Part shown: positions 1 to 64,000 of the stretch, piece after piece | Position numbering within the stretch: the first letter of the stretch is position 1 | How the letters are laid out: each line of letters starts with the position of its first letter | Origin: Tubulanus polymorphus | Lineage: Eukaryota; Nemertea; Palaeonemertea; Tubulaniformes; Tubulanidae | NCBI RefSeq assembly: GCF_964204645.1 | Contig: NC_134030.1 | Coordinates: 9,298,278 to 9,362,277, forward strand | Direction: 5' to 3' | DNA length: 64,000 bases | The notes under the pieces: generated by a model | Told to the model about the DNA's origin: nothing | Database searches by the model: none | The model's input: the letters and a program-made list of their open reading frames with translations, nothing else | Made by a program: the position numbers and the translations under genes

Positions 1-360
1 GGCACAACTCCCCAAACTTCACTACCATACATAACTATCGGTTTGAGTAAACTGTTAAAAAGCTGTAGTTGTTGTAGAATACATAAATCCTTGAAACCAG
101 GCATTTTAGTTAGATTGAAAAGCCCTCTTAAACCCTTACTCAACAGTGAGTCTTGTAGCAGATTGAATTTGCCATTACAATGGATGTTGAAACCCAGATA
201 GTTGCAACTTTTAACACAATCTATAACATCATCGTTAAAAATGTAGCTATTTGTGCAGTCTAATTTACCCGCTTTGTTAAATTCAACAATACACGATTTA
301 GGAACATTTACTTCCAGCCCCCAGAATTTACAATAAAGCTCAAGCTTAGACTTACTAGAC
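1..360 (-). mobile_element. LINE reverse-transcriptase fragment, 5'-truncated
   Basis: Read on the minus strand this stretch is open for about 119 codons without a stop and has the look of the C-terminal part of a non-LTR retrotransposon reverse transcriptase: it contains KSCNYLGFNIHCNGKF and, near the window edge, KPIVMYGSEVWG, typical of CR1/Jockey/RTE-like elements. The frame is intact to base 1, so the 3' part lies outside the window. The 5' end stops abruptly at about 360, directly against a lectin exon, as expected for a 5'-truncated LINE insertion. The clade is not certain. Confidence 0.85.
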
Positions 361-365
361 AGACA

Positions 366-419
366 TTATCTGGAGGATTGTGTTGGAAACAACGTCCTTT
401 CATCTGCGAACAGTTGTGA
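366..419 (+). pseudogene. 3' remnant of a lectin CTLD exon cut by a LINE
   Basis: Eighteen codons read LSGGLCWKQRPFICEQL and a TGA stop. This is the same ending as the third exon of the five complete lectin genes downstream; the gene at 7753-10127 ends LSGGLCGTQHPFICEQL. The exon is interrupted on its 5' side by the LINE at 1-360, so this copy (gene 0 of the array) is broken unless the LINE is an assembly join. The rest of the gene would lie upstream of the window. Confidence 0.8.
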
Positions 420-1128
420 ATTCAAATATATGTACTTTCTCCCATTCATTTATTATCAGTTGGAAAGTTTGAATAAGTAATGAAGATATAATAAGTATCG
501 TGTAAATTTGCGAACAAAGATCAAATACATTAAATTTAATGTACACTTTTTGTCATATTCGTGGTAAGTTCTCGTGTATCACTCAACTCCGCAATATCGC
601 TTTCAGCTTCCTGTGTATATTGTGCTGGTTGGTGACGTGTAATATTTACCTTTCGAGAGGTGGAAAGCAAAATATACACATTCGGTTTCCTTCGATGCCG
701 TGCTTTAAATGAGTTGCCTGCTCCTTACATGAAATGTTATAATATGAACATTCCAACAGAAACCCGATGACTACTTAAGAATACAGACAAGCGATATGCG
801 GTACTACGACTTTTGCTTTAGATAGGGCATACGGCATTGACCATTTTTATCAGGAAATTCATCGAAATCAACCATCGTATTTAGAAAAGCATCTTTATAT
901 CTCGTATTCGTTAACGCATGAATGCATCTAGAGATTTGCGGGGAGCATATATTTTGGGAAGGGCAACGTATCAAAAAGTGTGAACCCTAAACATTGACAA
1001 ATACGATGCATGTTGTTATTTCATTCAGATACATCAGGTAGATGAAACAAGAAATGATACAATATACACATTTCTACGTTTAAAGTGGGCTACAATTTGT
1101 CTGGATATTTTCAATACTTATTACATAA
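420..1128. other. Intergenic, no gene seen
   Basis: AT-rich spacer between the broken lectin copy and lectin gene 1. No convincing open frame, RNA gene or repeat was recognised. Confidence 0.5.
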
Positions 1129-1145
1129 CTTCGATTTTCGATAAT
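1129..1145 (+). promoter_or_regulatory. Conserved upstream box of lectin gene 1
   Basis: A TTCGATTTTCGATA-like box lies about 290 bases before the start codon. Related boxes precede the other four lectin genes (4019-4035, 7039-7056, 11680-11697, 14387-14410). A second shared motif, AATAAACCAATA, lies about 100 bases before the ATG here (1307-1319) and also at 7149-7160 and 14533-14544. Conservation between paralogues is what is seen; promoter function is inference. Confidence 0.4.
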
Positions 1146-1417
1146 ATACAAACAGAAAACACAATATTCTGTACGTCATTGTAAAAACGATAGCACTTCT
1201 GTTACTCTAGTTGTTGTGTCTTATTCGACGAATTCCAAGTGTATTCCTGCGCGACTGAATGTACTATATCCGGTATCTAACTTCTGAAGTGACGTAACAT
1301 TTGCACTAATAAACCAATATCCTGACTATCGTGTGAGTTTTGAGAGCGTACATATTCGCAAATATTGGCACAAGAACATTGTTAATGTGATCCATTCTCA
1401 GGTCGGCCACCTTCGGA

Positions 1418-3498
1418 ATGATACATGTAACCGTTTTACAGTTATTTCTACTGGTGTCCTCAGCCTTAGGCGAGGACCAGGGTGATTTCGTTCTAGTAAC
1501 ACATTTTCCTAAATGCGCATACCGCTGTCTCAGCGATGCGAGAACCGAGGCCCAATGCGGTAGTCTGTGTTTGAGGTTAGGTTTGGCCGAATGTTTGGGG
1601 TTCGCATACGATGGACAGCGATGTTCGATACTGACAAACGTAGCGTGCGCATCGGCGACACGGGAAATGGAATTAAACACCGTCGCAAGATCGATCTACG
1701 TAGTCTCTAAATGCGGTAAGAGTATTTCCGATTGTATCTTCGATTTTAATGTATGAAATGATTGGGGAGCTGCCCACGCCAGCTATACCCGCCAGACGTC
1801 AAGACAAGCACTCATACCTAAATCTACGACGAATTACCCGGTACATGCGTATTCTATTTGAATGTCCCAAATTAAACGATATTTGAAGAGCTCTCCTCGC
1901 ACCTTCTAACACTGTTCAAATGTCACAATTCCCAAATGCTGTAAATAATAGTATCCTAATTAAACTCGCTAGATTTGTAAATATTGGCCTCAAATTACAT
2001 AAGTAAATTGCATCAATATAGGCCTATGTTGTGTGATTATTTATATTCTATTCTATTTGCATTTCTATTTTGTATGTTTCTTATTAAGTTTTGTAAATCA
2101 TAGATTAAATTATATTTGCATGAATTCTTGTAAACTCTATGTACCGATGTTTTGATTGGAGGGATACGCGAACATATAGACGATTCTATTCTATTCTTAC
2201 AGTATGACAATTATTTCTCTATCAATCAACTTTGAACAGAATGCTCCCGAATCCATACATTATCACAATGACCCACCAAATATACTGAAGATTCATTTTC
2301 AGACGATTTTTCATTATAGTTTTCATTAGAACTTTATCTATTTTAAGAGAAAAATTCATTTGACTTTCACTGGTAGAAATTGAACCCGAAAGACCGAGCA
2401 ACTACCAGCGAACCTGGTGGACCCTCTCTTGCCATAAGCGGAATCCTCGATTGCCGCAGTAGCGTCGGTTATCTCCCGTAAACCCTAGGAAATTTGGTTA
2501 TTCGATAGCATTCACAAATGCTGTGTTTTGGCTGATTGAATCGTATATGAAGTATGATTTGGATATTGACGACTGAAATTAAATTTTCTTTTGGAATTAT
2601 CTTCCTATCAATGATTGAATGCGACATATCTATCAACGATATCTTCAGATTCCCTGAAAACTACAGCAACCACAACTGAAAGTCAATTGGCTACAACAGC
2701 CGTACAGAATACCACTTCCAGCCATCCATCGACTACTGATGCGACCAGTCCAAGGCCTACTGAAATCACCAATCCGCCTACTACCGCTGAGTCCAGTCCA
2801 CCGTCTACGAGCACCAGTCCTCTGACTACCGCATATAGCAGTCCATCGACCAGATTCATGAAAACTAGTTCAGTCAACAAGCCTTTGTCATGGACAGCAA
2901 CTAGTCTACCATCAAAAACATCCATCGCAACGAAGGTAGCAACAATTGCATGTCAAACTGGCTTCAAAAGAATAACAACGCCGGGTGGTGCTTCTTCCTG
3001 TTTCAAATTAATGGGTTGGTCGACAACAAAGACCAATGGTTTGAAGTGGGGAAATGCAGTTACCGCCTGCAGTAAAATTGGATCCAAACTGGCCGAACCA
3101 AAAACTGCTGACATGTTCGATAAGCTTGTATACGAATTTTTCACTGGTCCATCAGCGGTGCCTAATCATTCAGGTAAGTTCATATTCAGTAACTGACGGA
3201 TGGAGAAAGTTCTTCCTTTAACTGTATTTCTTGTATCCACGCGGATGAATTAAATGGAAATACGTATCTCTTTTTAGGGAGACATCTGCGTGTTGTTTGG
3301 CTAGGTTTGATAGACCGAACTGGATCACAGTCTGGTTTACCAGTTTGGCGGAGTACAAATACGAAACTTGGATACTCAAACCGCTGGCACACTTATCCAT
3401 ATTCCAAGAGAAAGTGTAAAGGCATCAGAATACCTAATTACGGATTATCTGGAAGCGGTTGCAGAAGGCGTCGCCCTTACATATGCGAGCAATTATAA
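1418..3498 (+). CDS. Lectin gene 1: secreted PAN-like / mucin-linker / C-type lectin-like protein
   Basis: Exons 1418-1715, 2649-3173 and 3278-3498; both junctions are phase 1 and follow GT..AG; 347 residues. Residues 1-18 form a signal peptide (LQLFLLVSSALG). Exon 1 then carries a PAN/apple-like domain with cysteine spacing C-x9-C-x3-C-x7-C-x9-C-x7-C. Exon 2 begins with about 100 residues rich in Thr, Ser and Pro, probably O-glycosylated, then the first half of a long-form CTLD (CQTGF..SSCFKL..TACSKIG). Exon 3 completes it (WLGL, NRWH, PYICEQL). No WND or QPD/EPN calcium/sugar motif is seen in the usual place, so sugar binding is unproven. This copy has two extra cysteines in exon 1 (codons 1514-1516 and 1712-1714). 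The likely role is extracellular recognition or mucosal defence, by inference. The start codon aligns with those of its paralogues. Confidence 0.85.
1716..2648 (+). other. Intron 1 of lectin gene 1
   Basis: 933-base intron. It contains AT-rich sequence with TTCTA-type short repeats near 2040-2200 that resembles a decayed retroelement 3' end. No gene seen. Confidence 0.4.
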
Positions 3499-4018
3499 GA
3501 AAAAAACGAAAAAACGAAAGATCTGCTTGTGAACAGTAAACAATTTCAAAATTTCCGATTTCAACAATTCGTACGATTATACCGGTACATACACGCATTC
3601 AATGTTGATATCTAAATCTGAAGCAATTACGATTTAACCGGAACGAAAGAGGCAGAGTACTAAATGACCGCTGAACTTGAGAGAGCTATCCGACGTGTGG
3701 ATAAAACAGCGCTTCGATTCATCATTGTTTCTTCGGGTTTGCCACAATTCCGACTTTGGCACACGTGTTTTTCAGCATATCAAACCGAGGGATTTTTCGG
3801 TAAATTGATAAAGAGCGTTTCCATTTAACCATTTCCATGAGTGTTTTTAATTTGATAATTTTAGGGATATCTTGGTTTTCACGGAGATACTGGCATTAGT
3901 GAATATTGTCATCGTATTTTATGCATTAATATTGAATATACATACTCCCATTGGAAGACAATTTTCAAGTAGAAAAAACCACCGAGTCTATGGTTCGCGC
4001 AAATGAATACGATATAGC
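3499..4018. other. Intergenic, no gene seen
   Basis: Spacer between lectin genes 1 and 2. No RNA gene, repeat or open frame could be supported. Confidence 0.45.
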
Positions 4019-4324
4019 TTCGATTTCCGATATTTACTTTTATTAACACAAAATACGATATACACGTATGGCCAATACTTATCGGAGTAAAAATATAATA
4101 CGATAGGTCTTCTGCTGTCATCCATGTCATTGGTCCTAATCGATGGATTTCAAGTGTGCTTCCGAAACCTCCTCAAACTTCCGAAACTCCGTAAACGGTA
4201 AGAAATCCAATAATAAACGACGATGGTTTAATTGTGTTAAGTTGTGTCGGCATATTCGCTTGAACATTGATTTGAAAAAAACTTGGTAAAGCTAGTTGAC
4301 ATTACCGGCCACGCTTCTGTCGGA
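4019..4324 (+). promoter_or_regulatory. Upstream region of lectin gene 2, similar to gene 4
   Basis: Begins with the shared TTCGATTTCCGATATT box. The preceding bases 3980-4018 and the following 100 bases align with 11640-11800 upstream of lectin gene 4 (both contain GAGTCTATGGTT and AATGAATACG), showing that the duplication unit included the 5' flank. Promoter function is inferred. Confidence 0.4.
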
Positions 4325-5888
4325 ATGGCACCAGTAGCGTTGTTACAGTTTATTTTGCTGATATCCTCAGCTTTAGGTGAGGATCGGGGTGATTTCGTTC
4401 TAGTAACGAGTTATCCCGAACGCGCACACCGATGCCCCAATGAAGCGAAAACCCAGACTCAGTGTGGTAGTATGTGTCTAAGGTTAGGACCAGCTAAATG
4501 TTTGGGGTTTGCGTTTGATGAACAGCGATGTTTGATTTTTACAAACGCAGCGTGCGCCTCAGACACGCAACAGGAAGTGCATTTAAACGCGGATACAAGA
4601 TCTATCTACATTATCACAACTGTCGGTGAGTAATTTCATATTCACTGTATATACGTGTCACATTCTGTACAAGGAAGCAGTTGCATATAGCTATCGTATC
4701 ATCATATAACGTCAAAAAATCAACGAAACATAGTTTACCTTAATTCAATTGTAGTATTTGTAATCTAACCAACATTGGAGAACTACAATATATACACATT
4801 TTCACAGCTATTGCGATTTTGGTAATTCTACACATTTTTCAGTGATACTTTTAAGCTAAAAGTGATATACATATATTCTGAATAGGTCTTGGTCATTTGA
4901 TTGATATGATGTTTTTAGTTTAACTTTTCCGCGCTCACGTACGTATTCGAAATATCTTCAGACTCTACAACAATAACTACTACCACTACTGTGACTACCT
5001 CTGCAATTACCAATCAATCGGTCGTGGCGAATGCTACCGGTTCAATACCTTCCAGTGCAACTGACTCAGCGACTACTGTAGCCACCAATTCGCATACAAC
5101 CACAGCCACCAGCCCACTGGCTACCCCAGTTACAAGCCCACCAATTACCACAGGCACCAGCCAGTTGGTAACTACAGAAAGTCCACATACTGCTGAAAAC
5201 ACCAGTCCACCGACAACCAGCGGCATTAGCTCAACCAACCACCAATCAACATCTCAAACTGATCCACCATCAACTACACCGATTGATAACACGATTACTT
5301 CTCAGCCTACAAATGCATGTCTACCTGGCTTTAAAAACATAACAACGCTAAGCGGTGCTACATCGTGTTTCAAATTGTTTGGTTGGTCAGTAGAAAGAGG
5401 CGATGGTTCGAAATGGTTACCGGCAATTCGTGCCTGCAGTGATGTTGGAGCCAAATTAGCAGAACCACAAACTGTCGACATCTTTGATAAACTAGTCTAT
5501 GAATTTTTCACAGGTCCATCAGCGGTGTATAATTATTCAGGTAAGATACAGTACATCACTGAACTGAAGGGGAACATATTATTTTCGACAACTGAATTTC
5601 TTGTAGTGTCCCTACACACGCCAATTGATTTAAGAATTAAAGTATCATTATATATTTCTTTCAGAAACACATCTGCGGCTTATTTGGCTAGGTTTGATAG
5701 ACCTAGATGGATTAGAACCCAATTTACCTGTTTGGCAGAGTACAAATGCAACAATTGGATACACAAATCGCTGGGACGTCGACGAACTGAATTACGAAAA
5801 AGAATGTATAGGAATCAGAAGACCAGTTCTTAAACTATCACCGGGTAATTGTAACAGGCGACGCCCTTACATATGTGAGCAACTGTAA
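4325..5888 (+). CDS. Lectin gene 2: secreted PAN-like / mucin-linker / C-type lectin-like protein
   Basis: Exons 4325-4625, 4962-5540 and 5665-5888, phase 1 at both junctions; 367 residues. The ATG at 4325 starts MAPVALLQFILLISSALG, a signal peptide. Six cysteines follow with the family spacing (C-x9-C-x3-C-x7-C-x9-C-x7-C). Exon 2 carries about 119 Thr/Ser/Pro-rich residues, then NACLPGF and TSCFKLFGWS, the first disulfide pair of a long-form CTLD. Exon 3 carries WLGLIDLDG, GYTNRWD and RRRPYICEQL. All six canonical CTLD cysteines are present. Its upstream sequence and exon 1 are closest to gene 4, suggesting a more recent duplication. AATAAA at 6006 is a possible polyadenylation signal. The ligand is unknown. 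Confidence 0.87.
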
Positions 5889-6228
5889 GATAGAGTGAAA
5901 ACTCGGTGACCAAATGAATGTCTGCAAGGATTTATGCGCAATATACAGTTACTGTCTCTTACTGATAGATATCTAAATCTGAAACGGTTAGATCGTCTGC
6001 ACGGGAATAAAACGACTGTTGGACTTAATTCGAGTAGTTTGACAACCGTGTATGCGAAGTGATCGATTCAATTCATGCCAATCATTCACACCACTTCATT
6101 ATATTTGCTCGATTAAGAAGATGCATGTCAGGAAGGGCACGTGGATAAAGTTATTATCTACATAACGCACGAATAAAAGATTTTTTGAAATCCTCGACAC
6201 TGCAGACAGATTTTCATGCGTTCATGGA

Positions 6229-6650
6229 CTACCTGTCTGTCACACCTGCTCTCCGTGCGACGTTTTGGTCCGTAATATCGTTAATGATCAATTAATCTGT
6301 GAAAATTATGCATCAATTTGTTCAGTAAGATATTTGCATTCAAAAATTAATCATGAATTGGCATAAATTTGTTTGTGTTTTCATCTATCGGCGATTGTAT
6401 ACCTAGCATACGCTCGCGTAATGCTGAAAAACGGCTTTTTTGGTCGGTCACGTGGCGCCGCCTACTGTATTTTGTTATGCTAAAGAGAAGGTGATGACGT
6501 CACTGTAACGTTTTGTTTATCATTAATTAATTTATTGTGGGATTTTATTCATATCGTTTTATCACGGATATTGTGATCTTCAATTGATTCACGTCACTGT
6601 AACGTTTCCGAGCGTCCGCGGAGCGGATTTTTAAGCATTACGCGAGCGCA
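6229..6650. mobile_element. Non-autonomous inverted-repeat element, copy 1
   Basis: Matches the element at 20381-20881 over most of its length: shared blocks include CGTTTTGGTC, GCATCAATT..GTTCAGTAAG and AACGGCTTTT. It contains an internal 15-base inverted repeat, CGCTCGCGTAATGCT at about 6412 against AGCATTACGCGAGCG near 6634-6648. No coding capacity. The boundaries are approximate. Confidence 0.6.
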
Positions 6651-6663
6651 CTAATCTACTTAA

Positions 6664-6785
6664 GTTCTTTAAGATCATTCATTATATTTTGATAATGTTG
6701 TTTCTTCTTTATTGTATAATCCAATAATGTATGTAAAACGTTAAGGCACAATAAAGATTTTATTGAATTGAATTGAATTGAATTC
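6664..6785 (+). mobile_element. Retroelement 3' end with TTGAA tail
   Basis: AT-rich sequence with AATAAAGATTTT followed by about four TTGAA/GAATT units (6763-6785), the usual look of a non-LTR retroelement 3' end with a simple-repeat tail. The family was not identified. Confidence 0.4.
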
Positions 6786-7038
6786 ATTAAATAATCATCA
6801 TTCAATCAATCACTTACAGATGTATTGTATGGTATTGTTTTGGGTTCGATACAATGTTTATAGTGGAGCAATAAGCTATACTGAAACTGAAAATTTCATG
6901 AAAATCTCGACTCGATTTTTTCTTTCACAAGGATTATCGTACGCTCCTAGGACAACCGTTGAATCCCGTGCTTAACGACAAAATATTCTTCTACTGCCTT
7001 GTAAAATTAAAAGTGATGACTACATGATACCAAAACAC

Positions 7039-7200
7039 ATTCGATTTTCGATATTTCATTCTGAGATAAACAAAAGAAACAGCCGTTACATCTTTGTAAT
7101 TGTCTTCTTTCTCAACCGTCACTTGAAGTCTCTTCTGACTTGTGGTACAATAAACCAATACATATCACCAATGATTTCAGATTGAGTTTCATTTCCTTAA
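7039..7200 (+). promoter_or_regulatory. Shared upstream module of lectin gene 3
   Basis: TTCGATTTTCGATATTTC at 7039-7056 is followed by a stretch (7112-7200) that aligns with 14486-14575 upstream of lectin gene 5, including CTCAACCGTCACTT and ACAATAAACCAATA. Here the module lies about 600 bases from the ATG rather than about 110, so about 500 bases were inserted or a 5' UTR intron is present. A TATA-like TTTATAAAG lies at 7704-7712. Confidence 0.35.
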
Positions 7201-7752
7201 AAGGTGTATACGTATATTCATACAGACTTTTTTCCGAGAATCGTGTTTCTTTTTTGTCAAAAATTGACTTCACGCATTTTATGTTTTTTTTCTCACCATT
7301 ATTTATGCAATGTACGAGTATCTTTAACGTGTAACGTACATACTGTTTAACCTGTTCAACTTTTACACTGCTAAGTTGAGGGCATGTATAATATAAAAAT
7401 TCATATATAGACTTCATAGTCTTATTGAGGTTCATATGGAATATCTTGGTTTAAAATGTGCCCAGGGGTCAGGTTCATGAAAAAGTGTAAGCTTAAAACG
7501 ATTTAGTTGGAATTGAATGTGAATGTGTCTCTTAATGTAATAAACATAACACGCAATTCTGTTACGGTGTGGTTTCGTCCTGCATTCAAATTTCAACGTC
7601 TCTTGATTGCCATCGAAAATCAATAGAAACGATATCTCGCGGTTGTTTGATTATTAATTGATTATCGATGGCGTACAGTTACATTTATGATGTGATGATG
7701 AACTTTATAAAGTTTATACACATTTCCCATTTATTGGTCTCTCGCATCGGTA

Positions 7753-10127
7753 ATGCCACTAATGATTCTGCTGCAGTTATTTTTACTGGTATCCGTTGTA
7801 TTAAGCCAGGACCAGGCGGATTTTATTCAGGTTACAAGTAATTATGAAAACGGATATCTATGTCCGAATGATGCGAAAATCGAGGCCCAGTGCGGTAGTA
7901 TGTGCTTACGATTAGGAACAGCCAAATGTTTGGGGTTCGTATTTGATAAACAGCGATGTCTGATATTCACACACACAGCGTGCGCGTCGCCAACACGGTT
8001 TGAGGATATCAATGCACCCGTCTATATTTTCCCTAAAACCGGTAAGAGACTAAAAAGATTTTGACGCCGTAAAAACCATTACGATAATGTTCATATACAC
8101 TGATACCTTGTATGCGTTATTTAAGGGGTTTCTGTGTTAGTTTATGTGCACAACGTCATCAATATTGGCGTTTCGAAATAACAATTACAATGATAATTGT
8201 GAATTTTGGCGTTTACGTTTTAACTACTTATATTTCGTAACTTAAAATTTTGATAAATTTTTGAGAGGATGTGCACTACATTATCAATATATCGGGGCTA
8301 GACTGGTTGTCGGTGAATTCAACTAAGTTATCGGTAGTCAACTAAATAAAAATAAACTAATCGTAATTGTACTAGCCTCAGCAAACTAACTAAAAAAGCT
8401 TTAAAAAGATTTAAATCAACATTGTGAAAATATAGATTAATCGTAAGCTTGATTTTCAGATGGCGCATCAACTGGCTACTCGATGGCTGTGACCACCTCT
8501 GAATCGACCAATAGCACAAATTCTACGGCGTCAGAAGATACATGTAAATCTGACTTTAGAAGGGTAACGACGTCCGACGGGAAATCTTCCTGTTTTAGAT
8601 TGATCGGTTGGTCGAATGCGACCGAACGCTTGAACTGGAACGACGCAGCGACCTACTGCCAAAGTACGGGAGACAAATTAGCCGAACCACAAACTGTTGA
8701 GATGTACGATGAACTCGTATATGAATTTTTCACAGGTCCATCAGCGGTTACTGTTCCTTCAGGTTAGTGCGACCATCAATTCTGCATTAACCGATATGCT
8801 TTATGTTAGTTATATATAAAGTAGAACTCTGAACTGTAACTTATTACAAAATAAACGCCAAAATTCACAATTGTAACTGCTATTTTGACACGCCAATATC
8901 GATGACGCAGTGCACATCGAGTGACACACGGAACGCCTATTTACTTATAACTTGTTATTCAATTAACTGTTCACCTTTGTCATTTGAATTATGTATGTGG
9001 TCCTACTCGACATGGCGGTCATTCAATATATATGAAGACAAGATCCGCTCCGATAGTTTAGATTTAACGATTTAAATTCATAGCGAATCAATTCAATAAA
9101 TACTATTACAGCTTAGTTAATAAACTATAGAGTCTAGATTGTATGTCAATGTTCATACTTATCAGTCCTGTTCCACAGAATCGAGTCTTATGTTAAGACC
9201 ATAGTATTGAGAATCAATGAAGTTATTCTGGCTTGAATATATCGATAATTGAATTGAACTGACCGGCAACCAGTCCAGGCCCGATATTTTGATGACGAAG
9301 TGCACATCCTCTCGAAAATAATGATCAAAATTCATAAAAAAACAAATTAAGCGTTATGAAATATATTTAGTTCCAAAAAATCAGAAATGTAATAGTTATT
9401 TTGACAACCAGTCTTAAGTCCCGGGTGACGGGAGAAGAAAATATAGATATGAAATATATCTAATGACAAAATAAACGCCAAAATTCACAATTGTAACTGC
9501 TATTTTAAAACGCCAATATTGATGACGTAGTGCATATCGACTCACACGGAACCCATAATATGTTTCAATATATATAAACATTATTGTAACGGTTTAAACG
9601 GCGTCAAAGATCATACAAATCATACCGGCTGAAAGGTACTTCAATCGTTGGAACCGGGGCATGAGAGGGCCGCCTTCGTTTTAGATGGCGTTTCTAAAAT
9701 CCTTCCACCGTGTGATTCAAATTATAGGCCTATGCAATATTAATTATTGACTCTGGAAAGGCACCAAACGTGTTCAGCGTCTTCCTACAAACTTTCATGA
9801 ACAGTGAGTGGGAATAAAAAATGGATAACACGAAAAACAAGAAAATTTCGAAAACGATAAACCTACAAACAATCGTAAATGAAAATACCTTTCTTTTTAG
9901 GAAATGCAGGTACGCCTAAAGTAATTTGGCTGGGTCTCCGAGATGAAGATGGAAATGGAGAAACTACACCATTTTGGCAGGTTATAGGCACAAGCATCGG
10001 ATACACAAACCGTTGGGACGCAAACCCACAATTTGAAAAATACTGTATGGGCCACAGACTTACCAGCAACAAATTATCTGGGGGATTATGTGGAACTCAA
10101 CATCCTTTCATCTGCGAACAATTGTAA
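7753..10127 (+). CDS. Lectin gene 3: secreted PAN-like / C-type lectin-like protein with short linker
   Basis: Exons 7753-8041, 8460-8762 and 9901-10127, phase 1 at both junctions; 272 residues. Starts MPLMILLQLFLLVSVVLS (signal peptide), then the six-cysteine PAN-like domain (AQCGSMCLRLG, FDKQRC). Exon 2 is unusual: the linker is only about 28 residues, with the NST sequons of TNSTNSTAS, instead of the 100-134 Thr-rich residues of its neighbours. The CTLD follows: CKSDF, SSCFRLIGWS, ATYCQSTG, and in exon 3 VIWLGLRDEDG, GYTNRWD and HPFICEQL. All six CTLD cysteines are present. The introns contain related inverted repeats on both sides of exon 2. AATAAA at 10206 is a possible polyadenylation signal. 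This is the least mucin-like member of the array. Confidence 0.87.
8134..8322 (-). repeat. Inverted copies of repeats in intron 1 of lectin gene 3
   Basis: Two segments (8134-8218 and 8258-8322) are reverse complements of segments in intron 2 of the same gene: 8134-8218 pairs with 8847-8935 and 9467-9552 (shared core TGAATTTTGGCGTTTA), and 8258-8322 pairs with 9250-9320 (shared core GGATGTGCACT). They look like dispersed MITE fragments. Confidence 0.65.
8847..9552 (+). repeat. Repeat cluster in intron 2 of lectin gene 3
   Basis: Two direct copies (8847-8935 and 9467-9552) share AAATAAACGCCAAAATTCAC and, further on, CGCCAATAT and ACACGGAAC. Between them lies 9250-9320, complementary to part of intron 1. 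Together with the inverted copies in intron 1 these flank exon 2. Confidence 0.65.
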
Positions 10128-10479
10128 ATTAAAATAGAACTATGCACTTTCACCATTTAATTTTCGATTTTTGTTTTTAGTTCAGTTAAATAGACCAGCC
10201 GCGCTAATAAAAGAGAAATGATTTGCCGTACAGCTTTCTATGAACGATTGCTGACGAAATGGCCAGAATGCCTCGAGTTAACTGACCACGTGAAATATGA
10301 AATGCGAAAATCATTCGTATCAGTTATTGAGATGTATTGAGTAAAATGGCAATCCTTAACTCTTGTTAGATGTGGATATCTTTGATCGATACATGACGTT
10401 ATCTAAATGATATATAATCGTCGTTACTAAACAAAATATAGCAATTACTCGTACGACATTCATAATGTTGATAATAATT

Positions 10480-10702
10480 TTGTTTTGTTTTTCTTTATTG
10501 CATTTCTCTTTTTTCTTCTTCACTTTTCTCTGTTGAGGAACCTGTTTTATGTAAACTATTTCTAAGTTTCTACAGACCCCTCCAAGTCCAATTTACTGTA
10601 TTTTGTATTATACTATTATACACGTATGCTGTGAATCATATTTGAAAAAATAAAGCATTCCTTCATTGAAAAAGAAAAATGATGATGATGATGATGATGA
10701 TA
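10480..10702 (+). mobile_element. Probable retroelement 3' end with ATG microsatellite
   Basis: AT-rich sequence ending GAAAAAATAAAGCATTCC, then an A-rich stretch and about seven ATG/GAT units (10680-10702). It resembles a LINE or SINE 3' end with a simple-repeat tail. No open frame. Confidence 0.4.
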
Positions 10703-10788
10703 CGACAGATGTAGAAAGACTATGTTTCATTTTGGTTTTCATAGACAAGCGACTGAATGATATCAATGAAGTGAAAAACCCACGATAA

Positions 10789-10916
10789 GATGAAAAAAAA
10801 AACTAGGAGAGAATCTGACGTTTCGACTCAAATCGATGAGCCATTTTCAAAATCAGATTCTAAAAATGGCTCATAGATTTGAGGCGAAACGTTGGATTAT
10901 CATAGTTTTTCATCTT
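10789..10916. repeat. Foldback repeat (GATGAGCCATTTT family)
   Basis: Imperfect inverted repeat: GACGTTTCGACTCAAATCGA at about 10828 pairs with TAGATTTGAGGCGAAACGTT at about 10874, extending outward to AAGATGAAAAA / TTTTTCATCTT. A related half-copy lies at about 41905-41955 in a KMT2 intron (CTTCAACTCAATTCAATGAG). Confidence 0.6.
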
Positions 10917-11219
10917 ATTTAGGGTTTTAACCTTACGAAGTTTCATGTCACAAGCTGTGAAGGAAAAACAAACTACGTAGGAGTGAGTGGCTTTCCTATA
11001 TACTGAAAATCTTAGATATGACAAACGAGTATGAATGCAAAAATCTATAAAATGTTTGTTTCCCTTCAGTCACTCAATGATTACGGTACTCCCGTTTTCC
11101 TTAATTCTAAGGGCAAACAGCTACGTAATCATGCAGTCTCGCTTTATACAGCAAGAGTCAAAGTTTCTTTAACTTATACTAAATATATATTGTTCAATGC
11201 CCGCTTTAAACCACTGTAA

Positions 11220-11640
11220 ATCGATTCACAAGTATTCACGTATTTCTTCCCATTTAAACTGTGTCTGTGTGAATTCTGTAACTGCATGAATGCGTGTATC
11301 GTGAAGGAACATGTTTTTGTGCTCTGCGGCAAATGTAATTTTTTGGAGCAATAAACTAATTGTAATAATCAAATTCCCTTAAATCATCTGATGAACCCTA
11401 ACTTGCCTTAGCTCTAGTCGTTTTATATTAGTCCAGTTTCTGGTCATCTTCCTTAGAAAGATGTCGATTAGTTTAAAACGTTTGGCGATCTTATTTTGAG
11501 ACAAATCAGAATTCGTATTCCAAAAATCATTCTTTTTCTCTCATGTCCCTATACGTAGGACACTCATCCGTAGTTTACTTAATTTCGATTGATATTGGAT
11601 GCAATCTACGCGTAAAATAATTCTTCTTAAGTTGAAAAAA
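11220..11640. other. Intergenic, no gene seen
   Basis: Contains a possible retroelement 3' end (AGCAATAAACTAATTG at about 11347-11362) and nothing else that can be named. Confidence 0.35.
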
Positions 11641-11679
11641 TCGCCGAGTCTATGGTTTGCAGAAATGAATACGGCGTGG

Positions 11680-11697
11680 CTTCGATTTTCAATATTA
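11680..11697 (+). promoter_or_regulatory. Conserved upstream box of lectin gene 4
   Basis: TTCGATTTTCAATATT about 250 bases before the start codon, embedded in a 160-base block that aligns with the upstream region of lectin gene 2. Confidence 0.4.
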
Positions 11698-11934
11698 ACT
11701 TTCGTAAACATACAATAGGCCTTCGTTGTTTTGTATATATGGCTAATACCTATTGAAGTAAAAAACCGATAGCACGCTCTTCCTGTCATTCTCTTCCGTA
11801 TTTGTTTCCTTGGACGGACTTCACGCGCGCTACCGCTCACGAAAAAAACTTCCTCTGCTTGGTAAACGGTTAGAAAAACCGATATTCACGAATATGATTC
11901 CGTGATTTGTTCAGTAAATTCCCATGGTCACGCT

Positions 11935-12716
11935 ATGATCGGAATGGCACTGGCAATGTTATTACCGTTGTTTCTGCTGGTATCCTCAGCTTTAGGTGAA
12001 GATCAAGGTGACTTCGTCCTAGTAACGAGTTATCCCAAACGCGCATTCCGATGTTTTAACGACGCGAAAAGTCAGGCTCAATGCGGTAGTGTGTGTTTAA
12101 GGTTAGGACCAGCCAAATGTTTGGGGTTTGCATTTGATGAACAGCGATGTTTGGTTTTTACAAACGTAGCGTGCGCGTCACCCACACATCAGGATGTGAA
12201 ATTAAACGCCGGTAAAAGATCTATCTACATTATCGCAAATGTCGGTGAGTTATCAAGTACACCTATCATATTCTATTCTAAGCTATTTTGATGTCGAGCT
12301 ATTTTGAAATTCGACATAATAAGTCAAATTTTGACATCAATAACTCGATTTTCGGTAAAAAAATAACTCGAATTCCGACATGATAATCGGGAAATTATTT
12401 TTACTGTAAATATTTTGAATGCAATTCATTTTTCACAGCAGATTTATTCTAACCTGCATACGAATATATTTTCATGGAAATTTAATTTCTATGACGAACT
12501 TGTTTTGTCAAGAAATATGTTTATACAGCTACCACGAATTTATAGCGTTATTGCGAATTTGGAAATTCTATAAATCTTTCAGGGATATATACTTTTTCGA
12601 TGAACATGATGTATGCTAAAAAGTTAAAATCTGATAAGATTTTTCCGCGCTAATGAAGTGATAACTTTGCATGTATTAACAATATTTTCAGACCCCACAA
12701 CAACTGCAACAACAAT

Positions 12717-12747
<31 letters not shown>

Positions 12748-13620
12748 GCAACCACCAATTCTGCGACCAGTAATCAATCGGTCATCACAGCCATGGCGAA
12801 TGCTACCGGTTCTATAACTTCCAATGCGATTGATCCCAATGCAACTAATACAGCCACCAATACACATACAACCAGCCCACTGACTACCCCAGACACCAGC
12901 CCACCAATAACCACAGACACCAGCCAGCTGACAACTACAGACAGCAGTCCACATACGACTGAAAACACCAGTCCATCGACAACCAACGATATAAAGATTA
13001 GTACAACCAACCACCAATCAACAACTCAAGTTGATCCACCATCAACTACATCGACTGTTAACCCGATTACTACACAGGATAAAAATGCAATTCTACTTGG
13101 CTTTAAAAGAATAACAACGCTAAGCGGTGCTTCTTCGAGTTTTAAATTGATGGGTTGGTCAATAGACAAGGCTGATGGTTCAAGGTGGAATAAGGCTGTT
13201 ACCGCCTGCAGTGATATTGGATCCAAACTAGCCGAACCAAAAACTGCTGACATGTTCGATAAGCTGGTCTATGAATTTTTCACAGGTCCATCAGCGGTGA
13301 CTGATCTTTCAGGTAATTTCATATTCAGTAAAACCGACGCGGCAAACATATTTTCTCCCACACGCCAAATGATTTACAAATTATCGTAATATCTTTTAGA
13401 AGATCATCTGAAAATTATTTGGCTAGGTCTGAAAAACCTAGATGGATCACAACCCGGTTCGGTTTGGCGAAGTACAAATACTACAATTGGATACACAAAT
13501 CGCTGGGACGAAGAAAAACCGAAGCTTGGAAAAGAATGTACAGGAATCAGACGACCACGTTTTAAGCTCTCAGGGGAGGGTTGTAAGAAGAAACACCCTT
13601 ACATATGTGAGCAACTGTAG
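11935..13620 (+). CDS. Lectin gene 4: secreted PAN-like / mucin-linker / CTLD missing the first disulfide
   Basis: Exons 11935-12244, 12692-13312 and 13400-13620, phase 1 at both junctions; 383 residues. The ATG at 11935 gives MIGMALAMLLPLFLLVSS; the ATG at 11944 matches the position used in the paralogues and is an equally good start. The PAN-like domain has the six family cysteines. The linker is the longest of the array (about 134 residues) and begins with a threonine run coded by (ACT)n. In the CTLD the first two cysteines, present in all other copies, are replaced: ATT at 13090-13092 (Ile) and AGT at 13138-13140 (Ser). The remaining four cysteines (TACSDIG, KECTG, EGCKK, YICEQL) are kept, giving a short-form CTLD. 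The frame is open, so this is probably an expressed variant rather than a pseudogene. Confidence 0.85.
12718..12747 (+). repeat. Coding (ACT)n microsatellite in lectin gene 4
   Basis: Ten ACT triplets in frame code a run of threonines at the start of the mucin-like linker. The paralogue at 14653-16276 has a run made of ACA instead (15358-15382). Confidence 0.9.
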
Positions 13621-14386
13621 GATGAACAAAAAGCCCGAATGAATTCCTGCAATGATTTGTGAGCACAGTTAACTGTCTCTTCTGATATGCAATTATGAAA
13701 CGTTTAGGTCGCGTGCGCTACTGTTGGACTCAATTCGAGTACAATGTATTTCGAATCCGTCTTTGCAAAGTCATCGGCTTCATCGATTCCGCTTTACTAT
13801 ACTTGCCGGATAATCAAAGATGATACACGTTTGTAAGAGCGCGCGTGGGATGCACGAAAAATAATTTTTGTCGTGACATATTCATTTTAAGCTAGTACTA
13901 TACACGTATAAACATGTATAATCATGATAGCTTGATTTTTGAAATCTTGGACACTACACACAGATTTTCATTTAATCTACATAGGTACTTACATATATTT
14001 ATTACTTCTTATTCAATATTGTAAATAGACCTTTGTACAGAAGTGTCATGGGGACCTATCCTAACAAAATTTTCGAGGTTAATTCCGAGTTTGTAACTCG
14101 GAGTAAACTAGTTTTCTAAGTTAAAAGGTTTCGAAAGATGTTTTCAAATAGATATATCCCCAGCACGCTTCCGTACTATATTGCTTTGTGTTCATAGTGG
14201 GGCAATAGATAAATTGAATTGACGTGAATTCTCGACTTTATCTTAAACTGTATCTTTAACAACCGTTGAATTCTGCGCTGAACTGCAATAGCACTTCTAC
14301 GCTAGAAATATAGGAAGACATTTTGGCCCATCTTTATGTACATTGTATGATTATTTCCTTCCGAGGACTACGTAGCATTGGAATAC
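13621..14386. other. Intergenic, no gene seen
   Basis: AT-rich spacer. A small palindrome, CCGAGTTTGTAACTCGG (14086-14102), is the only structure noted. Confidence 0.4.
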
Positions 14387-14575
14387 ATTCGATTTCGATG
14401 AAGCGATATTTTTGTCTTTGGAGTACATGTACATATACTGGAGTACGCCGATGTAGAAGTTACGTCGATAGCGTCATTGTGATAGTATGTTCTCAACCGT
14501 CACTTAAAAATCTTTCGTCCGACTTATGGCACAATAAACCAATATCACAAGTGATTTCTTGGGTTTTGTTTTACC
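14387..14575 (+). promoter_or_regulatory. Shared upstream module of lectin gene 5
   Basis: Contains the TTCGATTTCGATG box and, from 14486, a segment aligned with 7112-7200 before lectin gene 3 including ACAATAAACCAATAT (14531-14545), about 110 bases upstream of the ATG. The element is seen; its activity is inferred. Confidence 0.4.
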
Positions 14576-14652
14576 TAACTGTATTCATATACATCCGGGA
14601 TCTCTTTAACTTGCTGAAGTTAGTTGGCATTGCCGGTCACGCTGTCATAAGA

Positions 14653-16276
14653 ATGGCACTACTAAAATGTTTACGGTTAACTCTACTGGTATCCTTAGCA
14701 ATGGGCTATGACGCGGGTGACTTCGTTCTAGTAACGAGTTATCCCAAACTCGCATTCCGATGTGCTAATGATGCAAAAACGGAGACTCAGTGCGGTAGCA
14801 TTTGTTTAAGGTTAGGACAAGCCAAATGTTTGGGGTTTGCATTCGATGAACAGCGATGTTTGAGTTTTACAAATGTAGCGTGCACCTCACCCACGCAGCA
14901 GGACGTGGAACTAAACGCCAATAAACGATCAATTTACATTTTCTCTAATATCGGTAAGTTATTCATTATTCGATGTGATTAAATCAGCTTAAAATGAGAT
15001 ATAAATCCATAATATACAATCTATATTTAATGTGGTCATAATATGAGGTTGTTGAAATAGGTTTGTTTCGACGCTTTAAGATACACTCAACTTATTACTG
15101 AAAGAAATGCCAAGTTAATACTGTCAGATCCTGCTATCATGTTTGTTCATAGACTGCTGCAAAGTGTTTTCGTATCTATGTTTTGTATTCTTCTTTTTTA
15201 CACTTAATTCTAGTTTCTTTCCTTTTTATTGTGAAAAACCAATAACGATATCCGTATATTTCGGTGAATATGAAATTGAAATTGAATATGTATTCTTCCT
15301 TTTAAAACCTCCCTCAAAATTCTCAGATTATTGATCCGAGTATTATCAGCTTCCAGGACAACAACAACAACAACAACAACAACCGCATCCGGAAATTTAC
15401 TGACGAATGAAATAACTACCGACGCCAGCTCACCAACTGGCAAGCATACATCCCAGTCGACAACTGCAGGAGACGCTACTTCACCGACAACCACGGGCTC
15501 TAGCTCAACAACCTCAGCCACCACCCCACTTACGATTATTGGTACCAGCCAACCTACAACCACTGTTACAAGCCCACTAACCACAACGATGTCTACGGAC
15601 GCGAGTGCTCCAACTACCAGCGACGCCGGCACTTTTACTGCAGTCAACCATCCATCGGGATCTGAACCAGGCAGTCAACCGCCACTTTCTTCAACCGCTG
15701 AATCAATCACTTCAGTGACAACATACGTTTGTCAACCTGGCTTCAAAATGATTACGGCATCAGGTGGAACTTCGTCGTGTTTCAAATTAGTTGGTTGGTC
15801 AGCGGAAACCATTGGCTTGGTTTGGAAATCGGCACTCGCCGCTTGCAGCGATATTGGAGCCAAACTGGCTGAGCCAAAAACAATTGATATGTACGATAAA
15901 GTGGTCCACGAATTTTTCACAGGGCCATCAGCGGTGCCCATCTATTCAGGTAATCTATACTTACATTTACAATCGTCACTAATCCTCATAATATTTAGCG
16001 ACGCCAAATACACAGTCGATTTTCTTTTCATATCTGAATTAAGGAACACATTTGGGAGTCATCTGGCTGGGTCTAATAGACCGAGATGGAAAAAATCCCG
16101 GTCTACCGGTTTGGCAGAGCCAAAACGAAAGCATCGCTTACACCAACCGCTGGGATACGATCGACCCACAATTCGATAAACAATGCATGGGAATTGGAAA
16201 TACGGGATTTAGATTATCTGGAGGTGGTTGTCGGAAGAAACACCCATACATATGTGAGCAAGTGAAGAAAAACTAG
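14653..16276 (+). CDS. Lectin gene 5: secreted PAN-like / mucin-linker / C-type lectin-like protein
   Basis: Exons 14653-14953, 15350-15949 and 16044-16276; 377 residues. The ATG at 14653 gives a signal peptide (MALLKCLRLTLLVSLAMG). The six-cysteine PAN-like domain, a linker of about 126 residues rich in Thr/Ser/Pro, and a complete six-cysteine CTLD follow. The C-terminus reads PYICEQVKKN rather than CEQL. At the exon 2 start, the acceptor corresponding to the other genes (AG at 15325-15326) would put a TGA in frame two codons later; the frame is rescued by AG at 15348-15349 (chosen here) or at 15339-15340. An upstream open frame from 14323 is not used in this model because the paralogous start is at 14653. 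Ligand unknown. Confidence 0.82.
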
Positions 16277-16332
16277 TTCCGACTGAATCTTATAATCATT
16301 TATTCGTAAACAATGACATCTATTTACCGCAC

Positions 16333-16412
16333 TAAAGGCTGATTTTCACGAGCGGTTTTCATCTAGCTTTTTCCAGCTGCCGCAGGAAACCGCTCATGAA
16401 AACCAGCCTTAA
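16333..16412. mobile_element. Short hairpin MITE between convergent genes
   Basis: An 80-base inverted repeat: AAGGCTGATTTTCACGAGCG near the left end against CGCTCATGAAAACCAGCCTT at the right, arms of about 25 bases. No coding capacity. It sits between the 3' ends of lectin gene 5 and the glycosyltransferase gene. Confidence 0.65.
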
Positions 16413-16466
16413 TACTTCTAACATGAAGACTGAAAATACAAAAGAAACATTTTTTCGGTTTAGAAA

Positions 16467-17642
16467 TTATACAAAATTTGCAAAATCTGGATCGGCCCCG
16501 GTCAAATCTGCTACCTCTTCGTTAGCATCGATAAAGTCGTTGTCGCGGACCATTTCTTGGATTCTAACCCTGTGATAATGGTCTGATTTATCGTATAGTA
16601 TATGATGGTGAAAGCTCCTTGCCAGGCAGTTTGTCGGTAATTCGTCACCGTTCTTGAATTTCGCACTAGCCAGCTCGGCGCATTGTTTCGCTTTCGGCGT
16701 ACCTTTCACGCCGGGGTTTTTGCAGAGATGACGTAAAATCTCGGATTTCGAATCGTCGAAAGTCGGCGCGAACATCTCGTGCGATGTGAGGTATATCGCG
16801 TCGCAGACGGAGCCGAAATGTTGCTTTTGATTTGCGTCGTTGACTACGGTATAATCACGAATTACCTCCTCCAACATGAACGAGCCGGTTTTCCCCAAAA
16901 CGTCGTTATCGTCCGTATTATGCGAATATTTGGGCAGTTTTTCGATGACCTGTTTGAAAAACGTGTGATTAGGACTCGACATCATGACCGCGTTGGTCGG
17001 CGTTTTATCGCGATTCCATAGCACGTACGTGTGCGCCGGGTGATCTTTCGATATAACGGTCGTGTGAGCGCCGAACAGTTTATCCCACGAAACGACCGGC
17101 GCGACGTCCATATCGGCAAAAATACCGCCGAACGCGTATAGAATGAAATATCGTATAACGTTGATTCGGTGACTATCCAACGGGTAGCTGGCGTACAACT
17201 CGTGGTATTTGGGGAACCGTTTCATCATGAATTCTTCAGCGATAGCTTCGGTCCAGAACCAATATTCCCATTCGTCGTTGATCTGCATCCATTTAGTTAT
17301 TTGAGGCTTGAAACCGATCGGCACCATATTATCCTTCCACACTTGATGCATACGCTTCGGAACGGGTTTACATCTTCTAGCTAAGTGCAGGCTTTCGAGT
17401 TCCCGGGCGGATTCTACCCCGTACACGATCGGCACGAAGACGGCTTTTTCTTCGACAGTTTTCGGCTTTAGTCGAGCGGTTTCGATGATATCGTTCGTAG
17501 GCGTCGGTGTATCTTTTTCGGCTAGATTGTCAATGATATACACGGTAGTTAGTATGATGAGAATAGTCGCGATTACTACGTCGGCAAACTTCCATAAACG
17601 ACTGCGCCGTAGTCGGGTATATAGTTGGCGAACGGCGAGCAT
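16467..17642 (-). CDS. GT32-type glycosyltransferase, type II membrane protein
   Basis: Single open frame of 391 residues. An N-terminal basic stretch is followed by one hydrophobic segment (about residues 20-37, VVIATILIILTTVYII), the layout of a Golgi type II membrane enzyme. The catalytic domain shows KRMHQVWKD (97-104) and VIRYFILYAFGGIFADMDV (162-180), the GT32/OCH1-A4GALT-like signature; the DMD at 177-179 is the DxD metal and nucleotide-sugar site. NHT is a potential N-glycosylation site. Donor and acceptor sugars cannot be told from sequence; OCH1-like mannosyltransferase and A4GALT-like galactosyl/GlcNAc-transferase are the nearest families. The gene is intronless within the coding region and convergent with lectin gene 5. 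The start is the first ATG, just ahead of the membrane anchor. Confidence 0.85.
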   Translation of the reverse strand: MLAVRQLYTRLRRSRLWKFADVVIATILIILTTVYIIDNLAEKDTPTPTNDIIETARLKPKTVEEKAVFVPIVYGVESARELESLHLARRCKPVPKRMHQVWKDNMVPIGFKPQITKWMQINDEWEYWFWTEAIAEEFMMKRFPKYHELYASYPLDSHRINVIRYFILYAFGGIFADMDVAPVVSWDKLFGAHTTVISKDHPAHTYVLWNRDKTPTNAVMMSSPNHTFFKQVIEKLPKYSHNTDDNDVLGKTGSFMLEEVIRDYTVVNDANQKQHFGSVCDAIYLTSHEMFAPTFDDSKSEILRHLCKNPGVKGTPKAKQCAELASAKFKNGDELPTNCLARSFHHHILYDKSDHYHRVRIQEMVRDNDFIDANEEVADLTGADPDFANFV

Positions 17643-18657
17643 GGTCGGCGTTATGACGAATTATCCTGAATTTAGAAAAGAAAAATCACTAGTGACGTGT
17701 CATTCAGCAATGCAAATATAGGTTATTATTATTTTCATTAGGTTATATTCCATTTCAAAATGCCCAAGATTTCACGATTTACGACGTAAATTTATGAAAC
17801 TTGATTATCGTAGATATCCATCTGTACATATTCAGTTATTGAGTACACAGAATGAGAACGGATTGCTAAATTTAGGAAGCTATTGTTTCATAGGCATGAA
17901 AAGGATGCAAACATGTGTATCATTTAGTTTAACCTTAGAGCAGTTATTGCGCTAAGGTTAAACGTATACACACATGAACCTGTGACATCAATAAGCCTTT
18001 TAGTAGTAGGCCTAAAACGTATTCTTATCATATCCTCATCTTCAACGTCAAATTGACGAGTGCCGTTACATATACGGGGTTCTAATATTCACATTTTTCA
18101 AATTCATTGCACCGATATTGAAATTTATCGAATGAAATTAAGGACCATGGTGGTCTATTTCAATAAACTCAAAACTTTAGTCTAAAATAAACTTTACATT
18201 ACTGTATAGAGCAAATGTATATTATTAAGTAATGAACAATCATGGAAATGGTAATTCGAAAAAGAAAACTATTTTGATCAATGACACTGAACATTTTTCT
18301 TGACATGCGTTTATTTTACAGATATTCCATACGTTACTTACTTGTCTATGTATTTCGCTTAAATAACAATTGTATCGCCTGCGTATAATGCCCCCCAAAT
18401 AACTCGCTTAGACGTGTCTCTAGCGTCTACTATACTGTAAGTTTGACCACCGCGAGTCCTGAACAGTCGAGCGAGCACAATGACCAAACGAGTAATTTTT
18501 AATTCTATTGATAACCGTTGTTACTTTGTATTCGTCGCATGGTAATAAAAACAAACAACTGACACTTACGATTTGTTTCTCGTTTTGGATACCGATGAAG
18601 TTTAAAACCGTCTAGAGACAGTTCGTAGAGGAGCCGTGTCAATCGGGTTTAGAATAA

Positions 18658-18812
18658 ATAACGAGACGAGTAGTGCTTTAAAGGTTTAACTATTTATTTG
18701 ACGCACCGTGAGCTTTCGCTACTAATGAATAGATAAACCTACTGTAAATTAGTAGCGAAAGCTCACGGTGCGTCAAATAGATAGTTAACCTATATAGTAC
18801 TACTCGTTTAGT
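18658..18812. repeat. Near-perfect long hairpin
   Basis: The inner arms of about 36 bases differ at one position: the left arm (about 18690-18726) contains GACGCACCGTGAGCTTTCGC and the right arm (about 18748-18784) its complement GCGAAAGCTCACGGTGCGTC. They are separated by a loop of about 21 bases. The outer arms continue to about 18658 and 18812 with more mismatches. Confidence 0.8.
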
Positions 18813-18842
18813 TATTTTGTTCAAAGGGGTTGATTTTGATTA

Positions 18843-19010
18843 TAAAGTGGAATCTCGTTAATACGGTGGGCAAAAGTGTAATCGTCGAGTTTAGCGGGTT
18901 TTTCGTATTATCCAAAGTTTGATTGTTATAAATACCTAAGCTGGGACATGCTGGAAATAATCGTAATAAACGGGTCCAGGTAGAATCGTATTAACGAGCG
19001 TTCAACTGTA
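18843..19010. mobile_element. Pogo/Tigger-like MITE
   Basis: Ends are inverted copies: GTGGAATCTCGTTAATACG at the left, and at the right CGTATTAACGAGCGTTCAAC followed by TGTA. The CGTTAATACG core and TA-type flanks resemble pogo-family terminal repeats. About 168 bases, no coding capacity. The family call is from memory of pogo ends. Confidence 0.5.
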
Positions 19011-20380
19011 GAGTATTTGTAGAGCGTATCGGTCCGAGCAAATTCTTCGTCATCATATCGAGACAATCATACGCGAATCATTCTGTTCAGCATTGGAATT
19101 AATGAGATTAAGTTACTGATCGAATTATACGATATCATTATGTCGGTATGATACGATCATCCATAATCCCGGGGTCTAATCGGCCTTCTTGTCTCATTTG
19201 TTCAAAATAGATAAAACCTATATAATAAGTTTGTTACTTCATAGCGAAATTTATCGAGGACACCCGCCCATCTAGAAAAGTTTAAGGGGCATAAACTGAG
19301 TTCCTACAGATCAGTCGACCCCAAGAACGACAGAAATCGTACACGAACTGCGGTGTGATCTAGCGATTTCCCGGAGCCACCCTAAAGTAGATTTTCGGTA
19401 AGTAAGCGGATTTTCTCCGATAGATGGCCACATTGGCTAATTGCACACTGTCTTGATTGGTACGCTGTACTGTAGTAGTACATCGAAGATCCCGACTGGG
19501 CACTGAAAATAAAGGCGGCCTTGAAGAGTTTCGTCTTTTCAGAAGTCAAGGGCCGAGGCCCGAAATTGTAAAAAATCTCCATGAAAAAATAAAAAGCACC
19601 TAAAAAGACGAGAAACCCTGAACCTAAAAAAATATCAAATCTAGAATGCCTGACACTACATGAAACCAAAGCACTATGCGCATTGATATAACAAGTAGTG
19701 GATACAGTGATTTCGGGCAATTCGGAACTCGTCGATAAAGATAACTTCGTTCTTTCTTACAATCAATCCTTGATGATCGTAGATAATTCGACGAGAACCG
19801 CTGATTTCGGGTTGACTTCGACCTAGCCTGCGAACTATATATTCCGGCGCGGATGTAGTCGGCTTCATAATAGACGGTGATACGGTTTTGAGATGATGGC
19901 TGTAGTTGCAGCAGCAATCTAATATTAACATCGATCGAATTCTGGTCAGAATTCCGCCCCGGTTTTTCTGTTCTACACACCGGATGATATCGCGTGGATC
20001 TTTGTGTTGGTGCTCCAATCGAATCGGTGTTAACTGCATCATTTGTTTCACGCAAGCATTGTTTTAATTGTTAAGAATGTTGGTTGTTTTGTAAATTGTG
20101 AGCCAACAAACAACAAGCGAGAGAAGGTAATTATCTATTGATTGCCTATGACATGCTAAATATGGATAAAGCAAGCAAAGCTTTTAAAAAGTAATCTGTC
20201 TTTTCTGGAAAAGAAATCACTTGTTCTTGTTAAGATATGCGCCAATGGGGCGTCACTATAAGGCCCCATTATTTAGTCCTATATAATTGAGCCTGTTTGT
20301 TAATAGGCGGCCGCAATTACTACTAAGGGGCACCAAACAGGACTCCGAGTGCTGCTCGCAAATTAGGAGCTAGGCCTATC

Positions 20381-20881
20381 ACATCTATCTATCACACCTC
20401 GCCATTTGACGTTTTGGTCAGTAATTTTGTTTATAATCAATTTATCTGTGAATATTAGAGCATCAATTAGTTCAGTAAGGAATTTGCATTGGGAAATAGA
20501 TTATGAATTGGCATAAAATTTGTGAGTGTTTTCAGCTAGGCCTATCAGTGATAGTTTTCCTAGCATGTAGTGCTGAAAAACGGCTTTTACAGCCCGTAAC
20601 ATGGCGCCACCTTCATAGATTTGCTATGCTTATGAATAGGTGATGACGTCATAGCAACGTCTCTGCGCGTCCGTGGAGCGTTTTTTTTAGCATTACGCGA
20701 GCCGTTTGCTGAGCAAACTGGCGCTCATAAATGAAAAAAACAACATAAGTAAAAATCGTTATTTCTGAATGCAAAATCCTTACTGAACAAATTGATGCTT
20801 AACTTAGGTAGATCAACCGATTATTAACGAAATTACGGATTAAAATGTCGCGCAGAGAGCATGTGTGACAGACAGTAGGTG
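20381..20881. mobile_element. Non-autonomous inverted-repeat element, copy 2
   Basis: Same family as 6229-6650. The right end (about 20755-20880) is the reverse complement of the start of the copy-1 sequence (GTGTGACAGACAG against CTGTCTGTCACAC), so the full element has terminal inverted repeats over 100 bases long. No open frame. Confidence 0.65.
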
Positions 20882-21576
20882 GTGTTTGATGACCTCTACG
20901 ATATTGGATGGATGATATCGGTGTCTGTCTAAAAATGAGAAAGATACTGAATCATCTTCCATCCATTGTGACTAGCCCCTGTGTCCCCTAGGCAAGTCTG
21001 GTGCTGCTCAGAGATTTGTTTTTATAGGAATAGAGGTTTATGCCTGTTTCTTGCGACACGGCTGCAGATTTTAGTGCGTAATCGAAACAATTCCATTAAA
21101 GTAATTACATGATTGCCTTGTTGAGAATTGTGGCCAAATGTTTCTGATTTTTGTTCCCCAGTAAATAATTGATGCTAAAATAAAAATTTTTAGGAGGGGA
21201 CACTGAAATGTTATAGCGCAGTTAACTTTGGAAATGCTTAATATTTATATTTTTGATGATTTACAGCCACAATTCAAGAAACTATTGATCCTAATTGAAT
21301 TGATTGTCGTAATAGAGATATTAAAAAACTTCTAGTTTGGGATAAAAATGTAGCTTCGTTTGACAATTAGGCCTCAAATCAAGTAAGAAAACAAACATAA
21401 AAGTGTTATACCTTGTGTTACCCTAAAACCTACAGAGGAATTTACTATTACGCTTTCCAGTGATACCAAATCTATGCAAAAGGTTTTCGGATCAAACAAA
21501 ACACTTTTAGAAGGATTTTGGATTTTATGTACCCCTCTATTTGACAATGACAGAGTTCGATCTAACGAATTAAAGT

Positions 21577-21756
21577 CACTCGCCCATGGGGCAGGTATAT
21601 CTGAAATTTAGCTTGCCCCCTCAAATATCAACTTGCCCTATATAGTCCGAAAAAAGCTTTGAGATAGAATTGCACTAGCCCGGCGGACAAATGATAATGC
21701 TAACCTACTTGCCCTAATGAAAATATACATACTTGTCCCGGGCAATTGGACAAGTG
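21577..21756. repeat. Short repeat with CACTYGYCC ends
   Basis: AGTCACTCGCCCATGGGGCA at the left and GCAATTGGACAAGTGC at the right look like imperfect inverted ends of a small element just upstream of KMT2 exon 1. Confidence 0.35.
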
Positions 21757-21920
21757 CTCTTTTGATGCAATCGGATGAGTGAATCTTTTGAGGTCGATGC
21801 TCAAATTTTGTAAAAAAAAACTGGGCAGAACCACCCTATATACCGGCCTGCAGAATTGACTTAAATATCCACTGCCTTTGAATTTTAGATAATCAGACTC
21901 ATTAACGAAACGATAATACG

Positions 21921-24900
21921 ATGGACAGCCACGACGGTAGCAATCAGGGTCACGACATCGAAACGGCCAGCGATATGTCGTCGAGTTTGGATAGCGGGAT
22001 GACATTGACGGTCGAAAGCACCGGGGATACAACGTTGAGACTCCGCCGAAATCCCGGCCGACCAAAATTCGACGAATCGCCTCCATCGCCGCCGCCTAAA
22101 AAGAAGAAGTAAGTAAAGAAATGAATTTCAATTTTTCATTATCAAACCTTTAGCACATCCCTTTCCCTTAGCTATTCTATCTGAATTGGGGATACAAATT
22201 TTAATTTTTAAGTTCAATAATCGCCTGCGACCAGTTTCATGAAAAGTCAAACTCAAGTTTTTGGCATCATTGCTATTGGCAGCTTCTGGTTTTCAAAAGG
22301 GTGCCAATTTAGTGTTTTGGGCCCAAAAATTTGTGATAGGAAGAACACTGATCTAGACTCGGGTGCCTGACTTATTTGGTAGTTGTGCTCAGTATCTATA
22401 TCCACTGATGTGAGTGCTTCATAATCAACAACACATGCAACTGACTAAAACAAGCAAAATAACAGGTTTCTTGGGATACCCAGGAATATTTGCTAGATAT
22501 CACTTCTCAGTTGGGGCCATCGATGTATGCGCTGCAGATCTAGAGATTGGCACAAGCCACGGGCGCAGAAACTCATTTTCACTAGATTTTTGATGTATGC
22601 CTGGATAAGTTCAGTTGTTAGTCCGATGTGCCCTAGGCTTAGTAGCTACCTTTGGTATTGTTTCTTAATAATAGGCCCTTTAATGAGAACATTTTTGTAG
22701 AAACAAAGATGTGTAACTAACAATTTTTAAGGATGTCCATTAAAGCTAGAACCCAAATTGACCAATTTCAGGCACAAAAAGCACAAGAAGCACAAAAAAG
22801 AGAAACGGGATCACGAAAAACCGGCCGTGTTGCCGACGGAGCCAGTCGCCAGTACGTCCAGTGCTAAAGACGAAACGACGAAAGACGAGGACGATTCGTT
22901 CGAGACGAATTTCGACGATTTTCTGGATACGATCACGGCCACGTGCACGACGGAGGCGCTACTTGAACGCGCTATGTCGGAGGATTCGACGAACCTGTCG
23001 GAACGCGAGGGGTAAGAAACAGGAGGTTTTTGGAGAAATTATCTATAACTGATAAGGTCCAGCCTTTTGCACTCGGGGGGTCGGGGCTGGCACCATCTAT
23101 TAGTCAGGCCACTAATTTGAGTGATAAAGGTGACATCCGAGCTTCAATTTATCCAGTGCCCAGGATCCATTTTCAGGCCCAGTACCCAATCACTTTTTGT
23201 TGGAAAGAGTGACACATCTGAACTGCAGTTCTTAGTTACTACTCAGTAAACGTGTCAGTTCATGTACCCAGTGCAGAGAGGAGAGATGGAGTAGTGTAAT
23301 CTAAATGATAGCACAGGATTCATCTATCAGGCCATGACCAAAACATGCAATGGAGTGTTTTGTAGTTAAAAGCGTTTGATAATGAATCCGTAATATCTCA
23401 TTTCAGGAGTGACAAGATCTGCGCGTTTTGTAATTGCGGCGACCGCAGTCTGCTTGGTCAGGGCGACATGACGCACTACGAACCGTCGCCCGGATTCAAT
23501 CCGTTCAAAAAACAACAGAACAAAAATCGTCGGTCCAGCGACGAAGATAAACAGCCCGGCGTGAAGAAGAAAAACAATAAACAAAGGTATGAGAAATCAG
23601 ATAGATCGGTGGTAGCAATCAGCTGTTAAACTTAAACCAACTTTACGGTCAACTGGGCTCAGGCTCTAGATATGATTTGCGGTCATGCTTTTATTCATGT
23701 GACCGGTAAATGTAAGAAACATTTGTTCTTTCATGATATGTGTATCTCGATCCTCCCTCGGCGGGGATTCAAACCCTGTCATAGCTTGGGTGCTCAGGTT
23801 TTCCACGATAAGACTTCTGGCGCCAATCGGATTGCCTGTTGTATAATCGCCGACGCAACTTTCAGGCATAAACAGTTTATGCGTTTAACTATAAATCTAT
23901 AGTTTTATTATGAATGGCAAAAGCTGGCCTAAAATAAAACAGGATTTCTGATTGGCTAATAATGACACTATCTTAGCTGCACACCACTTGGGCTCGTGTG
24001 GCAGCGTCGATGCCATCAGGTTTGAATCCCTGCCGAGGAAGGATGTAGAAAAATGAAATCGCATTTGAAATAATCTCTGTGACGTGGTTTTATGTGATTT
24101 TACTCGTCGTCTAGGGAACGCAGCAAATCGCCACGACGACAAGCAGGCGTCGACGACGAGGGTCGGCCGGTGTTGATCTCGGACGAGTTGAGCGTCGTCG
24201 GCTACGTCGAGGACGTCAACTTGTCGAAGGTATTCGAGCCGACCGGTCACGCGTGGGCGCATCATTGCTGTGCTGCCTGGTCGGAGGGAGTCATTCAGGC
24301 GGAAGACTATTCGTTGATGTTCGTCGATAAAGCTGTTTTTGCCGGATTATCGCAGGTAAAGTGACAAGCATCATTTCTTGAAAATCTGAATTATGTCTGA
24401 GTGATTTGATAGCATAAATTTCAAACTGAGCATTTTAGCCCAATTATAATAATAATTTATTGAGCCTAAAATCCATATAAAATATGCTCATTGGCTTTAC
24501 AATATAAAAACACAATTTAAACATAAAGATAGAAAAAACAATTTACATCATTAGTTAAAAGCTTAAAAGCTTTAGTGAACAAATGGGTTTTAAGTTGCGA
24601 TTTAAAAACATCAGTAGAAGGACTAAATTTAATTGCATCTGGTAAGGAGTTCCAAAGTAGTAAGGCAGAGTAAGAAAAGGCCCTGTGACCCGCAGAGACT
24701 AGATTGACACGAGGGATGGCTAGAAGTGATTGACTGTTTGATCTTAACACTCTAGAGGATGCATTGTATTGTACTAATGATTTCAAATATTGTGGGGCCT
24801 GACCATTCAAGGATTTATAAGTAAGAATCAAGATTTTAAATTGGATGCGAATCCAATATCCAAAATATTTATGATCAGTGATAAAAACATTAGTTAGTAG

Positions 24901-25343
24901 TATAAGTGTGAAATTTTCGAGGTCGATTGAAATTAATGCGAACTGGAACTATTTGATTCTATGAGAAGAATTATTTTTTTCACTACAGATATAGAGTGAA
25001 CGAACAAGTTTCTTTTTTTTTCTGATACAAAATATGCACGAACATAGTACATTTTAAAATATGGCCGAATAAACCTCTGATTTGGGGATGTTCAAATAAT
25101 CAATTCAGAAACAGAAATTGAAAAAAAAAATCTAGGTAAAACCTTCAAAACCTTCATCGGGGCTCATATTATTGTTTCAGAAATGTTCGTACTGTTGTAA
25201 GTTTGGTGCGACGATTAAGTGTCGTACGAGCAAATGTAACCGGATCTACCATTACCCGTGTGCGTCGGCTAGCGGCTGCTTCCAGGACATCAAAACGCTG
25301 TGGTTACTGTGTCCTGATCATTCCGATCAGGCAGAGTCTTTAT
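21921..25343 (+). CDS. KMT2C/D: KMT2 exons 1-5: N-terminus and extended PHD (ePHD1)
   Basis: Exons 21921-22108, 22772-23011, 23407-23586, 24115-24355 and 25181-25343. Residues about 42-49 (RRNPGRPK) resemble an AT hook, a feature I associate with KMT2C more than KMT2D. A Lys/His-rich run (KKKKHKKHKKHKKEKR) spans the exon 1/2 junction and an acidic stretch follows. ePHD1 starts in exon 3 (ICAFCNCGDRSLLGQGDM..YEPSPGF), continues through HAWAHHCCAAWS in exon 4 and ends with KCSYCCKFGATIKC and HYPCASASGCF in exon 5. The initiator ATG is the first in the frame, but non-coding upstream exons are possible. Confidence 0.9.
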
Positions 25344-28300
25344 GTAAGTATTTTTGTATTTCAATGAATAGATTTTAGAACGTTTCGAATTTTCGATTGA
25401 TTGTAGTTCATTTGCTAAAAACGAAAGAATAGTAATTACATCTGCAATAGTTAGTTATCTGTTACTTTTAACAGATCAGGGTCCAGTTTCATGCATAAGT
25501 ATAACCTTAAAACAGTATATTTGCAATAGTTAGTAATCTGTTACTTTTAACAGATCAGGGTCCAGCTTCATGCAGAAGTTGAAGCTTACAATGGTCGAAT
25601 TGATGGCCTCTCTGAAAAACCAAACGCAGCTGAACCCAAAATTTTAGAAACTTGTATAATCCAGATTTGGACTTAAATGCACTTATTAGCTAAACTGGGT
25701 GAACTAGTTTATTAGCTTTGCCTTATTGAAGTATTTAGGTGGTAAGAAAAAAAGCGAGGCAATTGTCCTGAAACTGTTAGCGCACAAAGACATTCAGTGC
25801 ATATATACCGCACAGCTATATATTGATAATGAGCTTTGCTAGTACACTGTACCGTAGTGTATTGATATAATTAGTAGATAGAGAATATCTGTTAAATGAT
25901 AATAATCCACGTCAAATAGGCCTTCAGTGAAATATAAGTAACTTACAACATATCGCAGTATGCCCCTTTATACAACAAGAGCAATGGGGTGAACTTTTTC
26001 GAAATCTTCAAATTATCTTCATCACTTTAACGTTACAATTAGTCAGTATTGAAAGGGTTTTAAATGATTTATTCATACTCTGCAGGTAAAATGGAAGCGT
26101 TGTGCGTTGTATGCGATACCGCCGGCAACATCTCCGAACAACTGTTCTGTACGAGCTGCGGCCAGCACTACCACGGCAACTGCCTCGACCCGCCCGTCGA
26201 GGTGAACCCGGTCGTGCGCGCCGGCTGGCAGTGTCCCGAATGTAAAATCTGTCAGACTTGCCGACAGCCCGGCGACGACAATAAGATGCTCGTCTGCGAC
26301 ACGTGCGACAAAGGTTACCACACGTACTGCCTACGCCCGCCGATGACAACGATCCCGAAGAATGGCTGGAAATGCAAGGTGCAGTTGTTTATTTCAATAA
26401 TTCGTAGTTAAACAGGGTCCTTGCGAATTCCTTAAAGACTCCTTCTAAACTGAAAATGCTTTTAAAGGTGCTTGAAACTCATTTGATTTGAGCAAAATGC
26501 ACAAAACTCCTTCAAAATCTCCTTCAATTCTTTGAGTAATAGGCAATTAGAAATGTTTGTAGTTGCACAGTAGACTACCCCTTAATTGGATCGGTACAGT
26601 TGGGACCAGGATTTTTTTCTTTACCCAATTAAGCAGTCATCTAATCAGAAACGGAGGTTAGTAGTGTAACGGATACACTTGCTTACAAAAACCACCAAAT
26701 TAACAGTTTACCAAGATAAACAGTAAGGATTTTAGAGGAGTCTATAGTAATTGGGATATGGAAGTAATGCACAGACTTCCTCGAAATTTTAAATTTCCTC
26801 CTTCGGATAAAACTCCTAGAAGTCTCCTTATAACCAGGAATGACTAATCTGTGGAGACCCTGTTGAGACTAAATTAACCCAGCGAGCTGTTTATGATAGA
26901 TAGATAGATAGATTTATTGCTCACAAAATTTACAAATTTGCGAAGAGCAAAAGCCAGTTACAAGATACATTATTATACAAATAACATACAATGAAAATTG
27001 ACAGTACATACAATTGATGGACATATATATGCAACAAGTGCATTATCTGGCATTTATGCACTTAGGTATTAAAGTATCTTAAACATTTCTGTATATATGA
27101 AATGAGGTTTTTTAATTTCACGCCAGTTGTACAAAATAACTCTTTAGATTTATGCGATGTAGGATTGTTTATATAATATTGCTTGACATATTGATACCGA
27201 TTGTGCAACATATTTTATCTGTAGAGTTGTCGATATTGCGGCGACTGCGGCACGAAAGTACCGGGCACGAGTAACAGCGCGCGATGGCATCTCAACTATT
27301 CCGTCTGCGATGTCTGCTACCAACAACGTAACAAAGGCGCCACCTGTCCGCTGTGCGGGAAGGCATATCGTCATCTGCTCCAGTCGAAATCGATGCTGCA
27401 CTGTCATCGGTGTCGCAAGTAAGTCTTGTTAAGATTGGTCCACTAGGTAACCGTCGTGCAAATTGTTAGTTATTTTCGAATTGTCATTTTTCAAACTTTT
27501 GTCGTAGGTACGTTCATCCGACCTGCGATCCAGGAGGGGCATACGAACAACAAGCTAGTTATATTTGTCCCATCTGTATAGCCCACTGCCCGGTAAGTTA
27601 CTTAATTTCCCTATTTCCGTCCTGTATTTCTAGTTTGCGGGCCTGCATTTGTACTGATCAGTGTGAAACTGCCACCAAATTGTTCGATATTTTCCATTTC
27701 CAAGTTCCGTTGCTTTATGATATTTATTAGTATAGCTCAACCAAAATTTTGTGAATTTTCCGGTAACTCGATAAATGATTTCATCCAAACTAAAACGTGT
27801 TCCAAAATTAACATGAGTCTGGGAATCGTTATCTTTATCGTGCACAGGCCATAGCCCGGTCTTGAAATTGAAAATGTCAAATTTGAGATCGAGAAATTAT
27901 GTAGACCAAGGAGGTGAAGGAGTTGAATTTTTGGCATGCATTCACATTGTTCTGTATTGTCTGATTGTAAAATTTTCCACGAATTCTATCTTTTCTGAAT
28001 TTGTCTGAATATCTTAAAAATTCAGGAGGACGCCACCGAGAGTCCGCGAACGATCGAGGAAACGGAAGGCGAGGGTTCGAACTTGTTTCCGGCTATTATG
28101 CCCGGCGGTCAGGCGGCCGTTCAAGATCCAGCATCGTCTGCGTTCTACGGCGACGCTGTCGCGGCGATGATGGACGTCGATAATCCCAATCAACAATCGG
28201 CCAGTCAAATCGCGCCTCGCTTGACGGCGTTGTTGTCAGGCGCGGACGTCAGATGCGGCCCGGGTAAAGGCAAACCGCCAATGATAGCCGCGAAGAAACG

Positions 28301-31300
28301 ATTGGCTGCCGGTCGACCGAAGGTACGGCGTTCTTTACGATGACTCGGGTTATGTTATTATCAGGGTGGCCGCTTACCTTAGAAATTAGGGGAAAAGTCT
28401 GGCAATTTGTTTTCTTTAAAAATCATGGAATAGTTAGGGAATTTTGTAAATAAGCCAGGGAAAAAAGTCAGGGAAATTTGTCGAGATTACTTGATCGTGC
28501 TTAAGATGAAATAGTTTCTGTCAATGTCTTACATATCTGACTGTGTTAATTGATTGAATTCTTAGCAGATCTAAAACGGGGAAAAATTTACATGTTATTC
28601 GAATAAAAGTGGGCGCCCTGATGATACTTAGCAAAACATCTAAAAACGAATGTATGAATATGGCCGCATTTTCGTTATCTGAAATGATTTCTATGATGTT
28701 AGTGACTGTATCGAGATGATAGGTAATATAACAGTAAACTCCACGTGCCCCAGATCTCGGCTGGAACAATGAAATTTCCCACTGATATCTGAGCGATAAT
28801 AGGTCATTGTCACATGAAATAGAGTAGTAACTTTTCAAACGGATTGTCTAGGGTTAGGGCTTACAATTGGCTCTGTCACAGGGGTAGTCCACCATAGCGA
28901 ATGATTCCACGTTACAGCTGTGCAAACTTTGTTATCTTATCGCGATTGAGGATTGAGTAACTTAGAAAATACCTGATAACGCGCGCTTGTTTTTCTCCTA
29001 CAGAATCGCCTCGGCGCTGCCGGAAAGAAACACCGTCCTTCGATTTCGATTCCGAAAAGACGTGGGCCGAAGCTGAAGAAATCGCATGTCGTGAGTACTT
29101 TTCGAGATTTTGATGATATTGCAAGTTGATGTAAAATTGTGTTAATCTAAAAAAATTTTCCAATATATGTTCGATAGAGATTTCTCATCAACCGGATTCA
29201 GTTCAACAGTGCAAAGTCATCTGAATTAAGTCGTCTGCCTTAATCTATAATGTGAAAATATTCTTCATCCATGAATTGATTTACAATATTATAGCTCTCG
29301 GGTTATCGGCTCGAATTAACGAAGGCTTTAGTTAGACCTGACATGTATTTTCTGAGTAAATCGATTTTGTTTTCACGTGTGTGTGTGTGTGTGTGTGTGT
29401 TTATAGGGTACTAGTAAAGATAAAGACGATGATGACGACCATCATTCAACCGTCGTGCTTTGTAAAACAACGGATCAGTTCGTGTTGGAACAGGTATGCG
29501 AAGAAATATAAAGCCGTAATTAATCGCGAAAACACTAAACAATTAGAATTATACCAGATTTGGCAGAAAACTTATAGATAGACATGAGAGGAGTTAATGT
29601 CGCCATTTTCGTTAAAAATTAAAACCATCACATTTGGTATTTCCATTTGCTCAGTAGGTAACCGCTAGTCCGACTGTGGCATGCTAGAGTTTACTAGTAG
29701 TAGTTCGTTGTTCGCGTTCTTCAATTTCTTCTACATTTCGATTTAAAAATCAAATCAACTTTTCACATCGGTTGAATCAAAAGTTGATTGAAAATACTGC
29801 ATTATTGTCATTTCGTTTTGTGCCGGGCTGATTTCTAGTTATATTCGTAGCTTTTTCTTCGTATATAAAGTAGTTGATGGAACCAGCATTTTTGATTAGT
29901 AATATGAATAATTCAGCTATACATTATGCAAAGAGCAATAGGGCTCGAACCGCGTGCACTTTACGAAAGTAATCCGTACTAGTTAAATGAGTTATTAGTT
30001 TTACGTTATGTCTAGGATATGTGTATGGCCTGCGGTGCGTACGGTCGAGATGAAGAATCGCGTTTGATCGTTTGCGTTCAATGCGGGCAATGTTATCATC
30101 CCTACTGCGCAAATATCAAAGTAAGTATCTCAAACCTGACTACGACCACTGTCTCAGAGTAGTTTCTCTTCTTTTTAAGTGCTCAACTAATACTAAAGAG
30201 ATCAAAATATTCTCAAAATCAGAATGATAATCTAGTTTATCTCAAATTAAAGCTATCCCAGTACTATTTTCGATGTCCGATTATGCTAGATTTTGGTGAA
30301 AACTATAACAATTACAGATATTATCAGGTTGTGTGGTCTGAAAATTCATAACGTAATTCCTTTCTCAAGTTTCGAATTTACTACCGCTAGGTGACTAAAG
30401 TGATACTAGAGAAGGGATGGCGTTGTTTAGATTGTACGGTGTGCGAAGGTTGTGGTAAACCTCACGATGAAAGTCGTCTGCTGTTGTGCGACGAATGCGA
30501 TATCAGTTATCACATTTACTGTCTCGATCCGCCCCTCGATCACGTTCCGAAGGGCACCTGGAAGTGTAAATGGTAAGTAGCGGAAGCTTTTCAGTCGTGA
30601 TAATATTAAATCCTGCGCTAAGAATAATGAAACTTAAGAAAAATGAACTTACCTGGAAATCAGGGAAAAGTCTGCGAAATCTGTTGTGACGGCTAGATCG
30701 TGTACAAAATCAAACCACGCTATATGTATTTGTCTCGTATATCCGAGTCGGGAAAATAAGATAAAAACACACCATGTAAAAATTAAATTTCAATTAAAGT
30801 TAATTAATTTTAAAATCGAGAATTTATTAATTCAAAAGATAAGTCAGGGTAAACAATGTGCATGTCAGGGAATAGTCAGGAAAAAGTCGAGGAAAAAGCA
30901 ACTCATAGGCCACCCTGATCACCCCGTTTTACTCAATTGATAATCTGTTATTTACGTGCGATTAGGTGCGCCATTTGCACGACTTGTGCGACCACAGATC
31001 CGGGATTCGCTTGCCAGTGGCAGAACAACTATTCGCAATGCGGCCCGTGTGCTAGTTATTATTCATGTCCAGCATGCTATAGGCAATACAGAGACGAGGA
31101 ACTCATCATTCAGTGCATTCAATGCGACAGGTACGTTCAACTCCAGATGAATTATTTGTTTTGACTTTTCGCAATACATTTGATAATGTAGGTTTGATGG
31201 AGATACGTACGTATTAATTGGCTGCCTTGGCCCCCATTCTGATATTCGATCCATTCTCACCATTAATCCAATTTATGATCGTCAAGGCTTAATATGGCAA

Positions 31301-34300
31301 AAATTAACTTAAGATCATAAAAGCATGCCAGACATTATAGATATTTCATCATCGGTTCTTCCATGTAATGAGAAAGAAATTCCCTATTATTTTACGTACA
31401 TAGATTCATTGAAAGTTATCGTCTAAAATGATTATCTTGACTCAAAAAACTTTCAGATGGTTACATGCTATATGCGATGGATTGAAAACAGAGGAAGATG
31501 CCGAAAAGGCGTCTGAATTCGGTTATCAGTGTTTGTTTTGTCGTCCGAAGACCGGTGCTATGGGACCATGTAAGTTCATACATACCAATATGTGCACTTT
31601 TCTGTCAATGATAATGGGTCTACAATAATATCAATCCACTATTAAATTGAGTTTCACAATTTAATTCATTTTTTTTAATCCTCCTGCAATATACTTAGAG
31701 TGAGAAATTGTAAGAAGTAAAATGACATGGTGGCCATTTACCTACAAAACAGGGAAAAGTCAGGGAATAGTTGGGGAAATTTGTAGATAAGCTCAAAATC
31801 AGGGAAATTTGTTGAGATTGTTCGATCGTGTTTAAAATCTGTTTCCGTCTATGTATTGCATATTTGACTGTGTTAATTGATTGGATTCTTAGCCGATCAA
31901 GTCAGGGAAGACAATGTACATGTGTACAGTGGATCGGTTTGGCCGAGTGGTTAGAGCGTTCGGCTCTGGGAAGCCAGGTCGTGGGTTCGAACCCTGTACA
32001 ATGCCGTAGTGTCCTCGGGCAAGACACTTATCTTCATTGCCTGTCTCCACCCAGGATTAAATGGGTACCTAGCCTGATAGATGACTCCTGAGCGCTTGTT
32101 AGCAGCTCGGTGTTACTTCTCCCGAGGGAGAGATGACTGATACATGTTAGAGTATAATAAAATTGGCCGGGGTAATAATACCGAAAATGTAAAGCGCTCT
32201 GAGCAGCTTGGCTGGATTTTTGCGTTATATAAGATACATATTATTATTGTTACATTCAGGGAAATAGCCAGTCAAATATAAGTGGCCACCCTGTTGAATC
32301 AATTTTTAGACACTTATGCCAAATGGGTAGAATTTTATGATCAGATAATCATGTGAACTGTCTTATGTTATTTGATTAGTGCCCATGCCGTCACCTCTTC
32401 CGTCGCCGGAGCCGATAATGCCGTCTCCTCCGCTGATGCGAGAACCTGAGCTGCCGCCGCGGCCGCATTTCATGATCGACGGCGTTCTGTTGTCGGAAGA
32501 CGGTTTAGGAATGATGAAGGAGTTGATGATGGAATCGCCGAAAAAACGTCGCAAGCAACGCCGCACGGCCAGCACCGACATGTCGATTCAACAGCATCCG
32601 CAGATCAGCCGTCTGCTGTCAGTCAGCGACCGCGAAGGTTCATTCGAGATCGATGACACCGACGAGCTTCTTAAAACAGGTATGGTACTCATGACCTTTT
32701 TGTAATTTCATGATATACCAATGCCAGTTTGGATCGAGTTCCTCAGTTGTGAGTTCGAGTTAACTCTGAGTTAAGATTAGTTCATTTTCGATGTTTTAAC
32801 TCGGAGTCAAATCTTAAATTACAACTGTGGAACTGGGTCCTGATGGCTTAAGTTTGAGATTTTCCCTGAGGGCCATAGTTGTGGTTTGAAATTCGACTCA
32901 ATAAATCAAAGTATTGGAAATGAAAAATTAGAGAGTCAAATCTAACAACTGATGACTGGGTCCGGTCTTAATTATTCTGATTCAATAGGTTTCAGGTTGA
33001 CCTTTTTTAACTGGTTTCGAAAGGCATATCCTTAATTAACTAGAAATTTCCTTATTTTGATTTGGTATGGATATTTCAATAGATATGGATGCTGAAGAAA
33101 TGGCTAAAATTCCGGAAGAAGAGGCCAGTCTAATTGGTGTCGATGGCGAACCTCTGGTGAAAACAACCGACGGGGCACCCGCGATAGAAGGCGGCGTTAA
33201 AAAACGACAAAAACGCCGCCCGATCAAACCAGGTATCGGGGGCTTCTTCGCGAGGTCGCGCGGAGCCGGTCGAAGCATGTTCCGTCGAAACATGATGTCG
33301 AAATTCCCGATAGCTTCGACGTCGACGGTCGGAGAATGCGACTTCTTCCCCGGGGAGGGCGAGAAAAAACGCAAAGGTCGACGACCGGTGAAGAAAAAAG
33401 AGAAAAAGACTCTGGAGGATAATTATCCGGTTTATTTGACAGTAAGATTTGCCCTTCCATTCGTTATATGTTGTTCACAACTTTCGCGTGCCTCTGAACA
33501 TTTCTTTCGCTTTGAAAATGGGTTCCGCTTGTAAGCGGCATTAAAGAGCAGGCCCAGGGTGGTCACTGACCTGGGAAACCTGGAAGACTCAGGGAATCAG
33601 GAATATTTAGAAAAAAAATTGGGGCAAACTCAGGGAATTTGACAAATTTTACCAAATACCAGGAAAATGCAGGAAATTAGGATGATGCTATTGACCAGGT
33701 GTTTCTTTATCAGTAGTTGATTCAATGGAAAATGAATGAATTGTTACATTTGAAACCTACAGATTTCTCCGATTCACTCAGGGAATTTTATGTGATGACT
33801 TGGAAAACATCAGGGAAAATGACCCCCCTATGTGCTCTTTTCGAATACAGCAATTATGTCATTTGTAGTCATATCGTCGACCTCTTTTGTAGGCAAAAAA
33901 GCGTCTACCGATGCTAATCATGCTTGAATTTAAATGAATGTAAAATTGAGGTTTGGATCATTGTGGAAATATCCTGTTGACAAATTTTTTACAACCCACA
34001 CCACAGGGTCATACCCTAGCAGACTTTACTGCACCTTGATAAACTATTGGTTCATTGATCTTAAGATTAATTTTGTAAACGTTAAAATTTTCATTTTTAG
34101 GAGGCATTTTTCGGTAATGATTTGATGGATGAAAAAGCGGTGACGAAGGATGCAGACGCGATCAGTATCGCGTCCGAAGACGATCAGGACGATTTGTCGC
34201 CGTTGAAAACCGATAAATCGGACACGTTCACGTTCATTCCGTCTCCTAAACGTCTGACGTCGCAACAAACGCAAGATCACCACGAGGACATGCATAATCT

Positions 34301-37300
34301 AGGTTCGTTTCTTGCGGTTCGAAGTTCCCGGAAATATTTCATTACCTATCTGTGGAGCGGTGTGGCCGAGCGGTTAGAGCGTTCGATTCTGAGAAGCCAG
34401 GTCGTGGGTTCGAACCCCGTACATTGCCGTAGTGTCCTCGGGCAAGACACTTATCCTCATTGCCTCTCTCCACCCAGGAGTAAATGGGTACCTGGCCTGA
34501 TAGATGACTCCTGAGCGTTTGATAGCAGCTCGGTGTTACTTCTCCCCAGGGAGAGATGACTGATACATGTTAGAGTATAAAATTGGCCGGGGTAATAATA
34601 TCGAAAAATGTAAAGCGCTCTGAGCAGCCTGGCTGGATTTAGCGCTATATAAGACACATATTATTATCTTAGTTTTAGAACTACTAGAATCAGAGATTAA
34701 AAACGAAAAATTATTGAGCATTTGATAATTTCCAAAGGTCAATTTGTATACAGGCTGGTTTGAAAGGCTTACCTTTAAGCAGGAGGTTGTAAGTGATAAT
34801 GTATTTCCTGCTTTTCCTCACTTATGCTTTTCCTTTTCCTCACATTTCTATAGACGATGGTGACTTGAAGGACCTGTTGCCCAGTGATTTGTTGATGCCA
34901 AGTGATCTCCCTCACGATGACGAACTGTTGGGAATGCTCGGTGATGAGCTATCTAAAGATGGCACAGGTAGTGAAGACGATTACTTATTGAAATACATTT
35001 CCAGTCATGGCGAATTTCATTTAAAAAGTCGGGAAATTTTTGTAAAATAGCTCGAAATCAGGGAAAAGTCAATGAAATTGATGAGATTGCTAGATCACAG
35101 TTTCCATGTCTATGTCTTACAAATTTGACTGTGTTAATTGATTAAGTTCTTAGAAGATCAGTAAGGGAAAACAACGCGCATGTCAGGGAATAGTCAGGGA
35201 ATCAGCAAGTCAAATAAAAGCCACTCTGAAAATATGTTTTTAGGCCAGCTGTATGCTTAGCTTTTTTGCCATGATACAAATTTGTGAGAATTTAAATGCT
35301 ATGGTTTCCAGATAGCTTTTGCACTGAGCATATGTCCACAAGAAATGATTTCATCGTATTTCTTGGTGTAATTTTAGAAATGGATGAACCCGTACACGGC
35401 GATGAAAAGGAAGGACCGAAAGATACATTAGCCGAAACATTTGAACAAATACTAAGTCCCAATATCGATGTCGATAAAAATCTGGACGTCGATAAAATGC
35501 TCACTGAAGGTAAGTTATCGTGCCTGTCAAGTTTTGAGTAGGTAGATTAAATTACGAATATATTTAACACATTCGTGCCGCTGATTGAATCTTATTAGTA
35601 GTCAGCCATTTGATTGCGGAGTGGGCTGGTACGGTTATAGCTCTGGTTTAAGTCGTCGAGTTCGTTGCTACTGCGATCCCTCTCATTTGCTACTTAGAGT
35701 TATCTAATATTTGGCAACAGCAGTTCTTCAGAATTCACTAATGTGTATATAACATTGACTTGAGGTACTGTGTCTTTCTGGGTGCTAAATGTGTCAATTC
35801 CATCAAATCAGAACAGCAAACAGCTGATAAAAACCTGCTAGTGGAGTACTGCCTAATGCCCGATCATGGGGTAGCCTTATTGAATGATTTTGATGACATT
35901 TGGAATGACTGGTTGACTAGAAGCTTGTCAATTCGGGTTGATCTAGTTAACGTATCTAATATGTTTCTCGGTTGTTTCGTCTTACCGGTAGGATAGTACG
36001 CATTCATCGTTGAATTATTGATCGTTTCAGGATTTCAAGGATTAACTCAGATCGACAGCAAAACCGTCGAGGATATCATCGGCGTTTTGAGTAATAACGA
36101 CCACCGCCATCAAACGCCGACTGGTGCCGAAACTTCGCAGCCGGCTCCTACGCCGCCTCCGCCGCCAGCGAGTTCGGGCTTTCATCTTCCGCATCCGCTA
36201 CCATCGATGGCCGGACCGTCTTCGTCCGCGATGCCGGGCCCGTCGGGTCCTCCCGGTCCCGGTGGAATGCCAGGCCCGACGCGGCCGCAACCGCCTACCA
36301 GTTTGAGCCCCTACAACCTGCCACCGCCGTCGCCTTATCACACTCCGGCTGAACTATCGAGGTACGTGTATCCGAATTAAGCCTCTCAGTGCGTCCACAC
36401 CGCTGTGCGGTGTATTAATGGGTAATGAACTTTACTAGCTATATCCAATTTTCGCTCCCAGAAGTCTGAAGAATGTTTTTCGACGGAACCTGATTTTTCA
36501 AAAGTATCGAGGTAATGGAGCCTCAAACTCACTGCCTGGGGCTTTGTACATTCCGTCCTCCCTCATTTAACTGGCACATGAATCCGTTTGTTTACTGGAC
36601 ATCCGTTCTTAGCTACCAAAAATATAGATTAGTTCTCATGTTCTTTCTACATTCCGTCAAATCAAAACAGCAAACAGCTGGTAAAGAAACTGCTAGCGGA
36701 GTACTTCCTAATGCGTTAGCCTTATCCATTGATTTTGATGATATTAGGAATGACTGGCACATGAATGCCTTTCTTTACTGGACATCCATTTTTATTGACC
36801 AAAAACATGAATTAGTACTCTTCTTTCCGCAGCCCGCAATTCAGCCCGAATTTCCCCGAACCGATGACTCCGCCGATGTGGCAACAAGTCGAGGAAACCG
36901 AAACGGAAACTCTGTCATACAACAAACGTAACATAATGAAGTGGGAGAAAGATGAGCCGTTCGGCGACCAGGCGACGATATCGCCCGTTCTGTACGCCAA
37001 TATCAATCATCCCGAGCTGAAAATCGAATATCCCGAATGGAGCGAACGAGCGAAACAAATCGCGAAAATATGGAGACGAGTTCCGACTGAACAAAGAGCG
37101 CCGTATCTGGTGAGTGTGGAAGATATTCTCGTATTATTGGTTTTTGGACTTGCTTTGTGAGACCCTTATTTTCGTTCTGCCTGTGTCTCTGTGTATGTGT
37201 CTCCGCGTGTAATGTGACTTTCAGCAACTAAGCTTTGTTGATAGTGGATCGATCTTGATGAAACTTGGGTACGATGTTAGTATGGGGGTCTAGTTATGCA

Positions 37301-40300
37301 GTGCAAAGAACGGACCCAGGGCGCCACCTAGTGGCAGATGTAGGCATTAAAAACTCAGTTTTCTCAGTGACATGACCTTGCTGATGACTTCATTACTGAG
37401 GAACGGGGTCAAATTTCTAAAAGTTGTCTTGAAAAAATTTAGCTATTGGTCCTAGATACAACGTATCAAAAATGCAAAGCAAACTAAGGAATAGTAATAT
37501 CGGAGTTCCAGATTCGCGCCTGAGCCCGAGAACCATTGTTGCCTGTGGTTGTTTATATCTCGCCTCTTCATCATCTCCCTTGTCTTAGATTTCACCGAGG
37601 ACATTGCCTCAAATGAGCATAAACTTCAACCCGTACTTTCGACATGTTTTCTTAGGCTAAAGCTCGTGAGAACAGGGCTAGCAACCGCATGCAGAAATCG
37701 CAGAAAGCCGCATGCGTCCAGGTCATGCCGCCGCCTCCACCACCGCCGAGGCAGAAAATGTCCGCCGACGAGCGTTTTCAACGCGAACAGAAAATGTTAC
37801 GCGAACAAGAGCAAGAACGACAATGGAAACATTTCCAGGCGTTACGACAACAACAGTTACAAGTCCAAATGCCTCTCGGCGAGCGCCTCAACAGTCCAGG
37901 TATGTCGAGTTCAAATCCGGTTCGATCAATGAATAACAGTGAAGCTGTGTGTAAAGGTCTGGGGCCAGTTGCTCAAAAGCTAATTAAAGATAACCGGCAG
38001 ATAGATACCATAGAAGCGATGAACTTATAAAGTGTCACTATGTCAACTATCCATTTGTTAACTCTTACCAACTTTTGAGCAACCTGATGTATACAACTGT
38101 GAGAAAATCTGATTTGCAAGCCTGTGAATGAAAATTACAAGATGAGGTAGAGCTCAATCTTGGTACCATATTTGTTGGCTTGTATCTCGACCTATTTAAG
38201 CCTGTTCGGTTCAATAGCCGGAATAAGGTAGCGTGATGAACGTCGGCAATAATACGAAAACTTAGGCCAGTTTCCAACTTGAAAAATTCCCACTTAGGGA
38301 CAGAAAAATATTTGAAAATGGGACTCAACACTTACTAACTCAAGCATTTGTACATGTCATACATACTGTGTCTGTTCACTTCTTCTGAGACCACTTACCT
38401 TTGATGATACTGAGGGTTACTGCATATCTATGATAGCAGTTGGCTGTCGAGCTTGCAATGTCTTCTCAGATACTTGATTTCATAGAGTGAAGATTTGGCA
38501 GCCTGAATTGTGTGTTATTAAGACATTTCTTCTGTCTTGCATCTTCACGATGCCACTAGTTGTAGTTAATGTGTATTCATTTCAACGACTCCCCGTAGAG
38601 ACACTGCTAAACATTGGTGTTATACAATAATCAGCTTTTGACTATTTTCAAATCAGTGCGATCTTGTATTTTGATATTTGACTGCTGTAGAAAGTACAAT
38701 TTGGTGTTAGTTGATTAATCAGGTTTTTTGGTGATTTACAGGAAGTGTTGGTGCTGAAAACACGGGTGCTATTACCCCTGATGGTCAAACACCGACTTCT
38801 ATATGCGGGACTGTTACGACGAGCTCCAGTCCTCCCATGGGAACTAGTCCGAGCACTTGGAGCGAAGGCGGAGATTCGTTTACGATGGGTCCACCTCCGG
38901 CTGGTTCTACGACGCCGCGTCCACCGACGACGCAATCTTATGACCCGTACGCGCAGGCGCCGTCGACGCCCAGACCCGATCCGCAGGGGCAGTTGGCACA
39001 ACCTCCGCCACCCGAGAACGGCATTCGCCCGTCGATGGTCGGTCCGCGTATGATGCACCGACCGGAAGGATTCCCCGGCGCGGGCATGCCGCGACCGCCT
39101 ACGCCCCAGGATCCGTATGCACGGCCACCGGGAACGCCTAGACCCGAACCGATCGGTCAACCGCGACATCCCGAAGAATCATTCCAGCGACCGCCGCACG
39201 GCGAAATGGGCGTGCGGCCGCCATTCGGAATGCGTGTACCTCCCGGTATGGGTCAACGCCCGCCGGGAGATCCGTTCCGCAATCGCGCGATGTCTGTTCC
39301 CGGCGAGCCTAACGTGGGTAACCAGTTTCCACCGGGGCATCCGCGTACGCCAGAAGCGTTCATGCATGGATCGCGCGAACAGATCGGCCAGATACCCGGC
39401 GCGACGCGGCCACCGTTTCCTCCGCGACCGCGAATGATGGGACTGCAACGATCGATATCCGACCCATACGGCCAACAAGTACGAACGCCGAGACCGTCCG
39501 ATCCGTATGCCCAACAACCGATGACTCCACGACCGAGCGACATGTTTCCGCGTCCGCCGGTTTCGGAGCCGTGCAGCCCGGGCGGTCGCGCGCCTGGTGA
39601 ACATTACGGTCCGCCACACGTTCATCAACAGTTTAACCAGCCCGGCGCCCCGCCGCCATTCCAAGACAATTTCAATCAGTCGCCGTCGACGCCGCATCCA
39701 GTGCCACCGGCGACGCCGACCGACCCGTACGCGAAACAACCTCAAACGCCGCGACCACCGCCGGATCACTTTAGTCCCACCGACCCGTACGCGCAACCTC
39801 CGCAAACGCCGCGTAGCGTCGACAGCTATTCGCAACCGGCGACGCCGCGTCCGACCGATCCGTACGCGCAGGCGCCACCGACCCCGCATTCTGATCCATT
39901 TTCCGGCGGTGGTTCCGAACAGGCCGGTGGATACAACGCCAATCTGCAGCATATAATCACAACGGAAAAACAACGTTTCATGGAAGAGGAAACGCCTCAA
40001 ATGGTGAGTAGATTCTTCAGTCGTCGGTATAACAATGAAATATTATCCAGTATTCAGGGTTACTTTAATCGATTAGTTTTTAGCTTAAGCTTAGTCAGGC
40101 TTGAGGGGTAAACTCAGCGTGCGCCATAAGCTGGAATTTTATAGGGGCTGCATTAACACATCGTGGCTGCTGAAGTTACTAAGCTTTCGATCCCCTTAAA
40201 AAGGTACAAAACAATTAAGCTTAATATTGGTGTAATCTTCTAGTTTTCACTATGTAACTCAATAGGCCTATATTTCAAAGCAATAGTCTCAGCAGAGAGT

Positions 40301-41007
40301 TCTTGCAAAAAGAAAATATACTAAGAAGAGGCTCATTAATGGGTGCTGAGTGAAATAGTAGATATAGTCTATTAAGAGTTATGGGGGGGACTTTTCAGAG
40401 GCTGGGGTGTCCCTATCACCTTGCCATTTAAAGAAAACATCTATCACAATATTTTATATTTTCATACTTTCCTGGCTGATCTCTTCTCGGTATAGATATA
40501 AGCCGCAATCACGCAGAGACGAGTTGGCCCGGGCCAAATTGGCTCAGATCAGGCCCAAATAAAATTTGGCCCGCCTATTTAGGGAGAGCGTTCACACGCA
40601 AATCAATCTCTCAATACTAAACAATGCGTAAAGTAATCACTTCCGGAACCAGTTGCAATTTACATGCAAGAATTCGTCCTTGAATAAGAATTTGACCGGT
40701 GCTGAAATTTGGCATGGACCTGGTCAGTCATTTTAGGCACGAACCAAAAACGCTCTCGGGTGAACGCGGCTACCATTTCATTCCTTTCAGTCATTGCCGG
40801 ATTCAGAAATTGTTTCATTCGTCGTTTATGATTTTATTTCGGTGTATATCGCTTATAATCTTTTAAATTTGAGATATCGATTGTGTTTGCAGGATTCGCA
40901 TTCCCGCGTGTTATCGCGGGTAAGTTTTATCATTGATTACTTTTTTGTTTTGTTTCGATGCATCGTGGCAGATTTTTAGAATGTTTGTTATCTTCCTTCG
41001 CGGGGTT

Positions 41008-41092
<85 letters not shown>

Positions 41093-44000
41093 CCTAAGTC
41101 TTGTTAGCGTGTATGCGGGTGCTTACTCCGTGTCTGTGAAGTTTGGTACCTAGGTGTTTATTCTGAATTCCGGATGCCGGCCGCAGCGTTCATACAGGCA
41201 GAGTCAATACCTAGCTTAACTCCCCTTAAAGTTTTCAATTGTGTCTGGTTTCCATTTTCCCAGGGTTTCAATTAATTGCACAAAATTCATGTTTTTTGGA
41301 TGTAAAATTGTACAAAAAAAACCTCTAGAAATAAAGTTCCGTTTTCGATAACACATGGACAAATTTGGTATCATTCGAAAGCTATCTGCCTTATACTCAG
41401 CTGCTGTAGTTGTTTTGAACCCTAGCCATGTCTTATCAGATGTTAGGCAAACGAAATGACATGGAAGACGTTCGAAACCCTCAGGTGATGGGTGTTGACA
41501 TGAACGTTTGTACGTCTAAAACCCAAAGAGAATGGCCGCATTAGACGTAAACATGTGCCCGAAACCTTTAAGGGGTTGATAAGAATTTAAGAACAATTGA
41601 TTAAGATGTGGGGCCATGAACAACAAACAGTTGCTTGATCACCTTGTGAATATCATCAACATATTCATATTCATATGACACTAAATACTTCATCTAAATT
41701 CTGTATTTTGCACAATACTAAGATAAAAAACCCACTAGGCTCATAGTAGGTTTTTATCTTATTATCCATTCACTATAACCTTAGAGTGTGGTTATTGTAC
41801 TATTTCGGTACTGTATCTAAAATTGGGCGATTTAGATTTAAAATACGCAAATTAACAGAGATTAAAGAAAAACCCAGTGCTATTAAGAAAAACTAACAGA
41901 ATGTAGTGACGCTTCAACTCAATTCAATGAGCCATTTCCAAAACTGTCACTAGTTTCTCTTCATAATTGCGGGTCTTTCTTGAATCTTTCATGAATTTTT
42001 TTTATCTTAAAATAGGGATTTTCCCTGTTATTTATTTGGCTGGTAAATTTCGTTTGATTTTTTGATTGAGTGTCCCTTACAGACCCACCACACCTGTCGG
42101 GAGCGAAACGAATAATTGGCAGTCACTTGTGTTTAGAAACGGAACCCTATGATATATTAAGATGCTTATTTGCTGGCAATGTCTTTTGGTTTTATGTCAG
42201 GCATAGGCCTATATATTTAGATTTAAATCCACGCTACTTTCAGCCTAACATGGTGTCGGGTATTTCGCAAGAGGTCGGACCCCGTTTAGGGAAGATCGTT
42301 TGTTGTTTCGTCTATGTTGTTTTTTGTTTTTCCTGCCGAACTGGTAATCACTAAAAACTGCCCCGAAAGTCTTAATCGTTTAAAATACCAAACGTCAATA
42401 TCCCGTGTCTTAAAATATTTAACTGGCTTCGTTGAAATTTGTGATTATTGTTTCCGACCATTTGTGAATAACGCCTAGATTCGTTTACTTGTCGTTTTCT
42501 ATCGTCTTTTCGGTTTAATATCCTTTTCTCGTTTCATTTCGATGCATGCCGTATTAATTAGCTACGTTCGTAAATGATCAAAATCAAGAATTTTTTGTTA
42601 TATTTCATTTTCATATTTGATTTTATGCGAATTTTTAGTAGTGTTTTCTATATATATCTATATACGTTAAACCCCGCACTGAATTTAAAAAACTAGATAG
42701 ACTGGTCGCTCATTAGCCCATTAGAGCTCAGGAAATTCGCTATGTAGTGTCTATTACTCCTCAGAGAATTCAAGGGAAAATCCACATTTATCCACATTTA
42801 TCACGATACAGAATCAGCTCATTTCCAGTTGATTTTCATATGTAACAAGTTCGTGTTATTTTGTATTAAACACATGCTTTCATATGAAACTAAGATTTGA
42901 TAAGGTGGGCCACCAAAATCATTACCTTTGGCCCCTTATCCAGAGTAACTTATGAGCATTCGTACTCAAAATACTCAACAATTTCAAATAATAGGAAGAT
43001 GTCGATTTCCGTACGGAATTTTGACGTCTTGGGTGTCTAGTTTATCATAAGCTATTGGTTTGAATCGCATTATTTACCGTTTCTGTCTAGCAGATGAAAG
43101 ATATTGATTTCTGTACGGAATTTTGATGTCGTGGGTACCTCGTTCATTCTGCGATATTGGATTCGAATCTCACCGTAACTGCTATTGTGTAGCAGACAAA
43201 AAAGGGTCAGGGCCGAGTCAGGGTGGTCGAGGAGTAATAGGCAGGGCGGATGTGGTTGCCTTGAGGGCTAATAATAGGTTTTAAGTGAATCAACTATCAT
43301 CTTAAGTAACAACTCGTGTTAAAATCTTTCCGAGAAAACTCCGAAATCCCTCCCGTATCGCGTGTACTACCATTTTGCGATGATCGTTTCTAAACTTCTT
43401 TTTCTCTTATGTTTTTTCATTCGCCGCTGTCACATCCTCCATTTGCCAAACATTCCCACCGCACACCGCGTCTTTACATATTACAAAAACGTATAAACCA
43501 CGTACGTAGCTTGAGCATATATTCAGTCGGCGCCTGTCGTTCCTGGGTCTGAAGGCGACCCAGACGCCGACACCGCCGCCAACGACCCCGGCAGCCTCTA
43601 CCACCACTGCTGACCTTGCTCGGGTAAGTGTGGCATGCGACGACTAGTGCGATCTAGGCAGATTATCCATCCATGTCCGTCGTCTTCGTGTTTTTATAGG
43701 GGACGCGCCACGGCGTTTAGTTCTTGCGGGGTGGCCAATGACCTGGGAAAACTCGGGGAATCAGAAAATTCGAGAAAAAATCAGGGAAAACTCGTGGAAA
43801 TTAACAGATTTCACCAAAAACAAGAAAATTCAGGGAATTTGGACGATGCTCTTGGCCACGTGTGTCTCTATCAGTATGTGATTCTATGAAAAATGAATGC
43901 ATTATAAAATTCAAACATAGAAATCTCTGATTCACGCGGGGAATTTTGTGTACAACACATGGAAAAATCAGGAAAAACTCGAGGGATTTGTTAACGGGTA

Positions 44001-47000
44001 GTAAGTGGCCACCCTGTCCGATAGATACAATTCGCCAGCATTTCCTCATCTCAATTTGCGGATTCACTAAACACCGCGCCTTATCATCTGCGCCGATCTT
44101 TGGTAATCGTAGTCTTCGAAATTACCGATTACCAGATTACTGGGCGGACTCGACATGGATGGAAATAGTAAGCATGCCACCGTCACTCTCTGTTAGGTTA
44201 TTCAGTTGCTTGTTTCCCACGTGTCATTATTCATAACAATATACGTGTACGCTTGCTCTCTCTCTCCCGAGCTGTCCGTTCATCATTTATACTAGGTTGA
44301 ACCAAAAGATCGAGTAACTTCACCGGTCTTCGATCTGTTGCGTAGATCGTACTGATATCCTTACAGCACATTAGTGTTCGTTAGTTCTGTAAGCTGAATT
44401 TCGAACTCGATCTCGAGACCCTTCCAGAAGAGAGCGTCGCATCTCTTGTCGAACAAAACCACACGTGATTATTGTCTTTGTCGGTATCATCGGAGGAGAT
44501 GCCAGGTTCCGTAAACCGCGCTGTATTAGGCCCTCGAAGATACAACTATACTATTTCATTATTTCGAATTTAGTTCATGTTTTAACGGAAACTGTGACAT
44601 TTCTTCTGATGATATCGTCGTTATCCGAATAACACATTCGCTGTCGACTGGAAATCTCGTACTTTCCGGTCCTGCCATCGTCGCCTGTACGAGTCATCTT
44701 CTGATCCGTCTGTTTCGTAGCTCAGATTTACTCATGCTGACTAGAATGACACAGCGTTCCGGATTGGCTGAAAATTTCGAACAAACCGTGCTTCATTCCC
44801 GTTGCTCATTGGTCGAATATTGAACGATGGCTGAGTATGTTTTAGCTCTTGTCGCAAACTACGAGATAACCCCCAGTAGCGACTAGGCATTGTAGAACTA
44901 AGGTGACAGCGAAGGTTTTAAATTGCAAAGGGCAAATTTCAGTTTTCGTAGCTAGTCGGAACTAATCGAATGCACTCGGTTTGGTCATAACATATTTCAC
45001 AGTGTTCGGCATCTTGGAATTAGGTCCGAACTACAGCGACCGGTTCTCAATCCCGTGGTTGACTATTTCGGGACTATAGTTCCGACTAACTGACATTCGA
45101 TTTCATTTAGTCCGACTAACTCCCAATAACTGAAGTTCGCCTAGGCGATTTGATGATGTCGTAGGGAGATTTTTACGAAGGGAGCCGTCTTTTCTGGAAG
45201 AGTCTACGAAGAAGAACTTTACAAAGCTTTTACGTTAAGATATCATTTCTAGTCAGGATAGATATGTACTTGTTATTCAAAACGATATAGTGCATGTCAT
45301 TCGATCAATACTGCCACGTAGTTGAAAACAAATTAGGTGCGTAGTTCATATGTAATTAGACTGTGCTTGCAATGTAACATGCTTGATGAGACCCGAGAAA
45401 CAACTGCGGAAAATCATAGTCTCGCAAGTTAAAACGCCCGATGATACTAAATGCATGCTGGAGAAATTACCTGCACGAATAGACAGTTTTACTAGTGATG
45501 CGACGCATCTGACCATAAAAAAGGTCAAATTGCTTGAAGGTCCTAGCTCAATACGCAGGAATCATTCTTGCCTATTCTGTATGGTTAATAGCGAGAATAG
45601 TTTTTGCACCACAAACCCGAGCTTTGATTATTTATTTATTCAAGATATGGCGTTGACTGGTTATCTTTCCGATCGGGTTCGAATGCAAATGGAATTTCAC
45701 TGCTTTCTCAGGAAGATTGCCGAATATTTTAACTATTCTGAGATAACAAACAACTAACTGCATGATTGTTCAATTACACCATATACAACTACGATATGAC
45801 TTTTTCAACTATCGATTTCACGCGCGTGCGTCTTGCTAGAACAATCGTTAAACATATTTTTTTCGTAACCAGGGGGCGATGTCTTCCGATCCCGAGGCGC
45901 AGAAGCAGGAAATTCAACGGCAACAGCTGCGCGAGTTGCTCGCCAAACAGACGAAGCAACGCCAGAAGCACAAACAAGAGGAACAGGAGCGAATGTTGCG
46001 CGAACAACAGTCTCAGATGCCGCTTCGTCATTGGTCCGGACAAGACGACATTCCTCAACAAGGTAAATGACAATGCCGTGCTATCGAAATTGGTTTATAC
46101 AAAACTATAGCTACTTTATGATTGTTATTTGGGATTCCTTGACCCCTAGAACATACGTAGGTTTAGACACCTTGATCAAACCCCAATTTACCTAATAACG
46201 TATATATTTTAACATGTCAACATCCCTTCTGAGTATATCTAATTCTATTACATATATATTCATACAATAATTGGGGGGTCTTTCATAGGGATGATGGTAG
46301 AAACATTTCCATTTGAATATATTTCGGGTTGTGAATCATAGTGAACTAAATCTACTAGCCTACAATATGTTATGTATTGCCTTTCATTGCAGGGGTACCT
46401 CAGCCGGCTTTTACACCTCCTGGATCTGAAGCCGGACAGCAAGGATTCCCGGCACCACCACATGGTCAGTATGGCGGACCGAGGCCGCCAACATCGGAAC
46501 GTTGGCATGACCAACAAATGGTACGAATGCCTCATCCTCAAATGAGACCAGGTCAGTACATATGGATCACTGAGTTTCCAGTTTTGCCGTAAGTCGGCTT
46601 CAGAGCCCAGTTTCACAAAAAAGTGATGAATCCAGTAAATTTCTTCATTAATCTAAAAATCCAGTTGATCATTTCTGTGTGACCGGGGTCTGGCATGAAT
46701 AGACTTCCATTGATTTTGTCTGTATCTCATTTTAGATATGCAAGGATTTCCTCCGCGTGGCCCGCACCCCGACTCCATGAGGCCTGGTATGCCGGGCAGT
46801 GAATGGCGACCACCTAGACCACCATTCCCAGGTTCACCCCGAGCACCAGGACAGTACATTGAACTTCGCCATCAACAAGTGAGTTTATCAATCGACAGAA
46901 TTTTTAGCTTTGACTGTGCTTCGTACCAATTTTTCGTGTAAAAAAAAAAAATTCAAATCTTTTTTCTAGCAAATGTTCCATGAAAGAATACGACATGCGG

Positions 47001-50000
47001 CTCCCAGTGGACCGCAACAACGTTCACCCAGCCAAACACCAGGCGGCGTAAGGATGGCGCATCAAAGTTCTCCGCGGCATCCGTTTTCACCTCAACCGCA
47101 AAGTGTGGCGCCCCCATTTCAACAACAACAACAAGCGTCGAATCCTCCAACTCCGACCAGTGAGGCGCGTTTACCGAGTCAAACTCCGACAACCGGAACA
47201 GTTACCACAACGGCTTCAACACCGACGTAAGTTTCGTCTATGCTGGCTTTCAATTTACACTTTCAGCGCTTCTACACCGTGGTGCGGTGTACAAATTGGT
47301 GATTGACTTATCTAGTACACTGACTGCATCGTGTTGTATCGACATATGAATTATTAGTTATCATCTGAATTGAAAGATTGCAGCATCTGTTTAACTAAGA
47401 GATAGTGAAATATAAGTAACTAGTGATATATCGCAACACATTATAGCGGTATGCCCATTATTCAACAGACTTAGGTAGAATTTTTTTTTAATTTTCAAAT
47501 TACCTCCAGCACTTCTGGGCAAGTTTGAATTGTTGTCCTCATTGAATGTATGAAGTAACCAATGTCAATCAAAATTTAAGTTGTGAAACTTGGCCCTGGG
47601 AATTAATAAGTTACTGAAAGGGTTAAAGAAACATTTCTTTATATCCATCTTTATCAGCAGAAATATTTCCCCTTTCGTAAAATGAAATGGGATGTTGCGT
47701 CAGATTTTCGCTCCCCGAATTTTAACGGTTGATTTTTTTTGGTTTCTATACAGTCACCCGCCGGCGAAAGCGGACGATCACGACCATCACAAAGAACCCG
47801 ACTTGGACGATCTTCTCGGCGCCGACGGTTCGTTCAACTTGTTGGAATACGCCGACCCTGACCTCGACGAGGAGCACGACAAATCGATGTTCGACGAACA
47901 CCTCGGCATCATGAACGACCAGAAACCCGGCGAAGACGATAAACTCGATAAGATCGACAAGAAAGACCTGCTACCGGCGAGCGATGAGAAGAAAGCGAAA
48001 AAGGAAACCGGCGAAACGACCAATCGGGATGAAGCTGGTGGCTCAAAAGCCTTACCCGAACCAAAAGACACTGCCAATAACGATAAGAAAACGATCGATT
48101 GTAAAAAAGAAGAAGTCGCCGAACCCGGTCCGGATAGCGTCGGATCGGCGAAATCCAAGGAGATGCAAAGCCCGATCGGCGGAATGAAATCCGTTTCGTC
48201 GACGAGAACGAGCCCGGACATGAAGTCGCCACTCACCGTTCGGTCGCCACTCGGCGTCGTCACGACGTCGCACAGTCCGCTCGCGAGTCCGATCGGCAGT
48301 TTGATGCAGATGTCTCCGCGACCCGGTTCGCAGACGTCGTCGCCGTATCACCACTCGCAGCAGATGTCACCGCGCGTCGTCAGCGCGCCGCCGTCACCGT
48401 ACGCCGGTGGCGCGCCATATGCCGATACTGCGTCGACGCCGGGCACGCCGACGAACACGTCGCCGATGATGTCGCCGGATCGGACTGGCGCCGCGCACCG
48501 GTCGGTCACCGATCCGTTGCATGTTCAAACGTCGCAGACCGGTCCAACCGTTCTTTCGCAGGCGCTCAACTCTCCGTTGAAAGTATCGACTGCCTCGGAT
48601 CACGTTGTGCGCATGCAGATGATGCAACAGCGCATGGCGTCGGGTGGCATGCACCCGTTCAAACCCCCGCTGCCGGTGTCGTCCAGCAGTCAGCAGCAGT
48701 CGCCGCTCGGCAGTCCCGGCGCTCAGCGGCAACTGTCTCCGCACATGATGATGGGGCCGCAGCAGCAGCACCCGATGCACGGGCACCCGCACGGGCAGCA
48801 GCCGCCGCCGGGTATGTACCCGCGAGGAATGCCGCCGGCGACGCAGGCGTTGCAGGCGCGGTTGCCGAACCAACAACAGCAGCAGCCGAGAATGATGGCG
48901 CCGATGAGTCACCCGAGAATGATGCAAGGCCCGCCGCCGCACATGATGCAAGGACAACGACCCCCGATGATGGGTAAACCTTCACCGACTTCGAGCGGTA
49001 AGCTGAAAAAATGAAATTCCGTACTCCTCATTGAATGCGATCGTCATCGACTAAGCATTACACGTATAGGACAAGCTGTATAACCACTGACCAAGTGGAC
49101 TAGTTCTCTTGGTCTACTGGTTAACACAGCTGGAAAACATAGGGAACTTGTGCTTATTCCCTTCCGACATATGTTCTCCACTATTGTCATCAGAACATTA
49201 CAACTTTAAAATATTCGTTTCACGTGGTTAAGCTTAAATTCCTAAATAGAAATAGAAATATATTAGCTGAAAGTTGAAATGTTTACTATTGGGCTAGCTT
49301 ACTGGATCTATTAAGATAACAACATATGATTCTCCAGTGAGTGCCTGGAAATTCACTGTCACTTCCCTTATTACATTTGTGGAGAATGTAACAATAAAGA
49401 AGTGACAGTGAAATAACACGCACTCACCGGGGATCGAACCCAGGTCTTGTATATAGCAACCCTGCTTACCAGTAGACCAATCGAACTAGTCCATTTGGCT
49501 TGTCGTTTTACAGCTTGTCGTAAATGCATATTGTTTATTAATAATGTTTTTTTTTTTTGTGGAAATTTTTCGTTGAATCCAGGATCGCCGGGTTTGAGTC
49601 CAGGCGGAAGCATGTCACCGCATCATACAACGACGCCGCGTGGTCCTTCGCCGTCGCCAGGGGGCGGCATGGGTAAAGATCGCACGCTGCTTTTACAGGA
49701 GCAGCCCCTGCTACTGGAAGATTTGGTGGCCCAGGTAAAAGTGGTAATTATACGGCACACATTTACTATCTATGCATGTAGTATCGTCACTTTCTGTAAC
49801 TGTAGTAGTCTAATTCCGATTCGAAATCTGAAATGAACATATTAAGGTATTTGGAGGTGTTTGTCCAACCCTTTTCTTCTTGGTTCTGTCTAATGGTAAC
49901 ACTAATAGAAATCTCTTAGCATTTTCATTTCATAGATAATTTATAATTTCATAGGAAATGTATTAGTAATTTTATGGACCAAAAACCAGGTTCTGAGTTT

Positions 50001-53000
50001 GCTGTGCAAATCACTTAACTTGTTTGTAGTGTCATGAGTGGGTTTTGTTGCACAATTTCATTATATACGAAAATCATGGATTTGAACCAGTTCTACGCTG
50101 GTCAGATGAAATTTTAGAGTTATATGGTTTATTCGATGATTTCAACAAAGGCAGATATGAATTGCAGTCTGCATCAGCTTCCGTATTATACGTACTTTCA
50201 TCACCTATTCTGACTTGACGTTTGTTCGTACTTTCAAACTAAACAAATCAACTTAAAAAACCAGACATTAGTTTATTGCGGGTGACCACAATTCAGGAAA
50301 ACACAGGGAAAACACAGGGAAACAGGAAATTTGATGAAATTTGGTAAATCTCTGGAAAACACAGGACATTCTTATTCGCCTGAAATATGTTCTCCACACT
50401 TTGTCATCCGAACTTTTCAACTTCAAAATCTTGGTTTCATATGGTTAAGCTTAGTTTCCTGTAGAAATAAATTAGCTGAAAGTTGAAATATTTACTGGGC
50501 TAGCTTACTACTAGATCTGTGACGATAACAACGCTGCTCTTTCCAACCAACGTTCATCGGAACACGGGGAAAGTTCAGCTTTTATAAGAAAAACACATGG
50601 AAAACCAATAGAATTTGGAAGTGGACGGATTGTGGTCACCCTGTTAGTTCATTGTCAAATTTTCAAAAAGTAGCCGCTAACATTAAATCATGAGTGAATA
50701 TCTAAAGGGTTCTGGGCTACAGATTGATAGTTGCGCCATGTTGAATTACCCACATCATTGCAGCTGAATCCCAGGCCGAGTGAATCTGAAGTTGAAATAA
50801 TTCGATGTTCGTTAAGTATTTTACGTATCTAGGTGTCGATCGTGTTTAGTTCATTGTTTTTAATTGTTGGCGTTTTGTCGTCGTACAGGAAAAAATGGAA
50901 CAACAGCGTCAGGCAGAACAACAGGCTATGATGCAGAGACAGGAATGCGGCGAAGGCGGTATGATGATGGACGGACGTCAACCTAAACCAGGTACAGAAA
51001 ACGTCGAGAACATCAGTCGTTATTGATCATCAGTCATTTCCAAATAAGCGAAATATTTGAAATGTATTATCAAATCTGATGTCCCCATGAGCTGTTGTAA
51101 GCATGATACAGCCTGCAATACTTACAGGATTTCCTTGAAACTTGGTGTGAGGATTGGAGCAAGTGAGATGTCTAATCCATTTCAAAATGGAGGTTATCAG
51201 CCATCCAGTATGGCTGCTAAATGTGGCCATCTTGAATTTCTTATTAGCTCAATACAGCCTGCATTTCTTGATGGGTTTCCATGAAACTTGGTGCGAGGGT
51301 TGAGACATGTTAACCCATTAGCACTCAGGAATTTCACTATGTAGTGTCAATAACTCCTCAAAATATTCAAGGGAAAATTTAAGTTTATCACAATACCAAA
51401 TAGCTCATTCGCTGTTTGTTTCCATGAATTACAAGTTAGTGTTATCTTGTAGTAAATAGTCAGATGTGTCATGTTCAAACTCGAAATACTCGAGAAATTG
51501 AAATAGGAGGATGTTGATTTCTGTACTGTTTTTCAAGGACCTAGGTGTCTAGTTTATCATCAGCTATTGGGTTCGAATCCCGCTATAATCGTTTTCGTGC
51601 TGCATACGAAAAAAGTGCCTGGGAAGATACGGGTGGCTTTAGTGCTAATGGGTTAATCTATTCCAATCTTTAACCAACAATTCTTACATTAAGGTTATTG
51701 AACAATTCTGCTGATTTCTATGAAGTGTGCAGTATGTTGGCTGCCTTCAATTTCTTACCCCATTAATATCTGCTTACCCAGCTGATACATACATGGTATT
51801 GCCACATTCGATTTCATTATATTTAATTGTTAAATGTATATTTTTGTCCCTTCTTTTTACTTCAAGGAATGCCACCATTTACCGGATCTCATCCCGGGCC
51901 ACATATGATGGGTCAGATGCCTAGGATGGAACGTCCCCAAAGGTAGATTTTCAACTGTGAACCTTTGAACCAACGGCAAATTTGTTCAGAAAGCTGAATC
52001 TCTTAGACTGTATTTGTGTTCATTTGAAATTTTACGCCAGTTCTTTTCCTACTGATAGGATGCCACATCCGTCGCAGCCCGGAATGATGCCTCACGATCC
52101 AGCGGCTATTGGATTTCCACCTCGAGGACCTCCGCCCGCATACCCGGGGACACCTCAAATGAGCCCGAGGACGTCGTCGCCTTATTCACCGGGTCCATAC
52201 CCCCCAAGTCAGAGCCCGGGCATTCCATCACAGCCACCTCAAATGCCACAAGGTAGTTATGATTAAATTATTGTATCATAAGGCTATCCAGAGGACATAT
52301 TTTCATTGGGATGAGGTGCCATACCATTCCTATGAGGCCTGTGAAATTCAACGCTTAAATTTGCTTAATTCATATCACTTATGAATCTACATCAGTCAAA
52401 TGTAATGTGGATGATGATAGATAAATTTCATAGAATCCAATTTTAGATCTCAACCTTTCCGTGAACTGAGTTTTATTGGTCCAAACGCATCCGATTGAAC
52501 TCAACTTCAGATGGAATCCAAAGCGATAGAGTTTTACCGTCTTTTGTTGCGTTTATTTAGTGAACCCCGGCGAACCGGTCACCGATCAGGAACGTAACCA
52601 ATGGCGCCAATACGAAGAGTGGCTTATGCACCAGATGCAGTTGTTGACGCTGCAAGTGAAATTCCTGGAGCAGCAAGTAGCCAAGCAGCGAAAAGCGAAG
52701 AAAACGTTGACGACAAAACAGCGAACCGTGAGTTGAATATATCATCGTTTTAACCCTTTCAGTGCGTCTATATCATATGGTGGTGTATGAAACGATGATG
52801 GACTTAGCTAGTACACAGCATCACCGTGTATTGATGTTATTAGCAATTAGTTTTTATCTATTGAAAGATGGCAGCACCTGTCAAACATGGTGAAATATTA
52901 GAAACTAACCGTACACCGCACCATGGCATCGACACGCTTATGCAGTGTGCCCTTTATTCGACACACCGTGGAGGGAATTTTTCAAATCATCTCCAGTGCT

Positions 53001-56000
53001 TTCGGGTGTTAGTAAGTTAGCACCACTGAAAGGGTTAAGCAAGTCATGATATGCTTTGATGTATGTCGGGTATAAGTCAAGAAGATTCAGTACATCTGAT
53101 GATGGCCAATAGTATTTGGTCGAAACAATGCTGAAATGTACATATTCTCGTCTACTATGGACCTTTTTCATCTTTGGCTGTGGGATTCATGTCGTACATG
53201 TCACTGTTTGTTTTGATTTTTTAAGGCTCGTAAGAATGGCGGTGAATTGAACGAGCTGGATCTAGCCGAGCTCGAACGCATCACGCACGACCAACAGGGG
53301 CTGCAGAAACAACTCGACCAAGTTCGCAAACAACAACGCCAACACCAGCTGCTCATCCAGGAGTTCCGATCGAAACAGCAAGAACGATTCGGCCCGCTTC
53401 ATCCGGGAATGCCTCAACCGCCGCCGTTGCGCGCACCCGGACAGGGCACTGCCCGCTTGCCGGCGAACGTGCGACAGGAGTACGAGGCGTACATGCACCA
53501 ACGCATCCGCATGATGAACCAACAGCAGGGCGCGCCGCGCGGACCCACGATTCCGTTGGTTACTCCCGGGGTATGTAGAGATCCCAGGTTTCTCTACTCA
53601 AACAGACCTATGCAGGTATTACTGTAAATCGGCCAAAGAATGTAATTATCATCTGTGGGTAAAAACTACCGAACTACCGAACGATCTCGCCTGTGACACT
53701 GAACTTACTAGCAAACGAAGTTTACTAAATTAATTGATGATAGCCTTATGAAAAAATCCGATTAACCTGACTTGCAAGCAGTGGTACATTGTCGGTTTAT
53801 ATTTACATGACCGGGGTCTGGTGTCATGAATAAGTTGAACTTGTTAACGTCGATTTTGATTTAAGTTTTGAACTTTTTGAATTTTATATATAGCCAGGCC
53901 CTGACCTATCGGTGTTACCCCCTCTGTAGTTAAAATTAGTCGAAGTCGTATAATTGCCCACAGTTTGGTATACATGTAGTCCAGTGTTCGTCGCTTGCTG
54001 TATAATTCATTATTAAACATATCGTTTCATGGTCACGTACAGTAAATACCTGTATGAAATACATATATCACATTTCGCGCCACGTTTCATTTCATCCCCG
54101 ATGTCCGATTTCATTTCAAATGCTCGCACGCTTTTGTGGGCCTCAACTCTCGTGCGCATTTTTGGAGCATAAACCTGGAATAAACTGATGGTATGTACCT
54201 GTGTAAGTGAATTTGAAATGAAATAGACATCAGACTTACTTCAGCGACCTTACCGTTTTGTAGTAAGCCTTTCATCGAATCATCGGGCTGAATGAAAGTG
54301 ATTTTTTTTTAGTTTTACATTCTTTATCTTTCTAATCTTCTTTCTAATTGAATCGCCATTCAATCTAATTATGAATTGGAGTGGAACGTTCCGCTTTGCA
54401 TTTTTCAAATCGTTCGCGTATATTATATACAGTTGCATGTGGATAATGATTATGAAACCCTGCTCGATGAATGCTCTGCGTTGTTGTTGTTGTGTTGCTA
54501 TATCGTTTATCGGTGGTGGTCGAACGAAATGTCGTAATGAGCGTAAACGACGCGTGCAATCATATGATTCCGTTCTCTTCTATTTTCTAGGATAACAATC
54601 CGTTCAGCGAATCGTACATAGATCAAGAGAAACTTCAACAGCGAGTTCCGCCTCCGTCACCTGCACCAGGTACGCGATTAAACTTTTTGTGTAGTGAATT
54701 AAGACAACTTCATTAACCCTTCCAGTGCGATGTATAGATCGGTGTTTGACTCTGCTACTACATCGTATCATGGGGTATTAGTGTTGTTACGAATGTAGTT
54801 ACTTAATAAGTCGGCACTGAAAGAGGGTTTTAACCTGTTCACTACCGGTACTTTTTTCTAATTGCCAAATAATGTATGCCCTGCCATGACTGTTCCATGT
54901 ACATCGGTGGTGGCATTTTTTAACCCAAACTACAGTTTACTCTTAAGATAGCGGACAGGTTACTTCTCTTAAGTATGTTTGCTTGTAAATAATCGAATGG
55001 ACTAAAAACTGAAATGTTTCGGATTCCAGAATCGGACCATCCAATTGGAGCTGGTTTTCACGGCGAAGAGGGAATGCCATCGTTTGGCCGACCTACGCCA
55101 GAAGGTCACTCCATGTTCGGTCCGCGGCCCATGTATCCACCGCGAATGGCAGGTACGTGTTATTCGATCTTACCGTTCACTAGTTTAGACTATCAATATG
55201 AAAATATTTACAAACACATTACGGTCATTGATGGTGGGTCCGCTATGCTTAGAGAAATATGTGGTGAATATTCTCGGATATACGTATATTTTATGTTTGT
55301 ACGTCTTCGCTTATGGAGCAGGAATCATCGCTTTTCTTGCCACTGTGTCAACACAATTCGCGCACAATGATAACATTGTTTCTTGTTTTTATCGAAACAT
55401 GAACATTATTATGTACGTATATATGTCAACATCTGTGCAAAGCTAAAGAAGCAGACTTTCGCCGTCATAAAACTTCCGATTGATGGATTTCCACGTATAC
55501 ACGGGTGTCAGACACTTCAGATCAGTAGCGGACGCTTTGACCATGAATAAAGCAATTTTGCTGCATAGAACCAATTGGGCCGATTTTGATATTGTACGCT
55601 GTGTTCAACCCTATCATAGGTGATTGAGTTGTGACAAACCCCAGTGCAGCCCCTAGTGAGCAAGCTGCTCCAAAATGTTTCCTTCAGATATTCAACGTTT
55701 CGACTATATCTTTAGAGTCGACTTCAGAATTGAAGATGACTATTACGATAAGGGATTGTATGATATTATTTTTACTTAGACTGCGTGTTACTTCAATGGT
55801 TAACTCGGAGATATCTTATATGAATTAGTCTTTCTTCGATCTTCCCTGCAACCTGATATCAAAATAAACCCACCACTGCTGTGTGGCTTGTAAGCGACCA
55901 ATGATACAGCACATCTCTGCAGTGTTAACTAACTGACTGAAAAATCTCTAAAAGAATTGCAATTCCCCTAGCAAAATGGGGTGGGAAGGTGTCGGCACTG

Positions 56001-59000
56001 GAATGGTTAATGTTAGCAACAAGAGCTAGCGTATTCATGATCGTGATCTGAAGATACTGATGTTTTCTTACATGTATATGTTTGTTTCGTATGATACGCA
56101 CATGTGTGTGTTGTTATTGTATGTATGTAGGTCCGCGATACATGATCCGTCCGCATTTAGACGGGATGGCGGCGCCTAACGCCCCGCGGTTACTCGGTCC
56201 GTTCCATCCACCAGGTAGGATGCCAGTATACAATGCATATGCAAAACCACCACCTTTTATGTGTTTATATATTATGTATCTATGTTTTCGGTACACTGTT
56301 TCGTTATGTACTTCACATTCTTTCGATAATTTCATCGTGCAAGGTTGTACTTCCTAATTATTTTAAAATCTCTTATGCTCTTTGTTGCGTAATTTATGAT
56401 TTTTCCCATCTACGCCAGCCCCGCTGCATTGGCAATACGGTTTATCCCTGAAAAAAACTCGCATTGGGTTTGTTATATAGCTGTTTATGCCTTGCACACA
56501 TCAAGTTCTTGTATTGATTAAAGGTTTGCCCGCAATCGAGGGTTTCGTTAGCCACGACGCAGCAGGCTTTACGGTTCCCGAGAAAAAACCTAAGAAAAAA
56601 CGTAAACGCAAAAAGAAAGAACTGATAGGTTCGTCGCCGTGATTGCCCTCTAGTGCTAGATTTTAGAACTAACGAACAGTCCTGTACGCGTATAGAGCAC
56701 GTGTGCTACTTGTGACTTATGAATTTCGGTAGATGTACGTTTTTACTAACGGATAGATTTTGATTTAATACGGCTGTTGCTGCTGCTACTGCTGCTGTGA
56801 TAACTAACCTGGATGATTGTCATTAAATTCATAAACATGCTAGTTGAATACATCGAAAATCTTCTTTTCATCGGATAAACAATCCTTCGTGTGTATTTCT
56901 AATCTTCGTTTGTAGTTCTTCTATTTGCTTGCTCTCCGATCTTTATCATAAGAAATCTTTTTCTTCGGATCCCCTGTATTACGTATTACATTTTTATCAT
57001 GTCGGCATGACGCATGTTTTGTTTGAAAGCTGACCTGTTTTACATCGTTTAACTCACATTATCAAACTAATGCATGCGTCCAGGGTGGCCACTTACCTGG
57101 AAAACCTGGAAAGCTCAGGGAATCATGAAAAATGTAGAAAAAATTCAGGGAAAACTCAGGAAATATGACAAATTTTTCCAAAGACATGGGGAATTTGGAT
57201 ATGTTGTTGACCAGTCATTTCTTCACCAATACGTGATTCATAAAAAAAATGAATAAATTGTAACATTTCAAATTGAGAAATTCCTGGCAAAGAATTTCAT
57301 CAAAGAATTCTGAGTTACAACCAGGAAAAAATCGGTTGGATTAAAAATTGGCTGAACGTGGCGACCCTGGCATTGCTAATAAATAACACATGCCACTTAC
57401 CTTAATCTGTCAATTGATTTTCGTAAATTATGTACACTGATATTAGTTTGGTTGAATGATATGCTGTTTCTGCCATGAAGATGTCGTAAAATGTAATTCA
57501 TAACGTTGTTTGCCCGTTTCAGGATTGTCACCGAGTTCCCAACCACCATCGACGCCATCACCGCACAGTTCTGACGGCCAGCGCTCGCAACATAACCAAC
57601 CGATGATGTCTCCCTTACCATCTCCGACCAGTTTGGCTGCGAAAGGCCATCAGCTCGGTTCGCATATGGTCGACGTTCCATCCACTGGACAATCCGTTCC
57701 TTTGCAAATGATACCTCGTCCGCCGTTGGAAGGATCCGAAAGTGTCGAGTCGGTAATGGTGCGACCGATGTCGGTTCACACGTCGACTTCGAGTCCGGCG
57801 TCAGTACACGGCGGAAAGTCGATCGAGGATAGTCACTCGCAAGGTTCTGGAAGTGAAACCTCGTCGACGCACGGTTCGCCTCGTATACATCATAGCGGAA
57901 AGACAGGGCCGCCATTCCCGCTCGAGGAAGACACTACCTCAGTGAAATCCAGTTCAGATGACACGCAGATTAACGATCCGGAACCGGATCAGATGGGTGA
58001 TATTACTGATGGTAGCGGTGAAAGAAAGGTTGAAACTGTCGAAAAATCGGATACTGTAGGTGATTCCGGGAACTTGCCAGCACTTGCTGCTCAAGATCCT
58101 GCCGTGACGCATCCAGATAACAGTAGAGTAGCTGCAGCCTGTGATTCCAAAGAAGATTCTGATACTCCCCTTGGCAGTAAGACACAAACACAAGGTGACT
58201 GTGGAACTCCACATGGTTGTGGTGAAACAACTGGCCAGCCAACCCAAGGGGATTGTGGAACTCCACATGGTTGTAGTGAAACAACTGGACAACCTTCACA
58301 AGGTGATTGTGGAACTCCACATGGCTGTGGTGAACCAACTGGTCAGCCAGCCCAAGGGGATTGTGGAACTCCACATGGATGTGGAGAGCCTACTGGACAA
58401 ACTTCACAAGGTGACTGTGGAACTCCACATGGTTGTGGTGAACCAACTGGACAAACTTCACAAGGTGACTGTGGAACTCCACATGGTTGTGGTGAACCAA
58501 CTGGCCAGCCGACACAAGGTGACTGTGGAACTCCACATGGTTGTGGTGAACCAACTGGTCAGCCAACTCAAGGTGACTGTGGAACTCCACATGGACGTGG
58601 TGAACCAACTGGTCAGCCGACACAAGGTGACTGTGGAACTCCACATGGATGTGGTGAACCAACTGGACAAATTTCACAAGGTGACTGTGGAACTCCACAT
58701 GGTTGTGGTGAACCAACTGGACAAACTTCACAAGGTGACTGTGGAACTCCACATGGATGTGGTGAACCAACTGGACAAACTTCACAAGGTGACTGTGGAA
58801 CTCCACATGGTTGTGGTGAACCAACTGGCCAGCCAACACAAGGTGACTGTGGAACTCCACATGGTTGTGGTGAACCAACTGGTCAGCCAACTCAAGGTGA
58901 CTGTGGAACTCCACATGGCTGTGGTGAACCAACTGGTCAGCAAACTCAAGGAGACTGTGGAACTCCACATGGATGTGGTGAACCAACTGGTCAGCCGACA

Positions 59001-62000
59001 CAAGGTGACTGTGGAACTCCACATGGATGTGGTGAACCAACTGGACAAACTTCACAAGGTGATTGTGGAACTCCACATGGTTGTGGTGAACCAACTGGTC
59101 AGCCAACTCAAGGTGACTGTGGAACTCCACATGGCTGTGGTGAACCAACTGGTCAGCCAACTCAAGGAGACTGTGGAACTCCACATGGATGTGGTGAACC
59201 AACTGGTCAGCCGACACAAGGTGACTGTGGAACTCCACATGGATGTGGTGAACCAACTGGTCAGCCAACTCAAGGTGACTGTGGAACTCCACATGGCTGC
59301 GGAGAGCCTACTGGACAACCTTCACAAGGTGATTGTGGAACTCCACATGGCTGCGGAGAGCCTACTGGTCAGTCATCTCAAAGTGACTGTGGAACTCCAC
59401 ATGGATGTGGTGAACCCACTGGTCAGCAAACTCAAGGGGACTGTGGAACTCCGCATGGATGTGGAGAGCCTACTGGCCAAGAATCACATGAAAATGTTCC
59501 CTCAAGTAGTTGTGAACCGAATCCCATACAATCCCAAGACTTAGGTGAGTCAAGTGAAAAAAAGGGAGCTTCAGAAAGAACACCTTCAGCTAACCCCTCT
59601 ACATCCAAGGCTTCTATGAGGCAGGATAAACTAATGGAAACAGACGAGCCACATAAAACTGAAGGGATTTCCTCTATTTTAGATGTCGCTAGCAATGCAA
59701 GCCAACTACCCAGTAAGCAAGTTACGGAGGAAAGTCCTAACAGCGATAGTTCTCAGGCTACGCTTGTTGATCAGCCTATCAGCTCTGATGCGAATGATGT
59801 CCCATTGCCAACCGTGAAGACGGAGAAAGATGATTCGTTACTAGAAACTGGTGCTTGTAATATTAAACTTGAACCTGTTTCTACCACAGTCGCTGCGAGT
59901 TGTGGCCATTCGGTGCCAGTCATGCCAACTGGGAAAGTGATGTCTAACATCAAAGCAGAACCAGGGGAAGGTGGTAAGTATATTTTTACCCTATATCTTA
60001 TTGTTTTCTGGTTATTTCAAACATCGGTTGTGATAGGCGTGCATTGTATTTCAGGACAAACAACGCATGGACCATGTAGTGAAGAAGAAATGGAAGCTAT
60101 TCGAAGTCAGAATGTCTTATTGAAACAATTATTAGCTATGCCTAATCAAGAGATACCCGCAGGAATGCAATTACCACCAGGAGCTCTCCCGATGTCAACT
60201 ACGACACCGCCACCACGCCCAAGTGGCACGCCGCCAGTTGCTATGTCAATGGGTAATCTTGAAGGGCAGAATCTCCAACATTCGGTGCATATGCATCAAC
60301 AAGTCCCGATATCTATGCCAGCTGGTATGCCGCCTGGAGGACCAGGAATGATGCCGCAGCATATGGGAATGCCACATCATCCCTCGAATATGCCTTTGCG
60401 ACATCCGCAGATGCAGCCTATGCCACCGCCGTATCACGCGCACATGGGTGGACAACCGCCGCAATCAATGGGCATGCCGCCAAGATCTCAGATGCAAATG
60501 AGCATGGGTCCGATGGGCCAGCACCCGGGTAATATGCCCCACCGTATGATGTACATGCATCAGTTACCTCCGCACATGCGTCATCCAAACCAAATGGAAT
60601 TACGGCATCACATGGCGCAAATGGCGGCCCGACAGCCGATGCACCATCCGGGGATGGGGCCTCCGCGTATGCACATGGGCATGCAAGGGCCGCCTCAGCA
60701 AATGATGCGCGGAATTCCGAGTCGGCCGAATCAACCGATGCCTCACATGGGTCAAGTTCGAGCACCGACGAGTATTCCGCCGGTCGTATCGTCGAGCTCG
60801 CCGCAGCCTCAAGGGGCGATTAACTCGAACATGCCGCGTCGATCAACGCCTTCGCCGCACGCGATGGGTATGCAACACGGCTCGATGGGCCACATGATGA
60901 TGTCTCCGACCGGACAGCCACCACGCGGAATGCCGCCCGGTTACATGCAAGGGCCGCCGACTAGTATGGCTCAACGACATTCACCGGTGAGCAGCGGTCA
61001 GAACCTTCCGCCGTCGACGTCTCACCCTCAGGCGGGGCCGCGAGGAATGCCTCGACCCATGAGGTACCCGCCGTCGAGTACACCGCCGGGAAACTCGCCG
61101 CCGGGGTTCCCGTTCATACGCGGGCAACCGCCAATCGCCCATGCGCACGCTCCTCGTCAGTCGTTGCCGCCGGGCCATCCGGGACATGGGCCTCCGTCGC
61201 GGCTACCGCCGTCTAGTCAATTCCAAACTCACATGGGCGACATGATTCGTCTACCGCCTACAGGTCATCAGCCGATAAACCAAGGACATCCGCCGTCCAG
61301 TTCGCCTCAAATCGGAATCCCGCCGATCCGGATGCCCGAATCGACATCACCTCAGAATCGAATGGGAATGATGCCCGCGGGCCTTACGTCGCCAATGGAC
61401 CCGACCAAATCTCCGAGCGAACTGCATCCGGGGAAGATGTCGCCCATGCAGCAACAACAGCAGCAGCAACAACAACAACAACAACAGCAACAACAATCAC
61501 CTCAAGGACTTCCTCGCGTGTCGATACCGATGGGTTTACCCGGGCAGACGACGCTGATGATGGTTCCGCGTCAGCCTAACCCGCAGCAACAAATCGGGCA
61601 ACCGCAAACCGGTATGGGTATACCGAAAACGCCGCCGAACATGGGCGGTCTCAGTCCCGTGATATCGCCGCACGGAATGACGGCGATGATGCCACCCAGT
61701 CTACCGACACCGCCTAGTGGCGGACGCGTCGGTTTATCGCCTCAACAGAGATTATCACGCCCGCCGTCACGAGTGGTATGTGTAAAAAACATTTCGGCAA
61801 TTTTTTCTGGTTATAACTTGAAAATTAATAATGTAACGTTCACATTTTTTTTTTACAGGAGGGAGAAGACGATCTGACGCCGGTTTCGTTGACGCCGGAA
61901 CAACAGCGACAACTAGCGCTAATCGACAGCATGCCGCTGACGATGGAGTTGGACATGTCGCCCGACGAATGGGCCGCGAAATCATCCGAGGAAAAGGAAC

Positions 62001-64000
62001 GAATAATCGGTATGTGGAGACAGGGTAATGTTTAACTTTATCATTCTCTGCATGTGCTGGTTAAGTATTATACACGAGCATATTCTACTATTCAACAGAC
62101 ACGCGCAAAGATTCGTGTCAAAGATACGTTGAACTGAAACGCAAATCCATGTTTTTATTTGGAAATACTTAACAAAACAAAAACAAAATACTGAATACTT
62201 TAAGTTGAATACTTGACTGAATATATGTCAATCACGAATTACTTTGAATGTTTTTATTTTTATGAAAGATTAATTGAAAACTGCTCCTGCTCATTCTGAT
62301 AGCGGTATTCATTGAAATTAGAAATAGTATCGTGCCAAATCTAGTTTTATTCTCAAATTCATGTTTTTATTCGGAAATACCTTTGAAATATTTAACGGAA
62401 AAAAAGAAAACAGTGGTTGAATACTCGACTGAATATGTGTACGTAATCATGCATTCCTTCGAATGTATTTTATGAAAGATGAAAACAGCTCCGGCTCATT
62501 CTGAAACCAGTATTGATTGAATTTAGAAAAGGTTTTATGCAAGTGTCAATATACAGCTTGATACTACGTATTTCTTCACTTTATTTGGTCAAATCTTGGC
62601 AATGTGATCTTACTAGTGTCATATTGTGAAATGTCTAATGTAAATTGGGGGCGGCATCGTTTTATCAAGCTGACCGCAAATGTGTTAACTGAGTTACTGA
62701 TCCCTGAGAGGTTTATGGAAGGTTGAGGAATGGGATTCCTGAGCGAATAAGTGCATACATTTTCAGAAATGAAGCGCCAAGAATTCGAACGTCGACGCAA
62801 AGAAGTCGAAGATGCCGCGCGCAAGGACAAAAAACCGAAGCAGACTCGACGCAAGAAGAAGGACGCTGGCGGCGACAAGGACGGGCCGCCGAAAAAACGT
62901 TCGCGCAAGAAAAACGCGACGGAAGATTTTGACATGTACGTCGACAACATGCTACAGCAGTTGCGACGCATGCCGATGGTTCCATTACAAGAGCCGATTA
63001 TACAGATTAATTGGTCGTTGTGTCCGATTACTGGATCTGGTGATTTTCACGGTGAGCGACTTCTTCTCATTGTCCGTGATGTGTTTTCTTATGCATTCCG
63101 CGAACATTGTCTGTTCAAGTAAATACTACAATTGAGTACAGACCTATTCACTTACCTGGAAAACCTGGAAAACTCAGGGAATCAAAAAATCTAGAAGAAA
63201 ATCTGGGACAACTAAGGGGATTTTAATGAATAATACCGAAAACCTTAAAAAAAATTTAAAAATCTAATTTTACCAAAAAACTGGAAAACTCGGATAATGC
63301 TATTGATTACCTGCTTCCCAATCAATATGTGAGTCAATGGAAAATGAATGATATGTAACATTTTAAACCTAGAAATTTCTCTGATTCACTCATGGAAAAA
63401 TCAGGGAAAACTAAAGGGCTTTTCTAATAGGGTAGAAAGTAGCCGCAGGATTCTTATGGTTCGTTTGAAATAAATACACCTGGTGTGAAAGTTAAGAAAA
63501 GAATTTTTAAGATCTGCTCATTCAAAGGAAAAATCTGTTAATGTTACGAACTAAAATGTTGATTCATCGAAGATGAAGTTGGGATCGCATAGCGTGTAGA
63601 CCATCGTACTCATTGAACATGAACGTATTTGCTTATCTATGCAGAGGCGAGCCCGCTACGAGGACAGTTTGGTGTAGCTGAGGCAGAAACGCATGCACCG
63701 ATCTACAACGTACCGCCATTCGGACCGAAACCAGCGACACCAATACCTCCTCCACCACCTCCTCCTCCACCTCCACCTCCGATGATGAGAGCGACGCCGC
63801 CTCCACCGTACCCTGGACTCACTGCAACAGGTATATTTCATTGCTTCTAATGTTTTCGTTGAAAAGTCTATTGGCTGAATTAGTCGTTTGAAATCGGGCT
63901 GCGGTCTCGATTTCAGTAAAAAATTGGTGTTACGATTAGTTATGGAATTATAAGACTTGTCTAAGCCTTGATTGCACGACTGGCCTCTGGGCTCATGTAC
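21921..64000 (+). CDS. KMT2C/D: KMT2C/KMT2D (MLL3/MLL4) histone H3K4 methyltransferase orthologue, 3' end outside window
   Basis: 44 exons were chained by eye with consistent phase, from ATG 21921 to the donor after 63830, giving about 4,685 residues before the window ends. The domain order is that of vertebrate KMT2C/D: N-terminal AT-hook-like and Lys-rich segment, extended PHD, two PHD clusters, HMG box, DPYxxPxTPRP repeats, Gln-rich coiled coils, an IELRH motif, LxxLL boxes and a QLRRMPMVPLQEP block. FYRN, FYRC and the catalytic SET domain should follow beyond the window. In the family the enzyme works in a COMPASS-like complex with WDR5, RBBP5, ASH2L, UTX, PTIP and NCOA6 and deposits H3K4me1 at enhancers. 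Unlike Drosophila, where LPT and Trr are separate genes, the PHD and scaffold parts here are continuous. An unusual 54-bp repeat array lies in exon 40. Confidence 0.95.
23745..24050. repeat. Foldback repeat in KMT2 intron 3
   Basis: CTCGGCGGGGATTCAAACC at about 23757 is mirrored by GGTTTGAATCCCTGCCGAG at about 24020. The intervening sequence has no open frame. B-box-like sequence is present but no tRNA fold was found. Confidence 0.5.
24432..24885 (-). mobile_element. LINE C-terminal fragment in KMT2 intron 4
   Basis: The minus-strand frame reads FKILILTYKSLNGQAPQYL, then LLAIPRVNL, GHRAFSYSALLLWNSLPDAI and FKSQLKTHLF. This is the C-terminal region typical of CR1/L2-like non-LTR retrotransposons. 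It is truncated upstream of DHKYFGYWIRIQ (5' truncation, about 24885). The AT-rich end near 24432-24460 carries AATAATAAT, the mirrored simple-repeat tail. Confidence 0.8.
25442..25600 (+). repeat. 80-bp tandem duplication in KMT2 intron 5
   Basis: TGCAATAGTTAG..TCAGGGTCCAG begins at 25442 and again at 25522, a period of 80 bases. Each copy contains the palindrome ATCTGTTA/TAACAGAT. Confidence 0.75.
25793..26057. mobile_element. TTAA-type MITE (CCCTTTCAGTG family) before KMT2 exon 6
   Basis: Related to the element at 52754-53034: shared parts include ATCGCAGTATGCCC-like sequence and a right end TTGAAAGGG followed by TTTTAA. The right end lies only 28 bases before exon 6. The left end is diverged. 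Confidence 0.5.
26086..27592 (+). CDS. KMT2C/D: KMT2 exons 6-8: PHD fingers 1-3
   Basis: Exons 26086-26378, 27225-27418 and 27508-27592, about residues 338-528. PHD1: ALCVVCDTAGN, LFCTSCGQHYHGNCL, WQCPECKIC. PHD2: CRQPGDDNKMLVCDTCDKGY, HTYCLRPPM, GWKCKSC. PHD3: CGDCGTKVPGT, YSVCDVCYQQR, CPLCGKAY, CHRCRKYVHPTC, YICPIC. In the KMT2C/D family this triple cluster contributes to chromatin and substrate binding. All zinc-ligand positions that can be judged are present. Confidence 0.92.
26880..27130 (-). mobile_element. Retroelement 3' end with GATA tail in KMT2 intron 6
   Basis: GATAGATAGATAGATTTATT (about 26897-26916) read on the minus strand is AATAAATC followed by (TATC)n, a common LINE/SINE 3' end. 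The body up to 27130 is AT-rich without an open frame. Confidence 0.4.
28026..29493 (+). CDS. KMT2C/D: KMT2 exons 9-11: basic linker between PHD clusters
   Basis: Exons 28026-28322, 29004-29090 and 29407-29493, all phase 0. An acidic start (EDATESPRTIEETEGEG) leads to a Gly/Ala-rich stretch and then basic segments (AAKKRLAAGRPK and SIPKRRGPKLKK, possible nuclear localisation or AT-hook-like sequences), ending DDDDDHHSTVVLCKTTDQF before PHD4. No catalytic domain. Exon 11 follows a long GT microsatellite. Confidence 0.85.
28362..28620. mobile_element. CAGGGTGGCC-family MITE, copy 1
   Basis: Starts CAGGGTGGCCGCTTACCT and ends AAGTGGGCGCCCTG; interior TCAGGGAAA motifs and GACTGTGTTAATTGATT are shared with other copies in KMT2 introns. 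Confidence 0.65.
29376..29401 (+). repeat. (GT)n microsatellite at an acceptor site
   Basis: About 12 GT units end only a few bases before the TTATAG acceptor of KMT2 exon 11, occupying the place of the usual polypyrimidine tract. Confidence 0.9.
30016..31569 (+). CDS. KMT2C/D: KMT2 exons 12-15: PHD fingers 4-6
   Basis: Exons 30016-30120, 30391-30572, 30966-31130 and 31457-31569, about residues 686-873. PHD4: DMCMACGAYGRD, LIVCVQCGQCYHPYC, GWRCLDC. PHD5: CEGCGKPHDESRLLLCDECD, SYHIYCLDPPL, GTWKCKWC. PHD6: CARCASYYSC-like segment with CPACYRQYRDEELIIQC, RWLHAICDG, YQCLFCRP. In mammals the PHD4-6 cluster binds histone H4 tails. Strong family match; intron phases are consistent. Confidence 0.92.
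30640..30917. mobile_element. CAGGGTGGCC-family MITE, copy 2 (diverged)
   Basis: Contains AACTTACCTGGAAATCAGGG near the left end and ends TAGGCCACCCTG. The interior repeats CAGGGAA motifs. Confidence 0.5.
31727..32292. mobile_element. CAGGGTGGCC-family MITE, copy 3, split by a SINE
   Basis: The left end ATGGTGGCCATTTACC and the right end AAGTGGCCACCCTG enclose the SINE at 31931-32252. Comparison with the copy at 34998-35234 shows that the MITE is continuous without the SINE. Confidence 0.65.
31931..32252 (+). mobile_element. tRNA-Ser/Leu-derived SINE, copy 1
   Basis: The 5' head has a tRNA-like A box (TTTGGCCGAGTGGTTAGAGC) and B box (GGTTCGAACCC). A conserved body follows (TCCTCGGGCAAGACACTTAT, CCACCCAGGATTAAATGGGT) and the 3' end reads CATATTATTATTG. 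Short ACAT-like sequence on both sides may be the target-site duplication. The body resembles the conserved core domain shared by several metazoan SINE families; the exact family is not certain. Confidence 0.85.
32380..36361 (+). CDS. KMT2C/D: KMT2 exons 16-21: acidic and basic linker
   Basis: Exons 32380-32679, 33083-33441, 34101-34302, 34854-34967, 35378-35509 and 36031-36361, about residues 874-1352. Includes the family motif PPRPHFMIDGVLLSEDGLGM followed by PKKRRKQRRT, basic KKRQKRRPIKPG and EKKRKGRRPVKKKEKK, then EDNYPVYLTEAFFGNDLMDE, matching a conserved KMT2C/D block. Acidic helices rich in Asp/Leu follow (DLKDLLPSDLLMPSDL; DVDKNLDVDKMLTE). Exon 21 ends in a Pro-rich segment. The exon 19 donor (GTAGTG) is weak but phase-consistent. 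Confidence 0.85.
33555..33830. mobile_element. CAGGGTGGCC-family MITE, copy 4
   Basis: Starts CAGGGTGGTCACTGACCTGG and contains ACTCAGGGAATCAGG and TCAATGGAAAATGAATGAAT, shared with copies at 43727, 57081 and 63139. The right end is eroded. Confidence 0.6.
34354..34670 (+). mobile_element. tRNA-Ser/Leu-derived SINE, copy 2
   Basis: Closely matches the copy at 31931-32252: A box GTGTGGCCGAGCGGTTAGAG, B box GGTTCGAACCC, the same conserved body and the same 3' end (AAGACACATATTATTAT). Lies in KMT2 intron 18 in the sense orientation. Confidence 0.85.
34998..35234. mobile_element. CAGGGTGGCC-family MITE, copy 5 (diverged)
   Basis: Contains GACTGTGTTAATTGATTAAG and TGTCAGGGAATAGTCAGGG, as in copies 1 and 3, and ends AAAGCCACTCTG. 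Confidence 0.5.
36833..37899 (+). CDS. KMT2C/D: KMT2 exons 22-23: HMG box
   Basis: Exons 36833-37109 and 37656-37899, about residues 1353-1526. The HMG-box core is readable across the junction: KWEKDEPFGDQ, then VLYANINHPELKIEYPEWSE, RAKQIAKIWRRVPTEQRAPY, LAKARENRASNRMQKSQ. This matches the KMT2C/D HMG box in order and spacing. A poly-Pro segment and a charged Gln-rich helix (EQKMLREQEQERQWKHFQAL) follow, probably a coiled coil. Confidence 0.9.
37966..38086. mobile_element. Short MITE with TTGCTCAAAA ends
   Basis: CAGTTGCTCAAAAGC at the left and CTTTTGAGCAACCTG at the right are inverted copies; about 121 bases, in KMT2 intron 23. Confidence 0.6.
38742..40003 (+). CDS. KMT2C/D: KMT2 exon 24: DPYxxPxTPRP repeat region
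   Basis: 1,262-base exon, about residues 1527-1947. Contains about eight imperfect copies of DPYAxxPxTPRP (DPYAQAPSTPRP, DPYARPPGTPRP, DPYGQQVRTPRP, DPYAQQPMTPRP, DPYAKQPQTPRP, DPYAQPPQTPRS, DSYSQPATPRP, DPYAQAPPTPHS). The same type of repeat occurs in vertebrate KMT2C/D. The TP sites are candidates for proline-directed phosphorylation. The exon ends with a charged helix, TTEKQRFMEEETPQ. Shadow frames on both strands reflect its GC-rich triplet structure. Confidence 0.9.
41010..41085. repeat. (TA)n microsatellite
   Basis: About 37 uninterrupted TA units in intron 24; likely polymorphic and prone to collapse in assembly. Confidence 0.95.
42713..43280. mobile_element. TTAA-type repeat (CCCATTAG family), diverged copy
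   Basis: The left end, CCCATTAGAGCTCAGGAAAT then CGCTATGTAGTGTC, matches the cleaner copy at 51314-51652. The right end, GAGGGCTAATAATAGG, is eroded. Confidence 0.5.
43510..43623 (+). CDS. KMT2C/D: Possible extra KMT2 exon (24b)
   Basis: 38 codons, phase 0 to 0, between a TACGTAG acceptor (AG at 43508-43509) and a strong GTAAGT donor. The predicted peptide ends in TQTPTPPPTTPAASTTTADL followed by AR, like the Thr/Pro-rich stretch that precedes the QRQxLRE block in the family. The GC content is exon-like in an AT-rich intron. A stronger-looking acceptor at 43526 would shift the frame. Including or skipping it preserves the reading frame. Confidence 0.4.
43727..44016. mobile_element. CAGGGTGGCC-family MITE, copy 6
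   Basis: The left end GGGGTGGCCAATGACCTGGG and the right end AAGTGGCCACCCTG enclose CAGGGAA motifs and a segment shared with copies 4, 8 and 9. Confidence 0.65.
45386..45757 (+). CDS. Unrecognised open frame of 123 codons in KMT2 intron 24
   Basis: ATG to TAA, starting MRPEKQLRKIIVSQ and ending YFNYSEITNN, with several cysteines in the middle (HSCLFC, FCTT). No family was recognised, no splice signals were needed, and its length is above what the AT-rich surroundings normally give. It could be a chance frame, a transposon remnant or a small nested gene. Confidence 0.2.
   Translation: MRPEKQLRKIIVSQVKTPDDTKCMLEKLPARIDSFTSDATHLTIKKVKLLEGPSSIRRNHSCLFCMVNSENSFCTTNPSFDYLFIQDMALTGYLSDRVRMQMEFHCFLRKIAEYFNYSEITNN
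45873..47226 (+). CDS. KMT2C/D: KMT2 exons 25-28: Gln/Lys coiled coil and IELRH motif
   Basis: Exons 45873-46062, 46393-46551, 46736-46878 and 46970-47226, about residues 1948-2196. Starts with a charged helix, QEIQRQQLRELLAKQTKQRQ, equivalent to the QRxxLRExxxKQQ block of KMT2C/D, then Pro/Gly/Met-rich segments, and PGQYIELRHQQ matching the family YIELRH motif. It ends Thr/Pro/Ser-rich with a short Gln run. Scaffold region; no enzyme domain. Confidence 0.87.
47257..47622. mobile_element. TTAA-type MITE (CCCTTTCAGTG family), KMT2 intron 28
   Basis: The left end CACTTTCAGCGCTTCTACAC and the right end TTACTGAAAGGG followed by TTAA. The interior CCGTGGTGCGGTGTAC matches other copies. Confidence 0.55.
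47754..48997 (+). CDS. KMT2C/D: KMT2 exon 29: acidic then Ser/Pro/Met-rich scaffold
   Basis: 1,244 bases, about residues 2197-2611. Opens with an acidic stretch containing DDLLGADGSFNLLEYADPDL, the family's conserved acidic block, then a Lys/Glu-rich segment (charged, disordered), then many S-P and M-S-P sites (MKSPLTVRSPL, LMQMSPRPG, QQMSPRVV) and a His/Gln/Met/Pro-rich tail. The donor chosen (G at 48997, then GTAAGC) joins in phase to 49583. If it is not used the frame stops at 49014 after KLKK. Confidence 0.85.
49071..49518. mobile_element. Composite foldback element with tRNA-like sequence in KMT2 intron 29
   Basis: Terminal inverted repeats of about 55 bases: ACAAGCTGTA..GTGGACTAGT at the left, ACTAGTCCAT..TACAGCTTGT at the right. 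Inside, a second hairpin (TTCACTGTCACTTC at about 49351, GAAGTGACAGTGAA at about 49399) and, on the minus strand, a B-box-like GGTTCGATCCC. A segment (49150-49325) recurs at 50370-50530. Confidence 0.6.
49583..52252 (+). CDS. KMT2C/D: KMT2 exons 30-33: LLLEDL motif and Pro/Met-rich region
   Basis: Exons 49583-49734, 50889-50991, 51867-51942 and 52059-52252. Contains LLLQEQPLLLEDLVAQ, followed across the junction by EKMEQQRQAEQQAMMQRQ, matching the PLLLEDLxxQEKxEQ block of KMT2C/D (a helical segment, probably a coiled coil). The rest is Pro/Gly/Met-rich with S-P sites (PYSPGPYPPSQSPG). Confidence 0.87.
50279..50643. mobile_element. CAGGGTGGCC-family MITE, copy 7, carrying an insertion
   Basis: The left end CGGGTGACCACAATTCAGG and the right end TTGTGGTCACCCTG. 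The interior 50370-50530 duplicates 49150-49325, suggesting a nested insertion. Confidence 0.55.
51314..51652. mobile_element. TTAA-type MITE (CCCATTAG family), intact copy
   Basis: The ends CCCATTAGCACTCAGG and CTTTAGTGCTAATGGG are inverted; the element is flanked on both sides by TTAA (51310-51313 and 51653-51656), the target preference of piggyBac-like transposons. 339 bases, no coding capacity. Confidence 0.75.
52561..54669 (+). CDS. KMT2C/D: KMT2 exons 34-36: coiled-coil region
   Basis: Exons 52561-52727, 53226-53570 and 54591-54669. Reads QWRQYEEWLMHQMQLLTLQV and KFLEQQVAKQRKAKKTL, then LNELDLAELERITHDQQGLQ, KQLDQVRKQQRQHQLLIQEF, RSKQQERFG. These match the QYEEWL..QL and QKQLDQVRKQQ coiled coil of KMT2C/D. 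Exon 36 contains DNNPFSESYIDQEKLQQRVP, the family NPFS motif. Confidence 0.9.
52754..53034. mobile_element. TTAA-type MITE (CCCTTTCAGTG family), intact copy
   Basis: The ends CCCTTTCAGTGCG and CCACTGAAAGGG are inverted, with TTAA on both sides (52750-52753 and 53035-53038). 281 bases, in KMT2 intron 34. This pattern is typical of non-autonomous piggyBac-like elements. Confidence 0.75.
54717..54830. mobile_element. TTAA-type MITE (CCCTTTCAGTG family), deleted copy
   Basis: TTAA then CCCTTCCAGTGCGATG at the left, and GGCACTGAAAGAGGG with TTTTAA at the right. About 114 bases, so most of the interior is missing. Confidence 0.6.
55030..56642 (+). CDS. KMT2C/D: KMT2 exons 37-39: Pro/Met-rich, with a basic exon that can end the protein
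   Basis: Exons 55030-55152, 56131-56214 and 56524-56628, all phase 1 to 1. Exon 39 codes PEKKPKKKRKRKKKELI, a strong nuclear-localisation-like run. Its only in-phase donor is GTTCGT (56629), not a consensus site. If it is not used, translation continues GSSP and stops at TGA 56640-56642. Exon 39 is 105 bases and can be skipped without shifting the frame, so it may be a cassette or an alternative last exon. Confidence 0.75.
57081..57369. mobile_element. CAGGGTGGCC-family MITE, copy 8
   Basis: Starts CAGGGTGGCCACTTACCTGG and ends CGTGGCGACCCTG; 289 bases, the best-preserved copy, immediately upstream of KMT2 exon 40. Confidence 0.7.
57523..59973 (+). CDS. KMT2C/D: KMT2 exon 40: Ser/Pro-rich, 24-copy Cys-rich repeat, SUMO-type motifs
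   Basis: 2,451-base exon, about residues 3088-3904. It opens Ser/Pro-rich (SGLSPSSQPPSTPSPHSSDG), then an acidic segment. Residues about 3311-3742 are 24 tandem units of QGDCGTPHGCGEPTGQPT. After this come Ser/Glu-rich sequence and three psi-K-x-E motifs (VKTE, IKLEP, IKAEP; Lys at about residues 3853, 3869, 3898). The donor GGTAAGTA follows GEGG. The repeat is not something I know from KMT2C/D of other animals; the flanks on both sides are in frame with recognised KMT2 sequence. Confidence 0.88.
58191..59486 (+). repeat. Coding minisatellite, 24 x 54 bp
   Basis: Exact 54-base period over 1,296 bases, in frame throughout. The consensus unit is QGDCGTPHGCGEPTGQPT, with variation mainly at the last two residues (PT, TS, PS, QT, SS, IS) and one Cys-to-Arg change in unit 8. 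47 cysteines in total, each unit having C-x3-H-x-C. Variant order suggests a partial higher-order register (TS, PT, PT, PT recurring in units 5-8 and 16-19). Confidence 0.97.
59814..59960 (+). other. Cluster of three SUMO-consensus motifs in KMT2
   Basis: VKTE (59814-59825), IKLE followed by Pro (59862-59873) and IKAE followed by Pro (59949-59960), within 49 residues. The psi-K-x-E-P form resembles synergy-control motifs of transcription factors. Modification is inferred, not shown. Confidence 0.55.
60055..61775 (+). CDS. KMT2C/D: KMT2 exon 41: LxxLL box, Met/Pro-rich region and polyQ
   Basis: 1,721 bases, about residues 3905-4478, phase 1 to 0. Starts GQTTHGPCSEEEMEAIRSQN and VLLKQLLAMP; LKQLL (60120-60134) is a nuclear-receptor-box type LxxLL in the same context as in KMT2C/D. 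Then a long Met/Pro/His/Gln-rich low-complexity region, a run of 16 Gln (61449-61496), and S-P-rich sequence. The intron before it is only 81 bases and is itself open in frame. Confidence 0.9.
61449..61496 (+). repeat. Coding CAG/CAA run (Q16)
   Basis: Sixteen in-frame glutamine codons, mixed CAG and CAA, in KMT2 exon 41. Confidence 0.95.
61859..63830 (+). CDS. KMT2C/D: KMT2 exons 42-44: approach to the C-terminal FYR/SET part
   Basis: Exons 61859-62009, 62767-63051 and 63645-63830. Exon 42 (EGEDDLTPVSLTPEQQRQLA) is acidic and helical, ending SPDEWAAKSSEEKERII. Exon 43 is Lys-rich (PKQTRRKKKDAGG, PPKKRSRKKN) followed by FDMYVDNMLQQLRRMPMVPL and QEPIIQINWSLCPITGSGDF, a conserved KMT2C/D block. 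Exon 44 has a poly-Pro run (13 residues) and PPPPYPG, possible WW/SH3 ligands. Phase 1 at the last donor; the next exon is outside the window. Confidence 0.88.
62147..62570 (+). repeat. 212-bp diverged tandem duplication in KMT2 intron 42
   Basis: ATGTTTTTATTTGGAAATAC at 62149 recurs as ATGTTTTTATTCGGAAATAC at 62361. Both are followed by GACTGAATATRTGT and TTATGAAAGAT, with a period of about 212 bases and some indels. Confidence 0.65.
63139..63450. mobile_element. CAGGGTGGCC-family MITE, copy 9 (diverged)
   Basis: Contains CACTTACCTGGAAAACCTGG, AACTCAGGGAATCA and TCAATGGAAAATGAATGA, shared with copies 4 and 8; both terminal repeats are eroded. Confidence 0.55.

Follow-up and report, generated by a model that had tools for sequence, protein, structure and literature searches.

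A constrained, cysteine-rich coding minisatellite within a KMT2C/D gene of the nemertean Tubulanus polymorphus

The KMT2C/D proteins are enhancer H3K4 methyltransferases in which the roles of the long disordered parts are hard to dissect, and a KMT2C/D gene that carries a long tandem array of cysteine- and histidine-containing units raises the question of what such an array is and what keeps its units alike. We have addressed this in a window of 64,000 nucleotides of the T. polymorphus genome, in which the array occupies positions 58194..59489 (+ strand, as are all features given below) and consists of 24 units of 54 bp encoding the peptide GDCGTPHGCGEPTGQ-x-x-Q, where P or T predominates at the first variable residue and T or S at the second. 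Tandem Repeats Finder delimits it at 58187-59476 (period 54, 23.9 copies, 89% matches, 0% indels) with a score of 1838, the top of 14 rows for the window. An earlier, sequence-only reading had placed the array at 58191-59486, which gives the right length of 1,296 bp, although the coding register lies one codon further to the right. The C-x3-H-x-C spacing that it described in nearly every unit is indeed present, with Cys3 and His7 found in 24/24 units and Cys9 in 23/24, one cysteine being replaced by an arginine in unit 8. Likewise, the count of 432 residues with 47 cysteines is correct, while the histidines number 25 instead of 24, one of them lying outside the motif at the last codon of unit 24. 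To call the 18-residue repeat exact was too strong, given that the 24 units comprise 12 distinct peptide versions and 20 DNA versions; four pairs of units are identical and these are spaced 4-6 units apart. The array has no lysine, no Phe, Trp or Tyr and a single Ile/Leu/Val/Met residue, and its net charge is -48.

The reading frame is open from 57504 to 61877, so that the reported lack of stops holds, and splice consensus sequences place the entire array within one stop-free exon of 2,451 bp (57523..59973), with a TTTCAG acceptor and a G/GTAAGT donor. A phase 1 intron of 81 bp follows (GT...AG, 59974..60054), and the next exon (60055..61817, the 3' boundary being approximate) is rich in Pro, Met and Gln, contains a polyQ run and is in frame with the array. 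As its tandem units are in frame within one exon predicted from the sequence, the array qualifies as a coding minisatellite. It lies in a part of a known enzyme that is probably disordered, and is unusually cysteine-rich and constrained. Within the exon it is flanked by a left linker (57960..58193) and a right linker (59490..59972, net charge -12), both with a GC3 below that of the exon start. No significant trace of the unit is seen in them: aligned locally with the linkers and compared with shuffles, the unit gave P values of 0.40 (left) and 0.32 (right) for DNA and of 0.27 and 0.51 for protein. The look-alike SDTPLGS directly 5' of the array was considered as a founder of the unit and rejected, as local alignments in the flanks were no better than those of shuffles.

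The host gene is a KMT2C/D orthologue, as judged by the order of its domains and by its SET and FYR segments, for which human KMT2D and KMT2C are the best matches; no other KMT2C/D gene was detected in this animal. The N-terminal part contains an extended PHD-like zinc-binding domain (25136..25375, PF13771, 3.7e-7) and PHD fingers (26064..26408, PF00628, 2.2e-23); another extended PHD precedes FYRN, and a FYRN-FYRC pair lies upstream of SET, FYRN being divided between two open frames of which one yields a piece just below the curated cut-off and the other a piece above it. The 67-residue SET segment is closer to KMT2D (5.3e-29) and KMT2C (3.5e-26) than to KMT2B (8.6e-17) and KMT2A (3e-16), and the FYR segment matches KMT2D at 9.3e-27 against 8e-8 for TBRG1. 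These PHD, FYRN/FYRC and SET domains are of the same types as in the human H3K4 methyltransferases KMT2C/KMT2D (MLL3/MLL4). The proposal that the array has a coding anatomy, is in frame, lies inside such a gene and is rich in Cys and His is supported; order and strand suggest that all exons belong to one transcript. That recognised KMT2 sequence lies on both sides of the array is accurate at the level of the gene, but not of the adjacent sequence, since neither the array exon nor the next exon has a Pfam family at E up to 1 and the latter matches no KMT2 chain in the PDB. Beyond it, an open frame at 62751..63119 holds a segment whose best match is to residues 229-301 of a human KMT2D construct in the PDB (weak, E 0.014). 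Overall, 5 of the 10 open frames submitted had a Pfam match at E up to 0.01, and the other 5 none.

Comparison of the units by pairwise counts evidences conservation that is specific to the coding frame. Mean synonymous and nonsynonymous differences are pS 0.365 and pN 0.047 (ratio 0.129), the ratio falling to 0.043 outside residues 16-17 and amounting to 0.57 within them. In the +1 frame pN/pS is 2.64, and some units have stops in the +2 frame and in each of the three minus frames; the substitution pattern thus fits the coding frame only. Neutral arrays simulated under settings of our own choice never reached a pN/pS as low, either with kappa 2 (0/136 accepted simulations) or with kappa 4 (0/125). 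The distinct variants at codons other than 16-17 comprise 14 synonymous and 5 nonsynonymous ones; with random change the P of this is 6e-6 to 6e-5, where variants are not independent because units exchange sequence. Of these 5 nonsynonymous variants, 4 are confined to units 1, 2, 23 and 24. Codons 16-17 have 3 synonymous and 9 nonsynonymous variants, a different proportion from that of the remaining codons (Fisher P 0.012). Since synonymous sites differ and nonsynonymous sites hardly do, purifying selection appears to hold the C-x3-H-x-C unit, and the likeness of the units does not appear to be due to youth. Asp, Gly, Thr, Pro, Glu and Gln positions are constrained besides Cys and His, so that possible metal ligands are not singled out. 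The part of the Prdm9 paper on which we draw regards tree-based tests as unusable on such arrays and warns that a position which does not vary may have been homogenised, be under purifying selection, or both (PMC3890296).

Homogenisation of the array interior is supported by the distribution of identity along the array, which is 91.6% among the interior 16 units and 81.9% among the eight edge units; only 4 of 20,000 random subsets of 16 units were as alike as the interior. Among the edge units the synonymous difference outside codons 16-17 reaches 0.497. The near identity of units had been taken to imply recent expansion or active homogenisation: the former does not agree with a near identity restricted to the protein, while the latter is in line with the uniform interior. 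The pattern points to a constrained peptide together with a homogenised interior.

A number of other explanations can be weighed against these results. The absence of indels, the 89% matches, a unit length that is a multiple of 3 and the four identical unit pairs would all be expected of a young, selectively neutral burst that kept its frame by chance; however, the synonymous difference of 0.365 and the fact that 0/261 accepted neutral simulations were equally protein-conservative render this very unlikely. The length of a real array might also be an assembly artefact, with copies collapsed or expanded: tandem arrays are error-prone in assemblies and this one is known from a single assembly, but the 20 distinct unit versions offer many anchors, the contig spans 23 Mb and the DNA search listed the array locus alone, and we regard a wrong copy number as highly improbable. 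Least probable of all is that a nucleic-acid feature is what is kept, be it the 14-bp inverted repeat TGTGGAACTCCACA, present in 23/24 units, or another element of RNA or DNA. Indeed, codons 3-7 show only one synonymous variant in 24 units, but a quiet five-codon run of this kind has a permutation P of 0.063, a five-unit RNA stretch folds with a z of 0.52 (141/200 shuffles fold at least as well) and, by the genetic code, the amino acids alone dictate four of the six arm pairs.

A distinct scenario is that of a generic disordered spacer, coding and tolerated, in which selection acts only on bulk properties such as solubility, acidity, flexibility and frame and the Cys/His pattern has no role. 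The acidic composition, nearly devoid of hydrophobic residues, is what such a spacer would have, and an AlphaFold2 run on the first 12 units had low confidence throughout (mean pLDDT 39.8), which is weak evidence for disorder as a single sequence was used. Also, human KMT2D has long disordered low-complexity domains reported to drive condensates, LCD1 (residues 319-1302) and LCD2 (2078-3408 of 5537), the former with 15 repeats of a 5-residue S/P-P-P-E/P-E/A unit (part of PMC8579673). The array differs from these in having an 18-residue, Cys/His-rich unit and in lying towards the C-terminal side, upstream of the segment weakly matching the human KMT2D construct. Selection on bulk properties should, however, tolerate many exchanges such as C to S, H to Q or D to E, whereas amino-acid variants outside residues 16-17 are few relative to synonymous ones and Cys3 and His7 are invariant; we consider a mere spacer possible, but on the whole doubtful.

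The account that we prefer, and to which we give slightly better than even chances, is that of a coding minisatellite whose peptide is held by selection and whose Cys/His sites act as multivalent ligands on a disordered tether. The array would have arisen by tandem duplication of the 54-bp unit, exchange of blocks of about 4-6 units would keep its interior alike, so that copy number may well vary as had been supposed, and purifying selection, to judge by the substitution pattern, has preserved the unit peptide except for two linker residues. The product, if transcribed and translated as we infer, would most likely be an acidic tether, long and disordered, that joins the PHD-rich N-terminal part to the FYR/SET end and carries 24 C-x3-H-x-C micro-sites. 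The constraint is most readily explained if these sites serve as multivalent ligands. They may bind zinc or another metal through the two Cys and one His of each unit, or engage in reversible thiol contacts; with three ligands per unit a tetrahedral site is incomplete, and neighbouring units or a partner could complete the shell. Such contacts would compact or cross-link the tether and may tune enzyme density at chromatin; metal binding, disulfides and condensates, all raised by the sequence-only reading, are among the things that the array might do. A bolder version, which we consider quite unlikely, is a metal- or redox-responsive polymer in which the 24 selected three-ligand sites bind zinc (or oxidise) cooperatively between units, taking the tether from extended to compact and making the spacing of reader and catalytic modules depend on metal or redox state. 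If metal binding or a redox response is true, the array ties such signals directly to an enhancer-modifying enzyme. In any case, the array constitutes a natural dose series, as its 24 units are nearly equal and show a clear internal selection pattern, and units, Cys or His can be removed singly. In the bolder version, both mutation of the array and splicing could set its length, the latter because the exon is symmetric (phase 1 at either inferred boundary), so that skipping keeps the frame, and because donor-like AAG/GTGA[C/T]T sites occur at 18/24 unit boundaries and share the phase of the true donor.

No relative of the unit was found in this genome, the PDB, Pfam or the GTDB species genomes. 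The array exon matched none of the Pfam families at E up to 1, zinc-binding families included. Among PDB sequences, to which the comparison with other KMT2C/D members extends, no chain matched the array convincingly (best E 0.7). A DNA search of the assembly returned the array locus alone among the places listed, and a protein search of the genome, which scored only its best candidates and so may have missed a relative, gave 26 matches with E values up to 10, two of which are the array and the reverse strand of the array. The remaining 24 (best E 3.5e-15) consist of tandem repeats with short units of other kinds or of low-complexity sequence that is repetitive; C-x3-H-x-C occurs in some frame in two of them (3 and 1 times) and CGTPHG in any of six frames in none. 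Phage sequences gave 35 matching records (best Tweety, 42%, E 3e-18); in the one record examined the match lies on the strand opposite to the annotated gene, and we take it as compositional. The unit does not conform to a classical zinc finger of the C2H2, PHD or RING kind, as it has no curated zinc-binding family match and presents three Cys/His per 18 residues instead of four ligands, although units may share ligands. Literature searches with the unit peptide or its spacing retrieved rotavirus work only, where the NSP1 N-terminal motif of eight Cys/His with C-x2-C pairs includes C-x3-H-x-C (part of PMC3185539); this sub-spacing is common to both, while the unit studied here has three Cys/His and no C-x2-C pair.

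PRDM9 is similar in that it, too, is a methyltransferase gene whose coding minisatellite contains Cys/His and has been shaped by copy-number change, homogenisation and selection. PRDM9 has H3K4 activity and its C2H2 fingers comprise 28 residues with a hydrophobic core; in contrast, the present unit is 18 residues long, matches no zinc-finger family in Pfam and varies at two linker positions. In the mouse Prdm9 array the centre is the most variable part between alleles, and the authors suggest a higher turnover mid-array (part of PMC3890296). Here the interior units are the most alike, as compared within one allele. The array also resembles the RNA polymerase II CTD, whose long in-frame array of short units makes up a disordered, multivalent tail and becomes degenerate towards one end; the present unit is another one, with Cys/His and not Ser/Tyr/Pro, and the array is internal and not terminal.

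The tandem array is confirmed, being the dominant repeat of the window in Tandem Repeats Finder (58187-59476, period 54, 23.9 copies, 89% matches, no indels) and comprising, in coding frame, 24 units and 432 residues (58194-59489) within a long open frame at 57504-61877, as the sequence-only reading had described for a coding array without stops. The repeat is not exact as claimed there, since the 24 units fall into 20 different DNA sequences and 12 different peptides. Also, the reported 47 Cys and 24 His hold for the cysteines and for the histidines within C-x3-H-x-C, but the total is 25 His. The whole array is contained in one exon, with boundaries read from the sequence at 57523-59973 (acceptor TTTCAG, donor GTAAGT); an 81-bp intron separates this exon from the next, which continues in the same frame.

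The proposed identity of the host gene as KMT2C/D is supported by sequence comparison. Ten open frames were picked by eye for Pfam analysis and five gave matches (E up to 0.01). These are PHD fingers together with an extended PHD at 25136-26408 and, on the same strand past the end of the window, a further extended PHD plus FYRN and FYRC. Against human KMT2D the FYR segment has E 9.3e-27, compared with 8.2e-8 for TBRG1, and the SET segment, some 21 kb past the end of the window, yields E values of 5.3e-29 for KMT2D, 3.5e-26 for KMT2C and only 8.6e-17 for KMT2B. The best PDB match of the open frame at 62751-63119 is a KMT2D construct, although weak (E 0.014), and the exon directly after the array has no KMT2D match in the PDB, the best being an unrelated chain (E 0.71). 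Pfam searches with E up to 1 gave nothing for this exon or the array exon, which places the array upstream of the KMT2D-like segment, where the gene lacks recognised domains; the KMT2 sequence claimed for both sides is thus found as PHD fingers upstream and FYR and SET segments downstream, but not in these two exons. A genome search for FYRC gave four matches: the array gene, two pieces at C6:21.46 Mb, close to a SET match at C6:21456394, and one at C6:8.65 Mb. We infer that the second locus is probably a KMT2A/B gene and that the third may be a TBRG1 relative, so that the array gene is the only KMT2C/D gene detected.

Comparison of all 276 unit pairs, with all 24 units taken in, evidences a mean synonymous difference of 0.365 and a nonsynonymous one of 0.047, a ratio of 0.129. 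In the +1 frame, likewise open, the ratio is 2.64; stops occur in some units in the +2 frame and in each of the three minus frames. Sequence exchange between units means that they cannot be treated as independent, and a Prdm9 paper cautions against tree-based tests for such arrays (PMC3890296); we have thus used a neutral array simulation with block duplication, deletion and mutation under settings of our choice (600 runs per transition bias), accepting runs that reached 24 units (larger arrays were cut to 24) with mean identity of 0.84-0.92. None of the accepted simulations was as low as observed (0/136 at kappa 2 and 0/125 at kappa 4), the lowest ratios being 0.41 and 0.29, respectively. Scoring every distinct variant codon once, 14 synonymous and 5 nonsynonymous variants are found outside codons 16-17 (P 6e-6 to 6e-5 versus random change), against 3 and 9 within these two linker codons (Fisher P 0.012 versus the remaining codons), with corresponding ratios of 0.043 and 0.57. 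Residues 16-17 are an internal control, as they share the same array and exchange, yet are far freer to change.

The near identity of the units had been attributed in part to recent expansion, which is at odds with this synonymous divergence and with the 261 accepted neutral simulations; the homogenisation proposed alongside it is borne out. Indeed, the 16 interior units (5-20) share 91.6% mutual identity, whereas the eight edge units share 81.9%, and only 4 of 20,000 random 16-unit sets were as alike as the interior. Four of the five distinct amino acid variants outside codons 16-17 are confined to units 1, 2, 23 and 24, the fifth being C9R in unit 8. The four identical unit pairs lie 4, 5, 5 and 6 units apart and none is adjacent, which, together with the uniform interior, fits a multi-unit block exchange homogenising the interior. 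As judged from these sequence comparisons, protein-level constraint and interior homogenisation replace youth as the explanation of unit likeness.

In respect to function, the array most likely forms a long, disordered, acidic tether, as predicted from a net charge of −48, the lack of Phe, Trp and Tyr, a single residue among Ile, Leu, Val and Met, and a mean pLDDT of 39.8 for the first 12 units (AlphaFold2, single sequence). A simple spacer is made less likely by the purifying selection on the unit. Our best guess for the constrained property of such a tether is a repeated three-ligand Cys/His site, through which units would contact one another or a partner by way of metal or thiols; the ligand step stays conjectural because the Asp, Gly, Thr, Pro, Glu and Gln positions equal Cys and His in invariance. 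By analogy with the low-complexity domains of human KMT2D, reported to make condensates (PMC8579673), a multivalent role is plausible. On the evidence of this one animal, the array can be called no more than a variant among the coding minisatellites of disordered regions, a finding unexpected to a specialist and open to direct test.

Relatives of the unit were sought in this genome, the PDB, the GTDB species genomes and mycobacteriophages. A DNA search of the genome, which ignores simple repeats and highly frequent words, listed the array locus alone. Of 26 matches in the protein search (E up to 10), two are the array locus read on its two strands; the remaining 24 are tandem or low-complexity repeats of different kinds, with CGTPHG absent from every frame, and were discarded. 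The PDB holds no convincing chain for the array (best E 0.7), and among GTDB species genomes 28 stretches fit a pattern, none being confirmed by tblastn with a five-unit query (90 residues). Matches in 35 mycobacteriophage records (best E 3e-18, 42%) were taken as compositional, since in the one record examined the match lies opposite the annotated gene's strand. A text search on the unit or its spacing gave rotavirus papers only, and for KMT2D repeats the literature pointed to a human 5-residue repeat in the low-complexity domain LCD1 (PMC8579673). Other long tandem arrays of the genome (L013, L015, L016, L017 and L022-L041; units such as VSTPRE, PTEYCV, GCRSQY and DCGAV), several of them rich in Cys or with both strands open, are probably mostly non-genic.

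At the nucleotide level, a 14-bp inverted repeat is intact in 23 of the 24 units, but the predicted RNA folding of five units is ordinary and the scarcity of synonymous variants across codons 3-7 falls short of significance (P 0.063). Donor-like splice sequences, in the same phase as the true donor, stand at 18 of 24 unit boundaries and score 7.95 or 8.22 against its 9.86 (matrix of approximate donor frequencies), and the array exon is symmetric, so that graded or skipped isoforms, if predicted correctly from sequence, would stay in frame. GC3 is lower in the array and linkers than in the exon start and next exon. The array is almost devoid of CpG (o/e 0.09), against o/e >1 in eight of nine stretches (five coding, four noncoding) sampled outside its exon; the array's value is largely a product of one unit copied many times. 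Over ten 150-bp steps at 58125-59624 CpG o/e ranges from 0 to 0.21, the surrounding gene being mostly >1.

An intron of the KMT2C/D gene carries three long overlapping open frames (C6:9366318-9370547; L018 4041-8270), which by eye we take to resemble a DIRS-type retrotransposon with reverse transcriptase and tyrosine recombinase. In the SET search, matches at C6:16696538, C1:18281071, C2:9594122, C7:12058135 and C12:9387248 are alike in coverage, open length and number of stops; those at C4:5857087, C8:2874584 and C59:42971 share one score and zero stops. SET domains seem to be scattered through the genome in almost identical copies, for which a mobile element may be the vehicle. Elsewhere in the window, inspection by eye suggests a tandem cluster of some five or six copies of a gene for a secreted-looking protein at 1391-16273, its product beginning with a Cys-rich PAN/apple-like part, continuing as a Thr/Ser-rich stalk and finishing in a C-type-lectin-like part. 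A minus-strand open frame of 397 codons (16470-17660) resembles, likewise by eye, a sugar-transferase gene.
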